Source: Hymenobacter baengnokdamensis
Lineage (GTDB): Bacteria > Bacteroidota > Bacteroidia > Cytophagales > Hymenobacteraceae
Direction of reading: 5' to 3'
Assembly: GCF_008728635.1 (NCBI RefSeq)
Contig: NZ_CP044285.1
Location: 1,426,001 to 1,490,000, forward strand
DNA length: 64,000 nt
The notes under the pieces are model-generated. The model saw only the letters and a list, made by a program, of their open reading frames with translations, was not told the DNA's origin and did no database searches. Below are positions 1 to 64,000 of this stretch, one piece after another. The translations under genes were made by a program, and so were the position numbers. The first letter of the stretch is position 1. Each line of letters begins with the position of its first letter.

Positions 1-1163
<1,163 letters not shown>

Positions 1164-1258
1164 AAAATATTCCTAATCCACTACCTAAATAGGGACGTTG
1201 TCGAGTGCTTGCCCTGTGCTCTATTTGACGTTTGTAATCTAATTCGTTTAGCTTAGTT

Positions 1259-1301
1259 GCTTGCCCCTGTTGCTTTGCCGAAGCAACGCATAACAGGCAA
1301 G
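1259..1301 (-). other. Nested hairpin in the rRNA leader
   Basis: CTTGCC and GGCAAG bracket an inner perfect stem, GTTGCTT/AAGCAAC, about 100 nt upstream of the 16S 5' end. It lies between the putative promoters and the mature rRNA, where leader structures involved in processing or antitermination are usual. The structure is seen in the sequence; the role is inferred. Confidence 0.45.
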
Positions 1302-1427
1302 CGCCTACCTATTTTGTCTATTTCCAACATTCAAAGAACATGTGTTACTTCCTGTTGAAGTAACTCGGCGGCTGGTTTTACCAAGCCTTTTCTTGTCGTT
1401 TGCAAGACCCTGTTTTAATTGGGAGTG

Positions 1428-1457
1428 CAAAGGTAGCTATTTTTTCTGACTTTCCAA
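1428..1457 (-). promoter_or_regulatory. rRNA promoter, proximal copy
   Basis: On the minus strand TACCTTTG (complement 1428-1435) lies 19 nt downstream of TTG (complement 1455-1457). This is the Bacteroidota housekeeping promoter form TTG-N19-TAnnTTTG. It faces the 16S gene, about 265 nt from its 5' end. Confidence 0.7.
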
Positions 1458-1530
1458 GTTTCAAGTAAAAAATTATTGCTTTTTACTTTTGTTTTTCTAA
1501 ATCTTGCCTACTTCCTTTTAAAGCGGGGTG

Positions 1531-1538
1531 CAAAGGTA
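1531..1538 (-). promoter_or_regulatory. Second TACCTTTG element upstream of 16S
   Basis: TACCTTTG followed by CAC is repeated on the minus strand, about 100 bp upstream of the proximal element. No good TTG is found at the usual distance, so it may be a weaker tandem promoter. Confidence 0.45.
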
Positions 1539-1711
1539 AGAAGCTTTTTTTAGATTCTTACAGCTTGGGCAAAAATAAATTTGCGGTGGCTGTTTTTGCG
1601 GTCCGGTAAAGCAGACATCTCGGCCTTTTCCAGAGTTCCTTTGCAGAGAAAGATTTTTCTGAGGCGGCTGCTTTTGAGCGTTCCCAGTGGGCCGGTTGCC
1701 GTTTGGGACTG

Positions 1712-1719
1712 CAAAGGTA
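1712..1719 (-). promoter_or_regulatory. Third TACCTTTG element upstream of 16S
   Basis: A third TACCTTTGCA word on the minus strand, with CTG 19 nt upstream in place of TTG. Together with the two other copies it suggests a tandem rRNA promoter array. The rest of 1164-2061 shows no convincing gene; the short frames in it have no recognisable content. Confidence 0.4.
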
Positions 1720-1983
1720 CTGCTTTTAGCGGGCTGGGCAGCTTGTGGCAACGAAGTTTTGCCCGAGGCTACGCTAAGTGCCTGAAAGCTGGGTGAGAAA
1801 CTTTTGAAAGTTGCGCTGTTTGCTAGAGGCACTGTTGAATCCAGGGAGGTGAGTAGTGATAAGGTATAAGGTGTCGGCTGCGGGCTAGGCCTGGAGTAGC
1901 TTCGGGTAGGGCTATTAGTGAGGTGGTGCTAGGGAATGAGTGGGTTGTATAAATGCTGGCTGGGCGCCTACTTAGCCGGGGCC

Positions 1984-1991
1984 TACTTTTG
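1984..1991 (+). promoter_or_regulatory. Putative -7 element for the ABC ATPase gene
   Basis: TACTTTTG fits TAnnTTTG and lies about 70 nt upstream of the ATG at 2062. The -33 element is not clear. Confidence 0.35.
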
Positions 1992-2061
1992 GTGAGTAGG
2001 TAGGTTGCCAACGGTGGCAATTGAGTACGGAACAGGTGGTTTAGCATGGTAATTCTTTTAT

Positions 2062-3039
2062 ATGGAGCTGGTTCGGGTAGCAGGTATTAGTCTGGAGGAG
2101 CGGGGAGCTACTGTACTGTCTACGCTGAGCTTTAGCCTGCCGATGGGGCAGAAGCTGGCCTTGACCGGTGAAAGCGGGGCTGGCAAGAGCACCTTATTGC
2201 AGATAATAGCGGGGCTGGTGGAGCCTAGTACCGGGGAAGTGCGCATTGCGGGCAGCAAGGTGCGTGGGCCGGCCGTGGCCCTGGTGCCGGGGCATCCGGG
2301 GGTAGCGTATCTATCGCAAAAGTCGGATTTGCCCAAATTTCTGCGCGTGGAGCAGGTGCTGCAGTATGCCAGCAAGCGGCCAGGAGCTGAAACACAGGCG
2401 CTTTTTAAGCTATGTCGTATCGACCAGTTGCTGGGGCGGCGCACCGACCAGCTATCGGGGGGCGAGCAGCAGCGGGTAGCGCTGGCCCGGCTATTGGTGG
2501 GAGAGCCGCGGCTATTATTACTGGATGAGCCTTTTTCTAACCTCGACCGGGGGCACAAGCAGGAAATGCAGCGCATTGTGGAGGCGGTAGGGCAGCAGTT
2601 GGGTATTACTTGCCTGCTGGTGTCGCACGATGCTGCCGATACACTTTCCTGGGCCGATAAAATTATGGTGTTGCGTCGGGGCCAGGTAGTACAGGAGGGT
2701 TCGCCCGAGCAAGTATACCAGCGGCCCGTAGATGAATACACGGCCGGGCTTTTTGGCGATTACAATCTCATAAATGGAGCTGACAAGCTGCTTTTGGCTC
2801 CCCACGCCCGCGGAGCCGGCCCATTACTGGTGCGACCTGAGCAGTTTCGCCTAGTGCCGGCTGCTGGCGGGGTAACGGGGCAGGTGCGGGCGATACGCTT
2901 TTTTGGCAGCTTTTACGAAGTGGAGGTCCAACTGCCGGACAATGTGGTGCGGGTGTGGGTTGGCTCGGTAGCTGCAAGCGTCGGGGAGGCAGTTGGAATT
3001 TCGGTGGTGGCGGACGGCGGCTGGCAGCTAAGCTGCTGA
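2062..3039 (+). CDS. ABC transporter ATP-binding protein (PotA/FbpC-like)
   Basis: A 325-residue ATPase subunit of an ABC importer. Walker A GESGAGKST is at residues 36-44, a Q-loop Gln near 86, signature LSGGEQQ at 131-137, Walker B LLLLDEP at 151-157 and the switch His at 189 (SHD). The segment after about residue 240 resembles a TOBE regulatory domain, as in the spermidine, iron and molybdate/sulfate importer ATPases. No permease or binding-protein gene lies next to it, so the substrate cannot be named. It is transcribed away from the rRNA gene and followed by convergent genes. Confidence 0.88.
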   Translation: MELVRVAGISLEERGATVLSTLSFSLPMGQKLALTGESGAGKSTLLQIIAGLVEPSTGEVRIAGSKVRGPAVALVPGHPGVAYLSQKSDLPKFLRVEQVLQYASKRPGAETQALFKLCRIDQLLGRRTDQLSGGEQQRVALARLLVGEPRLLLLDEPFSNLDRGHKQEMQRIVEAVGQQLGITCLLVSHDAADTLSWADKIMVLRRGQVVQEGSPEQVYQRPVDEYTAGLFGDYNLINGADKLLLAPHARGAGPLLVRPEQFRLVPAAGGVTGQVRAIRFFGSFYEVEVQLPDNVVRVWVGSVAASVGEAVGISVVADGGWQLSC

Positions 3040-3067
3040 ACAGGTGAAATTTAGCTGATAGGCTGGA

Positions 3068-3454
3068 TTACTGGACTAGCTCGGCGTGCAGCCGGGCTAG
3101 GGTAGCAGCGGCCTCTTCGCAGAGGCCGGGGTGAACGGGAGAGGTTTGCACAATGGTGCTGCGCTGCGCCGTGAGCCAGCGGAAGCGGGAGGCAATAGGC
3201 AGCTGCCCGATGGGCCCGCCCTCGGCGCGGCCCCGACAGATGCGCTGGAACGAGCGCAGGCGCTCGCGCAGGTCGGCCAGGTCGAGCTGCGCGTTGGAGA
3301 AGGCTTGCAGGCGAGCGCTGTTCAACTCGCCAGTGGCTTGTAAAAAGCCTTGACCGGCACAATATAGAATAACCCCTACGTTTAAAAACTCTTCGCGCTC
3401 GACGCGGGGCACCACGCGCAGCACGGCGTACTCAAACAAGTGCTTGGCGGGCAT
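3068..3454 (-). CDS. DUF3037 family protein
   Basis: A 128-residue protein beginning MPAKHLFEYAVLRVVPR and containing EEFLNVGVILYC, the typical opening of DUF3037 proteins. A longer in-frame reading to 3667 lies inside the neighbouring gene and adds unrelated low-complexity sequence, so the ATG at 3454 is chosen. It overlaps the end of the upstream HipA-like gene by 23 nt, which suggests translational coupling. DUF3037 genes are commonly found next to HipA-like kinase genes; their biochemical role is unknown to me. Confidence 0.85.
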   Translation of the reverse strand: MPAKHLFEYAVLRVVPRVEREEFLNVGVILYCAGQGFLQATGELNSARLQAFSNAQLDLADLRERLRSFQRICRGRAEGGPIGQLPIASRFRWLTAQRSTIVQTSPVHPGLCEEAAATLARLHAELVQ

Positions 3455-4220
3455 GGTCGGCTTCCTGGGTAAAGGTGGCAGAAACGGCCAGGCGCGCTTC
3501 CAGAAACTGCTGGTAGTTGGCGCGCTGCTCGGCGGCCGTGAGGTCGGGCTCCTGGAGCCATTCGTCGGGGATAGCAGCGATAAGGCCGGCGAGCACGGCG
3601 GGCGTGAGGCGGGCGCGGCATTCAGCATCGACGGCTGCCAGCGCGGTGGCCTGGGGCAGCAAGACATGGTCTTTTACCTGCGGAAAGGGCCGGGTGGCCG
3701 ACTTCACCCATTGGGGGCCGGTGTGGTGCACGTAGAGTGCCGCGCCGTGGTCAATCAGCCACAATTCGTTGTGCCAGAGTAGCATGTTAGTATTGCGGGC
3801 GGTGCGGTCCACGTTCAGGGTAAGGCAATCGAGCCAGACGATGAGCGAGGCCAGGTGCGCGTCCACGGTCGTTACGAGCGGGTCGAAGGTGCTGGCGCCG
3901 GAGAGAAAGTGCAACGCCAGGTTCTGGCCGGTGCTGGCGCGTAGCAAGTCCTGAATTTCCTCGTCGGGCTCGGTGCGGCCGAAAGCTTCGCTGAGCTCGG
4001 CAAATACCAGCTCGGGCACGCGCAGGCCCAGTGTGCGCGCCAGCTCGCCCACCAGCAGCTCGGCTATCAGAACCTTGATGCCCTGGCCCGCGCCCCGGAA
4101 CTTCAGCACGTACAGGAAGCCGTCGTCGGCCTCGACCAGCGCGGGCAGCGAGCCGCCTTCGCGCAGGGGCGTGATGTAGCGGGTCACTTCGACCGTGCGA
4201 AGGGCGGGAGGATTATCCAT
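3432..4220 (-). CDS. HipA-like kinase family protein
   Basis: A 262-residue protein with a kinase-like fold of the HipA type. FLYVLKFRG (about residues 36-44) supplies the ATP-binding Lys, AELLVGELARTLGL follows, LNVDRTARNTNML (about 134-146) looks like the catalytic loop, and LIDHGAAL (about 154-161) the metal-binding Asp. It is much shorter than HipA toxins (about 440 residues) and lacks their N-terminal subdomain. A HipB-like partner is absent; its partner here is the overlapping DUF3037 gene. Its substrate is unknown. Confidence 0.8.
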   Translation of the reverse strand: MDNPPALRTVEVTRYITPLREGGSLPALVEADDGFLYVLKFRGAGQGIKVLIAELLVGELARTLGLRVPELVFAELSEAFGRTEPDEEIQDLLRASTGQNLALHFLSGASTFDPLVTTVDAHLASLIVWLDCLTLNVDRTARNTNMLLWHNELWLIDHGAALYVHHTGPQWVKSATRPFPQVKDHVLLPQATALAAVDAECRARLTPAVLAGLIAAIPDEWLQEPDLTAAEQRANYQQFLEARLAVSATFTQEADHARQALV

Positions 4221-4248
4221 TCAATAAATGCTTAGGAGTCCGAAATAA

Positions 4249-4289
4249 AATTGTCTGTCATGCTGACGAACCAAGCATGACAGACAATT
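4249..4289. terminator. 16-bp palindromic hairpin after the dehydrogenase gene
   Basis: AATTGTCTGTCATGCT at 4249-4264 is exactly complementary to 4274-4289, with a 9-nt loop. On the minus strand it lies just after the dehydrogenase stop and is followed by TTTTATTT, so it can act as a terminator. The word GTCTGTCA is shared with the larger inverted repeat at 18797-18921, suggesting it belongs to a dispersed family. Confidence 0.65.
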
Positions 4290-4304
4290 AAAAATCAAGC
4301 AAAA

Positions 4305-5546
4305 CTACACCAGCTGCCGCAGGGCCATCTCGAATGAGCGCTGGGCGATGCCGGTAGTTTCGGCGCTTTGCTGGCGGGTGCGGGCCAGGGCGGCTTCGAT
4401 GATGCGCGAGGTATCAGAGAAAATGGCCTGGTCTGTGATTTCGGCGCCCGTTTCCATGAGGTAGGCAAACACGCGGGCCATACCACAGTTGGCGATGAAG
4501 TCGGGGATGACGGCGCAGTGCGCGTCGGCCCACTCGCCGGTGGGGCCGAAGAAGATGGCCGGGTCGGCAAAGGGAACATTAGCTCCGCACGATATTACTT
4601 CGAGGCCGGCGCTCACCAGGGCCTCGACCTGCGCCTGCGTCACGAGGCGCGAGGCAGCGGCCGGCACGAAAATCTCGGCCCCGGTGGTCCAGACTTTCTG
4701 GTTTATTTCCTCAAAAGAAAGCAAGTCGGGCGCGTGCAGCGCGTTGCCGTCGCGGCCCAGAAACAGCGTCCGCACCTCTTCCAGACTCAGCCCTGCGGGG
4801 CGCAGCAGGCCGCCGGCCCGGTCGATGATGCCCACAATGCGCGCGCCCTGACTGGCCAGGTAGTAGGCCGCCGCCGCGCCCACATTGCCCCAGCCCTGGA
4901 TAATAACGCGCTTGCCCGCCACTGAGCGCCCGCCCCAGAGGGTATAGTAATGACGGACTGCTTCAGCCACGCCGTAGCCGGTGATAAGGTCGGCCACGGT
5001 GTACTTGCGGGCCAGGCTGGGCGTGTAGGTAGCGTCTTCGAGCACCTTGACTACGCCCTGGCGCAGCTGGCCGAGCTTCTGAATTTTCTGGGGCTCGGTG
5101 GCACGGTAGTGGCCATTTACTACACCCTCCTGCGGGTGCCAGAGGCCGTAGTCTTCGGTAAGCGGAATTACTTCGTGAATCTCATCCACGTTGAGGTCGC
5201 CGCCGGTGCCGTAGTAGGCTTTCAGCAGCGGAATGACAGCTTTGTACCAGCGCTCCAGCACGCCGCGCTTGCGGGGGTCCTGCGGGTCGAAGTTGATGCC
5301 CGACTTGGCCCCGCCGATGGCCGGGCCGGAGACAGTAAACTTCACTTCCATCGTTTTGGCCAGGCTCTCGACCTCGCGCTTGTCGAGGCCCTTGCGCATG
5401 CGGGTGCCGCCGCCGGCCGCCCCGCCGCGCAGCGAGTTAATCACCACCCAGCCTTCGGCTTCCGTTTCGGGGTCCTGCCACTCAAAAACGATTTCGGGGC
5501 GTTTCTGCTCGAATTGAGCGAGTAAATCTTTCATGTAATCAGGCAC
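4305..5546 (-). CDS. Glu/Leu/Phe/Val family amino acid dehydrogenase
   Basis: A 413-residue NAD(P)-dependent dehydrogenase that interconverts an amino acid and its 2-oxo acid with ammonia. GGAAGGGTRMRKG and GPAIGGAKSGI, with the catalytic-site Lys, are in the N-terminal domain; IIQGWGNVGAAAA (about residues 212-224) is the Rossmann nucleotide-binding loop. Length fits the family. An alternative ATG 12 nt downstream (MKDLL) is equally plausible. It follows hmgA and hppD on the same strand, so a role in aromatic amino acid use is possible, but specificity cannot be read from sequence alone. A strong hairpin between it and hmgA suggests separate transcription. Confidence 0.9.
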   Translation of the reverse strand: MPDYMKDLLAQFEQKRPEIVFEWQDPETEAEGWVVINSLRGGAAGGGTRMRKGLDKREVESLAKTMEVKFTVSGPAIGGAKSGINFDPQDPRKRGVLERWYKAVIPLLKAYYGTGGDLNVDEIHEVIPLTEDYGLWHPQEGVVNGHYRATEPQKIQKLGQLRQGVVKVLEDATYTPSLARKYTVADLITGYGVAEAVRHYYTLWGGRSVAGKRVIIQGWGNVGAAAAYYLASQGARIVGIIDRAGGLLRPAGLSLEEVRTLFLGRDGNALHAPDLLSFEEINQKVWTTGAEIFVPAAASRLVTQAQVEALVSAGLEVISCGANVPFADPAIFFGPTGEWADAHCAVIPDFIANCGMARVFAYLMETGAEITDQAIFSDTSRIIEAALARTRQQSAETTGIAQRSFEMALRQLV

Positions 5547-5564
5547 TTACTAAAAAGCTAAAAA

Positions 5565-5591
5565 GCGGGCCGGCCTGTCCGGCCGGCCCGC
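5565..5591 (-). terminator. Rho-independent terminator of hmgA
   Basis: Read on the minus strand, an 11-bp perfect GC stem (GCGGGCCGGCC/GGCCGGCCCGC, loop of 5) is followed by TTTTTAGCTTTTT. It lies between the hmgA stop and the dehydrogenase start. Confidence 0.85.
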
Positions 5592-5621
5592 GCTGCGGAG
5601 TGGAAAAGGCAAAAAGCGTTG

Positions 5622-6830
5622 TTATTCAATGCGTTCAAGGCGCTGGCCTTCGCCCGCGGGCGGAGCGGTGGCGGGTTCCAGCCACGACTTATAATACTGG
5701 CCGTCGTCGAGCTTCAGCGCAGCTTCGGTGAGCATGAGCGGGCGGAAGGTATCAATCATGACGGCCCACTCGTCGGTGCCGGTTTTGCCGATGCTGCGCT
5801 CGTAGGCGCCCGGCGCGGGGCCGTGCGGAATGCCGCCGGGGTGCAGCGTGATGTGGCCCTGGGCAATGTTGTTGCGCGACATGAAGTTGCCATCCACGTA
5901 GTATAGCACCTCATCTGAGTCGATGTTGGAGTGATGGTAGGGCGCGGGAATGGCCTGCGGGTGGTAGTCGAACAGCCGGGGCACGAACGAGCACACCACG
6001 AAGGCCTTGGTCTCGAACTGCTGGTGCACGGGCGGCGGCTGGTGCACCTTGCCGGTTATCGGCTGAAAATCACGGATATTCATCCCGTAGGGATAATTAT
6101 AGCCATCCCAGCCCACTACGTCGAACGGGTGTGAGGGGTACACCAGCTCGTGCAGCACGCCCTGCTTCTTGATTTTAATCGTGAAGTCGCCCTCTTCGTC
6201 GTGGGTTTCGAGCTCGGTGGGCAGCTTGTAATCGCGCTCCGAGTAGGGCGCGTGCTCCAGCAGCTGGCCAAACCAGTTGCGGTAGCGCTTGGGCGTATAA
6301 ATGGGGTGAAACGACTCAGCAATGAACAGGCGGTTATCCTCCGAGTCGAACGAAATCTGGTAGATAATGCCACGCGGAATCAGCAGGTAATCACCCGGCT
6401 CGAACGCGATATTGCCGAGCTGCGTGCGCAGCTTGCCGGTGCCCCGGTGAATGAACAGCAGCTCGTCGGCATCGGCGTTCTTGTAGAAATACGCCGTGAG
6501 CGAGTGGCGGGGCGCGGCCAGCACAATGTGCACGTCGCTGTTGACCAGCACCGGCGTGCGGGCGGCCAGGTAGTCGTCCTGCGGCGGTACCTCGAAGCCC
6601 TTCAGCAGCCGCGCCTTGATACTTTTCTCAACCGCGATTTTGGGCGTGAGGTCAGTTTCCCCCACGATTTCCTTTACCGTGGTAGGCCGGCGCAGGTGGT
6701 ACATCAGCGACGACATTCCCTCGAAGCCGATGGTACCGAACAGCTGCTCGTAGTACAAGCCGCCCCCCGGCTTCTCAAACACCGTATGGCGCGTGTGCGG
6801 CAACCGGCCAAGCTTGTGGTAGATAGGCAT
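5622..6830 (-). CDS. hmgA: Homogentisate 1,2-dioxygenase
   Basis: A 402-residue cupin-fold Fe(II) dioxygenase that opens the ring of homogentisate to maleylacetoacetate in tyrosine degradation. The start MPIYHKLGRLPHTRHTVFEKPGGGLYYEQLFG and the C-terminal segment HPGGIPHGPAPGAYERS with metal-site residues match the family. hppD, whose product is its substrate, lies directly upstream on the same strand, separated by 117 bp of AT-rich inverted repeats. The next enzymes of the pathway (maleylacetoacetate isomerase, fumarylacetoacetase) are not in this window. Confidence 0.93.
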   Translation of the reverse strand: MPIYHKLGRLPHTRHTVFEKPGGGLYYEQLFGTIGFEGMSSLMYHLRRPTTVKEIVGETDLTPKIAVEKSIKARLLKGFEVPPQDDYLAARTPVLVNSDVHIVLAAPRHSLTAYFYKNADADELLFIHRGTGKLRTQLGNIAFEPGDYLLIPRGIIYQISFDSEDNRLFIAESFHPIYTPKRYRNWFGQLLEHAPYSERDYKLPTELETHDEEGDFTIKIKKQGVLHELVYPSHPFDVVGWDGYNYPYGMNIRDFQPITGKVHQPPPVHQQFETKAFVVCSFVPRLFDYHPQAIPAPYHHSNIDSDEVLYYVDGNFMSRNNIAQGHITLHPGGIPHGPAPGAYERSIGKTGTDEWAVMIDTFRPLMLTEAALKLDDGQYYKSWLEPATAPPAGEGQRLERIE

Positions 6831-6835
6831 TTCTT

Positions 6836-6950
6836 TAATGGTTAATTTTTTAATGATTAATGGTTAATGAGTAGTTCTTTCGTTCCGCAGCCTAGCGGCC
6901 TGTTAAACAAAGAAATTACTCATTAACCATTGAGTAATTAACCATTATTA
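6836..6950. repeat. AT-rich inverted repeat between hppD and hmgA
   Basis: AATGGTTAATGAGTA at 6859-6873 is exactly complementary to 6917-6931, and further ATTAACCAT words flank it on both sides. A similar ATTAATTGCTTAATGGTTAATG stretch occurs at 24703-24790. It may form a hairpin in the hppD-hmgA transcript. Its function is not known. Confidence 0.55.
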
Positions 6951-8078
6951 AAGGTTGCCCCGGCGGTCCTGCTCGCGCTCCAGGCTCTCGAACAGGGCCT
7001 TGAAGTTGCCGGCGCCAAAGCTCTTGGCCCCCTTGCGCTGGATAATTTCGAAGAATACCGTGGGGCGGTCCTCTACCGGCTTGGTGAAAATCTGGAGCAG
7101 GTAGCCTTCCTCGTCGCGGTCGGCCATGATGCGCAGGGCGCGCAGCGCCTCCACATCTTCGTCGATGTTGCCGACGTGGGCGCGCAGGTTGTCGTAGTAG
7201 CTATCGGGCGTGTTCAGAAACTCCACGCCGCGCGCTTTCAGCTCGCGCACCGTGCTGATAATGTCGTTGGTAGCCACCGCAATGTGCTGCACGCCTTCGC
7301 CTTCATAAAAGGTAAGGTATTCCTCAATCTGCGACTTCTTCTTGCCCTCGGCCGGCTCGTTGATAGGGAATTTTACGTAGCCGTTGCCGTTGCTCATCAC
7401 CTTGCTCATGAGCGCCGAGTACTCGGTGGTGATTTGTTTATCGTCAAAGCTTAATATATTGGCGAAGCCCATCACGTCCTCGTACCACTTCACGGTTTCG
7501 TTCATGCGGTTCCAGCCCACGTTGCCCACGCAGTGGTCCACGTAAAGCAGGCCTACCTCGCCGGGGTTGAAATCCGATTTCTGAGCCACGTAGCCGGGCA
7601 GAAAGGCGCCGTGGTAGTTCTTGCGCTCTACAAACAGGTGTACCGTCTCGCCGTAGGTATAGATGCCGGCCGTGCGCACCTCACCAAACTCGTCGGTGAG
7701 GGTGCGGGGCTCCTGGTAGCTGCGGGCGCCGCGGCTCATGGTTTTCTCGTAGCTTTCGTAGGCATCATCAACCCACAGGGCCAGAATTTTAACGCCGTCG
7801 CCGTGCTGGCGCACGTGCTGCGAAATCTCGTGGTCGGAGTGCATGGCGGTGGTGAGCACCAGCCGGATTTTACCCTGCTGCACCACGTAGCTGGCGCGGT
7901 CGCGCACGCCGGTTTCGGGGCCGGCGTAGGCCACGGTCTGGAAGCCGAATGCCGCCTTGTAGTAGTACGCGGCCTGCTTGGCGTTGCCGACGTAAAATTC
8001 GAGGTAGTCGGTGCCCAGCAAGGGCAGGAAATCGGTGGTGGCGCGCTGTTGCAGCTCCTGGGCGACGAGGGTTTCCAT
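6948..8078 (-). CDS. hppD: 4-hydroxyphenylpyruvate dioxygenase
   Basis: A 376-residue Fe(II) dioxygenase that makes homogentisate from 4-hydroxyphenylpyruvate. Two vicinal-oxygen-chelate domains are present. Ligands appear as the His of LLYVDHCVGNV, the His of GVQHIAVAT and the Glu of VFFEIIQRKG. The start is set at ATG 8078 (METLVAQ), since the 13 residues before it are not family-like and would run into the promoter region. It probably forms an operon with hmgA and is divergent from a LysR gene. Confidence 0.94.
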   Translation of the reverse strand: METLVAQELQQRATTDFLPLLGTDYLEFYVGNAKQAAYYYKAAFGFQTVAYAGPETGVRDRASYVVQQGKIRLVLTTAMHSDHEISQHVRQHGDGVKILALWVDDAYESYEKTMSRGARSYQEPRTLTDEFGEVRTAGIYTYGETVHLFVERKNYHGAFLPGYVAQKSDFNPGEVGLLYVDHCVGNVGWNRMNETVKWYEDVMGFANILSFDDKQITTEYSALMSKVMSNGNGYVKFPINEPAEGKKKSQIEEYLTFYEGEGVQHIAVATNDIISTVRELKARGVEFLNTPDSYYDNLRAHVGNIDEDVEALRALRIMADRDEEGYLLQIFTKPVEDRPTVFFEIIQRKGAKSFGAGNFKALFESLEREQDRRGNL

Positions 8079-8157
8079 AAGAAGATAAGGGGGTGGGAAG
8101 ATGCTTATTGACTGCACAATACTAACGCCCGTTAGCCCGCTTGTCCAATATCGGTTC

Positions 8158-8184
8158 CTTATGTTGCCAATAAGATTTTCTTAT
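8158..8184 (+). promoter_or_regulatory. Overlapping palindromes in the hppD/LysR divergent region
   Basis: CTTAT (8158-8162) and ATAAG (8170-8174) form a palindrome with a 7-nt spacer that contains the LysR-type T-N11-A form. ATAAG then pairs with CTTAT at 8180-8184 across 5 nt. Three alternating half-sites just upstream of the LysR start suggest an autoregulatory operator; binding is inferred. Confidence 0.5.
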
Positions 8185-8197
8185 GGAGATTTGCCGC

Positions 8198-9088
8198 ATG
8201 GAACTACGTCAGCTGCGCTACTTTACCGAGGTTGCCACCGCCCTGCACTATGGTCGCGCCGCCGAGAAGCTGTGCGTATCGCAACCCGCGCTAAGTCAGC
8301 AGATACAGCTATTGGAGAGCGAGTTAGGCGTGGAGCTATTCGACCATCAGCAGCGTACGCGCCAGCGCCGGGTAGTGCTCACCGAGGCCGGGACGGCGTT
8401 TCTGGCCGAGGCCCAGCATCTGCTGCACCTCAGCCGGCAGGCCGTCGAAAACGTACGCCGCGTGGGCTCGCAGCAAAAAACGGTGGAGATGGGCTATTAC
8501 CAGCTGCTGCGGCCCGACCGGCTGGTGGGCATTGTGCAGCGCTTCAACGAGAGCTTTCCCGACGTGCAGTTTCACCTGCACGAGCTGCCCACGTTCCGGG
8601 CCGTGCAGGAGGCGCTGGTGGCCGGGCGCATCGATTTGGGCCTGACCATGTTGCCGCTGCTGCACCCCGAACTGGCGGCCCGGCCCTTCGGCCAGGGCGG
8701 CCTGGCGGTGGCGCTGCCCGTGGCGCACCCGCTGGCCGGCTTGGCCGAAGTGCCGCTGGAAGCGCTGGCCCACGAGAAATGGGTGGAAATCAGCCGGCCG
8801 CTGCACCCGGTGTACGACGAGATTGAGCACCTCTGCCAGCAGGCCGGCTTCAGCCGGCGCGGGGCCATCGTGCAGGAAGTTTCGTCGTTGGAACTGCTCA
8901 GCAACCTCGTCCGGCTGGGGCTGGGTGTGGCGTTCGTGCCCTCGTTTTTCGACCTGAGCCAAGTGCCGGGCGTGGTCGCCCGGCCGCTACGCGTGCCGGG
9001 CGGCGAAAACGTCGTTCTCACGCAGTGCGTAGCCTGGCTGGCCGAGCGGCCGGCGCCGCTGCTGCAAGCGCTGGTGGCGCTGGTATAG
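8198..9088 (+). CDS. LysR-family transcriptional regulator
   Basis: A 296-residue regulator. The N-terminal winged helix-turn-helix is clear (MELRQLRYFTEVATALHYGRAAEKLCVSQPALSQQIQLLESELGV), followed by a substrate-binding type effector domain. The ATG at 8198 is chosen because LysR proteins usually begin MELRQLRYF and GGAG lies 10 nt before it; an ATG 15 nt upstream is within the palindromic operator. Divergent orientation to hppD suggests control of tyrosine catabolism, but the effector is unknown. Confidence 0.9.
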   Translation: MELRQLRYFTEVATALHYGRAAEKLCVSQPALSQQIQLLESELGVELFDHQQRTRQRRVVLTEAGTAFLAEAQHLLHLSRQAVENVRRVGSQQKTVEMGYYQLLRPDRLVGIVQRFNESFPDVQFHLHELPTFRAVQEALVAGRIDLGLTMLPLLHPELAARPFGQGGLAVALPVAHPLAGLAEVPLEALAHEKWVEISRPLHPVYDEIEHLCQQAGFSRRGAIVQEVSSLELLSNLVRLGLGVAFVPSFFDLSQVPGVVARPLRVPGGENVVLTQCVAWLAERPAPLLQALVALV

Positions 9089-9101
9089 CGCAAGTTTGGA
9101 A

Positions 9102-10370
9102 TTAAGAAGAACTCGTTAGTAATTCCGCTACCTGCCGGCCGGTACCCAGGGCCGCGTTCAGCGAAGGGTAGCTGACCCAGTCGCCGCAGCGAAACAGCGC
9201 ATCGCCTACTTGTAAGGCCTGTTGGGCGGGCTGGCCAGGACTATATACTGGCAGCGCCTGCGGAATGTAGTAGGTGCGTAGGTGTCGCCACATGTTGGCT
9301 ACCGGCCCAAACCAGGCGGCCAGCTCCTGGCGCAGGCGCGCCGTAAGCTCTTCTTCTGAAAGACCATGCTCGCCGTGGGTGCTTACCGATACCAGTCCCT
9401 GCCCGGCGGGAGCCAGCGCCGGGCTGATTTCAGCCGGAAAGGCTACATTGTGAGCCAGGGCCCGGGGCTGGGCATTGAGGTGGAGCAGGCGGCGGCCGTG
9501 GCTGGGGGCCGCGCCCGCAGTAGCAAAATACGTGCAGGTAGTGAGGCGGGCAGCCGGCACAGCCGAAGCAGGGGTTCCGAGCAGGCGGGCGGCCGACGGA
9601 CCATCGGTTGCCAGTACTACTGCCGCGGCAGCGAGGGTTTCGCCGCTGGCCAGGTGCACCAGGCGGCCACCATCCGCGACGGCCGCTACGGGTGTTTGGA
9701 GGCGTATGCTGCCGGCCGGCAGGCGGGCCGCCAGCTGCTCGGGCAGCTGCTGCATGCCGAGGGCCGGCACCGTAGCCGGCCCCTGCATAAACTGCTGAAA
9801 AATAAATTCAAAGAAGTTGCTGGCGGTGTTCAGCTCGCGGTCAAGATATACACCGCCGAAGAAGGGCTTAAAGAAGGAGTTGATAATCTGCTCACTCCAG
9901 CCAAAGCGACGCAGGTAATCCAGTGTGGTCAGGCTGGGCCGAGCCAGCAGCAATTCGGGTGAGCGGCCCGCCAGCTGCGAGGCCAGCTTGCCAATCAGCA
10001 GCTTGTCCTTAAGCGTGCCGATGGGGGAGGCCAGCGCCTCAAACGCCCGCAACGGTGCCTGAAGCGGATTTTCAAGCGTAGTTTCCCGCCCGTCGGCCAG
10101 GCGGATAACTGCCCCCGAGCGAAAAGCCCGCAGGTTCAGCGCGCCATAGTCGAACATGCGGCGGGCCTCGGGGTAGTTGGCCAGCAAAATCTGGAAGCCG
10201 CGGTCAAGCCGAAACCCATCGGGCGTGATGTCGGTGCGCACGCGCCCTCCCACGGCGTCCGCAGCTTCGAGCACGAGTACCGGCCGGCCGGCGCGGTGCA
10301 GCCAGTTGGCGCAGGCCAGCCCGGCCATACCCGCGCCGATAATGATAATGGGAGAAGTAGCACTAGGCAT
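9102..10370 (-). CDS. FAD-dependent amine-oxidase-fold oxidoreductase
   Basis: A 422-residue flavoprotein. The N-terminal IIIIGAGMAGLACANWL is the GxGxxG dinucleotide-binding loop and VLVLEAADAVGGRVRT the following family motif; AVVLATDGPSAARLL is a C-terminal FAD contact region and GDWVSYPSLNAALGTGRQVAELL the final motif. This architecture is shared by protoporphyrinogen oxidase, phytoene desaturase and monoamine oxidase relatives. Which reaction it performs cannot be told; no carotenoid or haem genes lie beside it. It converges on the LysR gene with a 13-bp gap. Confidence 0.83.
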   Translation of the reverse strand: MPSATSPIIIIGAGMAGLACANWLHRAGRPVLVLEAADAVGGRVRTDITPDGFRLDRGFQILLANYPEARRMFDYGALNLRAFRSGAVIRLADGRETTLENPLQAPLRAFEALASPIGTLKDKLLIGKLASQLAGRSPELLLARPSLTTLDYLRRFGWSEQIINSFFKPFFGGVYLDRELNTASNFFEFIFQQFMQGPATVPALGMQQLPEQLAARLPAGSIRLQTPVAAVADGGRLVHLASGETLAAAAVVLATDGPSAARLLGTPASAVPAARLTTCTYFATAGAAPSHGRRLLHLNAQPRALAHNVAFPAEISPALAPAGQGLVSVSTHGEHGLSEEELTARLRQELAAWFGPVANMWRHLRTYYIPQALPVYSPGQPAQQALQVGDALFRCGDWVSYPSLNAALGTGRQVAELLTSSS

Positions 10371-10480
10371 AATAAAATAAAGGCAGTCTGCCTGCTAGCG
10401 TAAAAAGGGGGAACTGATACTGAAGCTATTTAGGAAGTCCATCTAGCGCAAATTTCAGGTCCGGGTACAGCTTGGCTGGT

Positions 10481-10511
10481 GCGGGCTGCCGGTTTTGGGC
10501 CGGCAGCCCGC
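10481..10511. terminator. GC-rich hairpin
   Basis: GCGGGCTGCCGG at 10481-10492 pairs perfectly with CCGGCAGCCCGC at 10500-10511. It lies in the 251-bp gap after the minus-strand MORN-like gene and before the oxidoreductase start. There is no clear U-tract, so factor-independent termination is uncertain. The rest of 10371-10621 shows no gene. Confidence 0.5.
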
Positions 10512-10621
10512 CTAATACCCGGATTTAGAAACTGCTCTAGGTTAATATGAACGTCACATGGACATGTCGTTGCTTGTTAGGTTTGCCGTTTTCTGAATAT
10601 GTTTATTGTATAATAAAAATA

Positions 10622-11830
10622 TCATTTAGAAGTCGTAAGCATTTTTGCAGGCAGCGGCTGCTTGATATTCCAATGAGCACGCACTTGCAGCTGATTGCTA
10701 TATACGCTGATTTCGAAGGTAGCGCGACCCGGAACAGCTTGCCCGTTGGCAGTGGCAGCACTCCAGTTGCCCAGTGCAGGGACAGTATTGGCAAACACGC
10801 CGCGGATAAACGGGTCGGTACCTTCGAAGCCGGTAAGTACGCCCAGCTCGGTTATATCGGCTTCGATAGTAGCCCGGTAAGCATCATCGCGCAGGATATT
10901 CTGAAGCATTTGATTTTGTTCCGACAGCTTGGTCATTAGCCGGCTGAGGTACGTGTTGCCATCGCCGGGCGGCTTGGGCGGCACCAGCACCATATTGCGC
11001 AAAGCCATATTCTGCTGGTAGCTGGCCAGCCGGGCGGCGCAGCTGGTTCCTACCTTAAATTGCTCGGCCGGGCCGGTGGGGTCGCTGAGCCTCGGGCGCA
11101 ACAGCGCCTGGTCTTTATAAGGGCCAGGGTATTTGCCATCGAGCGCTTTACCGTTCTTAAACACCCCATTCTGGTAAACTTCGGTAGTCAGCAGCTGCTT
11201 GGTAGCCGGGTCGCGGCTTTCCCATATGCCGTTTGCCAGGCCATTCACCACGGGTCCCGAAACCTGGCGGTGCAGGTCGGGCATGATGCCGCTCCAGCGG
11301 CCGTTGCCAGCGGTTACCAGCTGCTGGCCAGTCGAATCCCAATAGGCTACGATGCGCAGGCGGGGCTCACTCGGGCTCAGCCATTCCAGCTCCTGCTGCT
11401 TCTGACCGTTGGCGTACCAGAATACCCAGGTGCCAGCTGGCTGCCCTTGTGTAAAAGCACCCCGGATAGCCGGCTGGCCATTGAGATAAAAGCTTTCGTA
11501 AGCGCCCTCCCGCTGCCCATGCCGGTAATGCTGACGGTACCGCAGCTTGTTACCAGGGCCGGTATAGTCGCGCACTTCGCCGTCAAAATTGCCCTGGGGG
11601 TCGATGCGCGTGAGGCGGCATACCGAGGCGCAGGCAATGGGCGTAAGCACGTAGCTTTTGTCATAGTACAACGCCATGCTGTCGCCTTTAATAACCTTAA
11701 CACACTCGGTCAGGGCTACGGTGGTTGCGGCTGGACCCACGGGGGCCTGCGCCCAGGCCGCACCCGGCAGCCAAAGGATACTGCTAACCAGGGATTTGAT
11801 AATTAAATACTTACAGTTGAAGTGTTGCAT
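10622..11830 (-). CDS. Secreted MORN_2-like repeat protein
   Basis: A 402-residue protein starting MQHFNCKYLIIKSLVSSILWLPGAAWAQA, a signal peptide ending in AWA-QA. An open frame extends 97 codons further upstream into the neighbouring gene but with arbitrary sequence, so ATG 11830 is used. Residues about 90-150 hold YRHGQREGAYESFYLNGQPAIRGAFTQGQPAGTWVFWYANGQKQ, two units typical of MORN_2/YwqK-type repeats; weaker units follow. The C-terminal part (MLQNILRDDAYRATIEADI onward) resembles the TonB-C-like ends seen in Bacteroidota proteins of this kind. The role is unknown. It lies 74 bp downstream of the haem-motif lipoprotein gene. Confidence 0.72.
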   Translation of the reverse strand: MQHFNCKYLIIKSLVSSILWLPGAAWAQAPVGPAATTVALTECVKVIKGDSMALYYDKSYVLTPIACASVCRLTRIDPQGNFDGEVRDYTGPGNKLRYRQHYRHGQREGAYESFYLNGQPAIRGAFTQGQPAGTWVFWYANGQKQQELEWLSPSEPRLRIVAYWDSTGQQLVTAGNGRWSGIMPDLHRQVSGPVVNGLANGIWESRDPATKQLLTTEVYQNGVFKNGKALDGKYPGPYKDQALLRPRLSDPTGPAEQFKVGTSCAARLASYQQNMALRNMVLVPPKPPGDGNTYLSRLMTKLSEQNQMLQNILRDDAYRATIEADITELGVLTGFEGTDPFIRGVFANTVPALGNWSAATANGQAVPGRATFEISVYSNQLQVRAHWNIKQPLPAKMLTTSK

Positions 11831-11904
11831 GTTCCGGAATGCTATATGGCGGTACTGTAGGTTAAATATCGCCAGCTTCTCCGGTACACGCGTGGATGCC
11901 GCGC

Positions 11905-12591
11905 TTAAAACAGCTTGGGCATCTTGTGCTCTTTCCACTTCTTGCGGGTTTTCATGGTGTAAAACTCCGCCACGCCACTGCGCTCCAGGGTAAGCTGCCA
12001 CGCGCCCAGCACCTGGCCCGGCTGGCGGCCGACCGATTTCAGACCGGGGTGCTGCTGTTGCAGCAGGGCCGCTTCGGCCGCGGTGAGGTCGTGGCCGGGC
12101 CGGCCGTGGCAGCGCAGGCACAGGTTATTGTTTAGGGTGATGGGCCGCTGGTAGAAAAACGTATCGACGGCGGGGCGGCCAATCAGGCGCATGGTGTCGG
12201 GGCGCAGGCCCGCCGCGGCAATGGCGGCCGCAGGCGCTGTATTCGTCGTCTGCCACTCGGCCCGGCGCGGGCGGGCTTGCCACTTGCGGGCCATCGAATC
12301 GACCTGCGGGTAGCTTTGCGGATGGCAAAAACTGGCGGCCTGACTCAGGCTGCCGCGCTTAAGCTCGCGGGCCAGGGTGCGGCGCAGCAGCGTATCGGCG
12401 TAGGCCGTGAGCGAGTCGCCGGCCCAGCGCGTGGCGTGCAGCAAGTCGGTGGGGGTAATACGGATAGCCTCCCAGTTGGCAGTTTCCTCGGCTATCTGCT
12501 TGGTGCCGGGCAGGTGCTTTACCTGGTCGGGCCGGCAGGCTGCCAGTACCAGGAAGACGGGGAGAAGGAGCTTGAGTTTCGACACAACCAT
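11905..12591 (-). CDS. DUF3365-like lipoprotein with haem-binding motif
   Basis: A 228-residue protein with a lipoprotein signal (LLPVFLVLAAC, Cys near residue 19). Near the C-terminal half NNNLCLRCHG provides one CxxCH covalent haem site, and FFYQRPITLNNN precedes it as in DUF3365 (Tll0287-like) proteins. Probably an outer-surface or periplasmic c-type haem protein with a sensing or redox role. It follows thrC on the same strand with a 35-bp gap, although a functional link with threonine synthesis is not obvious. Confidence 0.78.
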   Translation of the reverse strand: MVVSKLKLLLPVFLVLAACRPDQVKHLPGTKQIAEETANWEAIRITPTDLLHATRWAGDSLTAYADTLLRRTLARELKRGSLSQAASFCHPQSYPQVDSMARKWQARPRRAEWQTTNTAPAAAIAAAGLRPDTMRLIGRPAVDTFFYQRPITLNNNLCLRCHGRPGHDLTAAEAALLQQQHPGLKSVGRQPGQVLGAWQLTLERSGVAEFYTMKTRKKWKEHKMPKLF

Positions 12592-12626
12592 ACTTCGGCA
12601 ACTGCTTTGGCGGGCTGAAGGTTGCG

Positions 12627-13919
12627 CTAGCGCAGCAGCCAGCCGCGCAGCGCCGCGTAGCTGGGTGGCAGCAAAACACTGTGCTTAGGCTTCGCCAGTA
12701 GATAATGCAGGGAATCCGGCAGGTCGATTTTGCGGCCAATGAGCGGCTCAACTACTTCCGGGAATTTTACCGGGTGCGCCGTCGCCAGCAGGAAGCCCGC
12801 GGCGGCCGGGTGCTCGGCCAGGTATTTTTCCAGCGCAAAAAAAGCCACCGCGCCGTGCGGGTCGAGCAGATAGTGGTGCTCGGCCTCCACGCGCCGAATG
12901 GTGGCGCGGGTGTCGGCATCGCTTACCGTGTAGCCGCTCAGCAACTGGCTCAGGGCGGCGTGCTCATGCTTAAACAGCTCGAGAATCCGGATAAAATTGC
13001 TGGGGTGGCCAACGTCCATCGCGTTAGAGATAGTCGCGACGGCGGGCCGGGGTGTAAATATCGCAGTGCGCAGATATTCGGCCCCAGCATCGTTGGCATT
13101 GCAGGCCGCGATAAAGTGGCCCACCGGCAGCCCCGAGGCGTGGGCCAGCAGCCCGGCGCAAAGGTTGCCGAAGTTGCCGCTGGGCACTGCTACCACCGGG
13201 GGCGCGGCGGGCGGCCATTGCTGCATAGCAAAAAGATAATAGAGCTGCTGCGGCAGCCAGCGCGCCACATTAATTGAGTTGGCCGACGTGAGCGGGCGGC
13301 GACGGGTCAGCTCCTCATCCCGAAACGCCTGCTTTACCAGGTGCTGGCAGTCGTCGAAATTGCCCTGCACTTCGAGGGCCGTAATATTCTGGCCCAGGGT
13401 GGTGAGCTGCAGCTCCTGCAGCGGGCTCACCCGGCCCGCCGGGTAAAGAATAACCACCTCTACGCCCGGCACGCCCAAAAAGCCGTGCGCCACCGCCCCG
13501 CCCGTATCGCCAGAGGTGGCCACCAGCACCGTCACCGGCTTGGTTTCGCCCCGCGAAAAGTAGCCCAGGCAGCGGCTCATGAACCGCGCCCCCACGTCTT
13601 TAAACGCCAGCGTGGGGCCATGAAAAAGCTCCAGCGCCCCGATGCGCTCCGCCACTGGCACCAGCGGAAAGTCAAAATCGACCGTTTCGGCGCAGATGCG
13701 GCGCAGGTCGGCCTCCGGGATGGTAGCGCCTACGTAGGGCTGCATGACGGTGTAGGCAATGTCGGCCCGCGAGTGGGCCGGCAGGCTCTGCAGAAAGTCA
13801 GCCGAAAACCGCGGGATGGCTTCGGGGAAGTACAGGCCGCCGTCGGGAGCCTGCCCGGCAATGGTGGCCGTGCGAAAATCAACGGGCGGCGACTGGCGGC
13901 TAAGGCTATAGTACTGCAT
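12627..13919 (-). CDS. thrC: Threonine synthase
   Basis: A 430-residue PLP enzyme that converts O-phosphohomoserine to threonine. It starts MQYYSLSRQSPPVDFRTATIAGQAPDGGLYFPE, as in the family; the PLP lysine is in LAFKDVGARFMSRCL (about residue 107) and VLVATSGDTGGAVAHGF and VPSGNFGNLCAGLLA are cofactor-contact loops. It is the third gene of a thrA-thrB-thrC series on the minus strand, with 132 bp to thrB that holds ATGTGAAAATGTG inverted repeats. Confidence 0.95.
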   Translation of the reverse strand: MQYYSLSRQSPPVDFRTATIAGQAPDGGLYFPEAIPRFSADFLQSLPAHSRADIAYTVMQPYVGATIPEADLRRICAETVDFDFPLVPVAERIGALELFHGPTLAFKDVGARFMSRCLGYFSRGETKPVTVLVATSGDTGGAVAHGFLGVPGVEVVILYPAGRVSPLQELQLTTLGQNITALEVQGNFDDCQHLVKQAFRDEELTRRRPLTSANSINVARWLPQQLYYLFAMQQWPPAAPPVVAVPSGNFGNLCAGLLAHASGLPVGHFIAACNANDAGAEYLRTAIFTPRPAVATISNAMDVGHPSNFIRILELFKHEHAALSQLLSGYTVSDADTRATIRRVEAEHHYLLDPHGAVAFFALEKYLAEHPAAAGFLLATAHPVKFPEVVEPLIGRKIDLPDSLHYLLAKPKHSVLLPPSYAALRGWLLR

Positions 13920-14051
13920 AATTTAATAATGTGGAGATGTGAAAATGTGCTGGATGTGAAAATTGAGGCGTTGGCTAAGCCTCAAGGGCAGCTGGGTTTT
14001 TGAGGTGCAGGTGTAGGTCAGCCACATTTTCACATTTACTATATTTCACAT

Positions 14052-14984
14052 TTAAGCTACTACCCGCGCGCCCTGGCTGGCTATCGGCCCCACGTGCAGG
14101 TGGAAATCGATGCCCATTTTGCGGTACACGCTACCCAGCGCTTCGGCGGCGGCGTGGGCGGTAGCTTCGGTTTTATTCAGCATAAAAATGGACGGTCCCG
14201 AGCCCGAGATGCCGCCCCCCAGCGCGCCGGCGGCCAGCGCGCGCCGTTTGGCTTCGCCCAGGCCCGGCAGCAACGCGGCCCGCGCCGGCTCCACAATGTA
14301 GTCTTCGAGGGCCCGGCTAATCAGCTCACAATTAGTGGTTAAAAGACCAGCTACCAGGCCACCCACATTGGCCCACTGGCGCACGGCCAGCGCCAGGGGC
14401 ACGGTAGCCGGCAGCACGGCGCGGGCCTCCTTGGTTTGCACCTCAAACTGCGGATGCACCACGGCCACCCACAGCGGCGGGGCCGGCAGGGCTACCACGT
14501 CGAGCGTGGGCAGCACGGCCCGCACCAGGGTAAAGCCACCATATATGGCAGGAGCTATATTATCGGCGTGGCGCACCCCCGACGCCACAGCTTCGCCGTA
14601 CATGGCCAGGTCAATCAGCTCCGTGGGGCTGAATCGGTTGCCCAGCAAGGCATTGGCTGCCACTACCGCGCCCGCCGCGCTGGCCGCGCTGCTGCCAATG
14701 CCGCTGCCCGGCCGGATGCCCTTGGTAATCTCCACCTCAAAGCCCAGCGGCTCGGGCACGGCGCGCAGCAGCGCCAGCAGCGCCGCGCCGGCCACGTTGC
14801 GGCTGGGGTCGGTGGGCAGGTCGTAGTCGTCGAGGTGCCGGATGGTCAGGCCCGGCTGGTCGCGGCGCGTTAGGCGTACGGTGTCGTAGGGCGCGGTGAG
14901 GCACAGGCCCAGCACGTCGAAGCCGCAGCCGACGTTGGCAATGGTGGCGGGGGCGTGAACGGTGACGGAGGAGGGGAGGGGCAT
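14052..14984 (-). CDS. thrB: Homoserine kinase
   Basis: A 310-residue GHMP-family kinase that phosphorylates homoserine. PGSGIGSSAASAAGAVVAAN is the ATP-binding glycine/serine loop, and ALGGGISGSGPSIFML the conserved C-terminal motif. The ATG at 14984 (MPLPSSVTVHAPATIANVG) is chosen; an upstream ATG at 15032 would place the start inside the palindromic repeat. It sits between thrA and thrC. Confidence 0.94.
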   Translation of the reverse strand: MPLPSSVTVHAPATIANVGCGFDVLGLCLTAPYDTVRLTRRDQPGLTIRHLDDYDLPTDPSRNVAGAALLALLRAVPEPLGFEVEITKGIRPGSGIGSSAASAAGAVVAANALLGNRFSPTELIDLAMYGEAVASGVRHADNIAPAIYGGFTLVRAVLPTLDVVALPAPPLWVAVVHPQFEVQTKEARAVLPATVPLALAVRQWANVGGLVAGLLTTNCELISRALEDYIVEPARAALLPGLGEAKRRALAAGALGGGISGSGPSIFMLNKTEATAHAAAEALGSVYRKMGIDFHLHVGPIASQGARVVA

Positions 14985-14991
14985 AAACTTA

Positions 14992-15090
14992 TAGCGTGGA
15001 CTCTGCGAGTCCGCGAGTAAACAATCAGACAATTGCTATGCAGCTAGTGCGGGAAACCGACTCACGCGCGGACTCCCATAGTCCACGCTA
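14992..15090. repeat. Palindromic intergenic element between thrA and thrB
   Basis: TAGCGTGGACT at 14992-15002 is exactly complementary to 15080-15090, and GAGTCCGCG at 15007-15015 to 15067-15075. The whole 99 bp can fold as one interrupted hairpin that fills the thrA-thrB gap. The last three bases (complement TAG) are the thrA stop codon. It looks like a MITE or REP-type dispersed element. Confidence 0.6.
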
Positions 15091-17538
15091 CAGCCGTGCC
15101 GCGCGAATAATATCCGCAAACACCCCACTCGCCGTGACTTCCGCCCCGGCCCCCGCGCCCTTCACCACCAGCGGCTGCTCGGGGTAGCGGTCGGTGTAGA
15201 AAAGCACCACGTTGTCTTTGCCGCGCAGCTCGTAGAGGTCGTGGCCGGGCGCAATCTGCTGCAAGCCCACTGAGGCCTGGCCGTCGGCGTACTGGGCCAC
15301 AAACTTGAGGCGCTTGCCCTGGCCGGCCGCCGCGTCGTAGAGGGCGCCGAAGTGCGCCTCGTGCACTGCCAGCTGCGCGTAGAAGGCTGCCACGTCGCCT
15401 TCGAGGCAGCTCGCGGGCAGGAAACTTTCGTTGGCTACATCGCTCATTTCCAGCGGCTGGCCGGCCTCGCGGGCCAGGATGAGGATTTTGCGGGCCACGT
15501 CCGAGCCATTGAGGTCGAGGCGCGGGTCGGGCTCGGTATAGCCTTCGGCCTGGGCCTGACGCACTACCTCGGCAAAGGGCCGGGTGCCATCGTAGTTATT
15601 AAATACGAAATTGAGCGTGCCCGAGAGCACGGCCTGCATCCGGCGCACCACGTCGCCGCTGCGGGTGAGGTCGCCGAGCGTGCCGATGACGGGCAGCGCC
15701 GCACCCACGTTGGTCTCGAACAGGTACCTGGTGTTGAAATCCTGGGCTAGCTGCTTGAGCTGGCGGTAGCTGGCATAGTCGGCCGAGGCGGCCACCTTAT
15801 TACATGCCACCACGGCCACGCTTTTGGCCAGCAGCGGCGCGTACTGCCCGGCGGCAGCCGGGTTGGCCGTGACGTCGACGAATATAGAGTTTCTTAGATT
15901 TTTGTCAATAATGAGCTGCGTCAGCTCAGCCAGCGAGAGCTTAGCAGCTTTATCTAAATCTTCGGGCCAGGTGCGTAGGTCGAGGCCGCCCTCTTCGCTG
16001 ACGAGGCAGTGGCGGCTGTTGGCAATGGCCACCACGCGCAGGTCGAGCGCCAGCTTGTCGCGCAGATACGCCTGCTGCTGCGCCAGCTGGGCCAGCAGCT
16101 TGCCGCCCACGTTGCCGGGGCCCAGGATGAACAGATTCACCTGCTTGTAGGTGGCTTCGAAAAACTCCTCGTGCAGCACATTGATGGCCTTGCGCACATC
16201 ATCGGCCCGGATGACGGTCGAGATATTGCGCTCGCTCGCGCCCTGGGCAATGGCCCGGATATTGACCCCATTATGCCCCAGCGCGCTAAACAAGCGCCCG
16301 CTGATGCCGGGGTGGTTGCGCATATTGTCGCCCACCAGCGCCACGATGGCTAGTCCCGTTTCGGGCCGCAGCGGCTCCAGGCGGCCGGCCGAAATTTCGC
16401 CGGCAAACTCTTCATTTACTATTTCCCGGGCGGCCGGCACGTCGCCCTCACTCACGCCCACGCAGATGGAGTGCTCCGAAGAGCTTTGGGTGATGAGTAC
16501 CACGTTGATGTAGGCGCGGGCCAGGGCCGCAAACAGCCGCGCCGAAAAGCCCGGCACGCCCACCATGCCGCTGCCTTCGAGGTTGAGCAAGGCCAAGTGG
16601 CCGATGCTCGACAGCCCGCGCACCACGCCGATGCTGCGCGGCGGGGCCACCTCCACCAGCGTGCCGTAATCCTGGGGCGCAAAGGTGTTTTTAATCCAAA
16701 GCGGAATGCCGCGCTGCCGCACGGGCTGCACCGTGGGCGCATACAGCACCTTGGCCCCGAAGTGCGATAGCTCCATTGCTTCTTCATAGCTGATGTGCGG
16801 AATAGGCCGCGCCGAGCGCACCAGCCGCGGGTCGGCGGTGAGCATACCGCTCACATCAGTCCATATTTCGAGGGTTGAGGCGCCCAGCGCCGCGGCCAGG
16901 AGGGCGGCCGTGTAGTCGGAGCCGCCCCGGCCCAGGGTAGTGGTGTGGCCCTCGGCATCAGCAGCAATAAAGCCGGGCGCTACCCACAGGCTGGCTGGGT
17001 TTTCCTGCTGAAAATACGTAACCTGGCGCCGGGTGATTTCTTCATCTACCTGCGCCGTGCCGAAGCGCGAGTTGGTGCGGATGAGCTGCCGGCTGTCGGC
17101 CCAGGCGGCGGATGTGCCGCGCGCCTGAAAAGCGGACACTACCAAGCGCGACGACAGCAGCTCGCCATAGCTCATCAGCCTATCCAGGGTGCGCGGCGAC
17201 AGCTCGCCCAGGGCAAAAATGCCGTCGGCCAGCAGGGCCAGCTCGGTAAACTGCGCGGTGAGCCAGGGCTGAATAGCGGTCTGGGCCTCGGCGGTGGGTA
17301 GTAGCGCCTCGGCAGCGGTGAGGTGGCGGGTTTCGAGCTGGCGCAGCGTCTGGCGGAAGGTTTCATCGCCGGCGGCGGCGGTGCGGCCTGCGCTGATGAG
17401 GGCGTCGGTAGTGCCGCCCAGCGCCGACACAACCAGCACCACCGGCCCCTGGGCCAGCGCGCTCGTCACGATGGCAATCACTTTCCCAATGTTTTCGGCG
17501 GAGGCTACCGATGTGCCCCCAAACTTCAAAACTTGCAT
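15088..17538 (-). CDS. thrA: Bifunctional aspartate kinase/homoserine dehydrogenase I
   Basis: An 816-residue fusion, close to the length of the E. coli enzyme. The N-terminal kinase begins MQVLKFGGTSVASAENIGK and contains TTLGRGGSDYTAALLAAALG; ACT regulatory domains follow (about 310-460); the dehydrogenase part starts around 470 with LFILGPGNVGGKLLAQLAQQ and includes VACNKVAAS and TNVGAALPVIGTL. It carries out the first and third steps toward threonine. ATG 17538 is chosen over an upstream in-frame codon because VLKFGGTSVA is normally within the first ten residues. Feedback control through the ACT domains is family knowledge. Confidence 0.95.
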   Translation of the reverse strand: MQVLKFGGTSVASAENIGKVIAIVTSALAQGPVVLVVSALGGTTDALISAGRTAAAGDETFRQTLRQLETRHLTAAEALLPTAEAQTAIQPWLTAQFTELALLADGIFALGELSPRTLDRLMSYGELLSSRLVVSAFQARGTSAAWADSRQLIRTNSRFGTAQVDEEITRRQVTYFQQENPASLWVAPGFIAADAEGHTTTLGRGGSDYTAALLAAALGASTLEIWTDVSGMLTADPRLVRSARPIPHISYEEAMELSHFGAKVLYAPTVQPVRQRGIPLWIKNTFAPQDYGTLVEVAPPRSIGVVRGLSSIGHLALLNLEGSGMVGVPGFSARLFAALARAYINVVLITQSSSEHSICVGVSEGDVPAAREIVNEEFAGEISAGRLEPLRPETGLAIVALVGDNMRNHPGISGRLFSALGHNGVNIRAIAQGASERNISTVIRADDVRKAINVLHEEFFEATYKQVNLFILGPGNVGGKLLAQLAQQQAYLRDKLALDLRVVAIANSRHCLVSEEGGLDLRTWPEDLDKAAKLSLAELTQLIIDKNLRNSIFVDVTANPAAAGQYAPLLAKSVAVVACNKVAASADYASYRQLKQLAQDFNTRYLFETNVGAALPVIGTLGDLTRSGDVVRRMQAVLSGTLNFVFNNYDGTRPFAEVVRQAQAEGYTEPDPRLDLNGSDVARKILILAREAGQPLEMSDVANESFLPASCLEGDVAAFYAQLAVHEAHFGALYDAAAGQGKRLKFVAQYADGQASVGLQQIAPGHDLYELRGKDNVVLFYTDRYPEQPLVVKGAGAGAEVTASGVFADIIRAARL

Positions 17539-17682
17539 ACTCAACAGGGGTCGAACGCGCGGCTGGCTGGCCGCTGGCTGCGCAGTAGGAGGGAGGCATA
17601 GGATGGGTGGGAAAGACAACCCCAGGCAGCGTAAAGAATTTGGCGCGGAACGCCGACCGCAAAGGACGTTGTTACCAAGCCG

Positions 17683-17690
17683 TATCTTTG
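17683..17690 (+). promoter_or_regulatory. -7 element of prfA
   Basis: TATCTTTG matches TAnnTTTG and is 31 nt from the prfA ATG, which allows a leader of about 25 nt. A TTG at the standard distance is not clear. Confidence 0.55.
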
Positions 17691-17721
17691 CAAACTACTG
17701 ACTATTTTTTCCGACCACAAA

Positions 17722-18792
17722 ATGCTGGATAAACTCGAAGCCATCCGCGAGCGCTACGAAACCGTGAACCACGAGCTGATGCAGCCCGAGGTGATGAGCG
17801 ACATGAAGCGCTTCAAGTCCCTTAATAAGGAGTACAAGGAACTGGGTAAAATTGTGACTGCGTACCGCGCCTACCAGCAGGTGCTCAGTAATATAGAAGG
17901 CGCCCGTCAGGTCGTGTCGACCGAAAAGGACGAGGACTTTCGGGAGATGGCCAAGGCTGAGCTCGACGAGCTGCTGCCCGAGGCCGACCGCATGGAGGTA
18001 GCTATCAAGGAATTGCTGATTCCGAAAGACCCCAACGATTCCAAAGACGTGATTATGGAAATCCGGGCCGGGGCCGGCGGCGACGAAGCCTCGCTCTTTG
18101 CCGGCGACCTGCAGCGCATGTACCTGCGCTTTGCCGAAAAGCAGGGCTGGAAAATGGAGCTGGTAGATGCCATGGAAGGCACGGCCGGCGGCTACAAGGA
18201 AATTGTGCTGGCCGTGAAGGGCGAAGATGTGTACGGCAAGCTCAAGTTTGAGAGCGGCGTGCACCGCGTACAGCGCGTGCCGGCCACCGAAACCCAGGGC
18301 CGCATCCACACTTCGGTCGCCTCCATCGTAGTAATGCCGGAGGCGGAGGAATTTGATATAGACCTGGATATGAATGATATCCGTAAGGACTTGTTTATGT
18401 CTTCCGGCCCCGGCGGTCAGTCGGTCAACACGACCTACTCGGCCGTGCGCCTCACGCACTTGCCGACCGGCATCGTGGCCCAGTGCCAGGACCAGAAATC
18501 GCAGCTCAAAAACTTTGATAAAGCGCTGGCCGTGCTGCGCTCGCGCATTTTCGAGATTGAGCTGGCTAAGAAAAACGAAGCCGAAGGCGCTATCCGCAAG
18601 AGTATGATTGGCGGCGGCGACCGCTCCGATAAAATCCGGACTTACAACTACCCGCAGGGCCGCGTGACCGACCACCGCATTGGCTACACCGTGCACAACC
18701 TGCCCAACGTGATGGATGGCAACATCGACGACTTTGTGGAGCAGCTGCGCCTGGCCGAAAGTGCCGAGCGCCTGAAAGTAGGCGTATCGTAA
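17722..18792 (+). CDS. prfA: Peptide chain release factor 1
   Basis: A 356-residue class I release factor. GGQ at residues 231-233 ([13 protein letters not shown]) is the hydrolysis motif and PAT at 187-189 ([15 protein letters not shown]) is the RF1 codon-recognition motif, which separates it from RF2. It recognises UAA and UAG at the ribosomal A site. It is divergent from thrA and followed by a large inverted repeat. Confidence 0.97.
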
Positions 18793-18796
18793 AAGC

Positions 18797-18921
18797 GAAA
18801 AGCCGTCTGTTAGTGCGAGCGCAGCGAAGCAATCGCCCCCGAACGAACGCCGCGCCCGTCGTTCGCTTAGCTTGTTCTGATGCGATTGCTTCGCTGCGCT
18901 CGTACTGACAGACGACTTTTC
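18797..18921. repeat. Large imperfect inverted repeat after prfA
   Basis: A 39-nt left arm (18797-18835) pairs with 18882-18921 with few mismatches; the perfect core is GAGCGCAGCGAAGCAATCGC. An inner small hairpin GAACGA/TCGTTC lies at 18841-18846 and 18859-18864. It fits the GTCTGTCA...GAGCGCAGCGAAGC type of dispersed palindrome and can act as a terminator for prfA. The next gene starts 15 nt after its right arm. Confidence 0.75.
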
Positions 18922-18935
18922 CGCGTTACCCTATC

Positions 18936-20495
18936 GTGCTTAAAATTCGCTACCTACTGCCCGTCTTCCTGCTGCTTAGCGGTATTGCCAGCCTGACTAT
19001 CTCCGGCTGCAAGCCGCGCGAGGAAGAGCTGCAAACCACCGGCGGGCTGGCTTTTTCGGCCGATACGGTGAAGTTCGACACGGTTTTTACGACCATCCGC
19101 ACGGTTACTAAACGCCTGTGGGTGTACAACCGCAACCCCAAAGCGGTAAACGTAGACCTGGTGAGCCTCGATAGCCCGGCCACTTCACCCTACACGCTCC
19201 TCATCAACGGCGACCTGAAGCAGACGGCTACCAACCTGTTTATTCGGGGCAACGATAGTCTGCTTATCCTAGTGCGGGCACTACTCAAGGATAACGGCCA
19301 GAACGGCCTGGCCAAAAACCTGGTGGTGCAGGAAAACCTGAACTTCCGCACCAACGGCCAGGACCAGCACGTGCTGCTGCGCTCATTCGGCCAGAATATC
19401 TACCTGCACCAGGATGCCGCGCTGCCCTGCGGTGAGGTGTGGACCAACGACCGGCCGCACGTACTCTATGGCCAGGTAGTGGTGCCGGCCGGCTGCACGC
19501 TGCGCATTAAGCCGGGCACGCGCGTCTATGCCCACGCCGGGGCCCGGCTGATTGTGCAAGGCACGCTGCTGGTAAATAGCACCGCCGACTACATGCCCGG
19601 TACCGGCCCCACCGACACGGTGAAGGCGACCAACGCCAACATCGTGCGCTTTATGGGCGACCGGAGCGGCGAAACGCAGTACGCCACCGCGCCCGGCCAG
19701 TGGACGGGCATTGAGTTTGACGCCAGCAGCCGGGGCAATGTCATTCGCTACGCCCTCATTCAGAATGCGACTTTTGGCGCTTTCCTGTATAATCCAACAC
19801 CGCAGAGCCAGAGCTTCCGGCCCGATGTGACGATTCAGAATTCGGTTATCCGCTATATCTCCGGCGCGGGGGTAAGTGCGGCGGCGGCGGCCAGCAACCT
19901 GGGCCTGTCGGGCGCGGGCGTGCTGAGTGTATCGGGCGATGTGACGCTGGAAAATACGCTGTTGTCGGACTGCTACGAGTATGCCGTGCTCGGCTATGGG
20001 GCCAGCTCCATCGCGTTGAATTATTGCACGATAGCTAATTACCCGGCTGTGTCGGCAGTTCGCAAAACCGCCTCGCTGGCTTTTACCAACATGTCGCTGG
20101 ATGGCACGGTAAAATATACCAATGGGCAAACACTTACCGTAGTTAACTCCATCGTGTGGGGCTCGATTGACGATGAGCTTTTTCTGGAAAACTATGCCGA
20201 TTACAAAGCAGCGGTAACTATCAAAAACTCCCTGCTCAAAACCCAGCTTTACAAAGCCAGCACCGATGCTGCTAATGCGCCTGGTCTGGCCCAGACGGGG
20301 CTAGGTAATATCCTGAATAAGGACCCGATGTTTGTGAGAATCAATACGGTATCCAGCAACGACTATCGCCTGGGCATAAACTCTCCCGCCCTGGCCAGCA
20401 AAAATGCCGTGCCGCCGCTCATCCCCCGCGACTTGCTAAACCTGCCCCGCAACGCCAGCACGCCCGACCTGGGAGCCTACCGGGCTACCAAGTAA
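18936..20495 (+). CDS. Lipoprotein with parallel beta-helix-like repeats
   Basis: A 519-residue protein with a GTG start. The N-terminal LLPVFLLLSGIASLTISGC is a lipoprotein signal. The N-terminal domain (about 30-170) has beta-rich VYNRNPKAVNVDLVSLDSP content. From about 180 the sequence shows irregular beta-helix rungs (LIVQGTLLVNS, GNVIRYALIQNATFGAFL, VTIQNSVIRYISGAGV, VTLENTLLSDCYEYAV), ending in LINSPAL-type and PDLGAYRATK sequence, a common end of right-handed beta-helix proteins. Probably surface-exposed; ligand unknown. Confidence 0.78.
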   Translation: MLKIRYLLPVFLLLSGIASLTISGCKPREEELQTTGGLAFSADTVKFDTVFTTIRTVTKRLWVYNRNPKAVNVDLVSLDSPATSPYTLLINGDLKQTATNLFIRGNDSLLILVRALLKDNGQNGLAKNLVVQENLNFRTNGQDQHVLLRSFGQNIYLHQDAALPCGEVWTNDRPHVLYGQVVVPAGCTLRIKPGTRVYAHAGARLIVQGTLLVNSTADYMPGTGPTDTVKATNANIVRFMGDRSGETQYATAPGQWTGIEFDASSRGNVIRYALIQNATFGAFLYNPTPQSQSFRPDVTIQNSVIRYISGAGVSAAAAASNLGLSGAGVLSVSGDVTLENTLLSDCYEYAVLGYGASSIALNYCTIANYPAVSAVRKTASLAFTNMSLDGTVKYTNGQTLTVVNSIVWGSIDDELFLENYADYKAAVTIKNSLLKTQLYKASTDAANAPGLAQTGLGNILNKDPMFVRINTVSSNDYRLGINSPALASKNAVPPLIPRDLLNLPRNASTPDLGAYRATK

Positions 20496-20513
20496 GCAGG
20501 CTAAATAGTGAGT

Positions 20514-20936
20514 ATGAAATATATTCAAAAAAGACTACGCTTGCCGGCCGTGGCCGAAGGCTTTCACCTCATCACCGACCTGCTGCTGAGTGAGCTGCCC
20601 GAGCTGGAAGCTATGCGCGTGGGCACCGCTCATTTCTTTATTCAGCACACCTCGGCCAGTTTGTTCATCACCGAAAACGCCGACCCCACCGTGCGGCGCG
20701 ATTTTCAGGAGTATTTTCGCCGCCTGGCCCCCGATAACGCGCCTTATTTTCAGCATACCCTCGAAGGCCCCGACGACATGACGGCCCATCTCAAAGCCGC
20801 CTTGCTGGGTAATTCGGTCACGGTGCCCATCGCCGACGGCCGGCTGCTGCTGGGCACCTGGCAGGGTGTGTGCCTGGGCGAGCACCGCCGCCACGGTGGC
20901 CGCCGCTGGGTGGTTGCCACGCTGCTGGGCGAGTAG
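20514..20936 (+). CDS. YjbQ/UPF0047 family protein
   Basis: A 140-residue protein with the family hallmarks FFIQHTSASLFITENADPTVRRD and LLLGTWQGVCLGEHR. Members have been described as secondary thiamine-phosphate synthases, although the physiological role is unclear. A GTG six bases upstream (20508) is an alternative start. It follows the beta-helix lipoprotein gene by 18 bp and may share its transcript. Confidence 0.88.
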   Translation: MKYIQKRLRLPAVAEGFHLITDLLLSELPELEAMRVGTAHFFIQHTSASLFITENADPTVRRDFQEYFRRLAPDNAPYFQHTLEGPDDMTAHLKAALLGNSVTVPIADGRLLLGTWQGVCLGEHRRHGGRRWVVATLLGE

Positions 20937-20984
20937 CCCGCGCAGCCGTCGGGCGAGCCTCCCTAAGCAGCCCAAGGCGGGCGG

Positions 20985-21581
20985 TTAAAGCACCCGTGCC
21001 GCCGTCTGGTAGCGTAGGGTATCGAACAGCAGCAGCTTCTGCACGCCCTGGGCGCTGTACTGGCTCAGCTGACCATTTTGCAACGTCAGCCGCAGGTCTT
21101 TTTGCCCGAAAAACAGCGCGTTATCCTGCCGCAGCGTAGCCCGAATGGCCTGGGGCTGCCCGGCCTGGCTCGTTACGTCGAGGCGCAGCACGGGCGCGTT
21201 GTCGTGGCCCGGCCGCAGCTGGTAGCTATGACGCACCTCGCCACCCGGCAGGCGGGCCGAGTCGACGGCATACGCCCCGCGCAGGGCGGCTTTGTTGATG
21301 TCGGCCTGATAAAAAATCTGAAGCTCATCGGCCCATTTTACCTCAGGCACCTGCACGGTTTCGGTAGCGCCCCCGCGCAGGCTCACCTGCTTTTGTACGC
21401 CCCGGTGCTGGGTGGCCAGCTGCCTGGCCTGCGCATCGAGCAAGCCGCGCATATCAAAATAAGGCCCCTTCAAGTGGGCCGCTCCCGGCGCGGCTTCCTC
21501 AGTAGCCGTGGTGCCCTGGCCGCAGCCGGCCAGCACCAGCAAGCAGCCAGCAGCAAAAAAGAAGCTCGTTTTACAACTCAT
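20985..21581 (-). CDS. Putative lipoprotein
   Basis: A 198-residue protein with a clear lipoprotein signal (FFFAAGCLLVLAGCGQG, Cys about residue 20). The mature part has alternating beta-type sequence (HSYQLRPGHDNAPVLRLDVTSQAG, AIRATLRQDNALFF, DLRLTLQNGQLSQYS), consistent with a small periplasmic beta-sandwich or LolA-like fold, but I do not recognise the family. It converges with the YjbQ gene and lies downstream of gpmI on the same strand after a 90-bp gap containing GGCGTTTC-type inverted repeats. Confidence 0.75.
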   Translation of the reverse strand: MSCKTSFFFAAGCLLVLAGCGQGTTATEEAAPGAAHLKGPYFDMRGLLDAQARQLATQHRGVQKQVSLRGGATETVQVPEVKWADELQIFYQADINKAALRGAYAVDSARLPGGEVRHSYQLRPGHDNAPVLRLDVTSQAGQPQAIRATLRQDNALFFGQKDLRLTLQNGQLSQYSAQGVQKLLLFDTLRYQTAARVL

Positions 21582-21671
21582 AGAAAGAAGTATCCCGCCG
21601 TGAAGACCGCCGCCAAACGCGGCGTTTCAACACGGCGGGATGCTGCGTAAAATAAAAAAGCCGCCCGTTTG

Positions 21672-23198
21672 TTACGGCCGCAATAAGCTCTGGCCGGTCA
21701 TGTCAGCAGGCTGGGGCACCCCCATCAGCTCCAGAATGGTTGGGGCAATGTCACCGAGCTTGCCGCTGGCCAGGGTGCCGTGGTAGCTGTTATCGGCCAG
21801 AATGCAGGGTACCAGGTTGGTGGTGTGCGCCGTGTTGGGCGAGCCATCCTCGTTGCGCATAAACTCGGCATTGCCGTGGTCGGCAATCACGATAGTGGCG
21901 TAGCCGGCCGCCAGGGCGGCCTCTACCACATCATGCGCGCAGGCATCGGCCGTTTCCACGGCGCGTACCACGGCCTCAAACACGCCGGTGTGGCCCACCA
22001 TATCGGGGTTGGCGAAGTTGATGACGATAAAATCGGCCGAGTTGGCTTGCAGCTCGGGCACCAGCGCGTCGCGCAGCTCGTAGGCGCTCATCTCGGGGGC
22101 GAGGTCGTAGGTCGCCACTTTGGGCGAGGCCCGCAGGATGCGCGTTTCGCCGGCGAACTCCTTTTCGCGGCCGCCCGAGAAAAAGAAGGTTACGTGCGGA
22201 TACTTTTCCGTTTCGGCCATGCGAATCTGCGTTTTATGATGCGCCGCCAGCACTTCGCCCAGTGTGTTATCGAGGTTGTCTTTCTCAAAAATCGGCGTTA
22301 CGCCCACAAACGTTGCATCGTAGCTCGTCATGGTGAGGTAATGCAGGTTCAGGCGGTGCATCTGGTAGGCGTTGAAATCCTGCTGCGTAAGCGCCTCCGT
22401 GATTTCGCGGCCCCGGTCGGTGCGGAAGTTAAAGCACAGCACCACGTCGCCCTCCTGAATGGTGGCCAGCGGCTGGCCGTCGGCCCCTATTTTCACGATT
22501 GGTTTCAGAAACTCATCCGTAACCCCTTCTTTATACTGCTCCTGAACGCTTTGAATCAGGTTTTGCGAAGGCGTGCCCACGCCGTTTACCAGCAGGTCGT
22601 AGGCGATTTTGACCCGCTCCCAGCGCTGGTCGCGGTCCATGGCGTAGTAGCGCCCCACAATAGACGCGATTTTAGCTCCCGTGCGCTCGTTGTACTGCTC
22701 CAGGTCGTTTACAAAGTGCACGCCGCTCTTGGGGTCGGTGTCGCGGCCATCGGTAAAGGCGTGCACAAATACCTTGTGCACATCGGCCTCGTGGGCAATA
22801 GTACACAGCGCCTTTACGTGCTCAATGTGCGAATGCACACCGCCATCCGACAGTAAGCCAATTAGATGCAGTGGCTTATTGTTGAGGCGGGCATAGTCCA
22901 GCGCTTCCTTAAGGGCGGGTATCTGGCCCAGCTTGCGCTCCCGAATGGCCTTGCCGATGCGCACCAGCTCCTGGTCTACCACGCGGCCCGCGCCAATGTT
23001 CATGTGGCCTACTTCGGAATTGCCCATCTGGCCTTCCGGCAGCCCCACGGCCTCGCCCGAGGCCTGCAGCGTGCTATGCGGAAAGCGCTGCAACAACTCG
23101 TGAAAATAAGGCGTCTGTGCCTTATCAACGGCCGAAACCTCCGCGTTCGGGGCGATGCCCCACCCATCCAGAATAACTAATAGCACCTGCTTGTTCAT
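21672..23198 (-). CDS. gpmI: 2,3-bisphosphoglycerate-independent phosphoglycerate mutase
   Basis: A 508-residue Mn-dependent glycolytic enzyme interconverting 3- and 2-phosphoglycerate. VILDGWGIAPN holds the first metal ligand Asp11, QMGNSEVGHMNIGAG the nucleophile Ser61, HAFTDGRDTDPKSG and INFANPDMVGHTG further active-site residues, and IVIADHGNAE the second metal site. The start codon is only 5 nt from the -7 promoter element, suggesting a leaderless mRNA. Confidence 0.96.
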   Translation of the reverse strand: MNKQVLLVILDGWGIAPNAEVSAVDKAQTPYFHELLQRFPHSTLQASGEAVGLPEGQMGNSEVGHMNIGAGRVVDQELVRIGKAIRERKLGQIPALKEALDYARLNNKPLHLIGLLSDGGVHSHIEHVKALCTIAHEADVHKVFVHAFTDGRDTDPKSGVHFVNDLEQYNERTGAKIASIVGRYYAMDRDQRWERVKIAYDLLVNGVGTPSQNLIQSVQEQYKEGVTDEFLKPIVKIGADGQPLATIQEGDVVLCFNFRTDRGREITEALTQQDFNAYQMHRLNLHYLTMTSYDATFVGVTPIFEKDNLDNTLGEVLAAHHKTQIRMAETEKYPHVTFFFSGGREKEFAGETRILRASPKVATYDLAPEMSAYELRDALVPELQANSADFIVINFANPDMVGHTGVFEAVVRAVETADACAHDVVEAALAAGYATIVIADHGNAEFMRNEDGSPNTAHTTNLVPCILADNSYHGTLASGKLGDIAPTILELMGVPQPADMTGQSLLRP

Positions 23199-23203
23199 GC
23201 CAG

Positions 23204-23211
23204 CAAAAGTA
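23204..23211 (-). promoter_or_regulatory. -7 element abutting the gpmI start
   Basis: On the minus strand TACTTTTG is followed by 5 nt and then the gpmI ATG. The expected transcription start coincides with or nearly touches the start codon. Confidence 0.6.
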
Positions 23212-23356
23212 CGCCCCGCACCCTAATGCCTCTTCTTATCGTAGTAGGGCCGGCCAAGGCTTACAACTTCAGAATGTCTTCAAATTAGCTGCGGCTGGCA
23301 TAGTTTTGGCTTATTGTTCACCAAGCGCCTCCGACCTGCTCGCGAAGCTTGTTTTT

Positions 23357-23761
23357 ATGAAAATAATTTTTACAAAAGTATTTTTAGTTAGCTTCCTGTT
23401 TATGGCCTTTGTGCTGAGTGGCAAGGCGCAGGCGGCTGACCAGCTGCCCGCCGTGCGCTCGGCTATTGCCAGTGGCTCGTCGCGTAGCCTGGCGCAATAC
23501 CTGGCCCCTTCCGTGGAAGTGGGCTTCGATGGCGACAAGCAGAGCTACAACGCCACGCAAACCGAATTGGTTATGAAGAATTTCTTCACCAAAAACCCGC
23601 CGGCCAGCTTCGATATTGTGCATCAGGGAGCCAGCAACGAAGGTATTCCCTACGCTATCGGCCACTACGTAGGCCGCAATGGCAACTATCAGGTGTTTAT
23701 CAAGCTCAAGCCCAAGCAGAGCACGCCCACGATAGACACACTCGACTTCACCAAAGAATAA
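23357..23761 (+). CDS. DUF4783 domain-containing secreted protein
   Basis: A 134-residue protein with a signal peptide (MKIIFTKVFLVSFLFMAFVLSGKAQA). The mature domain, with AIASGSSRSLAQYLAPSVEVGFDGDKQSY and HYVGRNGNYQVFIKLK, fits DUF4783, a small NTF2-like fold common in Bacteroidota. The ATG at 23357 is chosen because it directly precedes the signal peptide. A terminator follows. Confidence 0.82.
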   Translation: MKIIFTKVFLVSFLFMAFVLSGKAQAADQLPAVRSAIASGSSRSLAQYLAPSVEVGFDGDKQSYNATQTELVMKNFFTKNPPASFDIVHQGASNEGIPYAIGHYVGRNGNYQVFIKLKPKQSTPTIDTLDFTKE

Positions 23762-23770
23762 TCGGGCTTT

Positions 23771-23802
23771 CCCCGGTTGCTGCTGGCAACCGGGGTTTTT
23801 TA
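23771..23802 (+). terminator. Rho-independent terminator
   Basis: CCCCGGTTGC (23771-23780) pairs perfectly with GCAACCGGGG (23786-23795) around a 5-nt loop and is followed by TTTTTTAT. It closes the DUF4783 gene just before the nadC promoter. Confidence 0.9.
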
Positions 23803-23820
23803 TGCGCCGGCCGGCCGGCG

Positions 23821-23828
23821 TACCTTTG
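23821..23828 (+). promoter_or_regulatory. -7 element abutting the nadC start
   Basis: TACCTTTG lies 4 nt before the GTG start of nadC, leaving no room for a ribosome binding site; a leaderless transcript is expected. Confidence 0.6.
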
Positions 23829-23832
23829 CGGG

Positions 23833-24699
23833 GTGTCAGCTACTACCGCCCCTTACCTCACGTCCGAAGCACTCACCACGTTTATCCGCACGGCCCTGGC
23901 CGAGGATGTGGGCGATGGGGACCACTCGGCCCTGGCCGCCATTCCGGCCGAGGCCCGCAACCGCGCCAAGCTACTGGTGAAAGCCGAAGGCGTACTGGCC
24001 GGCGTGCAGCTCGCAGGGTTGATTTTTAAACAGGTAGATGCCGGCCTTACCCTCACCGTGCAGCTCGAAGATGGCGCGCGGGTACGCCACGGCGATATTG
24101 CCTTTACCGTGGAGGGCCCGGCCCGCAGTATTCTGACCGCTGAGCGCCTGGTGCTCAACTGTATGCAGCGAATGAGCGGCATTGCTACCTACACGGCAAA
24201 CCTGACGGCGCAGCTGGCCGGCACCAAAGCGCGCCTGCTCGACACGCGCAAGACGACGCCCAACTTTCGTATCTGCGAGAAATGGGCTGTGCTCATTGGC
24301 GGCGGGGTCAACCACCGCTACGGGCTGTTCGACATGATAATGCTCAAGGATAACCACGTCGACTATGCGGGCGGCGTAGCCGCGGCCATTGCGGCCACGC
24401 ACGACTACCTGCGGCGCACCGGCCGCCAACTGCCCATCGTAGTCGAAACCCGCACCCTGACCGAGGTAGAGCAGGCCTTGGCCGCTGGCGGCATCGACCG
24501 CATTATGCTCGATAACATGCCGCCCCCGGCCCTGCGGGAGGCCGTGGCGCTGGTAGCCGGCCGCCTGCCCCTCGAGGCCAGTGGCGGCATCACTGAGCAA
24601 ACCATTGCCGAAGTAGCGGCTACGGGCGTCGATTATATCTCGGTAGGGGCGCTCACGCACTCGGCCAGCATCCTGGACCTGAGCCTGAAAGCCTATTAA
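23833..24699 (+). CDS. nadC: Nicotinate-nucleotide pyrophosphorylase (carboxylating)
   Basis: A 288-residue quinolinate phosphoribosyltransferase of NAD synthesis. LAEDVGDGDHSALA, ERLVLNCMQRMSGIAT, RLLDTRKTTPNFRICEKWAV, GGGVNHRYGLFDMIMLKDNHVD and LEASGGITEQTI are the conserved active-site segments in the correct order. It starts with GTG at 23833; the next in-frame start would remove the N-terminal helix. nadA and nadB are not in the window. Confidence 0.95.
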   Translation: MSATTAPYLTSEALTTFIRTALAEDVGDGDHSALAAIPAEARNRAKLLVKAEGVLAGVQLAGLIFKQVDAGLTLTVQLEDGARVRHGDIAFTVEGPARSILTAERLVLNCMQRMSGIATYTANLTAQLAGTKARLLDTRKTTPNFRICEKWAVLIGGGVNHRYGLFDMIMLKDNHVDYAGGVAAAIAATHDYLRRTGRQLPIVVETRTLTEVEQALAAGGIDRIMLDNMPPPALREAVALVAGRLPLEASGGITEQTIAEVAATGVDYISVGALTHSASILDLSLKAY

Positions 24700-24794
24700 G
24701 TTAATAATTAATTGCTTAATGGTTAATGCCTTGATATTCGACGTAGCTCTTGCCCATAATTGACCATTAGCCAATATTAAATTAACCAGTATAT

Positions 24795-25415
24795 ATGAAT
24801 CAACCCAACCAACGCGGCGGTGGCAGCGGCTATCGCCAGCAACAGGCGCCGCAGTCTTTGCCCGGCACCATCAAGACCAAGAAATATCAATTTGACCCCA
24901 ATACCTACACCCGGATTGCGATGGGCGAGGTGTGGCGCAAGCAGTGGTGGTATGCCCTTATTCCGTTTGCGCTGGGCGTGCTACCGGCGGCCATCTGGCA
25001 TTCGTGGTGGTGGCTGCTGCTGGGCGTGGTGCTGGCCGCGCTGTTTGTGCTGGTGCGCTCGTCGCTGGTAACCGGCGTAACGCAGATGGAGCAAAGCAAG
25101 CCCTTGTTTGAGCGCATGAACTACGAGGCCGACCAGCGCCAGCTGATTCTGCGCCAGAGTGAGCAGCGGGCCATGGCGCTGCCCTGGGACCAGATTGGGC
25201 GGGTGCGCCGCGACCCGGATGCCTTTCTGCTCTATTTGAAGCCCGCCGCACCACCTGCCGAGCTGGCACCCTGGCGCCGCTGGATTGCCAGCACGTTTGA
25301 CGTGCCGGTGTTTCTACATTTGCCGCTGCGTTTGTTCAACAACGACAACGACCGCAAGCTATTTGAGGCGCTGCTGCGCCGCAAAGGTCTGCTGGCTGAT
25401 ACCCCCAAGGCCTGA
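24795..25415 (+). CDS. Membrane protein, YcxB-like
   Basis: A 206-residue protein. After a Gly/Gln-rich N-terminus it has TKKYQFDPNTYTRIAMGEVWRKQWW, two adjacent hydrophobic segments (about 53-68 and 70-90) and then a cytoplasmic part with QSEQRAMALPWDQIGRVRRDPDAFLLYL, which resembles the PH-like domain of YcxB-type proteins. No function is assigned. The 95 bp upstream contain ATTAAC/GTTAAT inverted repeats. Confidence 0.7.
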   Translation: MNQPNQRGGGSGYRQQQAPQSLPGTIKTKKYQFDPNTYTRIAMGEVWRKQWWYALIPFALGVLPAAIWHSWWWLLLGVVLAALFVLVRSSLVTGVTQMEQSKPLFERMNYEADQRQLILRQSEQRAMALPWDQIGRVRRDPDAFLLYLKPAAPPAELAPWRRWIASTFDVPVFLHLPLRLFNNDNDRKLFEALLRRKGLLADTPKA

Positions 25416-25478
25416 TAACGACCGTATACAGGCCCTTCTGACGTTACAATCTTTAGTTTCCGTAAGAATTTTCCCCGT

Positions 25479-25856
25479 ATGAAAAAGCTGCTTTCCTACC
25501 TGGCTCCCGCCGCTGCCGTTCTGCTACTTGCCTCGTGCAGCAGTGAGCCGTCTGACTGGCGCCCCGAGAATAAGGTATCGCTCGATATGGTTCCTCCCGG
25601 AACCCGCGTCAGCGACAACTTCGACCAGAATACGGCCTATGCGCCCAGCCAGGAAAAGGGCGCAGCCATCAGCCGCCCCGTTAGCTCGGGTACGGACCTC
25701 GAAAAGCAGGCTCCGCCGGCTCCTGGTGCTGCCATGACGGCCGATACCCAGGAAGGCACTGCCGTGAAAAAAGGTGGTAGCGAAGCTACCCGCCGAGCCG
25801 ACCCAAGCTTTAATCCCAACCCCGGTGAGGGCCCGGCTAACGCTCCGGCGCAGTAA
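25479..25856 (+). CDS. Small lipoprotein
   Basis: A 125-residue protein with a lipoprotein signal ending LLLASCSS (Cys about residue 21). The mature region is rich in Pro, Ala, Gly, Ser and Glu and looks largely disordered (ISRPVSSGTDLEKQAPPAPGAAM). No recognisable domain. It ends 27 bp before two adjacent palindromes. Confidence 0.72.
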   Translation: MKKLLSYLAPAAAVLLLASCSSEPSDWRPENKVSLDMVPPGTRVSDNFDQNTAYAPSQEKGAAISRPVSSGTDLEKQAPPAPGAAMTADTQEGTAVKKGGSEATRRADPSFNPNPGEGPANAPAQ

Positions 25857-25883
25857 GCCAGTCAGGTGCTAAGCTAGTGCCGA

Positions 25884-25959
25884 CGGTTGACATCAACCGA
25901 CAGAAACTGTTGCAGCAATGTTGCGAATTAATTCGCAACATTGCTGCAACAGTTTCTGT
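25884..25959. repeat. Two adjacent palindromes, one a 60-bp perfect palindrome
   Basis: CGGTTGA (25884-25890) pairs with TCAACCG (25893-25899). Immediately after it, 25900-25959 reads the same on both strands without a loop, centred on AATTAATT at 25926-25933. It lies 11 bp upstream of the ZIP transporter ATG. It may be an operator, a terminator of the lipoprotein gene or a cruciform-forming element. Confidence 0.85.
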
Positions 25960-25970
25960 TTAATGGCCCT

Positions 25971-26714
25971 ATGTGGATTGCAGTACTTTTATTAGCGGCG
26001 ACCGTATTGGTGGCTGGCGCAATGGTGAGCCTGGTGCCCGCCGTGCGCACCGGGCAGTGGGTTAAGCCGCTGCTGGCATTTAGCGGGGCCTATCTGTTCA
26101 CGCTCACCATCACGCATTTGCTGCCTGAGGCCCTGACGCTGCTGCCCGAGGCGCCGCAGCGCGTAGGCTACTGGGTGCTGGCGGGTTTTTTTGGCCAGCT
26201 GCTGCTGGAAGTGCTTTCACAGGGCATCGAGCACGGCCACGTACATGCGCCGGATGCCACGGAACGGGGCCGCGTGCCGCTGCTGCTGGTGCTGGCACTG
26301 GTGGTGCACTCCCTGCTGGAGGGCAGCATTCTGGTGCGTGGGGCTGGCAGCGGCGAAGTAGGGCAGCACTTTTACGCGCTGGTGCTGGGCATTGCGCTGC
26401 ACCACGTGCCGGCGGCGGTGGCCCTGGCTACGCTGCTACGCCTGCGCCTGGGCTCGCTCCGGCGGGCCTGGCCGTGGCTGCTGGTGTTTGCGCTGGCCTC
26501 GCCCGCCGGGCTGGTATTCAGCAATTATATAGTGCTTCAGCAATTGCTGGGCAGTGGTATTTATGCAGCGCTGCTGGGCTTCGTAGCCGGCACGTTTCTG
26601 CACGTTTCGACCACAATCCTGTTTGAAACCAGCCCCGAGCACCGCCTCAACTGGCCCAAGCTAGGCGCTACGCTGGGCGGCCTGCTGCTCGCGCTGGCGG
26701 TGAGCGCCACGTAA
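25971..26714 (+). CDS. ZIP-family metal transporter
   Basis: A 247-residue membrane protein with about seven or eight hydrophobic segments. ALVVHSLLEGSILVRG and LGIALHHVPAAVALATLL are the paired TM4/TM5 motifs with the His/Glu metal ligands typical of ZIP transporters of zinc or iron. A His-rich loop, IEHGHVHAPDATERG, lies before TM4. An in-frame TTG at 25941 is inside the palindrome, so ATG 25971 is preferred. The palindrome upstream could mediate metal control. Confidence 0.88.
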   Translation: MWIAVLLLAATVLVAGAMVSLVPAVRTGQWVKPLLAFSGAYLFTLTITHLLPEALTLLPEAPQRVGYWVLAGFFGQLLLEVLSQGIEHGHVHAPDATERGRVPLLLVLALVVHSLLEGSILVRGAGSGEVGQHFYALVLGIALHHVPAAVALATLLRLRLGSLRRAWPWLLVFALASPAGLVFSNYIVLQQLLGSGIYAALLGFVAGTFLHVSTTILFETSPEHRLNWPKLGATLGGLLLALAVSAT

Positions 26715-26825
26715 CAAATCTGCGCTGCTGCATGGGGTTGATTTGCGGTAAAAGCCGGTATATTCGCTGATGACAAGCAATATAGAGCGGTTTCCAAGTC
26801 AGCGGACGAGGCGGACTGGCCACTA

Positions 26826-27152
26826 TTACAATTCCTCTATTGGCCCCAGGCCGCGCAGGAAATGCTCCAGCTCGCGGGCGCGGGCGGTTTCGCGGGCCAG
26901 GGCTGCCTGCAGGCCCAACACACGCTGGCGCATGAGCAGCACCAGGTCGATGGCTTCGGGAGCCAGGCCCAGGCCGTGGTGCAGGCGCGCCAGCCGGGGC
27001 AGCAGTTCGTCGGGCTCCTCTACTTCGAGGGTATCGGGGGCTGGGGCCGGGCGCAGCAGGCCCAGTTCCACGAACTGGTGCAGCTCGGCGCGGCCCAGGC
27101 CATAGCGAGTGTCACATTCCTGATAAGTAAGGAGCAAAACGCGGGTTTCCAT
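26826..27152 (-). CDS. cbpM: MerR-like chaperone modulator CbpM
   Basis: A 108-residue protein starting METRVLLLTYQECDTRYGLGRAELHQFVELGLLRP, a MerR-type helix-turn-helix followed by a helical region (LARLHHGLGLAPEAIDLVLLMRQRVLGLQ). It lies 75 bp downstream of a CbpA-like DnaJ gene on the same strand, the arrangement known for CbpM, which inhibits CbpA. Confidence 0.85.
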   Translation of the reverse strand: METRVLLLTYQECDTRYGLGRAELHQFVELGLLRPAPAPDTLEVEEPDELLPRLARLHHGLGLAPEAIDLVLLMRQRVLGLQAALARETARARELEHFLRGLGPIEEL

Positions 27153-27227
27153 AGAGTTGCTAAGTGTCGGTGGCTGATTGTCAGAATGCCTTCTGTGAAT
27201 AAATTAGTCCGAATATATATAGTAAAA

Positions 27228-28157
27228 TTATTCTATAGAACGCAGCTTGGCCAGCTGCTGAATAAGCGCCCGCTCCTCGTCGGTGAGATTAGTGGGCAGC
27301 TGCACGTTCAGGCGCAGGTAGAGGTCGCCAAACTTGCCGGCCTCGCGGTATACCGGAAAGCCTTTGCCGCGCAGGCGCAGGCGGCTGCCGTTGGCCGTTT
27401 CGGGCTTAAGCTTGATTTTGACTGGTCCACCAAGCGTCTCAACCGTTTGCTCACCGCCGAGCAGGGCCCGGTAAAGCGGCACGGGCACATCCTGGGTAAG
27501 GTCGTCGCCGGTGCGGGCATAGTGGGCATCGGGAGCAATCCGAAAGGTGATTAGCAGGGAGCCATTGGGGCCGCCATTGCGGCCGGGGGCTCCCTGGTCG
27601 CGCAGCCGGATGGTTTGCCCATCGGCCACGCCCGGCTGAATGGTAAGGCGCAGATTGCGCCCGTTAACGGTAATCGTCCGCGGCCCGCCCGCGTAGGCCT
27701 CGGCCAGCGTCAGCTCCAGCTCGGCCTGGTAGTCGGAGCCCGCGCCGGGCCGGCTGCTGCGCCCCCCCGCGCCACCCATACCGCCAAACAGCGAGCTGAA
27801 GAAATCAGAAAAATCTTCGCCCTCGCCCCCAAACTGGCTGCCAGCGAAGCCCCCGGCCCCGCCACCCGCCGCATACTGGTTCCAGTCGAAGCCGCCGGTG
27901 CCCTGGCCGCGCCCGCCGCCCGCCTGCTGGTAACGTTGGTAGGCGGCCCCCAACTGGTCATACTTCTGGCGCTTTTCGGGGTCCGAAAGCACCTCGTTGG
28001 CTTCATTGGCTTCTTTAAACTTTTGCTCGGCCGTGGCATCGTTCGGGTTCACATCGGGATGATACTGCCGGGCCAGCTTGCGGTAGGCTTTTTTAATCTG
28101 CTCGGTCGTTGCGGTTTTGTCAACGCCCAATACTTTGTAATAATCTTTATAGTCCAT
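27228..28157 (-). CDS. cbpA: DnaJ-class co-chaperone (CbpA-like)
   Basis: A 309-residue Hsp40. The J domain (1-70) has [33 protein letters not shown] with the HPD motif. A Gly-rich linker follows, without the four-Cys zinc domain of DnaJ. Two C-terminal substrate-binding domains include [23 protein letters not shown] and [26 protein letters not shown]. This layout is that of CbpA/DnaJ class B proteins. It delivers substrates to DnaK. It forms a probable operon with cbpM. Confidence 0.92.
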
Positions 28158-28418
28158 TTTATAGAAAAAGCAAGGTCAGGACAAGATGCGTGGCCGCTGC
28201 CTTAGTTGAACGTAGGCGAGGCTGCTTGTGTTGGGACTCGCAAAAGTGTGGGGTGTGGAGTAAATTTGCATTTTGCAAATAGCCAGCATCTTTTCAGTAT
28301 TCTGGTAAAAGCCAGCCGCAACCAAAAAACGTACTTAGCTGCTGCGTTGCATAACATGGCACTTTTCCTGTTTGCCCGCGCACACTGCCTTTTTCTCCTA
28401 CAATACTTTTTAAATCCG

Positions 28419-29009
28419 ATGAAAGTAGTTACGCAAGTCCTGCTGCTTGGTGGTGCGCTGTTGCTGGCTCGTGCGGGCCAGGCCCAGACGCAGCCTGCCC
28501 CGGCAGCCTCCACTGCTACGCCTGCCCCGGCCGCGCCCGCCGCGCCAGATACCGACCCCTTGCGCCGCGCAGTAGCGCCGCGCCGGGTGGTAGCGCCGCG
28601 CCATACGGGCGCTGCGCCCACTGCCCGCCCCAAAACGAGCGGAGTAATGGCCAAGGATGGCCTCACCATGCAGAATGGCCAGGTTATTCTGACGGAACTG
28701 GGCCGCACCGCGCCCATTGAGCAGGACAAGCGCTTGGTGAATGGTACCCTGATTACTACTAAAGGTCAGATTACCAATGTGGAAGGCGTAACCTCGCAAA
28801 TGGCCGAAGGCGACTACGTGTCGCTCACCGGCCGCCTCACCAGCAAGCGCGAGATGGTGGAAGCCGACAGCGTGCGCAAGCTCGTGGCCTACGACCTGAA
28901 GCACCCCGGCAAGCGCAAGGAGCTGGAAAAAGCCCGTGAAAAAGTAGAGAAAGAGCGCGAAAAAGCCGAAAAGGAAGCTGCTAAAGCCAAAGCAAAAGCC
29001 GGTCACTAA
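28419..29009 (+). CDS. Secreted DUF6799-like protein with charged C-terminus
   Basis: A 196-residue protein with a signal peptide (MKVVTQVLLLGGALLLARAGQAQ), a Pro/Ala-rich linker, and a domain GVMAKDGLTMQNGQVILTELG...LVNGTLITTKGQITNVEG that resembles DUF6799. The C-terminal 45 residues form a Lys/Glu/Ala helix (KRKELEKAREKVEKEREKAE). The long in-frame extension upstream of 28419 lacks family-like sequence. It overlaps the convergent small gene by 4 bp. Confidence 0.75.
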   Translation: MKVVTQVLLLGGALLLARAGQAQTQPAPAASTATPAPAAPAAPDTDPLRRAVAPRRVVAPRHTGAAPTARPKTSGVMAKDGLTMQNGQVILTELGRTAPIEQDKRLVNGTLITTKGQITNVEGVTSQMAEGDYVSLTGRLTSKREMVEADSVRKLVAYDLKHPGKRKELEKAREKVEKEREKAEKEAAKAKAKAGH

Positions 29010-29203
29010 GGTCGCCGGGTGTAGCTCAGCAGCACTTCCAGGCCGGCGGCGTCGTCGGTGGCCTCCACTACTTCGTCGATGACGAATTGCACCTCGGCTT
29101 CGGTCCAGCCTTCGTCCTCGGCGGCGTGCACAAAGCTGTTGAGGGCGGTAAAGCGGTTGGCCCCGACCGGCGGAGCCCAAATTAGCTGCTTGCGAATATT
29201 CAT
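29006..29203 (-). CDS. Small conserved-looking protein
   Basis: A 65-residue protein starting MNIRKQLIWAPPVGANRFTALNSFVHAAEDEGWTEAEVQFVIDEVVE. It is acidic, predicted helical and cytoplasmic. I do not recognise the family. ATG 29203 is chosen over an upstream codon because the upstream residues overlap a GC-rich hairpin. Confidence 0.6.
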   Translation of the reverse strand: MNIRKQLIWAPPVGANRFTALNSFVHAAEDEGWTEAEVQFVIDEVVEATDDAAGLEVLLSYTRRP

Positions 29204-29224
29204 GCTGCGAAGATGGCACCCAGC

Positions 29225-29254
29225 GGCCCCTGCCACCCGGCAGGGGCCGTTTTT
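29225..29254 (+). terminator. GC-rich hairpin with T-tract
   Basis: GGCCCCTGCC at 29225-29234 pairs with GGCAGGGGCC at 29239-29248 and GTTTTTATTT follows on the plus strand. It would stop plus-strand read-through of the DUF6799-like gene. Confidence 0.75.
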
Positions 29255-29284
29255 ATTTGATAGTAATTATATATGATAAATAAA

Positions 29285-29692
29285 TTATTTGCTGCGCGCC
29301 ACCGGGCCCATGCGCAGCACTTTGAGCTTCACGGGTACCACGCCGGCGTCGATGAGGTCGAGCTTGCGGGCCGCGCGCTTCGATACGTCCACGATACGGC
29401 CTTTGGCATGCGGCCCGCGGTCGGTGACGACCACTTTCACCGAATGGCCGTTGCGCACATTCGTTACCCTTATTTTGGTGCCGAAGGGCAGGGTGTTGTG
29501 AGCGGCGGTGAGCTTGCCCGGCCGGTAGGGCGCGCCGCTGGCCGTAGCCCGGCCCGCGAACTTATCGGCGTAGTACGAGCCCTCACCGGTTTGGGTAAAG
29601 GCCGATTTGCTGCTGCCGCAGCCGGAAATCCCTAGCAATAAGATGCTAAAGGCGAGAAGTTTGCCTGAAAGCATGCGAAAGGGAGAAAGCAT
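29285..29692 (-). CDS. RlpA-like double-psi beta-barrel lipoprotein
   Basis: A 135-residue protein. A lipoprotein signal ends in LLLGISGCGSS. The mature domain TGEGSYYADKFAGRATASG...AAHNTLPFGTKIRVTNVRNGHSVKVVVTDRGPHAKGRIVDVSKRAARKLDLI is the double-psi beta-barrel of RlpA, a septal lytic transglycosylase family that acts on denuded peptidoglycan. There is no C-terminal SPOR domain. The start could be ATG 29692 or, five codons earlier, ATG 29707. Confidence 0.88.
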   Translation of the reverse strand: MLSPFRMLSGKLLAFSILLLGISGCGSSKSAFTQTGEGSYYADKFAGRATASGAPYRPGKLTAAHNTLPFGTKIRVTNVRNGHSVKVVVTDRGPHAKGRIVDVSKRAARKLDLIDAGVVPVKLKVLRMGPVARSK

Positions 29693-29789
29693 AATTATAT
29701 CCTTCATGCAGACTTCACTTGAGGAATGAAAATAAAAGCTCATCTTTGAGGCGAAACCAAGTTTTCACCTTTTTTCTTTCCCCCCTATT

Positions 29790-30008
29790 ATGAACAATAC
29801 GTTGAAACTCGCTGCTGGCCTCGCGCTGTCGGGTCTTTTTTTCTCTGCTCATGCCCAGACTACGCCTGCTCCGGCTGCCCAGACTGCGCCTGCAGCTGAC
29901 AGCAAGATGGCCGACACCAAAATGCACGGCAAGATGAAGGAAGGCAAAATGCACGGCAAGATGCAGAAAACTAAGATGACCGACGAGAAGACGAAGACCA
30001 AAATGTAG
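29790..30008 (+). CDS. Small secreted Met/Lys/His-rich protein
   Basis: A 72-residue protein with a signal peptide (MNNTLKLAAGLALSGLFFSAHAQ). The mature part repeats KMxGKM-like units: KMADTKMHGKMKEGKMHGKMQKTKM. Met and His enrichment would suit binding of copper or another soft metal, but this is only suggested by composition. It is divergent from the RlpA-like gene and converges with the GH25 gene. Confidence 0.7.
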   Translation: MNNTLKLAAGLALSGLFFSAHAQTTPAPAAQTAPAADSKMADTKMHGKMKEGKMHGKMQKTKMTDEKTKTKM

Positions 30009-30016
30009 GTTTTAGG

Positions 30017-30931
30017 CTAGCGCCTTACTAATTCGGCCGCCCGGTTCAGCAGCTTGCGAAAGCTGTTGGGCCGGGCGGCTTTTTTGGCGGGTGGCGGGGC
30101 GGGCGGAGCAATGCGCAGCGCCTCCAGCGCCGCGTAGCTACCCTGAAACACGTTGAAATCGACGGTGCCGCGAATACCGGGCACGTAGGCCTCATCGGAG
30201 TGCTGCCAGATAATCCAGCGCTCGGACGGGAGTGCGGGGCGCTCAACCTCGTAGTGGGCCAGCCACAGCGGGTAATCGTCGAAATGCCCGGCCAGGTAGC
30301 GCCGGTAAAAGGCGTAGTTGGAGTACAGGATGGGCTTCACTTTATAATGCGCCTCAACCGCTTCCAGCCATTGGCGTATCTCGCTGCGCAGCTCGGCCAC
30401 GTCGTGAAAGCGGGGCGCCTCCACATCGAGTACGGGCGGCAGGTCGCCGGGCCGCAGCGGAACCGTGTCAATAAATAAATCGGCCTGCTCGCCGCCGTCG
30501 CGGTTGGGCTGAAAATAATGATACGCGCCGCTCAGAATGCCCGCCGCCCGTGCCTCGCGCCAGTTGCGGGCAAAGCGGGCATCGCGGAGCGTGGCCCCCT
30601 CGGTGGCTTTAATAAACGCAAACCGCACCTGCTGCTGCGCCACCCTGGGCCAGTCGATATGCCCCTGATAGGCCGATACGTCAATCCCGTGCACCGAATA
30701 GCCCGCCAGCAGCGGAGTGCTTTCGTGGCCGGTGAGGTAGCGCATGGTGAGCGTGGCCCAGGCCCGGCGGGCGTAGCGGTTTAGCTGCCGCTGATGGCGC
30801 AGATAGTAGGCGCTGCTGCCCAGCAGCCCCAGCAGCAGCCCCGCCAGCACCCAGCGACGCCAGGGCCGGCGCGGGGCCGGCCGCGGCACCAGGGCCGGGG
30901 CAGCAAGCAGGGGAGAACCAGGGTCGGGCAT
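30017..30931 (-). CDS. GH25-family lysozyme-like hydrolase
   Basis: A 304-residue protein with one N-terminal membrane anchor (about 25-42). The catalytic domain begins GIDVSAYQGHIDWPRVAQQQVRFAFIKATEGATLRD and includes LPPVLDVEAP with the acidic residues and LWLAHYEVERPALPS...WIIWQHSD, all typical of GH25 muramidases. It probably cleaves or remodels peptidoglycan from the outer face of the inner membrane. A Pro/Lys tail follows. Confidence 0.88.
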   Translation of the reverse strand: MPDPGSPLLAAPALVPRPAPRRPWRRWVLAGLLLGLLGSSAYYLRHQRQLNRYARRAWATLTMRYLTGHESTPLLAGYSVHGIDVSAYQGHIDWPRVAQQQVRFAFIKATEGATLRDARFARNWREARAAGILSGAYHYFQPNRDGGEQADLFIDTVPLRPGDLPPVLDVEAPRFHDVAELRSEIRQWLEAVEAHYKVKPILYSNYAFYRRYLAGHFDDYPLWLAHYEVERPALPSERWIIWQHSDEAYVPGIRGTVDFNVFQGSYAALEALRIAPPAPPPAKKAARPNSFRKLLNRAAELVRR

Positions 30932-31047
30932 GGGCAGCGAGCCAAAAATAACGTACGCCGGCCGGCTGCGCGTATGCCGGCGGGTGCCGTAGCTTGCAGC
31001 CGCAATGCCAACCGGTGGCCTGCTGGTTCCCCTTAGCTGCTATTCCT

Positions 31048-31308
31048 ATGCCCGATGCCCGCGATGCTAACGGCCACCTTATCCGCGAGTTGCACGGCGT
31101 AACGCTGGCCGTTATCCTCGACTATCTGGTAGCCCACTACGGCTTTCCGGGCCTCGACGAGCGCCTGCGACTAAACTGCTTTGCCGTTAATCCGAGCGTG
31201 AAGTCGAGCCTGACTTTCCTGCGCCGTACGCCCTGGGCGCGGGCCAAAGTGGAGGATTTGTACATCCGCCTGCGCACCGCCGAAGTGCTGAACCGGCCGT
31301 TACCCTAG
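31048..31308 (+). CDS. VF530 family (DUF2132) DNA-binding protein
   Basis: An 86-residue protein: LHGVTLAVILDYLVAHYGFPGLDERLRLNCFAVNPSVKSSLTFLRRTPWARAKVEDLYI is the VF530 domain, a small helical fold with a presumed DNA-binding role. ATG 31048 (MPDARDANGH) is chosen; codons further upstream are not family-like. Confidence 0.85.
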   Translation: MPDARDANGHLIRELHGVTLAVILDYLVAHYGFPGLDERLRLNCFAVNPSVKSSLTFLRRTPWARAKVEDLYIRLRTAEVLNRPLP

Positions 31309-31339
31309 GTTTTCGCCCATTCTATATTCTGTCTGGCCT

Positions 31340-31663
31340 ATGGCTGAGCTGCGCGAAAAATCCGGCCCCCTGGCGTTGCTGGTTGGCTTTGCCAGCTTCC
31401 TTATCTTCGAAACGGCGGCGTTTCAGCTGCTGAAATTCCTCACATCCGGGCTGGGCGAGGCCGACCAGTATCAGCCCGAAAATACCATCGTCAGCAACTG
31501 GGTGAAAACGGTGGCTTTTCTGGTACTGCACCTGGCAGTGGTTATCGCGGCGGTGCTGGTGCTCAGCAATAAGCTGCCGCGTCGCTACCGCGGCCAGGTA
31601 ATGGGCTGGTTTTATCTGAGCCTGCTGGTTGGGTTCGGGCTGCTTATTCCGCTGTTTTACTGA
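31340..31663 (+). CDS. Small integral membrane protein
   Basis: A 107-residue protein with three hydrophobic segments at about 10-32, 57-76 and 89-106, and a short basic loop NKLPRRYRGQ between the last two. The family is not recognised. It follows the VF530 gene by 31 bp and may be cotranscribed. The AT-rich stretch 31664-31795 after it shows no gene. Confidence 0.65.
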   Translation: MAELREKSGPLALLVGFASFLIFETAAFQLLKFLTSGLGEADQYQPENTIVSNWVKTVAFLVLHLAVVIAAVLVLSNKLPRRYRGQVMGWFYLSLLVGFGLLIPLFY

Positions 31664-31795
31664 CGTTTATTAATATTAATATATTAAAAATGTTATTTAT
31701 AATTTTATAAATTATTTTAACATACCCAAGTTGTTAAGGAGGTCGAATTGGGTTTTTAATATCTTGTTTGGTGAATATTAGTCTTGCCTGGCATA

Positions 31796-31827
31796 AAAAA
31801 GCCTCTGCTCATCGCAGAGGCTTTTTC
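31796..31827. terminator. Bidirectional terminator
   Basis: GCCTCTGC (31801-31808) pairs with GCAGAGGC (31814-31821), flanked by AAAAAA on the left and TTTTT on the right. It can terminate the plus-strand genes and the minus-strand Hsp20 gene. Confidence 0.9.
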
Positions 31828-31919
31828 GTAGAAAAACCAACGGGCGCCGGTCGGTCCCGGCGTTATAGACGGGGAGGAGTGGCCGGTCGGCCCCGGCCGT
31901 ATCAACGCGCCAGGCGGCC

Positions 31920-32300
31920 TTAGCTGCCCGGCTGAATGTCAATCTCCCGGCTGGTGGCATCCCGGAACGGGATGGCCACGCGCAGCTCGCCGTTTTCGTG
32001 GCTGGCATTGATGCTGGCCAGGTCGAGATTGCGGGGCAAGTCGAGGGTTTGCACGAAGAGTGGGGCGGCCAGCCGGTCTTCGGGACCATGCTTATACTCG
32101 CCATACACGGTAAGCTGACTGTCTTTTAGTACGACGTGAAAGCTCTCGGCCGGCACGCTGGGCATGGCTACGTGCAGCACCACGCCTTTGGGCCGCTTGT
32201 TTACGTGCAGCTTGGGCTGCGCCACGCCGCCGCCGATGGTATTGAGCAAGTCGAGCTGAGGGGCGATAGTACGGATAAATTCGCGGCTGATAAGTTTCAT
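31920..32300 (-). CDS. Hsp20/alpha-crystallin-like protein
   Basis: A 126-residue protein. VNKRPKGVVLHVAMPSVPAESFHVVLKDSQLTVYGEY and NLDLASINASHENGELRVAIPFRDA form an alpha-crystallin domain; the final segment SREIDIQPGS replaces the usual IxI tail. Small heat-shock proteins hold unfolded proteins. The domain match is reasonable but more divergent than typical. The 193 bp upstream, 32301-32493, hold nothing I can identify. Confidence 0.75.
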   Translation of the reverse strand: MKLISREFIRTIAPQLDLLNTIGGGVAQPKLHVNKRPKGVVLHVAMPSVPAESFHVVLKDSQLTVYGEYKHGPEDRLAAPLFVQTLDLPRNLDLASINASHENGELRVAIPFRDATSREIDIQPGS

Positions 32301-32493
32301 AACGGGCAGCCTTATTAGGTGGCTTCGGCCTGACTAACTCAAACCCCGTACCAGCTTCTAAAACGGGCTAACTCCGCTGCTGTTCAGTCGATATGGCTAC
32401 TTTTTACGCAGTAGGTTAGCCTGCCTCTGCCACGCTGGCCGAAAAGCCGCCTAAGTGGCAGGGTAGGTGGCATGCCGAGTACTTTCGGAACTG

Positions 32494-34386
32494 CTAAAAC
32501 CGGCTCGTCAGGCCAAAATGAATCTTGGAGCTGGCGAGTGAGAAGCCGGTGTTGAGAAAGCCGGACCGCCCCACCGAGTACACAAACTGGAAGAGCCCGG
32601 CCGCCGTACGAAAGCTCAGGCCCGCGCCGAGGCCGGTTGGGGTATCGGGGGTGTGAGCGCCCAGGGTCGTTGCCTGGTAGCTGTAGGCTTGCAGCAGCGC
32701 CTGGTCGGCAAAAACGAATACGTAGCCCTCGGGGCCGGTAAATTGCCGAAGCTCGACCGTGCCCACGCCATAAGCATTGGTATAGAATTGGTTTTCGCTA
32801 AAGCCCCTGAGCGAGTTGAGGCCGCCCAGCCGGAAGAGGTCGTTGAGAAAAAGCTGCTGATTGAACAAGCCCTCGCCCCGCAGGCGCACCAGCAGCACGG
32901 CCTGGCGGCTCAGGGCCCAGTAGTGCTCGGCCCGTGCCCCAAAGCTGTACTGGGTCGAGCGCAGGGCCAGGCCATTATATAGGCTTTCGCTAATAGACGC
33001 GTTGCGGCGCACGGTTTTGGTGCCTACGCCGCCCTGCGCGCTAAAAAACAGGCCCCGATGCGGAAAATACAGGTCGTCGAGGTTGGCCCGCGAGTAGCCA
33101 ATGCCATAAGAGTTATAGCCGGAGTCGACGTAAGTGGGCAGCACGTTCTGGTTATTGATAGCAACATAGCCCAGGCTGTCGAGCAGCAGGCGCGAGCTTT
33201 GCTGCTCGGCATAGAAGGAGAGTCGCCCGGCCCGCGCCGTGGGGTAGCTCACCTGCACGCGCGGCTTAATAGTGAGGTAGTTGCCGGTTTGCTTATAGAG
33301 ATTAAAGGTGCCGCCGACTTCCAGCGGCGTACCAAAAATATTGGGGTGCAGGTAGCTGGCATCGAGCAGCTGCGAGAGGGCATCGGTTTTGCGCCATTGC
33401 AAAGCTACCTGCTTGCCGCCGCCCCGCATATTGCGCAGGGCAATGGTTACGTCGCCCGTAAACTGCACCCCACTGGTACCGTCGGTATTGGGCAGCAGGC
33501 CCACAATGGCATCAAACTGGCTCGACGAGCGCTCGTCGAGCAGCAGATATACCCGGGCGCGGTTGCGGGCAAAGCGCACTTCGGGCTCGGCGCGCAGGCG
33601 CACGTAGGGCAGCTGGCGCAGCAGGGCACTGATAGCGTCTACCCGCTGCTGGCTGTAGGGCGTGGCGGGTGGTATCTGCAGGTACTGCGTCAGAAACCGC
33701 TTCTTGGTTTTGCTGGTGCCAATGACTTGCAGGGAATCGAAATACACCACCGGCCCGCGCTTGAGCACCACCCGCCCGGCAATGTCATGCCCGCTGAAAC
33801 GCACCGAATCCAGCCCCACCGTGGCAAACGGGTAGCCCTGGTTTTCGGCCTCCGTCAGCACCCGCTCCTGCAAGGCTACCCAATCGGCTGGCCGCCAGGG
33901 CGTGCGGCGAAAAAACTTTTCGCGGTAGCCGGCGCGGGTCAGCAGACCATCGCCGAGGTTGCCGTTGTGCAGGTAGGCCCAGCGAAACTGCTCGCCCACG
34001 TAGAGGCGCACGCGCACCGTGTCGCGGCCCCAGCGGATGTTGTCGGCCGAGGCGGTGAGATAGGCATCGGCCTGCAGGGCCAGCACCAGCTCGCGCACCG
34101 TGCGCAGGGCGGTGAGCGAGTCGGGCACCGTGGCCCGCGGGTGCAGGTGGCGCACGAGCGCCCGCCCGGCCGGCTCGGCTTCAATTTTGAGCACGCGCAC
34201 ATTGCCTGGGCGGCGCGTAGCGGCTGGCGCGGCCGGCGGAGCCGCAGGGGGCAGTGGGGGCGAGGCCAGCGGGGGCACATTGGGCACAGCTACGCCAGGC
34301 GCGCCGGCCGGCGTCTGAGCCCCCAGCGGCCCGGCACCCAGCGCCAGCCAGCAGCACCAGCAAAGAAGGGTAGCGAGTCGGGCCAT
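32494..34386 (-). CDS. Omp85/BamA-TamA-family outer membrane protein
   Basis: A 630-residue protein with a signal peptide (MARLATLLCWCCWLALGAGPLGA), a Pro-rich linker, about two or three POTRA-like units (for example GHDIAGRVVLKRGPVVYFDSLQVIGTSKTKKRFLTQYLQIPPATPYSQQRVDAI) and a C-terminal beta-barrel with LFRLGGLNSLRGFSENQFYTNAYGVGTVELRQF, the (V/I)RG(F/Y) lid-lock motif, ending with a terminal Phe (HFGLTSRF). It probably inserts or exports outer membrane proteins. ATG 34386 precedes the signal peptide; a longer reading runs into the divergent hemW region. Confidence 0.87.
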   Translation of the reverse strand: MARLATLLCWCCWLALGAGPLGAQTPAGAPGVAVPNVPPLASPPLPPAAPPAAPAATRRPGNVRVLKIEAEPAGRALVRHLHPRATVPDSLTALRTVRELVLALQADAYLTASADNIRWGRDTVRVRLYVGEQFRWAYLHNGNLGDGLLTRAGYREKFFRRTPWRPADWVALQERVLTEAENQGYPFATVGLDSVRFSGHDIAGRVVLKRGPVVYFDSLQVIGTSKTKKRFLTQYLQIPPATPYSQQRVDAISALLRQLPYVRLRAEPEVRFARNRARVYLLLDERSSSQFDAIVGLLPNTDGTSGVQFTGDVTIALRNMRGGGKQVALQWRKTDALSQLLDASYLHPNIFGTPLEVGGTFNLYKQTGNYLTIKPRVQVSYPTARAGRLSFYAEQQSSRLLLDSLGYVAINNQNVLPTYVDSGYNSYGIGYSRANLDDLYFPHRGLFFSAQGGVGTKTVRRNASISESLYNGLALRSTQYSFGARAEHYWALSRQAVLLVRLRGEGLFNQQLFLNDLFRLGGLNSLRGFSENQFYTNAYGVGTVELRQFTGPEGYVFVFADQALLQAYSYQATTLGAHTPDTPTGLGAGLSFRTAAGLFQFVYSVGRSGFLNTGFSLASSKIHFGLTSRF

Positions 34387-34497
34387 CGTCGAAAAGCAAA
34401 CGCACCGGCCCGATTTTAATTTCAGAAGCCCGATTTTTGTTGAATCATGGGCGGGCGACGGTTGTTGCCCCGCAAAAGTCGCGTTTCCCTTCCGCAT

Positions 34498-35652
34498 ATG
34501 GCTGGCCTCTACCTCCACATTCCGTTCTGCAAGCAGGCCTGCCACTACTGCGATTTCCACTTCAGCACCTCAATGGGGCTGAAAGGGCAGTTTGTGGAAG
34601 CTTTACTCAAGGAAATGGCCCTGCGGCGCAGCTACCTGCCCGACCCCGATGCCCCGCTTGAAACAATTTATTTTGGGGGTGGCACGCCTTCTCTGCTGAC
34701 GGGGGAGGAGCTGCGACGGATTTTTGCGGCAATAAATAGTAATTTTACTATATTATCCGGAGCTGAAATCACCCTCGAAGCCAACCCCGACGACCTCACC
34801 GCCGCCAAGCTGGCCGAGCTGGCGGCCTCGCCAATCAACCGGCTCAGTATTGGGCTGCAGAGCTTCCACGAGCCACATCTGCGCCTGATGAACCGCGCCC
34901 ACTCGGCCCGGGAGTCGGGGCAGGCCGTACGGCAGGCCCAGGCGGCCGGCTTTGAGAACATTTCAGTTGACTTGATTTACGGCGTGCCTGCCGCCAGCCA
35001 CGCCATCTGGGAAGCAGACCTGGCGCGGCTCTTTGAGCTGGGCGTGCCGCACGTTTCGGCCTATGCCCTGACTATTGAGCCCGATACGGCTTTCGGCCGC
35101 CGCCTCAGAAAGGGAACCTTCGTGGCCCCGCCCGAGGAGTTTGTGGCCCGGCAATTTGAAATAATGCTCGGCCAGCTGCGCGCTCATGGCTACGAGCAGT
35201 ACGAAATCAGCAACTTCTGCCAGCCCGGCCGCGAGAGCCGCCACAATGCCAACTATTGGCGCGGCGTGCCCTACCTGGGCCTGGGCCCGAGCGCGCACTC
35301 GTTTGACGGCCGCAGCCGGCAATATGCCGTGGCCAGCAACCCCCAGTACGTGGCCGCCGTGCTGGAGCGCGGCGAAGTGCCGCTCACCGTAGAAATCCTT
35401 TCGCCGCTAGACCAGGCCAACGAGTACCTGCTCACCAGCCTGCGCACCAGCCGGGGCTGCGACCTGGCCTACCTACGCGACGTGCTGGACCTCAACCTGC
35501 TGGCCGGGCGGGCCGACTACCTGGCCAGCCTCACCGCGCAGGGCATGGCCACGCTGGAGCGCGATGTGCTGCGCCTGACCGATGCCGGCAAGCTGCTGGC
35601 CGACCACATTACGCTGGCGCTGTTTGCCGATGTGCCGGCCCCCGTAGTGTAG
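34498..35652 (+). CDS. hemW: Radical SAM haem chaperone HemW
   Basis: A 384-residue protein starting MAGLYLHIPFCKQACHYCDF with the CxxxCxxC cluster ligands Cys11, 15 and 18. IYFGGGTPSLL, SIGLQSFHEPHLRLMNR and ISVDLIYGVP are the coproporphyrinogen-oxidase-like family segments, and the C-terminal HemN-type domain is present. It lacks the extra N-terminal part of HemN, so haem transfer (HemW) is favoured over the oxidase reaction. It is divergent from the Omp85 gene. Confidence 0.92.
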   Translation: MAGLYLHIPFCKQACHYCDFHFSTSMGLKGQFVEALLKEMALRRSYLPDPDAPLETIYFGGGTPSLLTGEELRRIFAAINSNFTILSGAEITLEANPDDLTAAKLAELAASPINRLSIGLQSFHEPHLRLMNRAHSARESGQAVRQAQAAGFENISVDLIYGVPAASHAIWEADLARLFELGVPHVSAYALTIEPDTAFGRRLRKGTFVAPPEEFVARQFEIMLGQLRAHGYEQYEISNFCQPGRESRHNANYWRGVPYLGLGPSAHSFDGRSRQYAVASNPQYVAAVLERGEVPLTVEILSPLDQANEYLLTSLRTSRGCDLAYLRDVLDLNLLAGRADYLASLTAQGMATLERDVLRLTDAGKLLADHITLALFADVPAPVV

Positions 35653-35655
35653 CTT

Positions 35656-35690
35656 GCGGCGGCAGCCGGGCGGGCCGCCGCTTTTCTTTT
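35656..35690 (+). terminator. Rho-independent terminator of hemW
   Basis: GCGGCGGC (35656-35663) pairs with GCCGCCGC (35674-35681), followed by TTTTCTTTT. Confidence 0.85.
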
Positions 35691-35715
35691 GCACCTTAAA
35701 TTCCCCTGCGCAGCC

Positions 35716-36132
35716 GTGAAGCTTCTGAGCGATGCCCTGGTTAGTAACGACGACTTTTTTGTGGAGCAGGTCCACATTACGGCCATTGTCTTCGATAATA
35801 CCGACGACGTAACCGTGTGGGCAACTACGTTTCGCGAAGACGACGACCACTTTTTTCACCTCGGCCTGCCTTTCCACGACCTCGACACGCTGCTGCGCGT
35901 AGCCGGCGACCGCGCCGAGGCCCTGGCCGAGGAAGTGGCCGATGCGCTGGCTTCCACCGAGCAGTGGCCTTGCCTGCTCGAATACACGACCGAGGAGTCG
36001 CCCCCCGTGCTGCTGCCCGGCGTGGCGCTTAAGCTGGCAGTCACTTTTCCGGCCGATGCCGACGAGGCCGATGACCCCCAGCCGCACAATATATTCTATC
36101 TGGAAGGTATTTACGCCCGCCTCAACTCGTAG
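35716..36132 (+). CDS. Acidic protein of unknown function
   Basis: A 138-residue, strongly acidic, probably cytoplasmic protein starting with GTG (VKLLSDALVSNDDFFVEQVHITAIVFDN). DDVTVWATTFREDDDHFFHLGLPFHDLDTLLRV and the C-terminal LEGIYARLNS show beta-rich content. I do not recognise the family. It follows the hemW terminator and precedes a hydrolase gene. Confidence 0.62.
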   Translation: MKLLSDALVSNDDFFVEQVHITAIVFDNTDDVTVWATTFREDDDHFFHLGLPFHDLDTLLRVAGDRAEALAEEVADALASTEQWPCLLEYTTEESPPVLLPGVALKLAVTFPADADEADDPQPHNIFYLEGIYARLNS

Positions 36133-36190
36133 CCCGCGATAAGTCGGCTGGTCGTGGCCCTCGCAATGACAGCTGGCCCCCAAGCAGCCA

Positions 36191-36829
36191 ATGTGGTATC
36201 TTATCCCCGGCCTGGGCGCCGACGAGCGGGTTTTCCGGCGCTTGCGGCTGCAGGCCCCTAGCCGGGTGCTCCAGTGGCTGCCACCGCAAACTCCTACTGA
36301 GCCGCTGGCTCACTACGCCGCCCGCCTGGCCGAAGCCGTGCCGGCTGGGCAGCCGTGCTGGGTCGTGGGCGTATCATTTGGGGGCCTGCTGGCCCAGGAA
36401 ATCGGCCGCCTGCGGCCGTTGGCGCGGGTAGTGCTCATTTCCAGCCTCGGCAGCCCGACCGATTTGCCACTGCTGCTGCGCCTGGCCGGGGCCACGGGCC
36501 TGCATCGACTGGTGCCCTTCGGGCTGCTCGGGCGCCTGCCCCGGCTGGCGCAGTGGTTTTTTGGGGCGCGGGATGGCTGCGAGTTTCGGCTGCTGCGCCA
36601 GATACTGCGCGATACCGACCCCGGCTTCGCTCGCTGGGCCACTGCGCAGCTGCTGGCCTGGCGCGGGCCCGGCTTGCCGGCCGTAGTGCGCCTGCACGGC
36701 TCCCGCGACCACCTGCTGCCGGCCGGGAGCGCCCCTGTCGACTTTAAGCTGGCCGGCGCGGGGCATTTTCTTATCGTTAGCCACGCCGCCCAGGTGAGCC
36801 GCATACTGAATGAGCTGGCGCAGCCGTAA
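36191..36829 (+). CDS. Alpha/beta hydrolase
   Basis: A 212-residue protein. MWYLIPGLGADERVFRRL gives the oxyanion loop region, CWVVGVSFGGLLAQEIGRL the nucleophile elbow GVSFGG (Ser about residue 62), VRLHGSRDHLLPA the Asp region and GAGHFLIVSHA the catalytic His. The substrate is unknown. Short for the fold, with a minimal lid. Confidence 0.85.
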   Translation: MWYLIPGLGADERVFRRLRLQAPSRVLQWLPPQTPTEPLAHYAARLAEAVPAGQPCWVVGVSFGGLLAQEIGRLRPLARVVLISSLGSPTDLPLLLRLAGATGLHRLVPFGLLGRLPRLAQWFFGARDGCEFRLLRQILRDTDPGFARWATAQLLAWRGPGLPAVVRLHGSRDHLLPAGSAPVDFKLAGAGHFLIVSHAAQVSRILNELAQP

Positions 36830-36909
36830 ATAAAAAATGCCGGCCCGTGTGCTTTCCAAGTATAAATCAGTAAATTAGCGGCAATTATAACCCGTTATTT
36901 TATAAGCTG

Positions 36910-37578
36910 ATGGGGCAACGCTACTTTTTACTGACGACCATCTTAGGTAGTGGCCTGCTACTGGCTACGGGCGCTCGCGGCCAGGCGCAGCAGCCGGCCG
37001 CCGATTCGGTGCAGCACCCCCCGAAGCTGCTTCTAAAGGCCGGTCTGCGCCTTACCCACCTGCGCTACACGCACGATAGCCAGTCGTGGCAATTATTGCT
37101 GCCGCTTTCCCTTGGTGCCGAGTATCGGGTGGCACCCCGCGCCAGCTTCTACACGCAGTTTGAGGCCGATATGCTAACTACTTACACTGCTGCCCGGCGG
37201 CGGGGCGGCCAGCGTGGGGGCCTGCCGGCTGCCTCGCTGGCCATAGGGGTGCGCTACTACTACGGCCACGCGCATCAGGCGGCGCCCGTATTTGGCCGCT
37301 ACCTGACCCTGGAAGGCAGCGCCGATTGGGAACAGCTGGCGGCTCCCGGCGTGGTGGTTATGGGCGGTGGCCGCAGGCGCAGCACGCCCGCTGCGCTTAC
37401 GCCCGGCGTGTATGTGCTTTGGGGGGTGCAGCACCGCCTGCACCCGCACCTGCTGTATGACCTCAATGCCGGGGCGGGGATGCTGGCTCCGGCCTACTAT
37501 AATTTTGAGCGCCTTGGCGGCACCAGCCACTGGAACCTGGGCGGTCAGGTAAATATTCGGCTCTACTTTGGCAATTGA
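36910..37578 (+). CDS. Outer-membrane beta-barrel-like protein
   Basis: A 222-residue protein with a signal peptide (MGQRYFLLTTILGSGLLLATGARGQA) and alternating amphipathic strands ending in an aromatic-rich strand, GGQVNIRLYFGN. LGAEYRVAPRASFYTQFEADM and PGVYVLWGVQHRLHPHLLYDLNAGAG look like barrel strands. Family and role are unknown. Confidence 0.68.
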   Translation: MGQRYFLLTTILGSGLLLATGARGQAQQPAADSVQHPPKLLLKAGLRLTHLRYTHDSQSWQLLLPLSLGAEYRVAPRASFYTQFEADMLTTYTAARRRGGQRGGLPAASLAIGVRYYYGHAHQAAPVFGRYLTLEGSADWEQLAAPGVVVMGGGRRRSTPAALTPGVYVLWGVQHRLHPHLLYDLNAGAGMLAPAYYNFERLGGTSHWNLGGQVNIRLYFGN

Positions 37579-37662
37579 AAGCCAGGCGTTTGCTGCGCTG
37601 CCGGCTGGCTGCTCCATGGGTACTGACTTCAGAAAGAGCCTGGCCGAGTCAGCACCAACGCA

Positions 37663-37694
37663 AAAAGGGCTGCTTCTGACGAAGCAACCCTTTT
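37663..37694. terminator. Bidirectional terminator
   Basis: AAAAGGG-TGCTTC pairs with GAAGCA-CCCTTTT around TGAC, with one mismatch. It sits between the convergent barrel-protein gene and rpmA. Confidence 0.85.
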
Positions 37695-37712
37695 CGGTAA
37701 ACGAAGCGGCAA

Positions 37713-37988
37713 TTAAGCAGCAGCGGCTTCCGTAGCGGCCGGTACTACCGATACGAACGAACGCTCGTCGCGGCCTTTCTTGAACTGCACCGTGCCATCG
37801 ACCAGCGCAAACAGCGTGTGGTCTTTGCCGATGCCGACGTTGATGCCGGGGTGGTGCTTGGTACCACGCTGACGCACGATGATATTGCCGGCGATGAGCG
37901 ACTGACCACCGAAGATTTTCACGCCGAGGCGCTTGCTATGCGATTCACGGCCGTTGTTAGACGAGCCGACGCCTTTTTTGTGTGCCAT
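37713..37988 (-). CDS. rpmA: 50S ribosomal protein L27
   Basis: A 91-residue protein starting [48 protein letters not shown], the strongly conserved L27 sequence with its N-terminal tail that reaches the peptidyl transferase centre. It lies downstream of rplU on the same strand, the usual order. Confidence 0.98.
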
Positions 37989-38083
37989 GTTGTTGAGATA
38001 TTGAAAAATTAAAAATCATGAATTTAAAATAGGCTGGCCCGCTATTGCAGGGTCTATTTCTAACTCTTAATTTTTAACTGGCC

Positions 38084-38389
38084 TTAGCCAATGCTGTTAA
38101 TCATTACTTTGGTGAACTGCTGGCGGTGGCCATTCAGCTTCTTGTAACCCTTGCGGCGCTTCTTCTTGAATACCAGGACCTTGTCGCCCTGGACGTGGGC
38201 CATGATGGTGCCTTTTACAGCAACGCTCAGCTCGGGAGCGCCGATGCTGATAGTGCCGTTATCATCGGTCAGCAGGGCATTGCCCAACTCTACCGAGTCA
38301 CCGACATTGCCGGCCAGACGCTGGGCGTAAACAAATTTATTAGCCTCAACCTTAGTCTGTTGGCCGGCGATATTGACAATGGCGTACAT
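38084..38389 (-). CDS. rplU: 50S ribosomal protein L21
   Basis: A 101-residue protein starting MYAIVNIAGQQTKVEANKFVYAQRL and containing GTIMAHVQGDKVLVFKKKRRKGYKKLNGHRQQFTKVMI, the L21 signature. It forms an operon with rpmA (95-bp gap). Confidence 0.98.
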   Translation of the reverse strand: MYAIVNIAGQQTKVEANKFVYAQRLAGNVGDSVELGNALLTDDNGTISIGAPELSVAVKGTIMAHVQGDKVLVFKKKRRKGYKKLNGHRQQFTKVMINSIG

Positions 38390-38423
38390 CTTATTTCCGC
38401 TGGTGGTTTCTCAAAAGGGAACG

Positions 38424-38454
38424 CAAAAGTACGGTAGCTTTTCGGTAAAAGCAA
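38424..38454 (-). promoter_or_regulatory. rplU-rpmA promoter
   Basis: On the minus strand TTG (complement 38452-38454) is followed after 20 nt by TACTTTTG (complement 38424-38431), a good Bacteroidota promoter. The predicted leader before the rplU ATG is about 30 nt. Confidence 0.75.
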
Positions 38455-38568
38455 GTCTAAGTCGTTAATCTTCATTAACTCCCTAAAAATGGCGCTGCTT
38501 AAAGTACTTTTTAGACTTTAGTAGCTAAGTAGCTGAAAACAAGAAAGTGCCTGATGTGCTCCTGTTTT

Positions 38569-38608
38569 TGTGGACAACTGACTTTATCCACACTTATAAT
38601 GTGGATAA
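38569..38608. promoter_or_regulatory. Cluster of three DnaA-box-like sites upstream of nrdB
   Basis: TGTGGACAA (38569-38577), TTATCCACA (38584-38592) and TGTGGATAA (38600-38608) lie within 40 bp. The last two are exact matches to the DnaA box in opposite orientations; the first differs by one base. They are some 220 bp upstream of nrdB. DnaA control of nrd genes is known in E. coli; here it is inferred. The remaining gap 38432-38825 shows no convincing gene. Confidence 0.65.
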
Positions 38609-38725
38609 CTAGCTATGAATCGGCTGTTTTAACGCGTTTGGTTCATGCGTTACTCAGCCTGAGCTGGACAGCTGACGGAAAGCAGGGAAGTATAAACGCT
38701 GCTTTTAGCTATGAGGTTGCACGGG

Positions 38726-38733
38726 TATCTTTG
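38726..38733 (+). promoter_or_regulatory. Putative -7 element of nrdB
   Basis: TATCTTTG fits TAnnTTTG and lies 92 nt before the nrdB ATG. The -33 element is weak. Confidence 0.4.
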
Positions 38734-38825
38734 GAAACCAGCCGGGCGGGGGCTGAACAACCGCCAGTGGATTCGGTTAGCCCGCTAGCTTGCTTGCCTT
38801 TTAACCCCGCAAACCGTTACGTTTT

Positions 38826-39785
38826 ATGGAGCCTCTCCTCGCCGAAAACCCCAACCGTTTCGTCCTCTTTCCCATCCAGAATCCGCAGGTGTGGGAGTTT
38901 TACAAAAAGGCGGAAGCCTCGTTCTGGACGGCCGAGGAAATCGACCTCTCGCAAGACCAGAAAGACTGGAACGGCCTGAACGACAACGAGCGCCACTTCA
39001 TCAAGCACGTGCTGGCCTTCTTCGCGGCCAGCGACGGCATCGTGAATGAGAATCTGGCCATCAACTTCATGCAGGAAGTGCAGATGCCCGAGGCGCGCTG
39101 CTTCTACGGCTTCCAGATTATGATGGAAAACATTCACAGTGAGACCTATTCGCTGCTGATTGATACGTATATCAAAGACCCTAAGGAGAAGGATTACCTC
39201 TTCAACGCGCTCGAAACGGTGCCCGCCGTGCAGCGCAAGGGCCAGTGGGCGCTGACCTGGATTAACTCAGAGAATTTTGCTGAGCGCCTCATCGCTTTTG
39301 CGGCCGTGGAAGGCATCTTCTTCTCGGGCTCGTTCTGCTCGATTTTCTGGCTGAAAAAGCGCGGCCTGATGCCCGGCCTTACCTTCTCGAACGAGCTGAT
39401 TTCGCGCGATGAGGGGCTGCACTGCGACTTCGCCTGCCTGCTCTACAGCTACCTGCAACACAAGCTGCCCGAGGCGCGCGTGCAGGCTATTATCCGCGAC
39501 GCGGTGACGATTGAGCAGGAGTTTGTGACCGACGCGCTGCCGGTGAGCCTTATCGGCATGAACGCCCGCACCATGAGCCAGTACATCGAGTTTGTGGCCG
39601 ACCGCCTGCTGGTGTCGCTGGGCTGCGCCAAGATTTATAACTCATCTAACCCCTTCGACTTCATGGAGATGATTTCGGTGCAGGGCAAAACCAACTTCTT
39701 TGAGAAGCGCGTGGCCGAGTACCAGAAGTCGGGGGTGATGAGCGAGCGGGCCGACAACATGTTTTCGCTCGACGAGGATTTTTAG
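38826..39785 (+). CDS. nrdB: Ribonucleotide reductase small (beta) subunit, class Ia
   Basis: A 319-residue R2 protein that carries the di-iron/tyrosyl radical. It contains [84 protein letters not shown] and [15 protein letters not shown], with the expected Asp/Glu/His ligands and Tyr, and ends SLDEDF, the tail that docks to NrdA. It is of the eukaryote-like subtype. nrdA is on the same strand but 2 kb away. Confidence 0.96.
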
Positions 39786-39843
39786 GGAATTTCTGATAGT
39801 CTAGTTATTCGCTGCATTTCGCAATACTTGTGAGCCAGCAACT

Positions 39844-40320
39844 ATGGAAAAAATTCTACTCGGTCTGCTTGGATTTGTGCCACTTATTGTGAATGCACAA
39901 AAAAGTGACACAACTTATTACAGACTGGCTATAACCACTGAAAAGTTAGCGACCAGTGAAAGTGATTTGGTAAAGGCAGTTGCCTACTATACACAAGCCA
40001 TTTCTATGTGTAAAGAGAACTCTGCAGAACTTCATTTTTCTTACGCAAATCGTGGTCAATTAAAGATTCAATTAGGTGACCGTCAAAGTGGTATCGCTGA
40101 TTTAGTGAAATCAATAAGTATTAAAGTGGTTACCAGTAAAATTTATTGGAGTAAGGATATTGAATATTTTACAAATGAAATGAACGCAATTTCTTATTAC
40201 CAAATAGGTCTTGCTGAAAGTGAGTTAGGTATGGGACAAGAGAGCTGTATAGCTTTTAGCAGGTCAGGAGAACTGGGCTATGCAGGAGCTTATGAGGCAA
40301 TTAGGAAATACTGTAAGTAA
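39844..40320 (+). CDS. Secreted TPR-like protein, AT-rich gene
   Basis: A 158-residue protein with a signal peptide (MEKILLGLLGFVPLIVNAQ) and helical repeats resembling TPR units (LVKAVAYYTQAISMCKENSAELHFSYANRGQLKIQLGDRQSGIADLVKSI; YYQIGLAESELGMGQESCIAFSRSGELGY). Its codons are clearly more AT-rich than those of nrdB and nrdA, which suggests horizontal origin. Its last codon and stop lie inside the left arm of the following inverted repeat. No function can be assigned. Confidence 0.72.
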   Translation: MEKILLGLLGFVPLIVNAQKSDTTYYRLAITTEKLATSESDLVKAVAYYTQAISMCKENSAELHFSYANRGQLKIQLGDRQSGIADLVKSISIKVVTSKIYWSKDIEYFTNEMNAISYYQIGLAESELGMGQESCIAFSRSGELGYAGAYEAIRKYCK

Positions 40321-40462
40321 GACTTTAGCGCGAATTCTGGGTCAGTGTACGGGTTCTGTTCTTGCGTTCGCCTCACCCCCGGCCCCCTCTCCGAAAAGGA
40401 GAGGGGGAGCCAGGCTGGCAAAATGTGTATACTGACCCAGAATCCGCGCTAAAGTCTTACTT
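40315..40462. mobile_element. MITE-like element with 36-bp inverted arms
   Basis: The arms 40315-40350 and 40427-40462 are complementary with only 2 mismatches; each begins AAGTAAGACTTTAGCGCG on its own strand. The interior carries a perfect hairpin, CCCCCTCTCC/GGAGAGGGGG (around 40385-40407), of a REP-like type. The arms supply the final AAG-TAA (Lys-stop) of both flanking convergent genes. No transposase is encoded. I did not find clear target duplications. Confidence 0.7.
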
Positions 40463-40906
40463 CAGCCGCGCATCAAACGGGTGGAGCTCTATTGACACCA
40501 CTCGCAAATTCTGGTGCTCAGGATGCAATGGATTGAGCAGGTAGTTATGCTCGGCGGGCGACTGTGCTGAGGGCACGCGTAGGAGCCAGTATTTTCCTTC
40601 TTTAATCCACGCTTCGGTAATGGCAGCCAACTCAGGCGGATAGGGGAGGCTGTACCAGTCAGCAGGTAAGTCGGCGGCTTCAAGCAGCTTTATAGAGGCA
40701 GTAGCCGGTATTTCCAGCGTTAGCACCGAATAATCGACTGGCAATATGGGCGAATTGGCCAGCATCTCCAACTTAGCCAGCGACAGGTGTTCAGCAGTGT
40801 AGAGAATGGGTGTTCCCTGCCGGTGCCAACGGCCACTATGATAGAGTCCGCCCTGCCCGGTGGTATCTTGGATGTAAGGCTGCTTGCCGAAGCGATAGAG
40901 CTTCAT
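40457..40906 (-). CDS. RES-domain toxin
   Basis: A 149-residue protein starting MKLYRFGKQPYIQDTTGQGGLYHSGRWHRQGTPILYTAEHLSLAKLEML, which has the RES-domain order R-x-G, G-R-W and Y-x-A/S-x-x-x-x-L-A. RES toxins degrade or modify NAD+. An in-frame ATG at 40966 would add 20 non-family residues. Its upstream neighbour on the same strand is the cognate Xre/DUF2384-type antitoxin. Confidence 0.88.
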   Translation of the reverse strand: MKLYRFGKQPYIQDTTGQGGLYHSGRWHRQGTPILYTAEHLSLAKLEMLANSPILPVDYSVLTLEIPATASIKLLEAADLPADWYSLPYPPELAAITEAWIKEGKYWLLRVPSAQSPAEHNYLLNPLHPEHQNLRVVSIELHPFDARLK

Positions 40907-41003
40907 TGTAGGTATGGGTGCCAGGCAGGAAAAGGGTGTGTGGTGCTGGCTGATACTACAAAACAAAGCAGCGGTAGCCAGCTACTTCTTTGATAAAGCA
41001 TTA

Positions 41004-41459
41004 TCAAGAGAAAATTCCCCATTGAATCCGGCCCAGCACTTCCAGTACTTGTTCGCGGCCCAGCGCTGACGCTAGCAGTGCCTGCGGGCGTTCGCCACCC
41101 AGTGCTGGGTTTTCGAGCTGAAGCCAGCGGTGGAAGTCTGTTTCGTTCTCAAATACGGCGAGGCCTTTGGCTACTACGGCCGAAAGTTGGATGGCTTTCT
41201 CTGCCTCATCGCGGGTCAGAGTGCGGTGAGCTTGCTCGCGCCGGGCTAGGGTACTTTCTGAGATGGAAAGTGCTTCGCTCATTTCCCGGTTGGTAAAGCG
41301 CAGGTGCCGCTGCAAATGCCGCACTGCCGCCACGGGTACCCCAGCTACAGCGGCGCGCATCAAGTCGAGACTGTTGCGCACGGGCTGCGGCATCATCGAC
41401 GGGCCGCCGAGTAGGGTAACCATAGTGGCAGTAGTAGTTTGGAAAGGGATAGCAGTCAT
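41004..41459 (-). CDS. Xre/ParS-type antitoxin (DUF2384)
   Basis: A 151-residue protein with a helix-turn-helix region (LRFTNREMSEALSISESTLARREQAHRTLTRDEAEKAIQLSAVVAKGLAVF) and a C-terminal DUF2384 domain (DFHRWLQLENPALGGERPQALLASALGREQVLEVLGRI). This is the standard partner of RES toxins and presumably represses the operon. It precedes the toxin gene; the gap of 97 nt to the chosen toxin start is larger than usual. Confidence 0.88.
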   Translation of the reverse strand: MTAIPFQTTTATMVTLLGGPSMMPQPVRNSLDLMRAAVAGVPVAAVRHLQRHLRFTNREMSEALSISESTLARREQAHRTLTRDEAEKAIQLSAVVAKGLAVFENETDFHRWLQLENPALGGERPQALLASALGREQVLEVLGRIQWGIFS

Positions 41460-41815
41460 TTGCAGGTTGTATAGATGTCAATTGCAGCTAATGTACGTGA
41501 AGAAGAGCAATGCACTATTCGGAGTCTGCTTGTGCAAAGCTTTCGAACTGGATTCTTCGGCGATGATGTGCCCCAACCACTGGTTAGTAAAGCGCCTAGA
41601 ATATACGTCATCGTACTTGCATAATTCGAGACGCTACCTGGCTGTTTTCCCGAAAAACGGCCCCGCGCCCTCATTTTCAGGCTGTGTGGAAAACTTCTAA
41701 ATTTTTCCCTTTGTGTCCCGAAACTTAGGAACTAATTTCCAGCTTTGAAAGCCACTGCCTTTAGCACGGCAGCTTCTATTTAGTATTCGTTGCTCACCCT
41801 AGCACCCTAGATAAT
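41460..41815. other. Intergenic region between the antitoxin and nrdA
   Basis: 356 bp without a convincing gene. TGTGGAAAA at 41685-41693 is a relaxed match to a DnaA box. No strong TAnnTTTG was found directly before nrdA; short frames here lack family content and overlap both neighbours. Confidence 0.5.
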
Positions 41816-44191
41816 ATGCTCGTAATCAAACGCGATGGCCGCCGCGAGTCGGTCAAGTTCGACAAAGTCACCGCCCGTATTGAGAAGCTCTGCTACGGGC
41901 TGAATCAAAACTTCGTGTCGCCGATTGAAGTGGCTAAAAAGGTCATCGACGGCATCTACGACGGCGTGACGACCATCGAGCTGGACAACCTGGCGGCCGA
42001 GACCGCCGCCTCGCTCACGACCCGGCACCCGGACTACGCGATTCTGGCGGCGCGCATCGCGGTGAGCAACCTGCACAAGGTGACCTCGAAGTCGTTTTCG
42101 AGCACCATGAAGCGGCTGTATACCTACGAAGACCCCAAGAACGGCGACAACGCCTCGCTGATTGCCAAGGACGTGTGGGAGGTCATTCACAAGCACGCCC
42201 ACACCCTGGACTCGGCCATCATCTACGACCGCGACTACAACTACGACTTCTTCGGCTTTAAGACCCTGGAGCGCTCGTACCTGCTGCGCCTCGATGGCAA
42301 GGTGGTGGAGCGGCCCCAGCACATGCTGATGCGCGTGTCGGTGGGCATTCACAAGGACGATATTGAGTCGGCCATCAAGACCTACAATATGATGTCGGAG
42401 CGCTGGATGACCCACGCCACGCCGACCTTGTTCAACGCCGGCACGCCCAAGCCGCAGATGTCGTCGTGCTTCCTGCTCACGATGAAGGACGACTCAATTG
42501 AGGGCATTTACGACACCTTGAAGGACTGCGCCCTGATTTCGCAGTCGGCCGGCGGCATCGGGCTGGCCGTGCACAACGTGCGCGCCACGGGCTCCTACAT
42601 CAAAGGCACCAACGGCAACTCCAACGGCCTGGTGCCGATGCTGAAGGTCTTCAACGATACGGCCCGCTACGTGGACCAGGGCGGCGGCAAGCGCAAGGGC
42701 GCCTTCGCCATTTACCTGGAGCCCTGGCACGCCGACGTATTCGAGTTCCTGGACCTGAAAAAGAACCACGGCAAGGAGGAGATGCGCGCCCGCGACTTGT
42801 TTTACGCCCTCTGGACGCCCGACCTGTTCATGAAGCGCGTGGAGGCCAACGGCGACTGGACGCTGATGTGCCCCCACGAGTGCCCCGGCCTCGACACCAC
42901 CTGGGGCCCCGAGTTTGAGAAGCTCTACACCAAGTACGAGCGCGAGGGCCGCGGCCGCCGCACCATCAAGGCGCAGGAGCTGTGGTTTGCCATTCTGGAA
43001 AGCCAGACCGAGACGGGCACGCCCTACATGCTCTTCAAGGATGCCGCCAACGGCAAGAGCAACCAGCAGAACCTAGGCACGATTAAGTCGAGCAACCTCT
43101 GCACGGAAATAATGGAATATACTGATAAGGATGAGATTGCCGTGTGTAATCTCGCCTCGTTGGCATTGCCCCGCTATTTGGTGGAAGACAGCCATGGCAA
43201 CGTGACCTTCGACCACCACAAGCTGTTTGAGGTGACTTACCAGACCACGCTGAACCTGAACAAGGTAATCGACGTGAACTACTACCCGGTGCCCGAAACC
43301 GAGCGCTCCAACTTCCGCCACCGGCCCATCGGGCTGGGCGTGCAGGGCCTGGCCGATACGTTTATCGCCCTGCGCATGCCCTTCGAGAGCGACGAGGCCA
43401 AGGGCCTGAACACGGATATCTTCGAAACTATATATTTCGCGGCTATGACGGCTTCGAAGGACCTCGCCATCAAGGACGGGCACTACGAAACCTTCCCCGG
43501 CTCGCCGCTCAGCCAGGGCAAGTTCCAGTTCGACCTCTGGGGCGTGACGCCGCAGTCGGGCCGCTGGGACTGGGACACGCTGCGCGCCCAGGTAATGGAG
43601 CACGGCGTGCGCAACTCGCTGCTGGTGGCGCCCATGCCTACCGCCAGCACCGCCCAGATTCTGGGCAACAACGAGTCGTTTGAGCCCTACACCAGCAACA
43701 TCTACGTGCGGCGCGTGCTCAGCGGCGAGTTTATGGTGGTGAACAAGCACCTGCTGAAGGACCTGGTGAAGCTGGGCCTCTGGAACGAGCAGATGAAGCA
43801 GGACATCATCGCGGCCAATGGCTCGGTGCAGAACATCGCTAGGGTGCCCCAGCACATCAAAGACCTGTACAAGACGGTGTGGGAGATTTCGCAGCGCACC
43901 ATCATCGACATGGCCGCCGACCGGGGCGCCTACATCTGCCAGAGCCAGAGCCTGAACCTGCACGTGCAAAACGTGAACTTCGGCAAGCTCACCAGCATGC
44001 ACTTCCACAGCTGGAAGCGCGGCCTCAAAACCGGCATGTACTACCTGCGCACCAAAGCCGCCGCCGACGCCATCAAGTTCACGGTGGAAAAGCAAGCCGC
44101 CGAAACCCTGGAGCCCCTATACGCCCAGAACCAAAGCGACATGGCCTGCTCGCTAGATAACCCGGACGCCTGCGAGGCCTGCGGGTCGTAG
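41816..44191 (+). CDS. nrdA: Ribonucleotide reductase large (alpha) subunit, class Ia
   Basis: A 791-residue R1 protein. The N-terminal ATP-cone starts [22 protein letters not shown]; the catalytic barrel contains [87 protein letters not shown] and [38 protein letters not shown]. It ends [11 protein letters not shown] with the redox-active Cys pair. It makes deoxyribonucleotides together with NrdB. Confidence 0.97.
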
Positions 44192-44219
44192 GGGAAGAGT
44201 ATATCAGGAGTTTAAATAG

Positions 44220-44227
44220 TATTTTTG
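44220..44227 (+). promoter_or_regulatory. -7 element of the SDH-type protease gene
   Basis: TATTTTTG fits TAnnTTTG, 25 nt before the ATG at 44252. Its position argues against the in-frame TTG at 44225 as the start. Confidence 0.55.
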
Positions 44228-44251
44228 CAATACAATCTAAAGGCGGTAAAA

Positions 44252-45361
44252 ATGGAAGCAATTTTCACGGCGATTCTTGAATTAGGCCAGGTACGTCAAG
44301 TTCCACAGTTCTTGTTCCTAGATGGGGTGGACCATAGTAGCATGATGGATGTGCGCCGAGCGGTCATTGAGTTTAAAAGCTTTAATCCCTCGGTAAAAGA
44401 AATCGACTTTATCATTAACTCACCTGGTGGGTTAGCAGATGCTGCTTACCGCATAATTCGGACCTTGAGGAAGAATTTTGAAACGGTTAATATAGTCGTA
44501 CCATTTTGGGCTAAGAGCGCGGCTACATTGCTCTCGTTGGGTGGGACGAGAATCATTATGGACGAATTCGGCGAATTTGGTCCGCTGGATGCTCAACTTG
44601 CTAAGGAGCGCGATGATAGTCCAGAAATGCTGACTGAAAGTGCGTTAAACGATGAGCACTCGTTAAGCCGTATAGAAACGCGGTTTAAGAACCTGTTCGA
44701 AACTACCTATTTAAGGTTGTACGAACACAGCAAGATTAGAATTAATAAGATAGAGTTGGCCAAGCAACTCTTGCAAAATGCAAGTACTTTCTATCTGCCG
44801 CTGTTAAAGCAGATTGACCCGTATCGCCTTGGCGAAAAAAGGAGAATTCTTGATATTGGCGGTCAGTACGCTAAAAAGATTCTTGCCCAGTTCAGTCCTG
44901 GTATTACTCCAGAAAAAGCGTATCAACTGACCGACTATCTAGTCGATAGTTGCCCTGACCACGGCTATGTCATCGACTACGACATAATGAAGCTTTTGCT
45001 TCCTCAAGTGGTAGTTGCTTCCGAAGAACTAGGTCCTGACTACCGGGAGAAGCTTACAGAGCTGTCTAATCTGCTTATCGATATGGTATTTTCTGGTGAC
45101 AGGACAAGCTATGTTGGCTTTGTAGAAGCACCCGCTCAAGAGGAGGAACCTGTCGAAGCAGGGAGTGGGGAAGCTGAGGGAGGTGACAACATTTTGCCAG
45201 GGGAGTCGTTTGTAAACGAAAAATCTGTTAATATTGTCCCACCAATTGTCCCGCCACCAACTTCGCAAAGGAAGATAACTAAGGAGAAGAACCATGAAAA
45301 CCACGGCAAAACAGACAATCTTGAGCGAGCTGTTACTTCTCGACCCATCAGCGAAAATTAG
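44252..45361 (+). CDS. SDH-type ClpP-fold serine protease
   Basis: A 369-residue protein of the serine dehydrogenase proteinase (SDH_sah) type. IDFIINSPGGLADAAYRIIRTLRKNF gives the oxyanion Gly-Gly, VVPFWAKSAATLLSLGGTRIIMDEFGEFGPLDAQL the nucleophile Ser and surrounding helix, as in ClpP/SppA relatives. A helical middle part (about 130-300) and a low-complexity acidic/Pro-rich tail (EAPAQEEEPVEAGSGEAEGGD) follow. No membrane segment is seen. The gene is less GC-rich than nrdA, which suggests acquisition. A 57-codon gene overlaps its end. Confidence 0.82.
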   Translation: MEAIFTAILELGQVRQVPQFLFLDGVDHSSMMDVRRAVIEFKSFNPSVKEIDFIINSPGGLADAAYRIIRTLRKNFETVNIVVPFWAKSAATLLSLGGTRIIMDEFGEFGPLDAQLAKERDDSPEMLTESALNDEHSLSRIETRFKNLFETTYLRLYEHSKIRINKIELAKQLLQNASTFYLPLLKQIDPYRLGEKRRILDIGGQYAKKILAQFSPGITPEKAYQLTDYLVDSCPDHGYVIDYDIMKLLLPQVVVASEELGPDYREKLTELSNLLIDMVFSGDRTSYVGFVEAPAQEEEPVEAGSGEAEGGDNILPGESFVNEKSVNIVPPIVPPPTSQRKITKEKNHENHGKTDNLERAVTSRPISEN

Positions 45362-45467
45362 AATTGCTAACCAGCGAATCGAAGAGTTAGTGAGCAAATC
45401 AGAAAAGTCGCGGCTAAAGAGCCAAAAACTTTCTGGTATGGACAAGGTCTACTTCTGCTCAAAGTAG
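45294..45467 (+). CDS. 57-residue basic protein overlapping the protease gene
   Basis: A short gene in a different frame from the protease, starting MKTTAKQTILSELLLLDPSAKIRIANQRIEELVSK and ending YFCSK. AAGGAGA at 45281-45287 is a good ribosome binding site 6 nt before the ATG, rare in this window. It overlaps the protease gene by 68 nt and extends 106 nt past its stop. The protein is helical and basic; the family is unknown. The overlap suggests a coupled partner of the protease. Confidence 0.6.
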   Translation: MKTTAKQTILSELLLLDPSAKIRIANQRIEELVSKSEKSRLKSQKLSGMDKVYFCSK

Positions 45468-45491
45468 TATTTATCCAAGACTTGAATAATA

Positions 45492-45613
45492 GCATCCCCA
45501 GCCGCTGCCGCCCCCGGTAGCGGCTGACGTGTTTTCGGGGGCTCGCGGGCGGGGCGCACTTGGTACCTTAGCCGCCTGGAAACGCCGGCTTCGGCGGCGG
45601 GCTAGCGGGGCGG
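45492..45613 (+). repeat. Cassette repeat copy R1 (terminator plus promoter)
   Basis: A 122-bp unit. The first part is a hairpin (AGCCGCT at 45500-45506, AGCGGCT at 45519-45525) followed by GTGTTTTC, terminator-like. Then come GGCGCACTTGGTACCTTAG, a small hairpin CGCCGGCTTCGGCG and GGGCTAGCGGGGCGG, directly joined to the -7 element of the next gene. It differs from copy R3 at only four positions over about 121 bp. Confidence 0.88.
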
Positions 45614-45621
45614 TACATTTG
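45614..45621 (+). promoter_or_regulatory. -7 element abutting gene A1
   Basis: TACATTTG lies 3 nt before the ATG of A1; a leaderless mRNA is predicted. Confidence 0.6.
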
Positions 45622-45624
45622 TAT

Positions 45625-45909
45625 ATGTTTGAAAGCTACGAAGTCGATTTCGGCAAAGTCAACCTCAACTGGGCGCACAACGTCCGTATTGAGTTGGAGG
45701 AATTGAACGAGCTATTGGAATTATCAGCCCAAGCCTGGCTGTATATAAGCGAAGGCGGCGAGTATGAAATCACTGGCTACACGAAGCTGCATAAGTTCGT
45801 GACCGTTACCTTCACGCTGACCGAACACACTGTAGTAGTTGAATCCGTAAATCTCCCCAGCTATGGCCGAATTAGAGAAGTCGTCATTAATCAATTCCTC
45901 GCCGCTTAG
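45625..45909 (+). CDS. Cassette gene A1, unknown family
   Basis: A 94-residue acidic protein, MFESYEVDFGKVNLNWAHN... Its paralogue A2 at 47982 shares DFGK(V/L)NLNW, IEL-E, E(I/V)TGYT, KF and VNLPSY in the same order (roughly 45% identity by eye). Beta-type sequence predominates. The ATG at 45625 is supported by the conserved distance to the promoter and by identity of the first residues in both copies (MF). It does not match any toxin or antitoxin family I know. Gene B1 overlaps its end by 47 nt. Confidence 0.72.
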   Translation: MFESYEVDFGKVNLNWAHNVRIELEELNELLELSAQAWLYISEGGEYEITGYTKLHKFVTVTFTLTEHTVVVESVNLPSYGRIREVVINQFLAA

Positions 45910-46057
45910 GCCAGCTGATTACACTAGCCGAGGCGAGTTGGTAGAAGAAGCGGAGCGTCGGCACGTAAGCGGCCCCCTTACGCGGGAACAGTTTCTGGCA
46001 TTTTTGCTAAAAACTGGTAAGGTGCCACCCGGTACCGCACTAAAGCAAGCATCGTAA
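45863..46057 (+). CDS. Cassette gene B1, unknown family
   Basis: A 64-residue protein. Its C-terminal half RRHVSGPLTREQFLAFLLKTGKVPPGTALKQAS resembles the B2 protein (SGPLT, LFAYLKKMGKLPP, KQAS). It starts 238 nt after A1, in the +1 frame, exactly as B2 does relative to A2, inside the codons for LPSY. Expression by translational coupling to A1 is likely. Function unknown; a two-gene toxin-antitoxin or inhibitor arrangement is one possibility. Confidence 0.68.
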   Translation: MAELEKSSLINSSPLRPADYTSRGELVEEAERRHVSGPLTREQFLAFLLKTGKVPPGTALKQAS

Positions 46058-46064
46058 GTTTTCC

Positions 46065-46129
46065 CGGCCGCTGCCGCCCCCGGTAGCGGCTGCCGTGTTT
46101 TTGGAGGCTAGCGGGTGGGGCGAAACTTG
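46065..46129 (+). repeat. Cassette repeat copy R2 (5' part only)
   Basis: GGCCGCTGCCGCCCCCGGTAGCGGC, GTGTTTTTGG, GGCTAGCGGGTGGGGCG are preserved; the downstream GGTACCTTAG part is replaced by an unrelated promoter. The hairpin would end transcription of A1-B1. Confidence 0.8.
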
Positions 46130-46156
46130 TTTTCGTGGCCAGCCGTTCTATATTTG
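46127..46156 (+). promoter_or_regulatory. Promoter of the small RNA/Abi_2 unit
   Basis: TTG (46127-46129), 19 nt, then TATATTTG (46149-46156): a full Bacteroidota consensus promoter. The start of transcription is expected near 46161. Confidence 0.75.
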
Positions 46157-46160
46157 CAAC

Positions 46161-46220
46161 AACAAAACCCGCCACGCCTCTAGGTTTCACGACTTACGCG
46201 CACCAGGCGGGTTATTTTTT
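46161..46220 (+). ncRNA. Probable small structured RNA upstream of the Abi_2 gene
   Basis: AACCCGCC (46166-46173) pairs with GGCGGGTT (46206-46213), enclosing 32 nt, and TATTTTTT follows, a terminator-like end. The element begins right after a consensus promoter and ends 9 nt before the Abi_2 ATG. Abi_2-type genes in other bacteria have, as I recall, been reported with small RNAs upstream; I cannot check this. An alternative is an attenuator in the Abi_2 leader. Confidence 0.5.
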
Positions 46221-46228
46221 GCCCTTTT

Positions 46229-47137
46229 ATGAAGTATAGAAAGCCCGCGCTGACGCTAACTGACCAAGTGAGTCTGTTGGTAAGCCGAGGCTTGCAGATT
46301 GCCAATGTAGGCGCTGCCGAGCGGGAACTGGGACGTCTGAGCTACTATCGCTTAGCGGGGTACTTTCTTTACTTTCAAGGGGGTGCTGGGCACCAGTTTC
46401 GGGCAGGCACTACGCTGGAAGAAGTACTGGACCTTGACCATTTCGATGAGGCGTTGCGCCTTCTGCTCTTCAAGGGAATAGTGCCGATTGAAATTGCGCT
46501 ACGTGCGCAGCTGGCTTATCAGGGGGCACTGAAAGCGGGGCCGTTCTGGTACAAGGACCGGCAGTATACGCTAGGCCGGCGCGACCATAAGGGCCAGGAT
46601 ATTCACAACGGCAACATCCGGCACATTCGTAAGGAAGTGAAGCGCTCGGGCGAAACGTTTATTCAGCACTACTATCATACGTATTCGTCGCCCGCGCTTC
46701 CACCTGCCTGGATGGTGTTTGAGGTGGTTTCGTTCGGTACACTCTCAAAAGTGCTCAGTCATTTGCGCCCGGCTATTACCAACGATGTAGCTCGATTTTT
46801 TGGCGTGGGCCAGCCAGTATTGGTGAGTTGGATAACGGCTTTATGCAGCTTGCGTAATCGCTGCGCACACCACAGCCGCACCTGGAACCGTAAGCTGACT
46901 GTAAAGCCAGTGCTATCTATAAAGGCAGCAAACACTTGGCTAACTGCCGTTCCTCAGACGAATGCCAATCTGTATGGTCTGCTAGCATGTCTTGTTTACT
47001 TGTTGCGGGCAGTTGATGAGCAAAAGGGTACTGCTTTTATACAGGAAATGAAGGCACTATTCAGCACGTTTGCCTCCGTACCTGTGCAGGCAATGGGTTT
47101 TCCAGTGGGGTGGGAACAGGAAGCCTTGTGGCAGTAA
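46229..47137 (+). CDS. Abi_2-family (AbiD/AbiF-like) abortive infection protein
   Basis: A 302-residue protein. ALTLTDQVSLLVSRGLQIANVGAAERELGRLSYYRLAGYFLYF and FDEALRLLLFKGIVPIEIALRAQLAYQ match the Abi_2 N-terminal part; WMVFEVVSFGTLSKVLSHLRP and ALCSLRNRCAHHSRTWNRKL hold a RxxxxH-type HEPN RNase motif. Members abort phage infection, probably by cutting RNA. It occupies one unit of the repeat-flanked array, preceded by a probable small RNA. Confidence 0.88.
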   Translation: MKYRKPALTLTDQVSLLVSRGLQIANVGAAERELGRLSYYRLAGYFLYFQGGAGHQFRAGTTLEEVLDLDHFDEALRLLLFKGIVPIEIALRAQLAYQGALKAGPFWYKDRQYTLGRRDHKGQDIHNGNIRHIRKEVKRSGETFIQHYYHTYSSPALPPAWMVFEVVSFGTLSKVLSHLRPAITNDVARFFGVGQPVLVSWITALCSLRNRCAHHSRTWNRKLTVKPVLSIKAANTWLTAVPQTNANLYGLLACLVYLLRAVDEQKGTAFIQEMKALFSTFASVPVQAMGFPVGWEQEALWQ

Positions 47138-47143
47138 CACTAA

Positions 47144-47264
47144 GCATCCCCAGCCGCTGCCGCCCCCGGTAGCGGCTGCCGTGTTTTTGGGGCTAGCGGG
47201 CGGGGCGCACTTGGTACCTTAGCCGCCTGGAAACGCCGGCTTCGGCGGCGGGCTAGCGGGGCGG
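47144..47264 (+). repeat. Cassette repeat copy R3
   Basis: Full-length unit nearly identical to R1, including GCATCCCC at its left edge, the AGCCGCT/AGCGGCT hairpin, TTGGTACCTTAGCCGCC, CGCCGGCTTCGGCG and GGGCTAGCGGGGCGG. It lies between the Abi_2 stop and the DUF6883 gene. Confidence 0.88.
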
Positions 47265-47272
47265 TAGTTTTG
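47265..47272 (+). promoter_or_regulatory. -7 element abutting the DUF6883 gene
   Basis: TAGTTTTG lies 4 nt before the ATG at 47277, predicting a leaderless transcript. Confidence 0.6.
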
Positions 47273-47276
47273 CCGC

Positions 47277-47612
47277 ATGACGCTTCACGACAAGCCGCTA
47301 GTTGGGGCACCCAATAAGGTGCAGGATTACTTGCTGAATCCTGACCACCCGGTTGGCGGGGCCAAGGCGCGGTTCTTCCTAGGTATAGGGTATTCGCGGC
47401 AGCACTACGAGCAACTGATAGCCGACTTGGTAGCGCACGGCCACAGCGGTACCGTGACGGAGGAAAAAGCGTCGCCCTACGGCGTTAAGTTTGTGGTAGA
47501 TGGCCCGCTGCTAGCCCCCAACGGCCGAGAGTACCCCATCCGAACCGTGTGGATGGAACAATCACCGGGTATCCACGTTTTGCTAATCACCGCCCACTTA
47601 CTAGACCGCTGA
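47277..47612 (+). CDS. DUF6883-like protein
   Basis: A 111-residue protein: LVGAPNKVQDYLLNPDHPVGGAKARFFLGIGYSRQHYEQLIADLV and GVKFVVDGPLLAPNGREYPIRTVWM...GIHVLLITAHLL are typical of the DUF6883 family, also found as toxin-like C-terminal domains. The stop overlaps the next start (TGATG). Likely the effector half of a two-gene module, which is an inference. Confidence 0.8.
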   Translation: MTLHDKPLVGAPNKVQDYLLNPDHPVGGAKARFFLGIGYSRQHYEQLIADLVAHGHSGTVTEEKASPYGVKFVVDGPLLAPNGREYPIRTVWMEQSPGIHVLLITAHLLDR

Positions 47613-47830
47613 TGAAACCCTTCGTTGAACTAGACACTGTGCAGCTGCAAAAAGACCACCTCGAATGTGGATTGGCAGCGGGCGCGCTTGGTACAGTTGT
47701 GTTAGTGCATGCCCAAGGCGAGGCCTACGAAGTAGAGTTTATTGGCCTTGATGGGCACACGCAAGCTGTGCTAACTCTGCCCGCCGCTGAAGTGGCCGCC
47801 ATCGCGCAGCCGTGGCGGCAGGTTGCTTAA
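47612..47830 (+). CDS. DUF4926-like protein, probable partner of DUF6883
   Basis: A 72-residue protein: FVELDTVQLQKDHLECGLAAGALGTVVLVHAQGEAYEVEFIGLDGHTQAVLTLPAAEV, an SH3-like beta fold fitting DUF4926. DUF4926 and DUF6883 genes are often adjacent. The TGATG overlap indicates translational coupling. It may be the antitoxin-like half. Confidence 0.82.
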   Translation: MKPFVELDTVQLQKDHLECGLAAGALGTVVLVHAQGEAYEVEFIGLDGHTQAVLTLPAAEVAAIAQPWRQVA

Positions 47831-47853
47831 TCCGCATCTGAATTCTTAAGTTT

Positions 47854-47969
47854 CTCAGCCGCTGCCGCCCCCGGTAGCGGCTGCCGTGTTTTCGGGGCTC
47901 GCGGGCAAGGCGCACTTGGTAACTTAGCCGCATGGAAACTCCGGCTTCGGCGGTGGGCTAGTAGGATGG
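47854..47969 (+). repeat. Cassette repeat copy R4
   Basis: The unit is complete but more diverged: AGCCGCTGCCGCCCCCGGTAGCGGCT hairpin, GTGTTTTCGGGGCTCGCGGGC, GCGCACTTGGTAACTTAGCCGC, CCGGCTTCGGCGG and GGGCTAGTAGGATGG. It separates the DUF4926 gene from A2. Confidence 0.85.
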
Positions 47970-47977
47970 TAGCTTTG
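47970..47977 (+). promoter_or_regulatory. -7 element abutting gene A2
   Basis: TAGCTTTG lies 4 nt before the ATG of A2. Confidence 0.6.
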
Positions 47978-47981
47978 CGCT

Positions 47982-48272
47982 ATGTTCACGAACTACGATA
48001 TTGACTTTGGTAAGCTCAATTTGAATTGGCTACATAGCGTCAGTATTGAGCTAGATGAGATAACCAACCTGATAGAAGTATCGGAGCGTGCCCAAACGTA
48101 TCTACAGGCCAATGGGCAAATTGAGGTAACCGGCTACACGAACCGCCGCAAGTTTATTTCCGTTATTTTACCCATCACCGGGCAGCAGCTCGTTGTCGAT
48201 GACGTAAACCTCCCTAGTTATGAAACCATCCAAGACGTTATCCTCCGACGACTCGCCGAAGAAACCGAGTGA
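47982..48272 (+). CDS. Cassette gene A2, paralogue of A1
   Basis: A 96-residue protein, MFTNYDIDFGKLNLNWLHSVSIELDEITNLIEVSERAQ..., colinear with A1 and sharing the DFGK-NLNW, TGYT and VNLPSY motifs. It is preceded by the same repeat and promoter layout and followed by an overlapping B gene. The family is unknown; conservation of the start region and of length supports a real gene. Confidence 0.73.
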   Translation: MFTNYDIDFGKLNLNWLHSVSIELDEITNLIEVSERAQTYLQANGQIEVTGYTNRRKFISVILPITGQQLVVDDVNLPSYETIQDVILRRLAEETE

Positions 48273-48411
48273 GCTCTCGATGAATGGCAAAACCCCCGAA
48301 GAATGGGAAGCGGGCCGCATCAGCGGGCCGCTTACTAAACGCGAGCTATTTGCCTATTTGAAGAAGATGGGCAAATTGCCACCAACTGCCGAGTACAAGC
48401 AGGCTTCGTAG
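48220..48411 (+). CDS. Cassette gene B2, paralogue of B1
   Basis: A 63-residue protein ending RISGPLTKRELFAYLKKMGKLPPTAEYKQAS, similar to B1. It begins 238 nt after A2 in the +1 frame with a 53-nt overlap. An internal ATG at 48280, just after the A2 stop, is an alternative start, but B1 has no matching Met, so the longer form is favoured. Confidence 0.68.
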   Translation: MKPSKTLSSDDSPKKPSELSMNGKTPEEWEAGRISGPLTKRELFAYLKKMGKLPPTAEYKQAS

Positions 48412-48432
48412 CTTAATTATTGGTTGCCTCAC

Positions 48433-48508
48433 CAGCCGCTGCCGCCTCGGCAGCGGCTGGCGTGTTTTTGGGGGCTAGCGGGCCGGGCGCACTTTATACC
48501 TTAGTCGC
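48433..48508 (+). repeat. Cassette repeat copy R5 (5' two thirds)
   Basis: CAGCCGCTGCCGCCTCGGCAGCGGCTG hairpin, GTGTTTTTGGGGGCTAGCGGG and GCGCACTTTATACCTTAGTCGC are retained; the CCGGCTTCGGCGG hairpin and the start-abutting promoter are not. It lies before the metallo-hydrolase gene. Confidence 0.8.
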
Positions 48509-48549
48509 TCTTAGCTTAGCTGCCAGAAAGCCAGTAACTACCCGCTATT

Positions 48550-49272
48550 ATGAAACAGATTAGCAAGCAGCTCTACCAAATCAGCCTGGGCGCATCCAAT
48601 GCCTTTGTAATCGAAGACAAGGACTTGACACTGGTCGATACCGGCGTGCCGGGCAGCACCGAGAAGCTGTTTGCGGCTATCCGCAAGGGAGGTAAAAATC
48701 CGGACGCCATCAAGCAGATTATTCTTACGCACTGGCACCCCGACCATGCCGGCAGCGCGGCCGACCTAAAACAGCGCCTGGGGGCCCGCGTGTATGCACA
48801 CGCCGATGAGGCAGCCGCCCTGGAGCAAGGAGGAGCCGAGCGGCCCCGCTACCTGACCCCAGGCGTAAGGAATTGGCTGATTTTTAACATCTTTATTAAG
48901 AAAGTGGCGCGGGCAATTCCTGCCGTGAAAATAGACGAGCGGGTGGCTGACAACGACGTGATTCCGGTGGCGGGCGGCGTGCGCGTCATTCATACGCCGG
49001 GGCACAGCGCGGGGCACATCGCCTTGCTGCTGGAGCAGGATGGGGTGCTGATTGCCGGGGATATCTGCGCCAATATGTCGGGGCTGGCCTACAGCACCGT
49101 GTACGAGGATATGGCGCTGGGCCGGCAGAGCATTTTGAAAGCTGCCGGGTTTTCGTTTGACCAAGCCGTTTTTGGGCACGGCAGCCCCGTGACCAAGCAG
49201 GCCAATGCGAAGCTGAAAGAGAAGTTTCAACAGCCCAACCCCTTTGCGGGGAAGCCGCTGAAGCCTGTTTAA
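48550..49272 (+). CDS. Metallo-beta-lactamase-fold hydrolase
   Basis: A 240-residue protein. HWHPDH at residues 61-66 is the HxHxDH metal-binding motif; VIHTPGHSAGHIALLLEQDGVLIAGDICAN and QAVFGHGSPV supply the other ligands. Substrate unknown; glyoxalase II-like and lactonase-like enzymes are possible. Its base composition is like the core genome. Confidence 0.88.
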   Translation: MKQISKQLYQISLGASNAFVIEDKDLTLVDTGVPGSTEKLFAAIRKGGKNPDAIKQIILTHWHPDHAGSAADLKQRLGARVYAHADEAAALEQGGAERPRYLTPGVRNWLIFNIFIKKVARAIPAVKIDERVADNDVIPVAGGVRVIHTPGHSAGHIALLLEQDGVLIAGDICANMSGLAYSTVYEDMALGRQSILKAAGFSFDQAVFGHGSPVTKQANAKLKEKFQQPNPFAGKPLKPV

Positions 49273-49299
49273 GCCATACCACAACAGCGAGCTGCGGCT

Positions 49300-49457
49300 A
49301 GCCGTTGCTATGTCTGGTAGCGGCTGGAGTGTTTGCATGGGAGTAGGAGAGTGGGGTAAGTACTAGCAAGCACCAGCCTTGGCCGCCTACCCACGCAGTA
49401 GCTGTGGCGCCTGGTTTAGCGCCCCGATGGCATGGGGCAGAGCCCCGCGCCATCGGG
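49300..49457 (+). repeat. Degenerate repeat copy R6 and a second hairpin
   Basis: AGCCG...GGTAGCGGCTGGAGTGTTTG at 49300-49335 is a diverged relic of the repeat hairpin. Further on, CCCGATGGC (49423-49431) pairs with GCCATCGGG (49449-49457), with an inner GGGGC/GCCCC stem. The 235-bp gap has no gene. Confidence 0.5.
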
Positions 49458-49507
49458 AGCCATTGAGATTTGGTTATTTACCCGCGCAGTAGTTTTGGTG
49501 CCTGCCT

Positions 49508-50092
49508 ATGCACCCGTTGCTTGCTTACCTGCGCCGCTTCGTGCCCACCCTCACCGAGGCCGAGTGGCAACTGCTAGCCGGGGCCGTGCGCCCGGCCCAC
49601 GTGGCGCGGGGCCAGCACTTTGTGCAGGCCGGCAACTACCGGCCCGAAATAGCCCTGCTGCTCCAGGGCTCTTGTCGGCTGTACTACCTGCGCCCGAGTG
49701 GCGAGGAGCGCACCACCTATTTCTTCTTCGAAAACCACCTGCTGGCCGACTACCTGAGCTGCCTGCTGGGCCAGCCGAGCCAGCTCAACATTCAGGCCCT
49801 GACCGATACGGACCTGGTGGTGTTCGATTACGCGGTGCTGCGGCAGCTCTACGACGAGTGCCCGGCCTACGAGCGGTTTGGCCGGGTGCTGGCCGAGTAC
49901 CACCTGCTGGGCACCGATGCCCGCCTCACCGAGCAGCTGATACTCTCGCCCGAGGAGCGCTACCGGGCGCTGCTGGCCAGCGGCAAAACCAAGATTCTGG
50001 AGCGCATTCCGCAGCACCTGGTGGCCAATTACCTCGGCGTCACGCCCGTGTCGCTGAGCCGCATTCGGGCGCGGGTGGCGCGGGGGCGCTAG
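49508..50092 (+). CDS. Crp/Fnr-family transcriptional regulator
   Basis: A 194-residue regulator with a cyclic-nucleotide-binding-like beta-barrel (residues 20-110; FVQAGNYRPEIALLLQGSCRLYYLRPSGEERTTYFFFENH) and a C-terminal helix-turn-helix (LERIPQHLVANYLGVTPVSLSRIRARV). The ligand is unknown. TAGTTTTG at 49490-49497 lies 10 nt before the ATG. Confidence 0.88.
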   Translation: MHPLLAYLRRFVPTLTEAEWQLLAGAVRPAHVARGQHFVQAGNYRPEIALLLQGSCRLYYLRPSGEERTTYFFFENHLLADYLSCLLGQPSQLNIQALTDTDLVVFDYAVLRQLYDECPAYERFGRVLAEYHLLGTDARLTEQLILSPEERYRALLASGKTKILERIPQHLVANYLGVTPVSLSRIRARVARGR

Positions 50093-50130
50093 GGGTGGGG
50101 CGCTGGATTTTCTTAGCTTTTGTTATCGTC

Positions 50131-50158
50131 GGGGGGCTAGCGAGGGGCGGAATTTTGG
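50131..50158 (+). repeat. Tail fragment of the cassette repeat
   Basis: GGGGCTAGCGAGGGGCGGAATTTTG resembles the 3' end of R1/R3 (GGGCTAGCGGGGCGGTAGTTTTG). It lies upstream of the DUF4260 gene and may retain the promoter. Confidence 0.5.
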
Positions 50159-50196
50159 GTATTGATTTTCACCATCCAATTCCCCCGATTACTCCC

Positions 50197-50607
50197 ATGA
50201 AATCGCTGCTGAAACTTGAAGAGCTGGCCGAAATGCTGCTGGCCGGGTTTGTGTTCGCCCACCTGCCCGTTGCCTGGTGGGTGCTGCCCGCCACTTTTCT
50301 GCTGCCCGACCTGAGCATGCTGGGCTACCTGGCCGGCCCGCGGGTGGGCGCCGCCAGCTACAACCTGGTGCATCACAAGGCCACGGCAATAGCCGTAGGC
50401 GTAGCGGGGTGGCTGCTGGGGCTGCCCCTACTGGTGCTGGCCGGCACGGTGCTGCTGTTTCACAGCGCCTTCGACCGGCTGCTGGGCTACGGCCTCAAAT
50501 ACGCCACCGCTTTCCAGGATACGCACCTGGGCCGGGTGGGCAAAGCGCCCGCCGCGACTAGCCCAGCCGCATCGGCCCTACATTTGGGCTATGCAGACGC
50601 TCACTAG
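50197..50607 (+). CDS. DUF4260 family membrane protein
   Basis: A 136-residue protein: MKSLLKLEELAEMLLAGFVFAHLPVAWWVLPATFLLPDLSMLGYLAGPRVGAASYNLVHHKATAIAVGVAGWLLG, with three to four hydrophobic segments, matches DUF4260. A long open frame continues upstream through the Crp gene but in a non-coding phase, so ATG 50197 is used. Its end overlaps the AraC gene start by 17 nt. Confidence 0.83.
   Translation: MKSLLKLEELAEMLLAGFVFAHLPVAWWVLPATFLLPDLSMLGYLAGPRVGAASYNLVHHKATAIAVGVAGWLLGLPLLVLAGTVLLFHSAFDRLLGYGLKYATAFQDTHLGRVGKAPAATSPAASALHLGYADAH
50579..50586 (+). promoter_or_regulatory. -7 element abutting the AraC-type gene
   Basis: TACATTTG inside the end of the DUF4260 gene lies 4 nt before the AraC ATG, again predicting a leaderless mRNA. 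Confidence 0.55.
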
Positions 50608-51481
50608 CCGGCCGCCGATACCTATATACCCGTTTGAGCCAGACGAGCTAAGCGGGAGCAGCTGCTTCTCCCTCGTGCGCTCGGAAGGTGAGCTGCCCTA
50701 CGAGGCCGACGTGCTGCTGCCGCACCGCAAGGCCTACTATATGCTGGTATTTACGAAGCGTACGCGCGGCCGGCACTGGGTCGATGCCGTGCCCTACGTG
50801 CGCCAGGACCACGCGCTGTACTTTTCGAGTCCCAGCCAGCTGCTGGTGAAGGAGGAGCCGACGCCCTTCTGGGGCACCCGGCTCCAGTTCACGAAGGAGT
50901 TTTTGGCCTTGCAGCAAAACGCGGCCCTGCGCAGCCTGCCACTCATCCAGAACCCGCACCACGGACACGAATTGCGCCTGCCCGCGGCCGATGAAGCCGT
51001 GGTAGACGACCTGCTGCTGAAGCTCGAAGCCGAGTACCAGCGCCCCGGCGAGTGGCAGCACCAGCTGCTGAGCGCCTACCTGCTGGTGCTGCTCACCTAC
51101 CTGAGCCGGCTGTACACGGAGCAGTTTCCGGGCGGCGAGCCCTCGGCCGACCAGCGGCTGCTAAAAGCTTACCAGGCCCATATCGAGGAAAATTTCCGCG
51201 AACTGCACGAGGTGGGTGCCTACGCCGAGCTGCTGCACATTTCGGCGGGGCACCTGAGCGAGGTGGTGAAGGCCCAGAGCGGGAAGTCGGCCATCAAGCA
51301 CCTGCACGAGCGCCTGGTGCTGGAAGCCAAGCGCCTGCTGTTTTACACGCCGCAGTCGCTCAAAGAGCTGGCCTTCGACCTGGGCTTTTCGGATGCCTCG
51401 TACTTCAACCGCTTTTTCAAGCGCGAAACCGGCCAGACGCCGGCCGAGTACCGGGTCAGCATCCGCAAAATGTACCAGTAG
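50591..51481 (+). CDS. AraC-family transcriptional regulator
   Basis: A 296-residue regulator: N-terminal cupin-like sensing domain (about 1-170) and a C-terminal double helix-turn-helix (LLKAYQAHIEENFRELHEVGAYAELLHISAGHLSEVVKAQSGKSAIKHLHERLVLEAKRLLFYTPQSLKELAFDLGFSDASYFNRFFKRETGQTPAEYR). The following SDR gene on the same strand may be a target. Confidence 0.92.
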   Translation: MQTLTSRPPIPIYPFEPDELSGSSCFSLVRSEGELPYEADVLLPHRKAYYMLVFTKRTRGRHWVDAVPYVRQDHALYFSSPSQLLVKEEPTPFWGTRLQFTKEFLALQQNAALRSLPLIQNPHHGHELRLPAADEAVVDDLLLKLEAEYQRPGEWQHQLLSAYLLVLLTYLSRLYTEQFPGGEPSADQRLLKAYQAHIEENFRELHEVGAYAELLHISAGHLSEVVKAQSGKSAIKHLHERLVLEAKRLLFYTPQSLKELAFDLGFSDASYFNRFFKRETGQTPAEYRVSIRKMYQ

Positions 51482-51557
51482 TACCGCGAAATGGGTGCCA
51501 GCCGCGCCGCCAGGGTAGGGTAATTTTGTGCTGTTAATTATTTGACTAACAGCAACC

Positions 51558-52295
51558 ATGAAAACCGCTCTCATTACCGGCGCCAACAAAAGCATCGGCT
51601 TCGAAGCCGCCCGGCAGCTCCTCCAGCAAGGCTACTATGTGTACTTGGGCAGCCGCGACACCCACAACGGCCAGCAGGCCGTCGACCAGCTCAAGGCCGA
51701 AGGTCTCACCCAGGTCGAGCCCATCCAACTCGACGTAACGAGCAGCGACTCCATTGCCGCTGCCCGCGCGGCCCTGGGCCAGAAAACGCCGGTGCTCGAC
51801 GTGCTCATCAACAATGCCGGCATTTTGGGCGGCATGGTGCAGCCGGCTTCGAGCACCAGCCTCAGCACCATCCGGGAGGTGTTTGACACCAACGTATTTG
51901 GGGTAATCGGGGTGACGCAGGCGTTTCTCGACCTGCTGCGGCAGTCGCCCGCGCCGCGCATCGTCAACGTCACATCGGGCCTGGGCTCGCTCACGCTGCA
52001 CACCAACCCGAGCTGGAAATACTACCCGGTGAAGGGTGCCGCCTACCAGCCCTCCAAGGCTGCCCTGAACGCCTACACCATCATGCTGGCCTACGAGCTG
52101 CGCGATACCCCGTTCAAGGTGAATGCCGTGGATCCCGGCTATACCGCCACCGATTTCAACCACCACAGCGGCCCCGGCAGCGTGCAGGCCGCCGCCGCCC
52201 GCTTGGTAAAAGCCGCCACGCTGGGCCCCGATGGGCCCACCAGCCAGTTTTTCAGCGACGATAACGCGCCGGAAACAGGCATTAGCCCCTGGTAG
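51558..52295 (+). CDS. Short-chain dehydrogenase/reductase
   Basis: A 245-residue classical SDR. MKTALITGANKSIGFEAARQLL has the TGxxxGIG cofactor loop, VLINNAGIL the NNAG motif, IVNVTSGLGSL the catalytic Ser and AAYQPSKAAL the YxxxK pair. The substrate is unknown. A -7 element, TAATTTTG, is at 51520-51527 and allows a leader of about 25 nt. Confidence 0.92.
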   Translation: MKTALITGANKSIGFEAARQLLQQGYYVYLGSRDTHNGQQAVDQLKAEGLTQVEPIQLDVTSSDSIAAARAALGQKTPVLDVLINNAGILGGMVQPASSTSLSTIREVFDTNVFGVIGVTQAFLDLLRQSPAPRIVNVTSGLGSLTLHTNPSWKYYPVKGAAYQPSKAALNAYTIMLAYELRDTPFKVNAVDPGYTATDFNHHSGPGSVQAAAARLVKAATLGPDGPTSQFFSDDNAPETGISPW

Positions 52296-52320
52296 CCAGG
52301 GCGGCGAATCGCACTAAAAA

Positions 52321-52389
52321 CCCAGCCGCTGCCGCCCCCGGTAGCGGCTGGCGGGTTTTGGGGCTGGCGGGTAGGGCGCACTCAGTACC
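52321..52389 (+). repeat. Cassette repeat copy R7 (5' part)
   Basis: CAGCCGCTGCCGCCCCCGGTAGCGGCTG hairpin, GGGTTTTGGGGCTGGCGGGTAGGGCGCACTCAGTACC. It lies after the SDR gene, 4 kb beyond the main array, and probably acts as the SDR terminator. Confidence 0.8.
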
Positions 52390-52771
52390 GGGAGAAGCAC
52401 TCGTTGCAGCCGCTCGTTTGAAGTATTACCCCAGATAAGCTACAGTACCTGGGGCGACGAGTCAAAGCGGTCGAGCAAGCGCAGCAGGTCGGCACCTTTG
52501 GTGAGTATGGCGATGCCAGCCTGCCCGGCCGCTTTATTTGTCTGCTGCCGCGGGCCAGTCCTGCGTGCGCGACGAATTTCTGGCTGAAAGCTCCGCTACT
52601 CATGCCGGTGCTTACCGACATAGTCAGCCACCGGGCTGGTGGAAATAAGCTGATTGGCTGGATTAGATACCTGGGTGCTTGGCTAATTTTGTGCTGGCCC
52701 GCAGGCCGGGTAACTGGGTCGACCGCATCAAGTCCCATCTTTGATGAAGGAAACCCGTATACGGATACCAT
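52390..52771. other. Region without a supported gene, possible relic
   Basis: On the plus strand a frame without an ATG reads QYLGRRVKAVEQAQQVGTFG, GDASLPGRFICLLPRASPAC and LIGWIRYLGAWLILCWPAG, which looks protein-like but matches no family I know and has no proper start. A 129-codon minus-strand frame over the same bases has Cys/Ser/Arg-rich antisense-like composition. A decayed gene is possible. Confidence 0.35.
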
Positions 52772-53221
52772 ATGAGTGAAATTGCGCTTGAAACGGAATC
52801 GTATGGAGCTATTTATTTAGACTCTGAAGTTCCCTGCATCATTATCCGGTGGTTTGGCTTTGCCAATAGCGAGCAGCTGCACTACCTGATGAATGCAACG
52901 CTGGATTACTATATTGCCGAGTGCCGGCATCGGCCCGGCCCATTGGGCTGGATAGCCGATTCGCGCGGCCTCGGGGCCATTAAGCCCAACGACCAGCAGT
53001 GGCTGCACACTGATTGGAACCCCCGTACCTATGCGGCGGGCGTACGCTACATTGCCATCGTAGAGGCGGAGAGTGTGTTCGGTAAAATTTCGGCGCAGCA
53101 GTACGTAACCAACGTCATGCAGAGTACCGAGTATACTTTTTATACCCGCGCGGTACCCACCCTGGAGGAGGCCAAGGAGTGGCTTAAGGAAGTACTGGCC
53201 ACGGCACCTAATCCGAATTAA
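52772..53221 (+). CDS. STAS-like (SpoIIAA-like) protein, first of a pair
   Basis: A 149-residue cytoplasmic protein: PCIIIRWFGFANSEQLHYLMNATLDYYIAECRHRPGPLGWIADSRGLGAIKPNDQQWLHTDWNPRTYAAGVRYIAIVEAESVFGKISAQQYV...AKEWLKEVL. The pattern of a beta-strand with W-G-F, a helix, a W-x-D-S/T-R strand and final EEAKEWL is shared with the next gene and resembles SpoIIAA/STAS-like proteins of Bacteroidota. Function unknown. Confidence 0.72.
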   Translation: MSEIALETESYGAIYLDSEVPCIIIRWFGFANSEQLHYLMNATLDYYIAECRHRPGPLGWIADSRGLGAIKPNDQQWLHTDWNPRTYAAGVRYIAIVEAESVFGKISAQQYVTNVMQSTEYTFYTRAVPTLEEAKEWLKEVLATAPNPN

Positions 53222-53228
53222 TTTAAGT

Positions 53229-53657
53229 ATGCGCCAAGAATTAAAGAGCCCTCTGGGCCGGACGTACCTGGTGATTGAGCCCGACCCTCTCAACCGCTGG
53301 ATTGACGTAAACTGGATGGGCTACCTTACCAGCCAGAGCATTCAGGCTGGTGCCGCCGCCTACACCGCGGCCCTGGCCAAGTGGGGCTACCACGCGGTGC
53401 TCAACGATACGCGCTCGGTGCTGGGCCCCTGGGAGCACTCCATGGATTGGGTGGTGAATACCTGGGCCCCTGAGGCGGCAGCAGCGGGTCTTACCCATTT
53501 TGCGATGGTTAGCACCCCCGAGTCGATGGCTGATTTATCGGCCATAAAGTTTTATCAGCAGCTGACCGCCTTCAAAGCAGAAGTGTTTTCTGATATCGAG
53601 GAGGCCCGGAGCTGGCTGCGCCAATTTTCGCTCGGCGATAAAGCGTCGGTGGCGTAG
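53229..53657 (+). CDS. STAS-like (SpoIIAA-like) protein, second of a pair
   Basis: A 142-residue protein, diverged paralogue of the preceding one: WIDVNWMGYLTSQSIQAGAAAYTAALAKWGYHAVLNDTRSVLGPWEHSMDWVVNTWAPEAAAAGLTHFAMVSTPESMADLSAIKFYQQL...EEARSWLRQF. It starts 7 bp after the first gene and is presumably cotranscribed. They may form a hetero-oligomer, an inference. Confidence 0.72.
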   Translation: MRQELKSPLGRTYLVIEPDPLNRWIDVNWMGYLTSQSIQAGAAAYTAALAKWGYHAVLNDTRSVLGPWEHSMDWVVNTWAPEAAAAGLTHFAMVSTPESMADLSAIKFYQQLTAFKAEVFSDIEEARSWLRQFSLGDKASVA

Positions 53658-53727
53658 CCGCGCAAAGCTGCCTGCGCCCTGCAAAGCCAGTGCTGGTTCG
53701 GGATGGCTTAACTGCTTGGCTTCCACC

Positions 53728-54648
53728 ATGATAATTCGTGAGAAAGACAATTGGCTGCGGCTGCTTTTCGTGTGGCACGGCTCGGTGCTGCCCCAGATAC
53801 TGCCGCGCCTGCTGGCGCTGCTGGTGCTTTCGGTGGGGGTAGTGTTGGGCCACGGGCAGCTAATGCACTACAAGGTGCCGCTCACGGCCGCGCCGTTTAC
53901 CTTGTTTGGGGTTACGCTGGCCATCTTTCTGGGCTTTTACAACAATGCCAGCTACGACCGCTTCTGGGAAGGCCGCAAGCAGTGGGGCGCGCTGCTGAAT
54001 ACAACCCGCTCGCTGGCCCGGCAGGCGCTCACGCTGAGCAGCCCGCCGGGCGGCGAGCCGGCGGCCCGGCCTTTTGTGCGGCTGCTCATTGCCTTTACCT
54101 ACGCTCTGAAGCACCAGCTGCGGCATACCGACCCGGCGCCCGACCTGACGCGCCTGCTGCCCGCGCCGCTGGCGCAGGCCGTGCACCAGGCCACCTATCG
54201 GCCCATGCTGCTGCTGCTGGAGCTGGGCCGCTGGGTGCAGCAGGGTCGCAAGGCCGGGCAGCTCGACACCACGACCCAGCTGGCATTCGACCACAACTTT
54301 AACCAGCTCTCCGACATTGTGGGCGGCTGCGAGCGGCTGGCCGGCACGCCCATTCCGTACACGTACAGCGTCATGCTGCACCGCACGGTGTACCTGTACT
54401 GCTTTTTGCTGCCGTTTGGGCTGGTAGATAGTACGGGCTGGCTCACGCCGCTCATCGTAGTGTTCGTAGCCTATACGTTTATGGCCCTCGATGCCATTAT
54501 GCGCGAGATTGAGGAGCCCTTTGGCACTGGCCCCAACGACCTGGCCTTGAATACTATGAGCCACATGATAGAAGCTACCCTGCTCGAGCTGGCCGGCGAA
54601 GCGCTGCCACCGGCACCGGAATATCGCAGTCGCTATATGTTTGACTAG
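53728..54648 (+). CDS. Bestrophin-family ion channel
   Basis: A 306-residue membrane protein: MIIREKDNWLRLLFVWHGSVLPQILPRLLALLVLSV, FTLFGVTLAIFLGFYNNASYDRFWEGRKQWGALLNTTRSLARQAL and PFGLVDSTGWLTPLIVVFVAYTFMALDAIMREIEEPFGTGPNDLALNTMS are the RFP-TM/bestrophin signature with the D-rich C-terminal segment. Bacterial members conduct ions in pentamers. The ATG at 53728 is preferred to a TTG 12 nt upstream. Confidence 0.93.
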   Translation: MIIREKDNWLRLLFVWHGSVLPQILPRLLALLVLSVGVVLGHGQLMHYKVPLTAAPFTLFGVTLAIFLGFYNNASYDRFWEGRKQWGALLNTTRSLARQALTLSSPPGGEPAARPFVRLLIAFTYALKHQLRHTDPAPDLTRLLPAPLAQAVHQATYRPMLLLLELGRWVQQGRKAGQLDTTTQLAFDHNFNQLSDIVGGCERLAGTPIPYTYSVMLHRTVYLYCFLLPFGLVDSTGWLTPLIVVFVAYTFMALDAIMREIEEPFGTGPNDLALNTMSHMIEATLLELAGEALPPAPEYRSRYMFD

Positions 54649-54698
54649 CCGCGGCGGCTACGTAGCCGCTGCGGCCGGGCCTGCCGTATAGGCTGGCT

Positions 54699-55256
54699 AT
54701 GATTCCCCTCATCACCCACACGCCCCGCTTGCTTATTCTGGCCGCGAGCCGGGCCCTGCTCACGGCCGAGCTGCACAAGCCGCAGTATTTTCCAACCCTG
54801 CTGGGGGCCGCGCTGCCTACCGACTGGCCACCCGGCGAGTACGACCGCGACGCGATGGAGTATTTTCTGGAAAAGCTTACGGCCGGGGGCCGCGATGCGG
54901 CGGGCTGGTACAACTGGTACGCGCTGCGCAAAGCCGAAGGCGACATCCCCCGCACGCTGGTAGGCACGGGCGGCTTTATGGGCCCGCCCGATGCGGCCGG
55001 TGTAGTTGAGTTGGGTTATTCCATCGCTGCCGACTGGCGCGGGCAGGGCCTGGGCAGCGAGCTGGTGGCGGGCCTGGTGCACCAGGCCGCCGCAACCGGC
55101 CTGGTGCACCAGCTGGTAGCCCACACGCCCCCCGAAAACCTCACCTCCCAAAAGGTGCTGCTCCGCAATGGGTTTGCGTCGGTAGGAACCGATGTGAACG
55201 GCCGTCTGCGCTTCGAGCGTAGCGTGGAGCCCGCCGTGGTGGAGCAGCCGGCCTGA
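54699..55256 (+). CDS. GNAT-family N-acetyltransferase
   Basis: A 185-residue protein: VGTGGFMGPPDAAGVVELGYSIAADWRGQGLGSELVAGLVHQAAATGLVHQLVAHTPPENLTSQKVLLRNGFASVG has the acetyl-CoA-binding RGQGLG motif and the N-x-x-S-x-K-V-L-x-x-x-G-F motif of RimJ/RimL-like enzymes. Substrate unknown. Confidence 0.88.
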   Translation: MIPLITHTPRLLILAASRALLTAELHKPQYFPTLLGAALPTDWPPGEYDRDAMEYFLEKLTAGGRDAAGWYNWYALRKAEGDIPRTLVGTGGFMGPPDAAGVVELGYSIAADWRGQGLGSELVAGLVHQAAATGLVHQLVAHTPPENLTSQKVLLRNGFASVGTDVNGRLRFERSVEPAVVEQPA

Positions 55257-55365
55257 GCGGCGCAAAACTGCTTAAAACCGGATTTTTAGGTAAAAAAGCA
55301 AAATTTGGCTTGCTCGCCCGGCCACGGCGGCCGGGTTAGCGTAGGGGCAGTCTATTCGCCGCCTT

Positions 55366-57519
55366 ATGCTCGTCTCCACTCAATCGCCCGGCACCAAGCG
55401 TGGGCCTGCCCCCGGCCACTTCTGGCGTTGGGCCGCCCTGCTGGCCGGTGGCCTGCTGCTGGCCGGGCTGGTGGCGGCCCGGCTGCTTGACCCCTGGCTG
55501 GTGCGTAAGCTTGGGCAGCAGGTAAGCCGGCAAAGCCACGGAGCCTATCGGCTGCGCATCGGCGAGCTGCGCGTCGGGCTGTGGAGCCGGAGCCTGAGAA
55601 TTCATCGCGCCCAACTGGTGCCAGCTCCTGAAAAACCCGGCGGGTGGCCACCCGGCTTGCCGCACGTAAGCTTGTCGGCGGCTGATATTCAGCTGAGTGG
55701 CGTAGGCATACTGGCTTTGCTGCGCGGCAGCGTGGTGCCCATCGACAGCCTGGTGGTAAGTGACGTATCGCTGGAGCTGCCGGCTGGCCTGCCCCGGCAA
55801 ATGGTAGCCGATAAGCAGCCGCTTTATGCCTACTTACCCAAGCAGCTAGCGGGCCTGCGCCTGGGGCTGGTGGCCGTGCGCCACCTGCGGGCCCGCTACG
55901 CCGCCGGCCCCGATACTCTGGCCGACGTAAATAGCGCCACCCTGCTGGCCCGCAATGTATTGCTGAGTGCCGCCGGTGCTGCCGATGCGCGCCGCACTGC
56001 CTACGCCGCCAGCCTTACCGCCCAGGTGCGCGGCGCGGCCCTGCGGCTGCCCGGCACCGTCGCCGAGCTGACGCAGGGCCGGCTGCGGGCTGGCCGACTG
56101 CTGCTCGACTCCGTGCGAGTGGTTACCGGTGGCCGGCAGCCAACCAGCTTGTGGCTGCCCCACCTGGCGCTCAGCGGCTGGCAAACGGCGGTGCTGCAGC
56201 ATCAGCAGCGCTTTCTGGCCGATTCGCTGACGCTTTACCGGCCGCTGGTGCAGGGGCCGGTGCCCGCCTCTGCGGCCCAGCCCCTGTACCAGCGGCTGGC
56301 ACCCTATCTGCGCCGGGCCGACCTGGCCAGCCTGCGGGTGCAGGCCGGCCAGGTGCAGGCGGCGGGCGCCGGCCTCAACCCTACGGTGCGCAATATTACC
56401 CTGGAGGCCCAGCAGCTGCGCGTAGATGCCGCTGCCGCCCGCGACCCGCACCGCCTGGCCTATGCGCGGGCGTGGCGGGCGGCCACGGGGCTTATCACGG
56501 CTACCTACGATGCTCCCTTCTACCAGCTGGCTTGTCAGGGCCTGCGGCTGGATACCCGCCGCCAGCAGCTGAGCCTGCGGGGGCTGGCTATCCAGCCCAC
56601 CGTATCGGCGGCCGACCTGGACCGGCGCAAGGGCGAGCAATCGGTACACCTCACCGTAAAGCTGCCTGCCCTGCGCCTGCTGGGGCTTGATTTTGGCCGG
56701 CTGCTGCGGCAGCATGAGCTGCTGGTTGGCACACTGGTAGCGGAGCGGCCCTGGGTGGAGATTGCCAGCGACGGCCGCGCCCCGTTGCCCCGGCAACCAT
56801 CTGTCTTCACGCCGCTGGCCGTGCGCCGCGTGCCGCTGCTGGTGAGTATCAATAAGGTGCAGGTAGATGCCGGTACTATCAGCACGCCTTATCGCAGTCC
56901 GCGCAGCCCCGTGGTAGGTCACATTATTATCTCTCAGATGAGCGGCGAGCTGCATAACCTCAGCAACGACCCGCGCCGCATGACTAGCAGCCAGCCGCTG
57001 ACGGGCACGGCCACGGCCTACCTGCAGGGGCAGTGTAAGCTGCAGCTGCAGCTGCGGATTCCGCTGCTCGACCCGCTCGGTCGCCACGAGGTAACGGGCA
57101 CGTTCGGGGCCGCGCCGTTTGCCATTCTCAACCCTATGATTGGCCCGACGCGGCTGTTCGAGTTTGGCAGCGGCGATTTGAAAACGATGCGCTTTACCCT
57201 GCACGCCGACTTGCAAAAGGCCGATGGCACCATGTGGGCCGAGTATTCGGGCCTGCACCTGAAATTTGTCAAAAGCCAGCCCACCGGTATCAAAACCAAC
57301 CTGCTGACGCGGCTGGAGTCGGGCGTGGCCAATGCCCTGGTTATTCGTGCAAATAACCCGCGCGCCAATGGGCGGCTGGCGCCCGGCCGCCTGCGCACCA
57401 ACCGCGACTTGCGCTTCGCCGTGTTTGTGCTGTGGCGCCAGGCCCTGGTAAGTGGTCTGCTCAACAGCGCGGGGGTGCCGCAGGCCCTGGCGCAGAAGCT
57501 GAGCGAAGGCAAGAACTGA
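55366..57519 (+). CDS. Large AsmA/DUF748-like membrane-anchored protein
   Basis: A 717-residue protein with an N-terminal membrane anchor (about 22-42: WAALLAGGLLLAGLVAARLL) followed by beta-rich repeats typical of AsmA-like or DUF748 proteins (RLRIGELRVGLWSRSLRIHRAQLVP, LSAADIQLSGVGILALLRGSVVPIDSLVVSDVSLEL). The C-terminal part includes ATAYLQGQCKLQLQLRIPLLDPLGRHEVTGTFGAAPFAILNPMI, similar to the AsmA_2-type end. Proteins of this group sit in the periplasm and have been linked to lipid transport and envelope biogenesis; the exact role here is unknown. Confidence 0.75.
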   Translation: MLVSTQSPGTKRGPAPGHFWRWAALLAGGLLLAGLVAARLLDPWLVRKLGQQVSRQSHGAYRLRIGELRVGLWSRSLRIHRAQLVPAPEKPGGWPPGLPHVSLSAADIQLSGVGILALLRGSVVPIDSLVVSDVSLELPAGLPRQMVADKQPLYAYLPKQLAGLRLGLVAVRHLRARYAAGPDTLADVNSATLLARNVLLSAAGAADARRTAYAASLTAQVRGAALRLPGTVAELTQGRLRAGRLLLDSVRVVTGGRQPTSLWLPHLALSGWQTAVLQHQQRFLADSLTLYRPLVQGPVPASAAQPLYQRLAPYLRRADLASLRVQAGQVQAAGAGLNPTVRNITLEAQQLRVDAAAARDPHRLAYARAWRAATGLITATYDAPFYQLACQGLRLDTRRQQLSLRGLAIQPTVSAADLDRRKGEQSVHLTVKLPALRLLGLDFGRLLRQHELLVGTLVAERPWVEIASDGRAPLPRQPSVFTPLAVRRVPLLVSINKVQVDAGTISTPYRSPRSPVVGHIIISQMSGELHNLSNDPRRMTSSQPLTGTATAYLQGQCKLQLQLRIPLLDPLGRHEVTGTFGAAPFAILNPMIGPTRLFEFGSGDLKTMRFTLHADLQKADGTMWAEYSGLHLKFVKSQPTGIKTNLLTRLESGVANALVIRANNPRANGRLAPGRLRTNRDLRFAVFVLWRQALVSGLLNSAGVPQALAQKLSEGKN

Positions 57520-57553
57520 GGCGTGTTATTGGCGGGTAGCCTACTTTCGCGCC

Positions 57554-58993
57554 ATGAGATTCACGCACTTATTGCTGGGCTTACCCGTAGCGGCCCTGCT
57601 GGCGGGCATAGCCCGCCGGCCGGCTCCGGCCGAAACCTTCGACCTGCTTATCGAGCACGTAAATGTGGTGGACGTGGCCACCGGGCAGCTGCGGCCCGAC
57701 CAAACGGTAGCCGTAAAGGCCGGCAAAATAGTGCGGGTGGGGCCGGCGGGCCAGGCCCGCTACCAGGCCCGGAAAAAGCTGGACGGCACCGGCCGCTTCC
57801 TGCTGCCGGGCCTCTGGGATATGCACGTCCACTTCCGGGGCGGCGACAGCCTGGCGGCGGCCAACAAAAAAAGCCTCACGCTGTACCTGGCCCACGGCAT
57901 TACCACGGTGCGCGACTGCGGCGGCGATATCACGCCCCGCATTTTTGAGTGGCGGCGTGAGGAAGACGCCGGCACGCTGGCCGGGCCGCGTATCTTCACC
58001 TCGGGCCCCAAAATAGATGGCCCCGGCGCCACCTGGCCCGGCTCGCTCGAAGTGGTGACGCCCGCGCAGGTGAGCCGGGCGCTCGACTCGCTGCAAAAGC
58101 TGCGGGTGGACTTTGTAAAGATTTACGACAGCAAGATTTCGGGCGATGCCTACCTCGAAACTATCTCGCAGGCTGAAAAGCGGGGCATGAAAACCACCGG
58201 CCACATGCCGTACTCCGTTACGCTGGTCGAGGCGGTAAACCGGGGCCTCGATGCTACCGAGCATCTGTACTATGTGTTCAAGTCCTGTTCAAGTAAGGAA
58301 GACAGCCTCACCGCGCTGGTGCGCAACAGCCTGAGTACGCCCAAGCCGCTGGGGCTGTTTGCGATGCTGCCGGCCGTGTACGATACGTATAGTCCGGCCG
58401 CGGCCCAGCGCATTTTCCGGCTCATGGCCAGCCACCACACGGCGGCCGTGCCTACACTGGCCATCGGCAAAACGCTGGCCGAACTTGGTGAGAACAACCA
58501 TGCCCACGACTCGCTGCTGGCCTACATCGACCCCAAAATTCAGGCTACGTATGCCAAGCGCCTGGGTAGCGCCCGGCAGCAGTCGGCCGCGGCCCGGGCA
58601 TTTACCCAAAAGCTGGAAGCCCGGTTTATGACCCTGGTGCCGCAGATGCAGGCGGCGGGAGTTACAATTCTGGCCGGCTCGGACAGCGGGCCGTTCAACT
58701 CGTTTACTTACCCCGGCGCTTCGCTGCAGGATGAATTGGTGCTGCTGGTGCAGGCTGGCCTCACCCCCGCCCAGGCCCTGCGGGCCGCCACGCTCAATGG
58801 CGCCGAGTTTATGGGCGTGGCCGCCCGCAGCGGCAGCGTAGCCGAAGGCAAAGACGGCGACTTGCTGCTGCTGGCCGCCAACCCGCTGACTAACATCGCC
58901 AACGTGAAGAAAATAGTGGCCGTAGTGGCGCGCGGCAAGGTGTACCAGCGCGCCGACCTGGGCAGGATGATGGCGGCGATAAAAAATAAATAG
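57554..58993 (+). CDS. Secreted amidohydrolase
   Basis: A 479-residue metal-dependent hydrolase with a signal-like N-terminus (LLLGLPVAALLAGIARRPAPA). GLWDMHVHFRGGD has the HxH ligands (His91 and His93), TTGHMPYSV and ATEHLYYVF later His residues, and TILAGSDSGPFNSF the Asp. It belongs to the imidazolonepropionase-like branch. Substrate unknown. TACTTTCG, one mismatch from the -7 element, lies 4 nt before the ATG. Confidence 0.9.
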   Translation: MRFTHLLLGLPVAALLAGIARRPAPAETFDLLIEHVNVVDVATGQLRPDQTVAVKAGKIVRVGPAGQARYQARKKLDGTGRFLLPGLWDMHVHFRGGDSLAAANKKSLTLYLAHGITTVRDCGGDITPRIFEWRREEDAGTLAGPRIFTSGPKIDGPGATWPGSLEVVTPAQVSRALDSLQKLRVDFVKIYDSKISGDAYLETISQAEKRGMKTTGHMPYSVTLVEAVNRGLDATEHLYYVFKSCSSKEDSLTALVRNSLSTPKPLGLFAMLPAVYDTYSPAAAQRIFRLMASHHTAAVPTLAIGKTLAELGENNHAHDSLLAYIDPKIQATYAKRLGSARQQSAAARAFTQKLEARFMTLVPQMQAAGVTILAGSDSGPFNSFTYPGASLQDELVLLVQAGLTPAQALRAATLNGAEFMGVAARSGSVAEGKDGDLLLLAANPLTNIANVKKIVAVVARGKVYQRADLGRMMAAIKNK

Positions 58994-59002
58994 CGGCGCC
59001 TC

Positions 59003-60067
59003 TTACGCCCGGCCCATCTGTTTGAGGAACGCTACGTGCGAGGCCACGGCGTAGCGCATCTTAGGATATTCCTGGTAAGGCAGCCCAAACTCTTCGCAGG
59101 TTTGCCGAATGATTTTGCTCAGCATGGGGTAGTGAACGTGCGAGATTTTGGGGAACAGGTGGTGCTCGACCTGAAAGTTGAGCCCGCCCACCAGCCAGCT
59201 AATCAGGCGGTTGTCGGTGGCAAAGTTGGCCGTGGTGCGCAGCTGATGAATGGCCCACTCGTCTTCAAGCTTGCGGGTAGTTTCGTGCGGCGTCGGGAAA
59301 GCGGTTTGCTCCACGGTGTGCGCCAGCTGAAATACAATGCTGAGCACAAAGCCGGCTACTGCCGCCATAATCAGAAAGCCGACGAGCCAGTGCATAAGTC
59401 CGACAGTATATAGTGGAAGTGCAACGTAAAGACCCAGATTCAGCAGCTTAAAGCCCCAGAAAATGAGGTGGTCGTTGGTCGTCATCGGCTTGAGGGCCAC
59501 GCTGCCGATGCGGCGGGAGAAATACTTCTGGTAATCGGTAATAAAAATCCAGGAAATGTACAGCAGGCTGTAAAAAAACCCAAAGTACAGGTGCTGAAAG
59601 CGGTGGGCGCGGTGGCGCGGCTGCTCGGCCGTCAGGCGCATCCAGGGCCGGATGTCGAGGTCATCGTCGACGCCATCGATGTTGGTGTACATGTGGTGTA
59701 CGGTGTTGTGCTTGGCATCCCACATGTAGCTGCTGCCACCCAGTACATTGAGGGTGAAGGCGGCAAAGCGGTTGAGCCAGGCATGTCGGCTAAAGCTGCC
59801 GTGCGCCCCGTCGTGCATCACATTGAAGCCGATAAGGGCCAGCACGGTGCCCATCAGCACGCATTCCAGCAGGGCCCAGGCCGTCGGCGGCGTAAAGAAA
59901 ACCAGGTGAATGTACAGGGCTATGAGGCTGCCTACCAGCAGCAGCGCCTTGCCCAGCAGGGCGCCGTTGCCGGTCTGGGCCTTGCCGGTGGTTTGAAAAT
60001 ACTGCGTGGTACGGCGCTTCAGCTCGGCGTGGAAGGTACGCGGAGGAGCAAATTTGGGAAGGAGCAT
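59003..60067 (-). CDS. Membrane fatty-acid (acyl-CoA/lipid) desaturase
   Basis: A 354-residue di-iron desaturase. His boxes are HDGAH (85-89), HNTVHH (120-125) and QVEHHLFPKISHVHYP near residue 308. LYIHLVFFTPPTAWALLECVLMGTVLALIGFNVMHDGAHGSFS and GFLIMAAVAGFVLSIVFQLAHTVEQ are the hydrophobic regions. It introduces a double bond into fatty acyl chains at the membrane. The Q-x-x-H-H third box is characteristic of front-end or sphingolipid-like desaturases. Confidence 0.92.
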   Translation of the reverse strand: MLLPKFAPPRTFHAELKRRTTQYFQTTGKAQTGNGALLGKALLLVGSLIALYIHLVFFTPPTAWALLECVLMGTVLALIGFNVMHDGAHGSFSRHAWLNRFAAFTLNVLGGSSYMWDAKHNTVHHMYTNIDGVDDDLDIRPWMRLTAEQPRHRAHRFQHLYFGFFYSLLYISWIFITDYQKYFSRRIGSVALKPMTTNDHLIFWGFKLLNLGLYVALPLYTVGLMHWLVGFLIMAAVAGFVLSIVFQLAHTVEQTAFPTPHETTRKLEDEWAIHQLRTTANFATDNRLISWLVGGLNFQVEHHLFPKISHVHYPMLSKIIRQTCEEFGLPYQEYPKMRYAVASHVAFLKQMGRA

Positions 60068-60386
60068 AAAGGAGAGAAAACCAACTGGTTACTCGCAGCG
60101 AAACGGCCGCTGGAGCGGGGCCGCATCACCAAAGGGCAGCTACAGCGGACTTCTGCACCTTGCATAAGCCAAATTTCCGGAAGGCAGATACGCAGCTGCC
60201 GGCCCGATGGGATTGGCCGGCTGGCTACTTTGCTGCAAACCTACAACGGCAAAGCCCGGCAGTAAGTGCAGAATGGCGTTGGGTAGTTTGCCGCTGCTCG
60301 CGTTGGTGGTTCAGCTTATCGGCAGGCAGCCAAGTGGCGGGTTGTGCCGTAGAAGGCCAAGGTTCTCACCATTTTTCTTTCCTGCC
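60068..60386. other. Intergenic region without a gene
   Basis: 319 bp between the divergent desaturase and TPM genes. I see no supported gene, no clear terminator and only a weak promoter-like GGTAGTTTG at 60280-60288. Confidence 0.5.
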
Positions 60387-61670
60387 ATGTATCGCTTTTT
60401 GTTGTTTGCCCTGCTGCTAGTGGGCGCGGGGCTGGGCCAGCAGGCCTCGGCCCAAGCTACCAGCGGACTGCCGGCCCGGCCGGTGCCCTTTACCTTCGTG
60501 ACCGACCAGGGCAACCTGCTGAGCGCAACTGATGCTAAAAAGCTGGACGGCGGCCTGCGCAGCTACGCCGAAAAAACCGGTACCCAGGTGGTGGTGGTAA
60601 CGGTGCCGAGCCTGGGCGGCCGCCCGGCCGCCGACTATGCCCGCGAGCTGGGCACGGCCTGGGGCGTGGGCCAGCGCGATAAAAATAACGGCCTGGTAGT
60701 GCTGCTCAGCGCCCAGGACCACAAAGTGAGTATTCAGCCGGGCTCGGGCCTGCGCAGCTCCATCACGCCGGAGGTGGTAAACCGCGTTATCAGCCAGCAA
60801 ATGACGCCGGCTTTCAAGCAGGGCAATTACTTTGCCGGCCTGCGGGCGGGCCTCAACACGCTGATGGTAACCGCCAACCCAAGCTCGGACCCGCGCAAGC
60901 AAACGGCCGGTACGGCTAGCACAGCCCCGGCTTCGACGGGTGCAGCAGCGGCGGCCACCAGTGGCGAGCTGACCGACAACACGTCCAATACGGCCTCAGC
61001 CATGCAGACGTCCTCGGCCCCCGACCCGGCCGGCGTGCAGCAAACCGAAACAACGACGTCGGCTTCGTCGGGCCTCGGTATGGGCACGCTGCTCATCGGG
61101 GCATTGGTAGTTGGCGGCATCCTGTGGTTTTTGCTGCGCCTGTTCCGGCGCAACAGCGCCCCGGCAGCTACTAACGGCGGCACCCCCAACTTTTACCCTA
61201 ATCAGCCCAACCGGCCCGCCCAGCCGAATCAGCCTAATTTTTTTCCTAACCAGGGCGGTAATGCCGGGCCAGGCTATGGCGCACCGGCCCAGGGCAGCAG
61301 CGGCAGCGGTATGGGCGGCATATTGGCTACCGGCGCGGCCGCGGCCGCTGGTGCTTACCTCGGCAACCGCATGGCTTCGGGCCACGAGTCGGGCAGCGGA
61401 ATCGGGCACGGCTTCGATAATACAAGCGGTGCCGGCGCAGCCGGTACTGCAGCCGGAGCCGCCGGCACCGGCGCGGCCGGCGATTATTTCTCGTCGAGAG
61501 GCGATAATAATGACAGCACGAGTAACGCCCCAGACTATTTCTCGGGCAACGACTCTAACTCGTCGGGCGATTACTTTTCTTCCGATAACTCGTCGTATGA
61601 TGATACTTCATCGGGCGACACCGGCGGTGGTGGCTTCGATAGCACCGACGACAACAGCGGCTCGTGGTAG
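60387..61670 (+). CDS. TPM-domain membrane protein
   Basis: A 427-residue protein with a signal peptide (MYRFLLFALLLVGAGLGQQASA), a TPM (YgcG-like) domain at about 35-165 (FVTDQGNLLSATDAKKLDGGLRSYAEKTGTQVVVVTVPSLGGRPAADYARELGTAWGVGQRDKNNGLVVLLSAQDHKVSIQPG), one transmembrane segment (about 233-252, MGTLLIGALVVGGILWFLLRLF), an Asn/Pro-rich stretch (FYPNQPNRPAQPNQPNFFPNQ) and a Gly/Ser/Asp-rich tail with DYFS repeats. TPM proteins have been linked to photosystem repair in plants and to phosphatase activity; the bacterial role is unknown. Confidence 0.87.
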   Translation: MYRFLLFALLLVGAGLGQQASAQATSGLPARPVPFTFVTDQGNLLSATDAKKLDGGLRSYAEKTGTQVVVVTVPSLGGRPAADYARELGTAWGVGQRDKNNGLVVLLSAQDHKVSIQPGSGLRSSITPEVVNRVISQQMTPAFKQGNYFAGLRAGLNTLMVTANPSSDPRKQTAGTASTAPASTGAAAAATSGELTDNTSNTASAMQTSSAPDPAGVQQTETTTSASSGLGMGTLLIGALVVGGILWFLLRLFRRNSAPAATNGGTPNFYPNQPNRPAQPNQPNFFPNQGGNAGPGYGAPAQGSSGSGMGGILATGAAAAAGAYLGNRMASGHESGSGIGHGFDNTSGAGAAGTAAGAAGTGAAGDYFSSRGDNNDSTSNAPDYFSGNDSNSSGDYFSSDNSSYDDTSSGDTGGGGFDSTDDNSGSW

Positions 61671-61719
61671 GCTGACCCGCAGCAGTTTAACAACGGGGCA
61701 CCAACTGCACCTTGATTGA

Positions 61720-61751
61720 GCCGCCGCCCATTAGTGGGCGGCGGCTTTTTT
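61720..61751 (+). terminator. Rho-independent terminator
   Basis: GCCGCCGCCCA (61720-61730) pairs perfectly with TGGGCGGCGGC (61735-61745) around TTAG and is followed by TTTTTT. Confidence 0.93.
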
Positions 61752-61864
61752 AACGAGAATATATAGAAAACACAATGCTTTAAAGCTGTAGGAAATATAG
61801 CTGCTGGCAGTAGCTTGCGGCGTGAAGCCCGGTGGGCCGCTTTTAGCTAATGCTTTCTGCTTCT

Positions 61865-63127
61865 ATGCGTAATCTGCTACTAATGCTGGCCTTAGTGCTA
61901 AGTGTTATGACGGCGCGGGCGGCGTCTCCGGCCGATACGGCCCGTGCCCGGCCCGCCTTTAACGTAGAGGCCGCCACCCAGCACTACCTCGATACCCTGA
62001 CGCCGGCCCAAAAAGCGAGGTCCGACGCTTATTTTGAAGGCGGCTACTGGCTGCAGCTCTGGAACGTGGTATATGCGCTGGGGGTGGCGGGAATATTTCT
62101 GGGCTTGGGCTTGTCGCGCCACCTGCGCGGGCTGGTGGGGCGGCTGCCCCGGCCGTGGCTGCGTACCTGGGCGTACGCGGCGCTGTATCTGCTGGCCTCT
62201 TTCGTACTTAGCCTGCCCCTGACGGTGTACGAAGGCTACGTGCGTGAGCACAGCTACGGCCTCTCCAATCTGACTTTCGGGGCCTGGCTGGGCGAAACAC
62301 TAACCAGCTTGGCGCTGTCGGTGGTATTTGGCAGTCTGCTGGTAGTGGCCTTGTATGCAGCCATCCGGCGCACCGGGCGCAGCTGGTGGCTGTGGGGCAC
62401 GGCTATTGTGGGCGCTTTTCTGGTTATCTCGGTGGCGGTGGGGCCAGTGTTTATCAGCCCACTGTTCAATAAATACACGGCGGTGCCGGCCGGGCCCGTG
62501 CGCGAGGGTATTCTGTCTATGGCTCGCGCCGACGGCGTGCCTGCCGATAACGTCTACTATTTCGACGCTTCCAAGCAAAGCAAGCGCATCAGTGCCAATG
62601 TCAGCGGCCTGGGCAGCACTATTCGGGTATCGCTCAACGACAACCTGCTGCGCCGCTGCACACCGGCTGAGATACAAGCCGTAATGGGCCACGAGCTGGG
62701 CCACTACGTGCTAAACCACATTCCCAAAATGCTGGTATTCTTCATCGTGCTGCTGGCGGTAGCCTTCCGGCTGGTCGATTGGGCGTTTGGCTGGCTGGTG
62801 GCGCGCTATGGGCCACGGTGGGGCATTGCCGGGCTGGCCGACGTGGGCAGCCTGCCGCTGCTGGTAGCCCTGTTTTCGGTGGCAAGCCTGCTGGCTACGC
62901 CGCTAACCAATACCATCGTGCGCACGAGTGAGCAGGAAGCCGATATGTTTGGCCTGAATGCCGCGCGCCAGCCCGACGGCTTTGCGGCAGTAGCCATGAA
63001 GCTCTCCGAATACCGCAAAATAGCCCCAACCCCGCTCGAAGAAATGATTTTCTTCGACCATCCCAGCGGGCGTACCCGCGTGCAATCGGCCATGCGCTGG
63101 AAAGCCGAGCACCTGAGCGACCGCTAG
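61865..63127 (+). CDS. M48-family metalloprotease (CAAX-protease-like)
   Basis: A 420-residue membrane protease. An N-terminal signal or first membrane segment, about five further hydrophobic segments, the zinc motif in AVMGHELGHYVLNHIPKML (HELGH) and the third ligand Glu in TSEQEADMFGLNAA are seen, in the arrangement of STE24/M48 peptidases. GLSNLTFGAWLGE and DNVYYFDASKQSKRISANVSGLG are family segments. An ATG 15 nt upstream (61850) is an alternative start. Confidence 0.92.
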   Translation: MRNLLLMLALVLSVMTARAASPADTARARPAFNVEAATQHYLDTLTPAQKARSDAYFEGGYWLQLWNVVYALGVAGIFLGLGLSRHLRGLVGRLPRPWLRTWAYAALYLLASFVLSLPLTVYEGYVREHSYGLSNLTFGAWLGETLTSLALSVVFGSLLVVALYAAIRRTGRSWWLWGTAIVGAFLVISVAVGPVFISPLFNKYTAVPAGPVREGILSMARADGVPADNVYYFDASKQSKRISANVSGLGSTIRVSLNDNLLRRCTPAEIQAVMGHELGHYVLNHIPKMLVFFIVLLAVAFRLVDWAFGWLVARYGPRWGIAGLADVGSLPLLVALFSVASLLATPLTNTIVRTSEQEADMFGLNAARQPDGFAAVAMKLSEYRKIAPTPLEEMIFFDHPSGRTRVQSAMRWKAEHLSDR

Positions 63128-63156
63128 GAATTACGTGGATACCAGGCCGGCACCAA

Positions 63157-63212
63157 AAAAAGCCCCTGGATGTAAGTAGTAAGGTTCTGCTACTTACATC
63201 CAGGGGCTTTTT
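63157..63212. terminator. Long bidirectional hairpin terminator
   Basis: The 23-nt arms 63157-63179 and 63190-63212 are perfectly complementary (AAAAAGCCCCTGGATGTAAG and its complement) with a 10-nt loop. It lies between the convergent M48 gene and transposase gene. Confidence 0.88.
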
Positions 63213-63251
63213 CGGGGAGCCAAGCCGAGCGTGAAGCCTGGCTAGAACCTG

Positions 63252-64000
63252 TTATGCACTATTAGCATGCCTAGCGAGCATAATACAGGCGAAAACGACA
63301 AAATGCAGCTGTTGCAAGGTCTGGCTCAAGCGTTCGTGGTCGCGGGCCAGTCGCCGGAAGCGGCTGCACCAGGCAAAACTGCGTTCGACCACCCAGCGAC
63401 GGGGCAACAGGACGAAACCCGTCTGACCTTCGGGCTTGGTTATGACCTGTAAGTCAATATCATGCACGGCGGCCTCGTATGCCGGGTCTTCCCCCGTGTA
63501 GCCCTGGTCCCCAAAGCCTACCTGCACGGTTTGGCCCGTAATCTCCTGCACCTGCCGGCACAACTCGCCCACTTGCGCCCGCTCTTGTTCGTTGGCTGGC
63601 GTGATGACGACGCTCAGCAACTGGCCCAGGGTGTCGACGGCGATGTGGGCCTTGCTACCCTTGCGCCTCTTTGCGCCGTCGTAACCCGCCCGGTGCCCGC
63701 TCTCTGGCGTGCTTTGCAGGGTCCGCCCGTCGAAAATAACGGCCGTGGGCGTGGCCGACCGCCCCAGCAGCACGCGCTGCAACTCGTTCAAATCTTGTAC
63801 GATACGTTCAAACACGCGAGCATCGCGCCAGCGTTCCCATTGCTGGTAAACGGCCGACCAGGGTGGCAGGTCGCCGGGCAGGTAGCGCCAGGGGCAGCCC
63901 GTGTGGGCCAGGTAGCGCAAGCCGTTGAGCAGCGCCCGCAAGGGATGCTCCCGCTGAGGTGCGTCTTCGCGCATCAAACACAAATAGGGGCACACAAAGG
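63252..64000 (-). mobile_element. IS5-family transposase, partial (runs off the right edge)
   Basis: About 249 codons of a DDE transposase. RALLNGLRYLAHTGCPWRYLPGDLPPWSAVYQQWERWRD is the N-terminal IS5-type region; the catalytic residues lie in AVIFDGRTLQS, VGFGDQGYTGED and RRWVVERSFAWCSRFRRLARDHERL. The frame stays open through position 64000, so the true start is probably outside; a GTG at 63995 could serve as a start but would omit the usual N-terminus. The left end of the element is probably near 63244 (AGAACCTGTTATGC); the inverted repeats cannot be confirmed within the window. Confidence 0.88.

Follow-up and report, generated by a model that had tools for sequence, protein, structure and literature searches.

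The genus Hymenobacter has, 3′ of nrdA, what is probably a chromosomal cassette array, a series of small modules that would be reshuffled by recombination between direct repeats. In the window studied here (the whole 64,000-nucleotide stretch from H. baengnokdamensis, to which all positions refer) seven direct repeat copies, six strong and one degenerate, lie at 45.49–52.39 kb, and every one of them opens with a hairpin (Table 1). A sequence-only reading of the same DNA had described five copies, R1–R5, all of which were found where it placed them; the array proves to be larger, with two further copies matched by a repeat model at 49296–49359 (34 bits, degenerate) and 52320–52383 (61 bits, strong). 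This model was built from 97 copies including the window's own at 45496, 48430 and 49296, so that these three match it by construction.

Table 1. Features of the nrdA-downstream array, in positions of the 64-kb window
Feature	Position	Strand	Basis or remark
nrdA, ribonucleotide reductase large subunit (gene name in part presumed)	41816..44191	+	ORF; fixed left border of array
ClpP/SDH-type serine protease-like gene	44252..45361	+	Pfam SDH_protease 5.7e-14; between nrdA and R1
R1, full repeat	45491..45616	+	hairpin 45500-45525
DUF433 gene-start relic within R1	45576..45598	+	CTG where DUF433 leaders of intact relatives have ATG
TACATTTG, which we take to be a -7-like element	45614..45621	+	sequence; 3 nt before A1 start codon
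A1, orphan small protein (cluster c5)	45625..45909	+	no Pfam match
B1, partner overlapping A1	45863..46057	+	by-eye resemblance to cluster c14 members
R2, hairpin half only	46065..46121	+	repeat comparison/model
abiF-like RNA	46168..46212	+	Rfam RF03085, 29.8 bits, below gathering score of 37; E 0.025
AbiD / Abi_2 protein	46229..47137	+	Pfam 3.4e-50; PADLOC AbiD 1.2e-65
R3, full repeat	47143..47268	+	DUF433-start relic (CTG) 47227-47249; TAGTTTTG 47265-47272
DUF6883 protein	47277..47612	+	Pfam 1.3e-21
DUF4926 protein	47612..47830	+	Pfam 6e-18
R4, full repeat	47856..47977	+	DUF433-start relic 47932-47954, ATG kept; TAGCTTTG 47970-47977
A2, second copy of A family	47982..48272	+	ORF, cluster, homology search
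B2, partner overlapping A2	48220..48411	+	ORF
R5, hairpin and part of leader	48433..48508	+	repeat comparison/model
Metallo-beta-lactamase-fold hydrolase	48550..49272	+	Pfam Lactamase_B 4.9e-29
Sixth repeat copy, degenerate	49296..49359	+	model, 34 bits
Larger module: Crp-like cNMP-binding regulator, DUF4260-type ORF, AraC-type regulator, short-chain dehydrogenase	49508..52295	+	cNMP_binding and adh_short from window proteins; AraC and DUF4260 through Pfam of cluster relatives only
Seventh repeat copy, right end of array	52320..52390	+	model, 61 bits

The repeat and its cargo

The four differences noted between R1 and R3 prove to be three substitutions and a one-base gap in the ~121 bp common to both, and the two already agree in the 9 nt that precede the AGCCGC stem. 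Between R3 and R4 the identity is 89%; R2 and R5 are cut short at their right ends. Comparison with intact DUF433 leaders shows that full copies consist, in their second half, of a DUF433 leader with the first codons of the gene, now standing before unrelated modules.

For the hairpin regions (54–56 nt), folding energies range from -21.9 to -33.8 kcal/mol (z -1.4 to -4.0); in most aligned copies a T tract, TGTTTT or similar, follows on the 3′ side. Judged by its sequence, the repeat thus has the stable GC hairpin and T tract of a predicted intrinsic terminator, and its first ~57 nt are probably a terminator insulating the modules. The earlier interpretation of the hairpin as terminator-like agrees with this predicted structure, but the element is not simply the terminator of the gene upstream, since it keeps the nrdA-strand orientation after upstream genes on the opposite strand (20 of 163). 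In an alignment of 97 of the 155 copies, thinned by similarity, 88.4% of cells were paired. Changes on both sides affected 25 cells (shuffles gave 16.7, with 1 of 500 reaching that count) and six pairs (shuffles 4.7, with 125 of 500 reaching that count), the outer stem being nearly invariant. RNAalifold predicted just six pairs from the 97-copy alignment, at -3.83 kcal/mol.

Full copies ending in TAnnTTTG against a start codon were seen as described for R1, R3 and R4; the motif also precedes the abiF-like RNA after R2 and is absent after R5. The broader proposal that each module receives its promoter from the repeat fares less well. The motif does stand before some modules: among 115 first genes, 26 have it within 60 nt of the start, compared with 0.9% of shuffles. 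Yet this is no general rule, and 9 of 51 second genes have it too. In the cases read, it falls outside the shared repeat, within module-specific sequence.

The repeats separate DUF433/DUF5615 and DUF6883/DUF4926 pairs, AbiD with its abiF-like RNA, the orphan A/B pair, immunity proteins and metabolic genes. The cargo had been characterized as defence or toxin-antitoxin (TA) in nature, which holds for many TA, immunity and defence types but not for the Crp, AraC, SDR, CrtO-like and L-PSP genes that also occur. The A family follows hairpin repeats in nine genomes, and a HicA-like gene does so in one; a homology search with A2 retrieved 22 homologues, of which both that bear an organism name are from Hymenobacter. 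An Rfam scan of 44–50 kb at E <= 1 returned the abiF RNA as its only match, and 19 of 115 inter-repeat intervals are without a called gene.

Distribution of the repeat

With R3 as query, all six matches in the window genome at E <= 0.001 lie in the array, and chance is excluded by the E-values of the other five, 9e-50 to 2.5e-17. A search with R1 at the permissive E <= 0.1 added six short matches (18–29 nt) elsewhere in this genome. Among the model matches listed for 120 Hymenobacter genomes, 140 of 150 are on the nrdA strand within 20 kb downstream of nrdA. Eight of the remaining ten are in genomes where nrdA is absent, fragmentary or at a contig end, and three of these eight (one in G117, two in G112) lie downstream of an nrdA 3′ end located later. 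None of 14 genomes from other genera matched at E <= 0.001, and the exact repeat core, sought among 84,980 species, occurs in 21 stretches, all labelled Hymenobacter or Hymenobacteraceae. A repeat dispersed genome-wide beside all kinds of genes can thus be rejected: the window-genome, 120-genome and 84,980-species searches all place it at the nrdA locus of one genus.

Inspection of 72 nrdA-downstream regions gave 168 copies in 48 of them, 167 being on the nrdA strand, including copies beside opposite-facing genes. Regions with NrdA at or below 91% hold a copy in only 4 of 23 cases; separate searches found arrays in G103 and G089 of this group, and in G024 a second array lies apart from nrdA. 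Where fewer than two copies were present (35 of the 72 regions), a search for other intergenic direct repeats, which detects stretches with at least two partners, found them only in G001.

Module exchange between species

Module maps, compared with one genome per species, show the same repeats with different modules in different orders in related species, rather than the identical fixed order that would have counted against a cassette array. The clearest case is that of the sister genomes G000 and G005, where the A and AbiD modules have changed places; the blocks, which end within repeats, are 92.1% (632 bp) and 96.4% (1209 bp) identical. More generally, 66% of 585 homologous blocks between genomes start between -20 and +120 of a repeat (random 11%), and 37% of 496 end between +20 and +60 (random 3%). 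In part such figures are to be expected, since alignments tend to end in similar repeats. How closely module identity follows nrdA identity was measured by rank correlation in 32 genomes carrying full nrdA: coefficients are low for TA-type clusters (DUF6883 0.08, A 0.01, AbiD -0.24, DUF5615 0.24, DUF433 0.21) and higher for DUF4926 (0.58), Crp (0.58) and AraC (0.52), although the clusters mix subfamilies. A cassette array without an integrase, as the sequence-only reading had envisaged, is well supported by the locus restriction, the species-variable content and order, and the sister-genome swap.

Duplicated nrdA 3′ ends

A feature that is new here, beyond the earlier reading, is the duplication of the last ~35–40 nrdA codons in 16 of 117 genomes. 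It provides 17 extra copies, 16 of them downstream of nrdA, and all 17 run to the nrdA stop codon; the window genome has no such duplication. In nine fetched genomes the extra ends flank one inserted module, a HicAB-like pair in six and A or A/B in three, while in one genome nrdA ends enclose a DUF3800 gene and about 950 nt with a weak hairpin match. Because they bracket single modules in this way, the nrdA 3′ end looks like a putative point of entry. The extra end, aligned in 11 genomes, has the appearance of a regenerated gene end with the old end displaced, as in SCC elements, the assignment of old and new being putative.

On the left, the 17 extra ends begin at query positions 9–35, eight of them at 21–24. 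This recurrent left edge, at codon ~755–756, would leave room for a site-specific recombinase acting there in trans. A tyrosine or serine recombinase encoded at another place in the genome could insert small non-autonomous cassettes at a core around nrdA codons 755–760 (CGGTGGAAAAGC), regenerating the gene end, and might use the hairpin repeats too. The edges cluster although the modules are unrelated, and proteins with some integrase-profile match are present in 120 of 120 genomes. Nevertheless, the edge varies among copies, and common ancestry of the cassettes would also give one edge. The nearest Phage_integrase match in the window genome is ~227 kb away, and phmmer with two IntI-like queries found no relative in 6307 ORFs of 80 regions, in a single pass that recovered the queries as positive control and is weak for distant recombinases. 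On balance we think such an enzyme unlikely to account for the array, albeit worth serious consideration.

Origin of the array

A simpler possibility is that ordinary terminators of the nrdA region were multiplied by tandem gene duplication and gene conversion, without cassette behaviour. The repeat does start a median of 26 nt past the stop codon of the upstream + strand gene (105 cases), and AGCCGCT...AGCGGCT hairpins with other loops are found elsewhere in the genus (13 in G000, five of these in the array). However, within the window genome the extended sequence is confined to the array (E <= 0.001), and unrelated modules have in common ~114 nt that include a dead gene start. Its persistent + orientation beside upstream genes of the - strand and the differing module order of sister genomes point the same way, and this origin seems to us improbable.

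Recombination between direct repeats remains the reading that we favour. Each cassette would be one small module delimited by a direct repeat and holding a TA or defence pair or one to few accessory genes, and the leader and first codons of DUF433, an antitoxin-type gene, would have been carried along before unrelated modules. Insertion, deletion and reordering could proceed through recombination between the repeats, on circular or transferred DNA, and recombination between nrdA 3′ ends may likewise move modules. For the hairpin repeats, general homologous recombination over 50–120 bp would fit best, making a special enzyme unnecessary. More tentatively, and with doubts that outweigh our confidence, one may envisage a new kind of integron-like platform in Bacteroidota, with the nrdA 3′ end as insertion site and the terminator-leader repeat as border. 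TA and defence cassettes of ~0.5–1 kb would be inserted with regeneration of the gene end, then become hairpin-separated and be shuffled by trans-acting or RecA-dependent recombination.

Cassette arrays are usually equated with integrons. Genus-wide shuffling of TA and defence modules without integron machinery would, if true, show that this architecture can be reached in another way. It would also offer naturally occurring small insertions at nrdA whose borders can be read, and a source of uncharacterised two-gene modules, such as A/B, that are candidate toxin-antitoxin pairs. No description of such an array was found in the titles and abstract openings listed by searches of an open-access library.

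Comparison with known systems

Integrons and CALINs are alike in being arrays of small modules in one place, with one direct hairpin repeat per module, a fixed left border, many TA and defence modules and species-variable order. The Hymenobacter array differs in its sequence-conserved repeat, in promoter-like motifs in some modules and in the duplicated end of a protein gene, nrdA, at its border. That it is itself a CALIN or degenerate integron, its hairpins being attC sites, is suggested by one-orientation hairpin repeats between small, often TA-type cassettes beside a fixed border. Yet RYYYAAC on the left and GTTRRRY on the right of the hairpin, which we take to be the attC R boxes, occur together in none of 155 copies (singly in 1 and 13). 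Integron integrase (TIGR02249) exceeds its cut-off in none of 120 genomes, nor in 14 control genomes, so that this search is without a positive control; an integrase in the genome is not required for a CALIN. With neither paired R boxes nor an integron integrase over the cut-off in these tests, this origin is not supported and appears very remote.

Even less credible is an origin of the hairpins as REPs that an IS200-like Y1 transposase (PF01797, cluster c38) would mobilise, a gene for which lies within or beside the array in G044, G113, G045, G074 and G094: although REP/RAYT systems also have GC-rich hairpin repeats, a RAYT-like gene is present in some arrays and a Y1 match exists somewhere in 83 of 120 genomes, the array repeat is confined to one locus rather than dispersed (E <= 0.001 in the window genome), the c38 gene has other palindromic repeats in the flanks read in G044 and G113, and no Y1 match (E <= 0.001) occurs in array genomes G014, G056, G075 and G083, nor in G081 with one copy.

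In staphylococci, tandem SCC elements and pseudo-SCC lie at the 3′ end of rlmH. There too a housekeeping gene receives insertions at its 3′ end, the end is duplicated and elements stand in tandem. However, SCC elements measure tens of kb, whereas the nrdA-bracketed modules are mostly ~0.5–1 kb, and the Hymenobacter array has extra hairpin repeats between modules and no recognised recombinase gene.

Finally, an abiF-like RNA stands before the Abi_2 gene of the window, as in AbiF systems (PMC12373285); the RNA match here lies under the Rfam gathering score, and RNA and gene together form just one of the exchangeable modules.

Confinement to the nrdA locus

In the complete genome of H. baengnokdamensis (4.43 Mb), all six matches to the 126-bp R3 copy of the repeat at E ≤ 0.001 lie inside the array, so that the genome-wide distribution named by the sequence-only reading as speaking against its proposal was not seen. 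At a looser E ≤ 0.1, R1 gives six extra short matches elsewhere in this genome. R3 matched in 12 of 39 genomes, every one of the same genus (other genera 0/14; E ≤ 0.001).

A repeat model was then matched in 112 of 120 genomes of the genus, nrdA being detected in 116. Among the best matches, of which 150 were listed, 140 are on the nrdA strand at most 20 kb downstream of it. Eight of the other ten come from genomes whose nrdA is fragmentary, lies at the end of a contig or is missing (two each in G116 and G112, one each in G117, G114, G011 and G065). The remaining two belong to a second G024 locus, which itself bears an nrdA 3′ fragment. An nrdA 3′ end was later placed just upstream of the G117 match and both G112 matches, which would give 143 of 150 among the matches listed. 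The window's own genome has nine matches, and the six among the matches listed are all in the array. Among one genome each of 84,980 species, the exact repeat core occurs in 21 stretches (each ≤8 kb), all labelled Hymenobacter or Hymenobacteraceae; nrdA is present in 13, always upstream and on the same strand.

Anatomy of the array

R1–R5 were all recovered where they had been placed from sequence alone. Seven clear plus-strand copies in the window (see table) match a covariance model built on 97 copies, of which 94 are from relatives and three are the window's own; minus-strand matches of the model overlap or adjoin these seven. Since the copies run up to 52320, the array extends to about 52.39 kb and also holds the hydrolase and a Crp-AraC-SDR module. 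The four differences between R1 and R3 are three substitutions and one gap, and nine more bases on the left side are common to both. RNA folds of 54–56-nt hairpin stretches have stabilities of −21.9 to −33.8 kcal/mol.

Coordinates of repeat copies and other features
Feature	Location	Strand	Basis or remark
Strong repeat copies	window 45496, 46062, 47148, 47853, 48430, 52320	+	covariance model, 57–65 bits
Degenerate repeat copy	window 49296	+	covariance model, 34 bits
A/B	window 45625–46057 and 47982–48411		orphan overlapping gene pair
Two genes between nrdB and nrdA	window 40457–41459	−	
Palindrome GCATGGGGCAGAGCCCCGCGCCATC	window near 49430		by eye
Swapped block 1	G000 1300–1931 / G005 2615–3244		from nrdA stop codon; 92.1% identity
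Swapped block 2	G000 1873–3081 / G005 1537–2743		from nrdA stop codon; 96.4% identity
IS200-like transposase gene	G044 3866–4719 (L037); G113 3486–4339 (L036)		nrdA-relative
Different repeat, around CTGGCGCGAGTTTAGCGCAGCGTAACT	G001 1551–4666 (L014)		nrdA-relative
Inverted DUF433/DUF5615 modules	L009:10887–11383 and similar		
nrdA fragment with array	L104 (G024:C160:138000–156000)		away from nrdA

Seventy-two nrdA-downstream regions, selected mainly by NrdA similarity, were taken from the 116 genomes with nrdA. Iterated nhmmer (E < 1e-3) gives 168 copies in 48 of them, 167 on the plus strand; the sole minus-strand match overlaps a plus copy and arises because the repeat is palindromic. Full-length copies number 46, hairpin halves 99 and second halves only three, the remainder being intermediate; two or more usable copies are present in 37 regions. 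The repeat starts a median of 26 nt past the stop codon of the upstream plus-strand gene (105 cases), adjacent copies being a median of 707 nt apart (115 intervals). Upstream genes on the minus strand (20/163 cases) do not alter its direction. No gene was called in 19 of the 115 intervals by our home-made caller, which may miss small genes and did miss B1 and B2. Tandem hairpins spaced 75–80 nt occur in G054, G072, G113 and G023. DUF433/DUF5615 modules are inverted in several arrays, their flanking repeats keeping direction. Separately, G001 carries several copies of a different intergenic direct repeat downstream of nrdA.

The second half of the repeat

In five genomes (G005, G102, G106, G084 and G046) the full repeat continues into a DUF433 gene, in the order hairpin, G-rich stretch, TATCTTAG-like element, start codon and first codons. 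Before the A, DUF6883 and AbiD (Abi_2 protein) modules, the same leader and about 7–15 codons of the DUF433 start persist and then end where module-specific sequence begins, which in several cases has TAGCTTTG a few bases before the ATG. Of the window's copies, R4 retains ATG as the relic start codon, whereas R1 and R3 have CTG there. A short relic motif is present in 23 of 45 full repeats, among them 9/10 before A, 6/6 before DUF6883, 1/1 before AbiD, and only 5/19 before DUF433 itself and 0/4 before Crp, so that the motif undercounts and the relic rule is not universal.

These observations bear on the suggestion that each repeat supplies its module with a promoter. TAnnTTTG does precede 26 of 115 first genes (0.9% in shuffles), but it also precedes 9 of 51 second genes. 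The second half is, from its DUF433 relic, a transported gene start, not a purpose-built promoter.

Cargo

Module types were assigned by Pfam on cluster representatives; several clusters have no Pfam match. The cargo includes DUF433/DUF5615, DUF6883/DUF4926, Abi_2, Imm-NTF2-2, SUKH-3 and DUF3800; a HicA-like protein scores 18.7 bits against a Pfam cut-off of 27, and its partner, without a Pfam match, is read as HicB-like. Other cargo comprises a cNMP-binding regulator, AraC, short-chain dehydrogenase, CrtO, L-PSP, DUF4260, DUF5694, DUF4440, DUF4386, HAD, alcohol dehydrogenase and Y1 transposase. AbiD is the only strong PADLOC match among ten window proteins tested, and an abiF RNA match upstream of it reaches 29.8 bits, below the gathering score of 37. 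According to PMC12373285, AbiF protein and abiF-motif RNA of C. difficile behave like an RNA-antitoxin pair. A2 has only 22 homologues in 5.8 billion proteins, both of those with an organism name being Hymenobacter; A/B is a candidate genus-specific toxin-antitoxin (TA) pair.

Outside the array, the two genes between nrdB and nrdA resemble the toxin and the DNA-binding antitoxin of a RES-type pair. Among relatives whose retrieved locus covers this interval, several have other genes in it.

Exchange of modules between genomes

Module order is AbiD then A in the sister genome G005 (NrdA 98%), and A then AbiD in the window; both swapped blocks end in repeats. G113 and G072 are 98.9% identical from nrdA through the second repeat and divergent beyond, and the right part of the G113 array matches G044 at 96.2%. 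Aligning the 42 genomes that carry two or more copies gave 1152 blocks; 66% of 585 interior block starts lie near a repeat, against 11% for random points, and 37% of 496 interior block ends fall at +20 to +60 of a repeat, against 3%. Because the ends of alignments are drawn to similar repeats, the result means that blocks are bounded by repeats and does not place the crossovers. Correlation between module and nrdA identity is low for several TA-type clusters, but the clusters mix subfamilies, which limits what the values say about transfer.

Duplicated nrdA 3′ ends

Sixteen genomes, out of 117 with a match, contain a further copy of the last ~100–130 bp of nrdA (17 extra copies, two in G024); the window's own genome has none. 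All 17 terminate in the stop codon; 16 are on the nrdA strand downstream of the gene, 15 of these within ~2 kb, and one is at the second G024 locus. Their left edges fall at query positions 9–35, eight of them at 21–24, around CGGTGGAAAAGC. Eleven were aligned base by base. In nine of them a single module separates nrdA from its extra end; six times this is a HicAB-like pair and three times A with B (B called in two of these). G071 has a DUF3800 gene and ~950 nt with a weak hairpin match there, G024 several modules. A is nrdA-adjacent in six genomes and follows hairpin repeats in nine (G102 both ways), the HicA-like gene in six and one, respectively.

The duplication is the structure left by inserting DNA that bears a gene-end copy. 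The same structure is expected whether insertion is homologous over ~110 bp (Campbell-type) or site-specific; the recurrent left edge favours site-specific insertion or common descent of cassettes.

The second G024 locus (L104) holds ~40 codons of the nrdA 3′ end, hairpin repeats, inverted DUF433/DUF5615 and protein cluster c9, as if the nrdA end and array had been copied to another place.

Mechanism and comparison with known systems

The data show that the repeat is confined to the nrdA locus, keeps one orientation, changes neighbours and borders homologous blocks, and that the nrdA end has been duplicated in some genomes; we have very little doubt that this is a real cassette-like array. That general recombination drives it seems somewhat the likelier account: homologous recombination ranks first because repeats of 50–120 bp suffice for it and no recombinase was found in cis. 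Recombination between repeats would carry out module exchange, the hairpin may terminate transcription and TA modules might help to retain the array.

An integron is not supported. No integron integrase exceeded the cut-off in the 120 genomes (the 14 control genomes include no positive control), weaker tyrosine-recombinase matches occur in 120/120 genomes and 14/14 controls, and both attC boxes together are found in none of 155 repeat copies. Of eight Phage_integrase matches in the window's own genome, none is closer to the array than about 227 kb, and a search of 6307 ORFs from 80 regions detected no relative of two IntI-like proteins. According to PMC9024848, Bacteroidetes had previously yielded only In0; the paper names one complete integron, in Salinibacter ruber.

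A RAYT as mobiliser is not supported: a Y1 transposase gene lies inside or near some arrays, but in both genomes read (G044, G113) it is flanked by repeats other than that of the array, and G014, G056, G075, G081 and G083 have the repeat without a Y1 match. These IS200-like (RAYT-type) genes have ~150-bp palindrome-rich direct repeats on either side, and a related palindrome is visible in the window.

SCC elements at rlmH are one known system with which the array can be compared. On nrdA and attB, the literature searches listed one paper, which concerns NrdB carried by an ICE (PMC3826726). Among the open-access papers listed by these searches, none describes this array in its title or abstract start.
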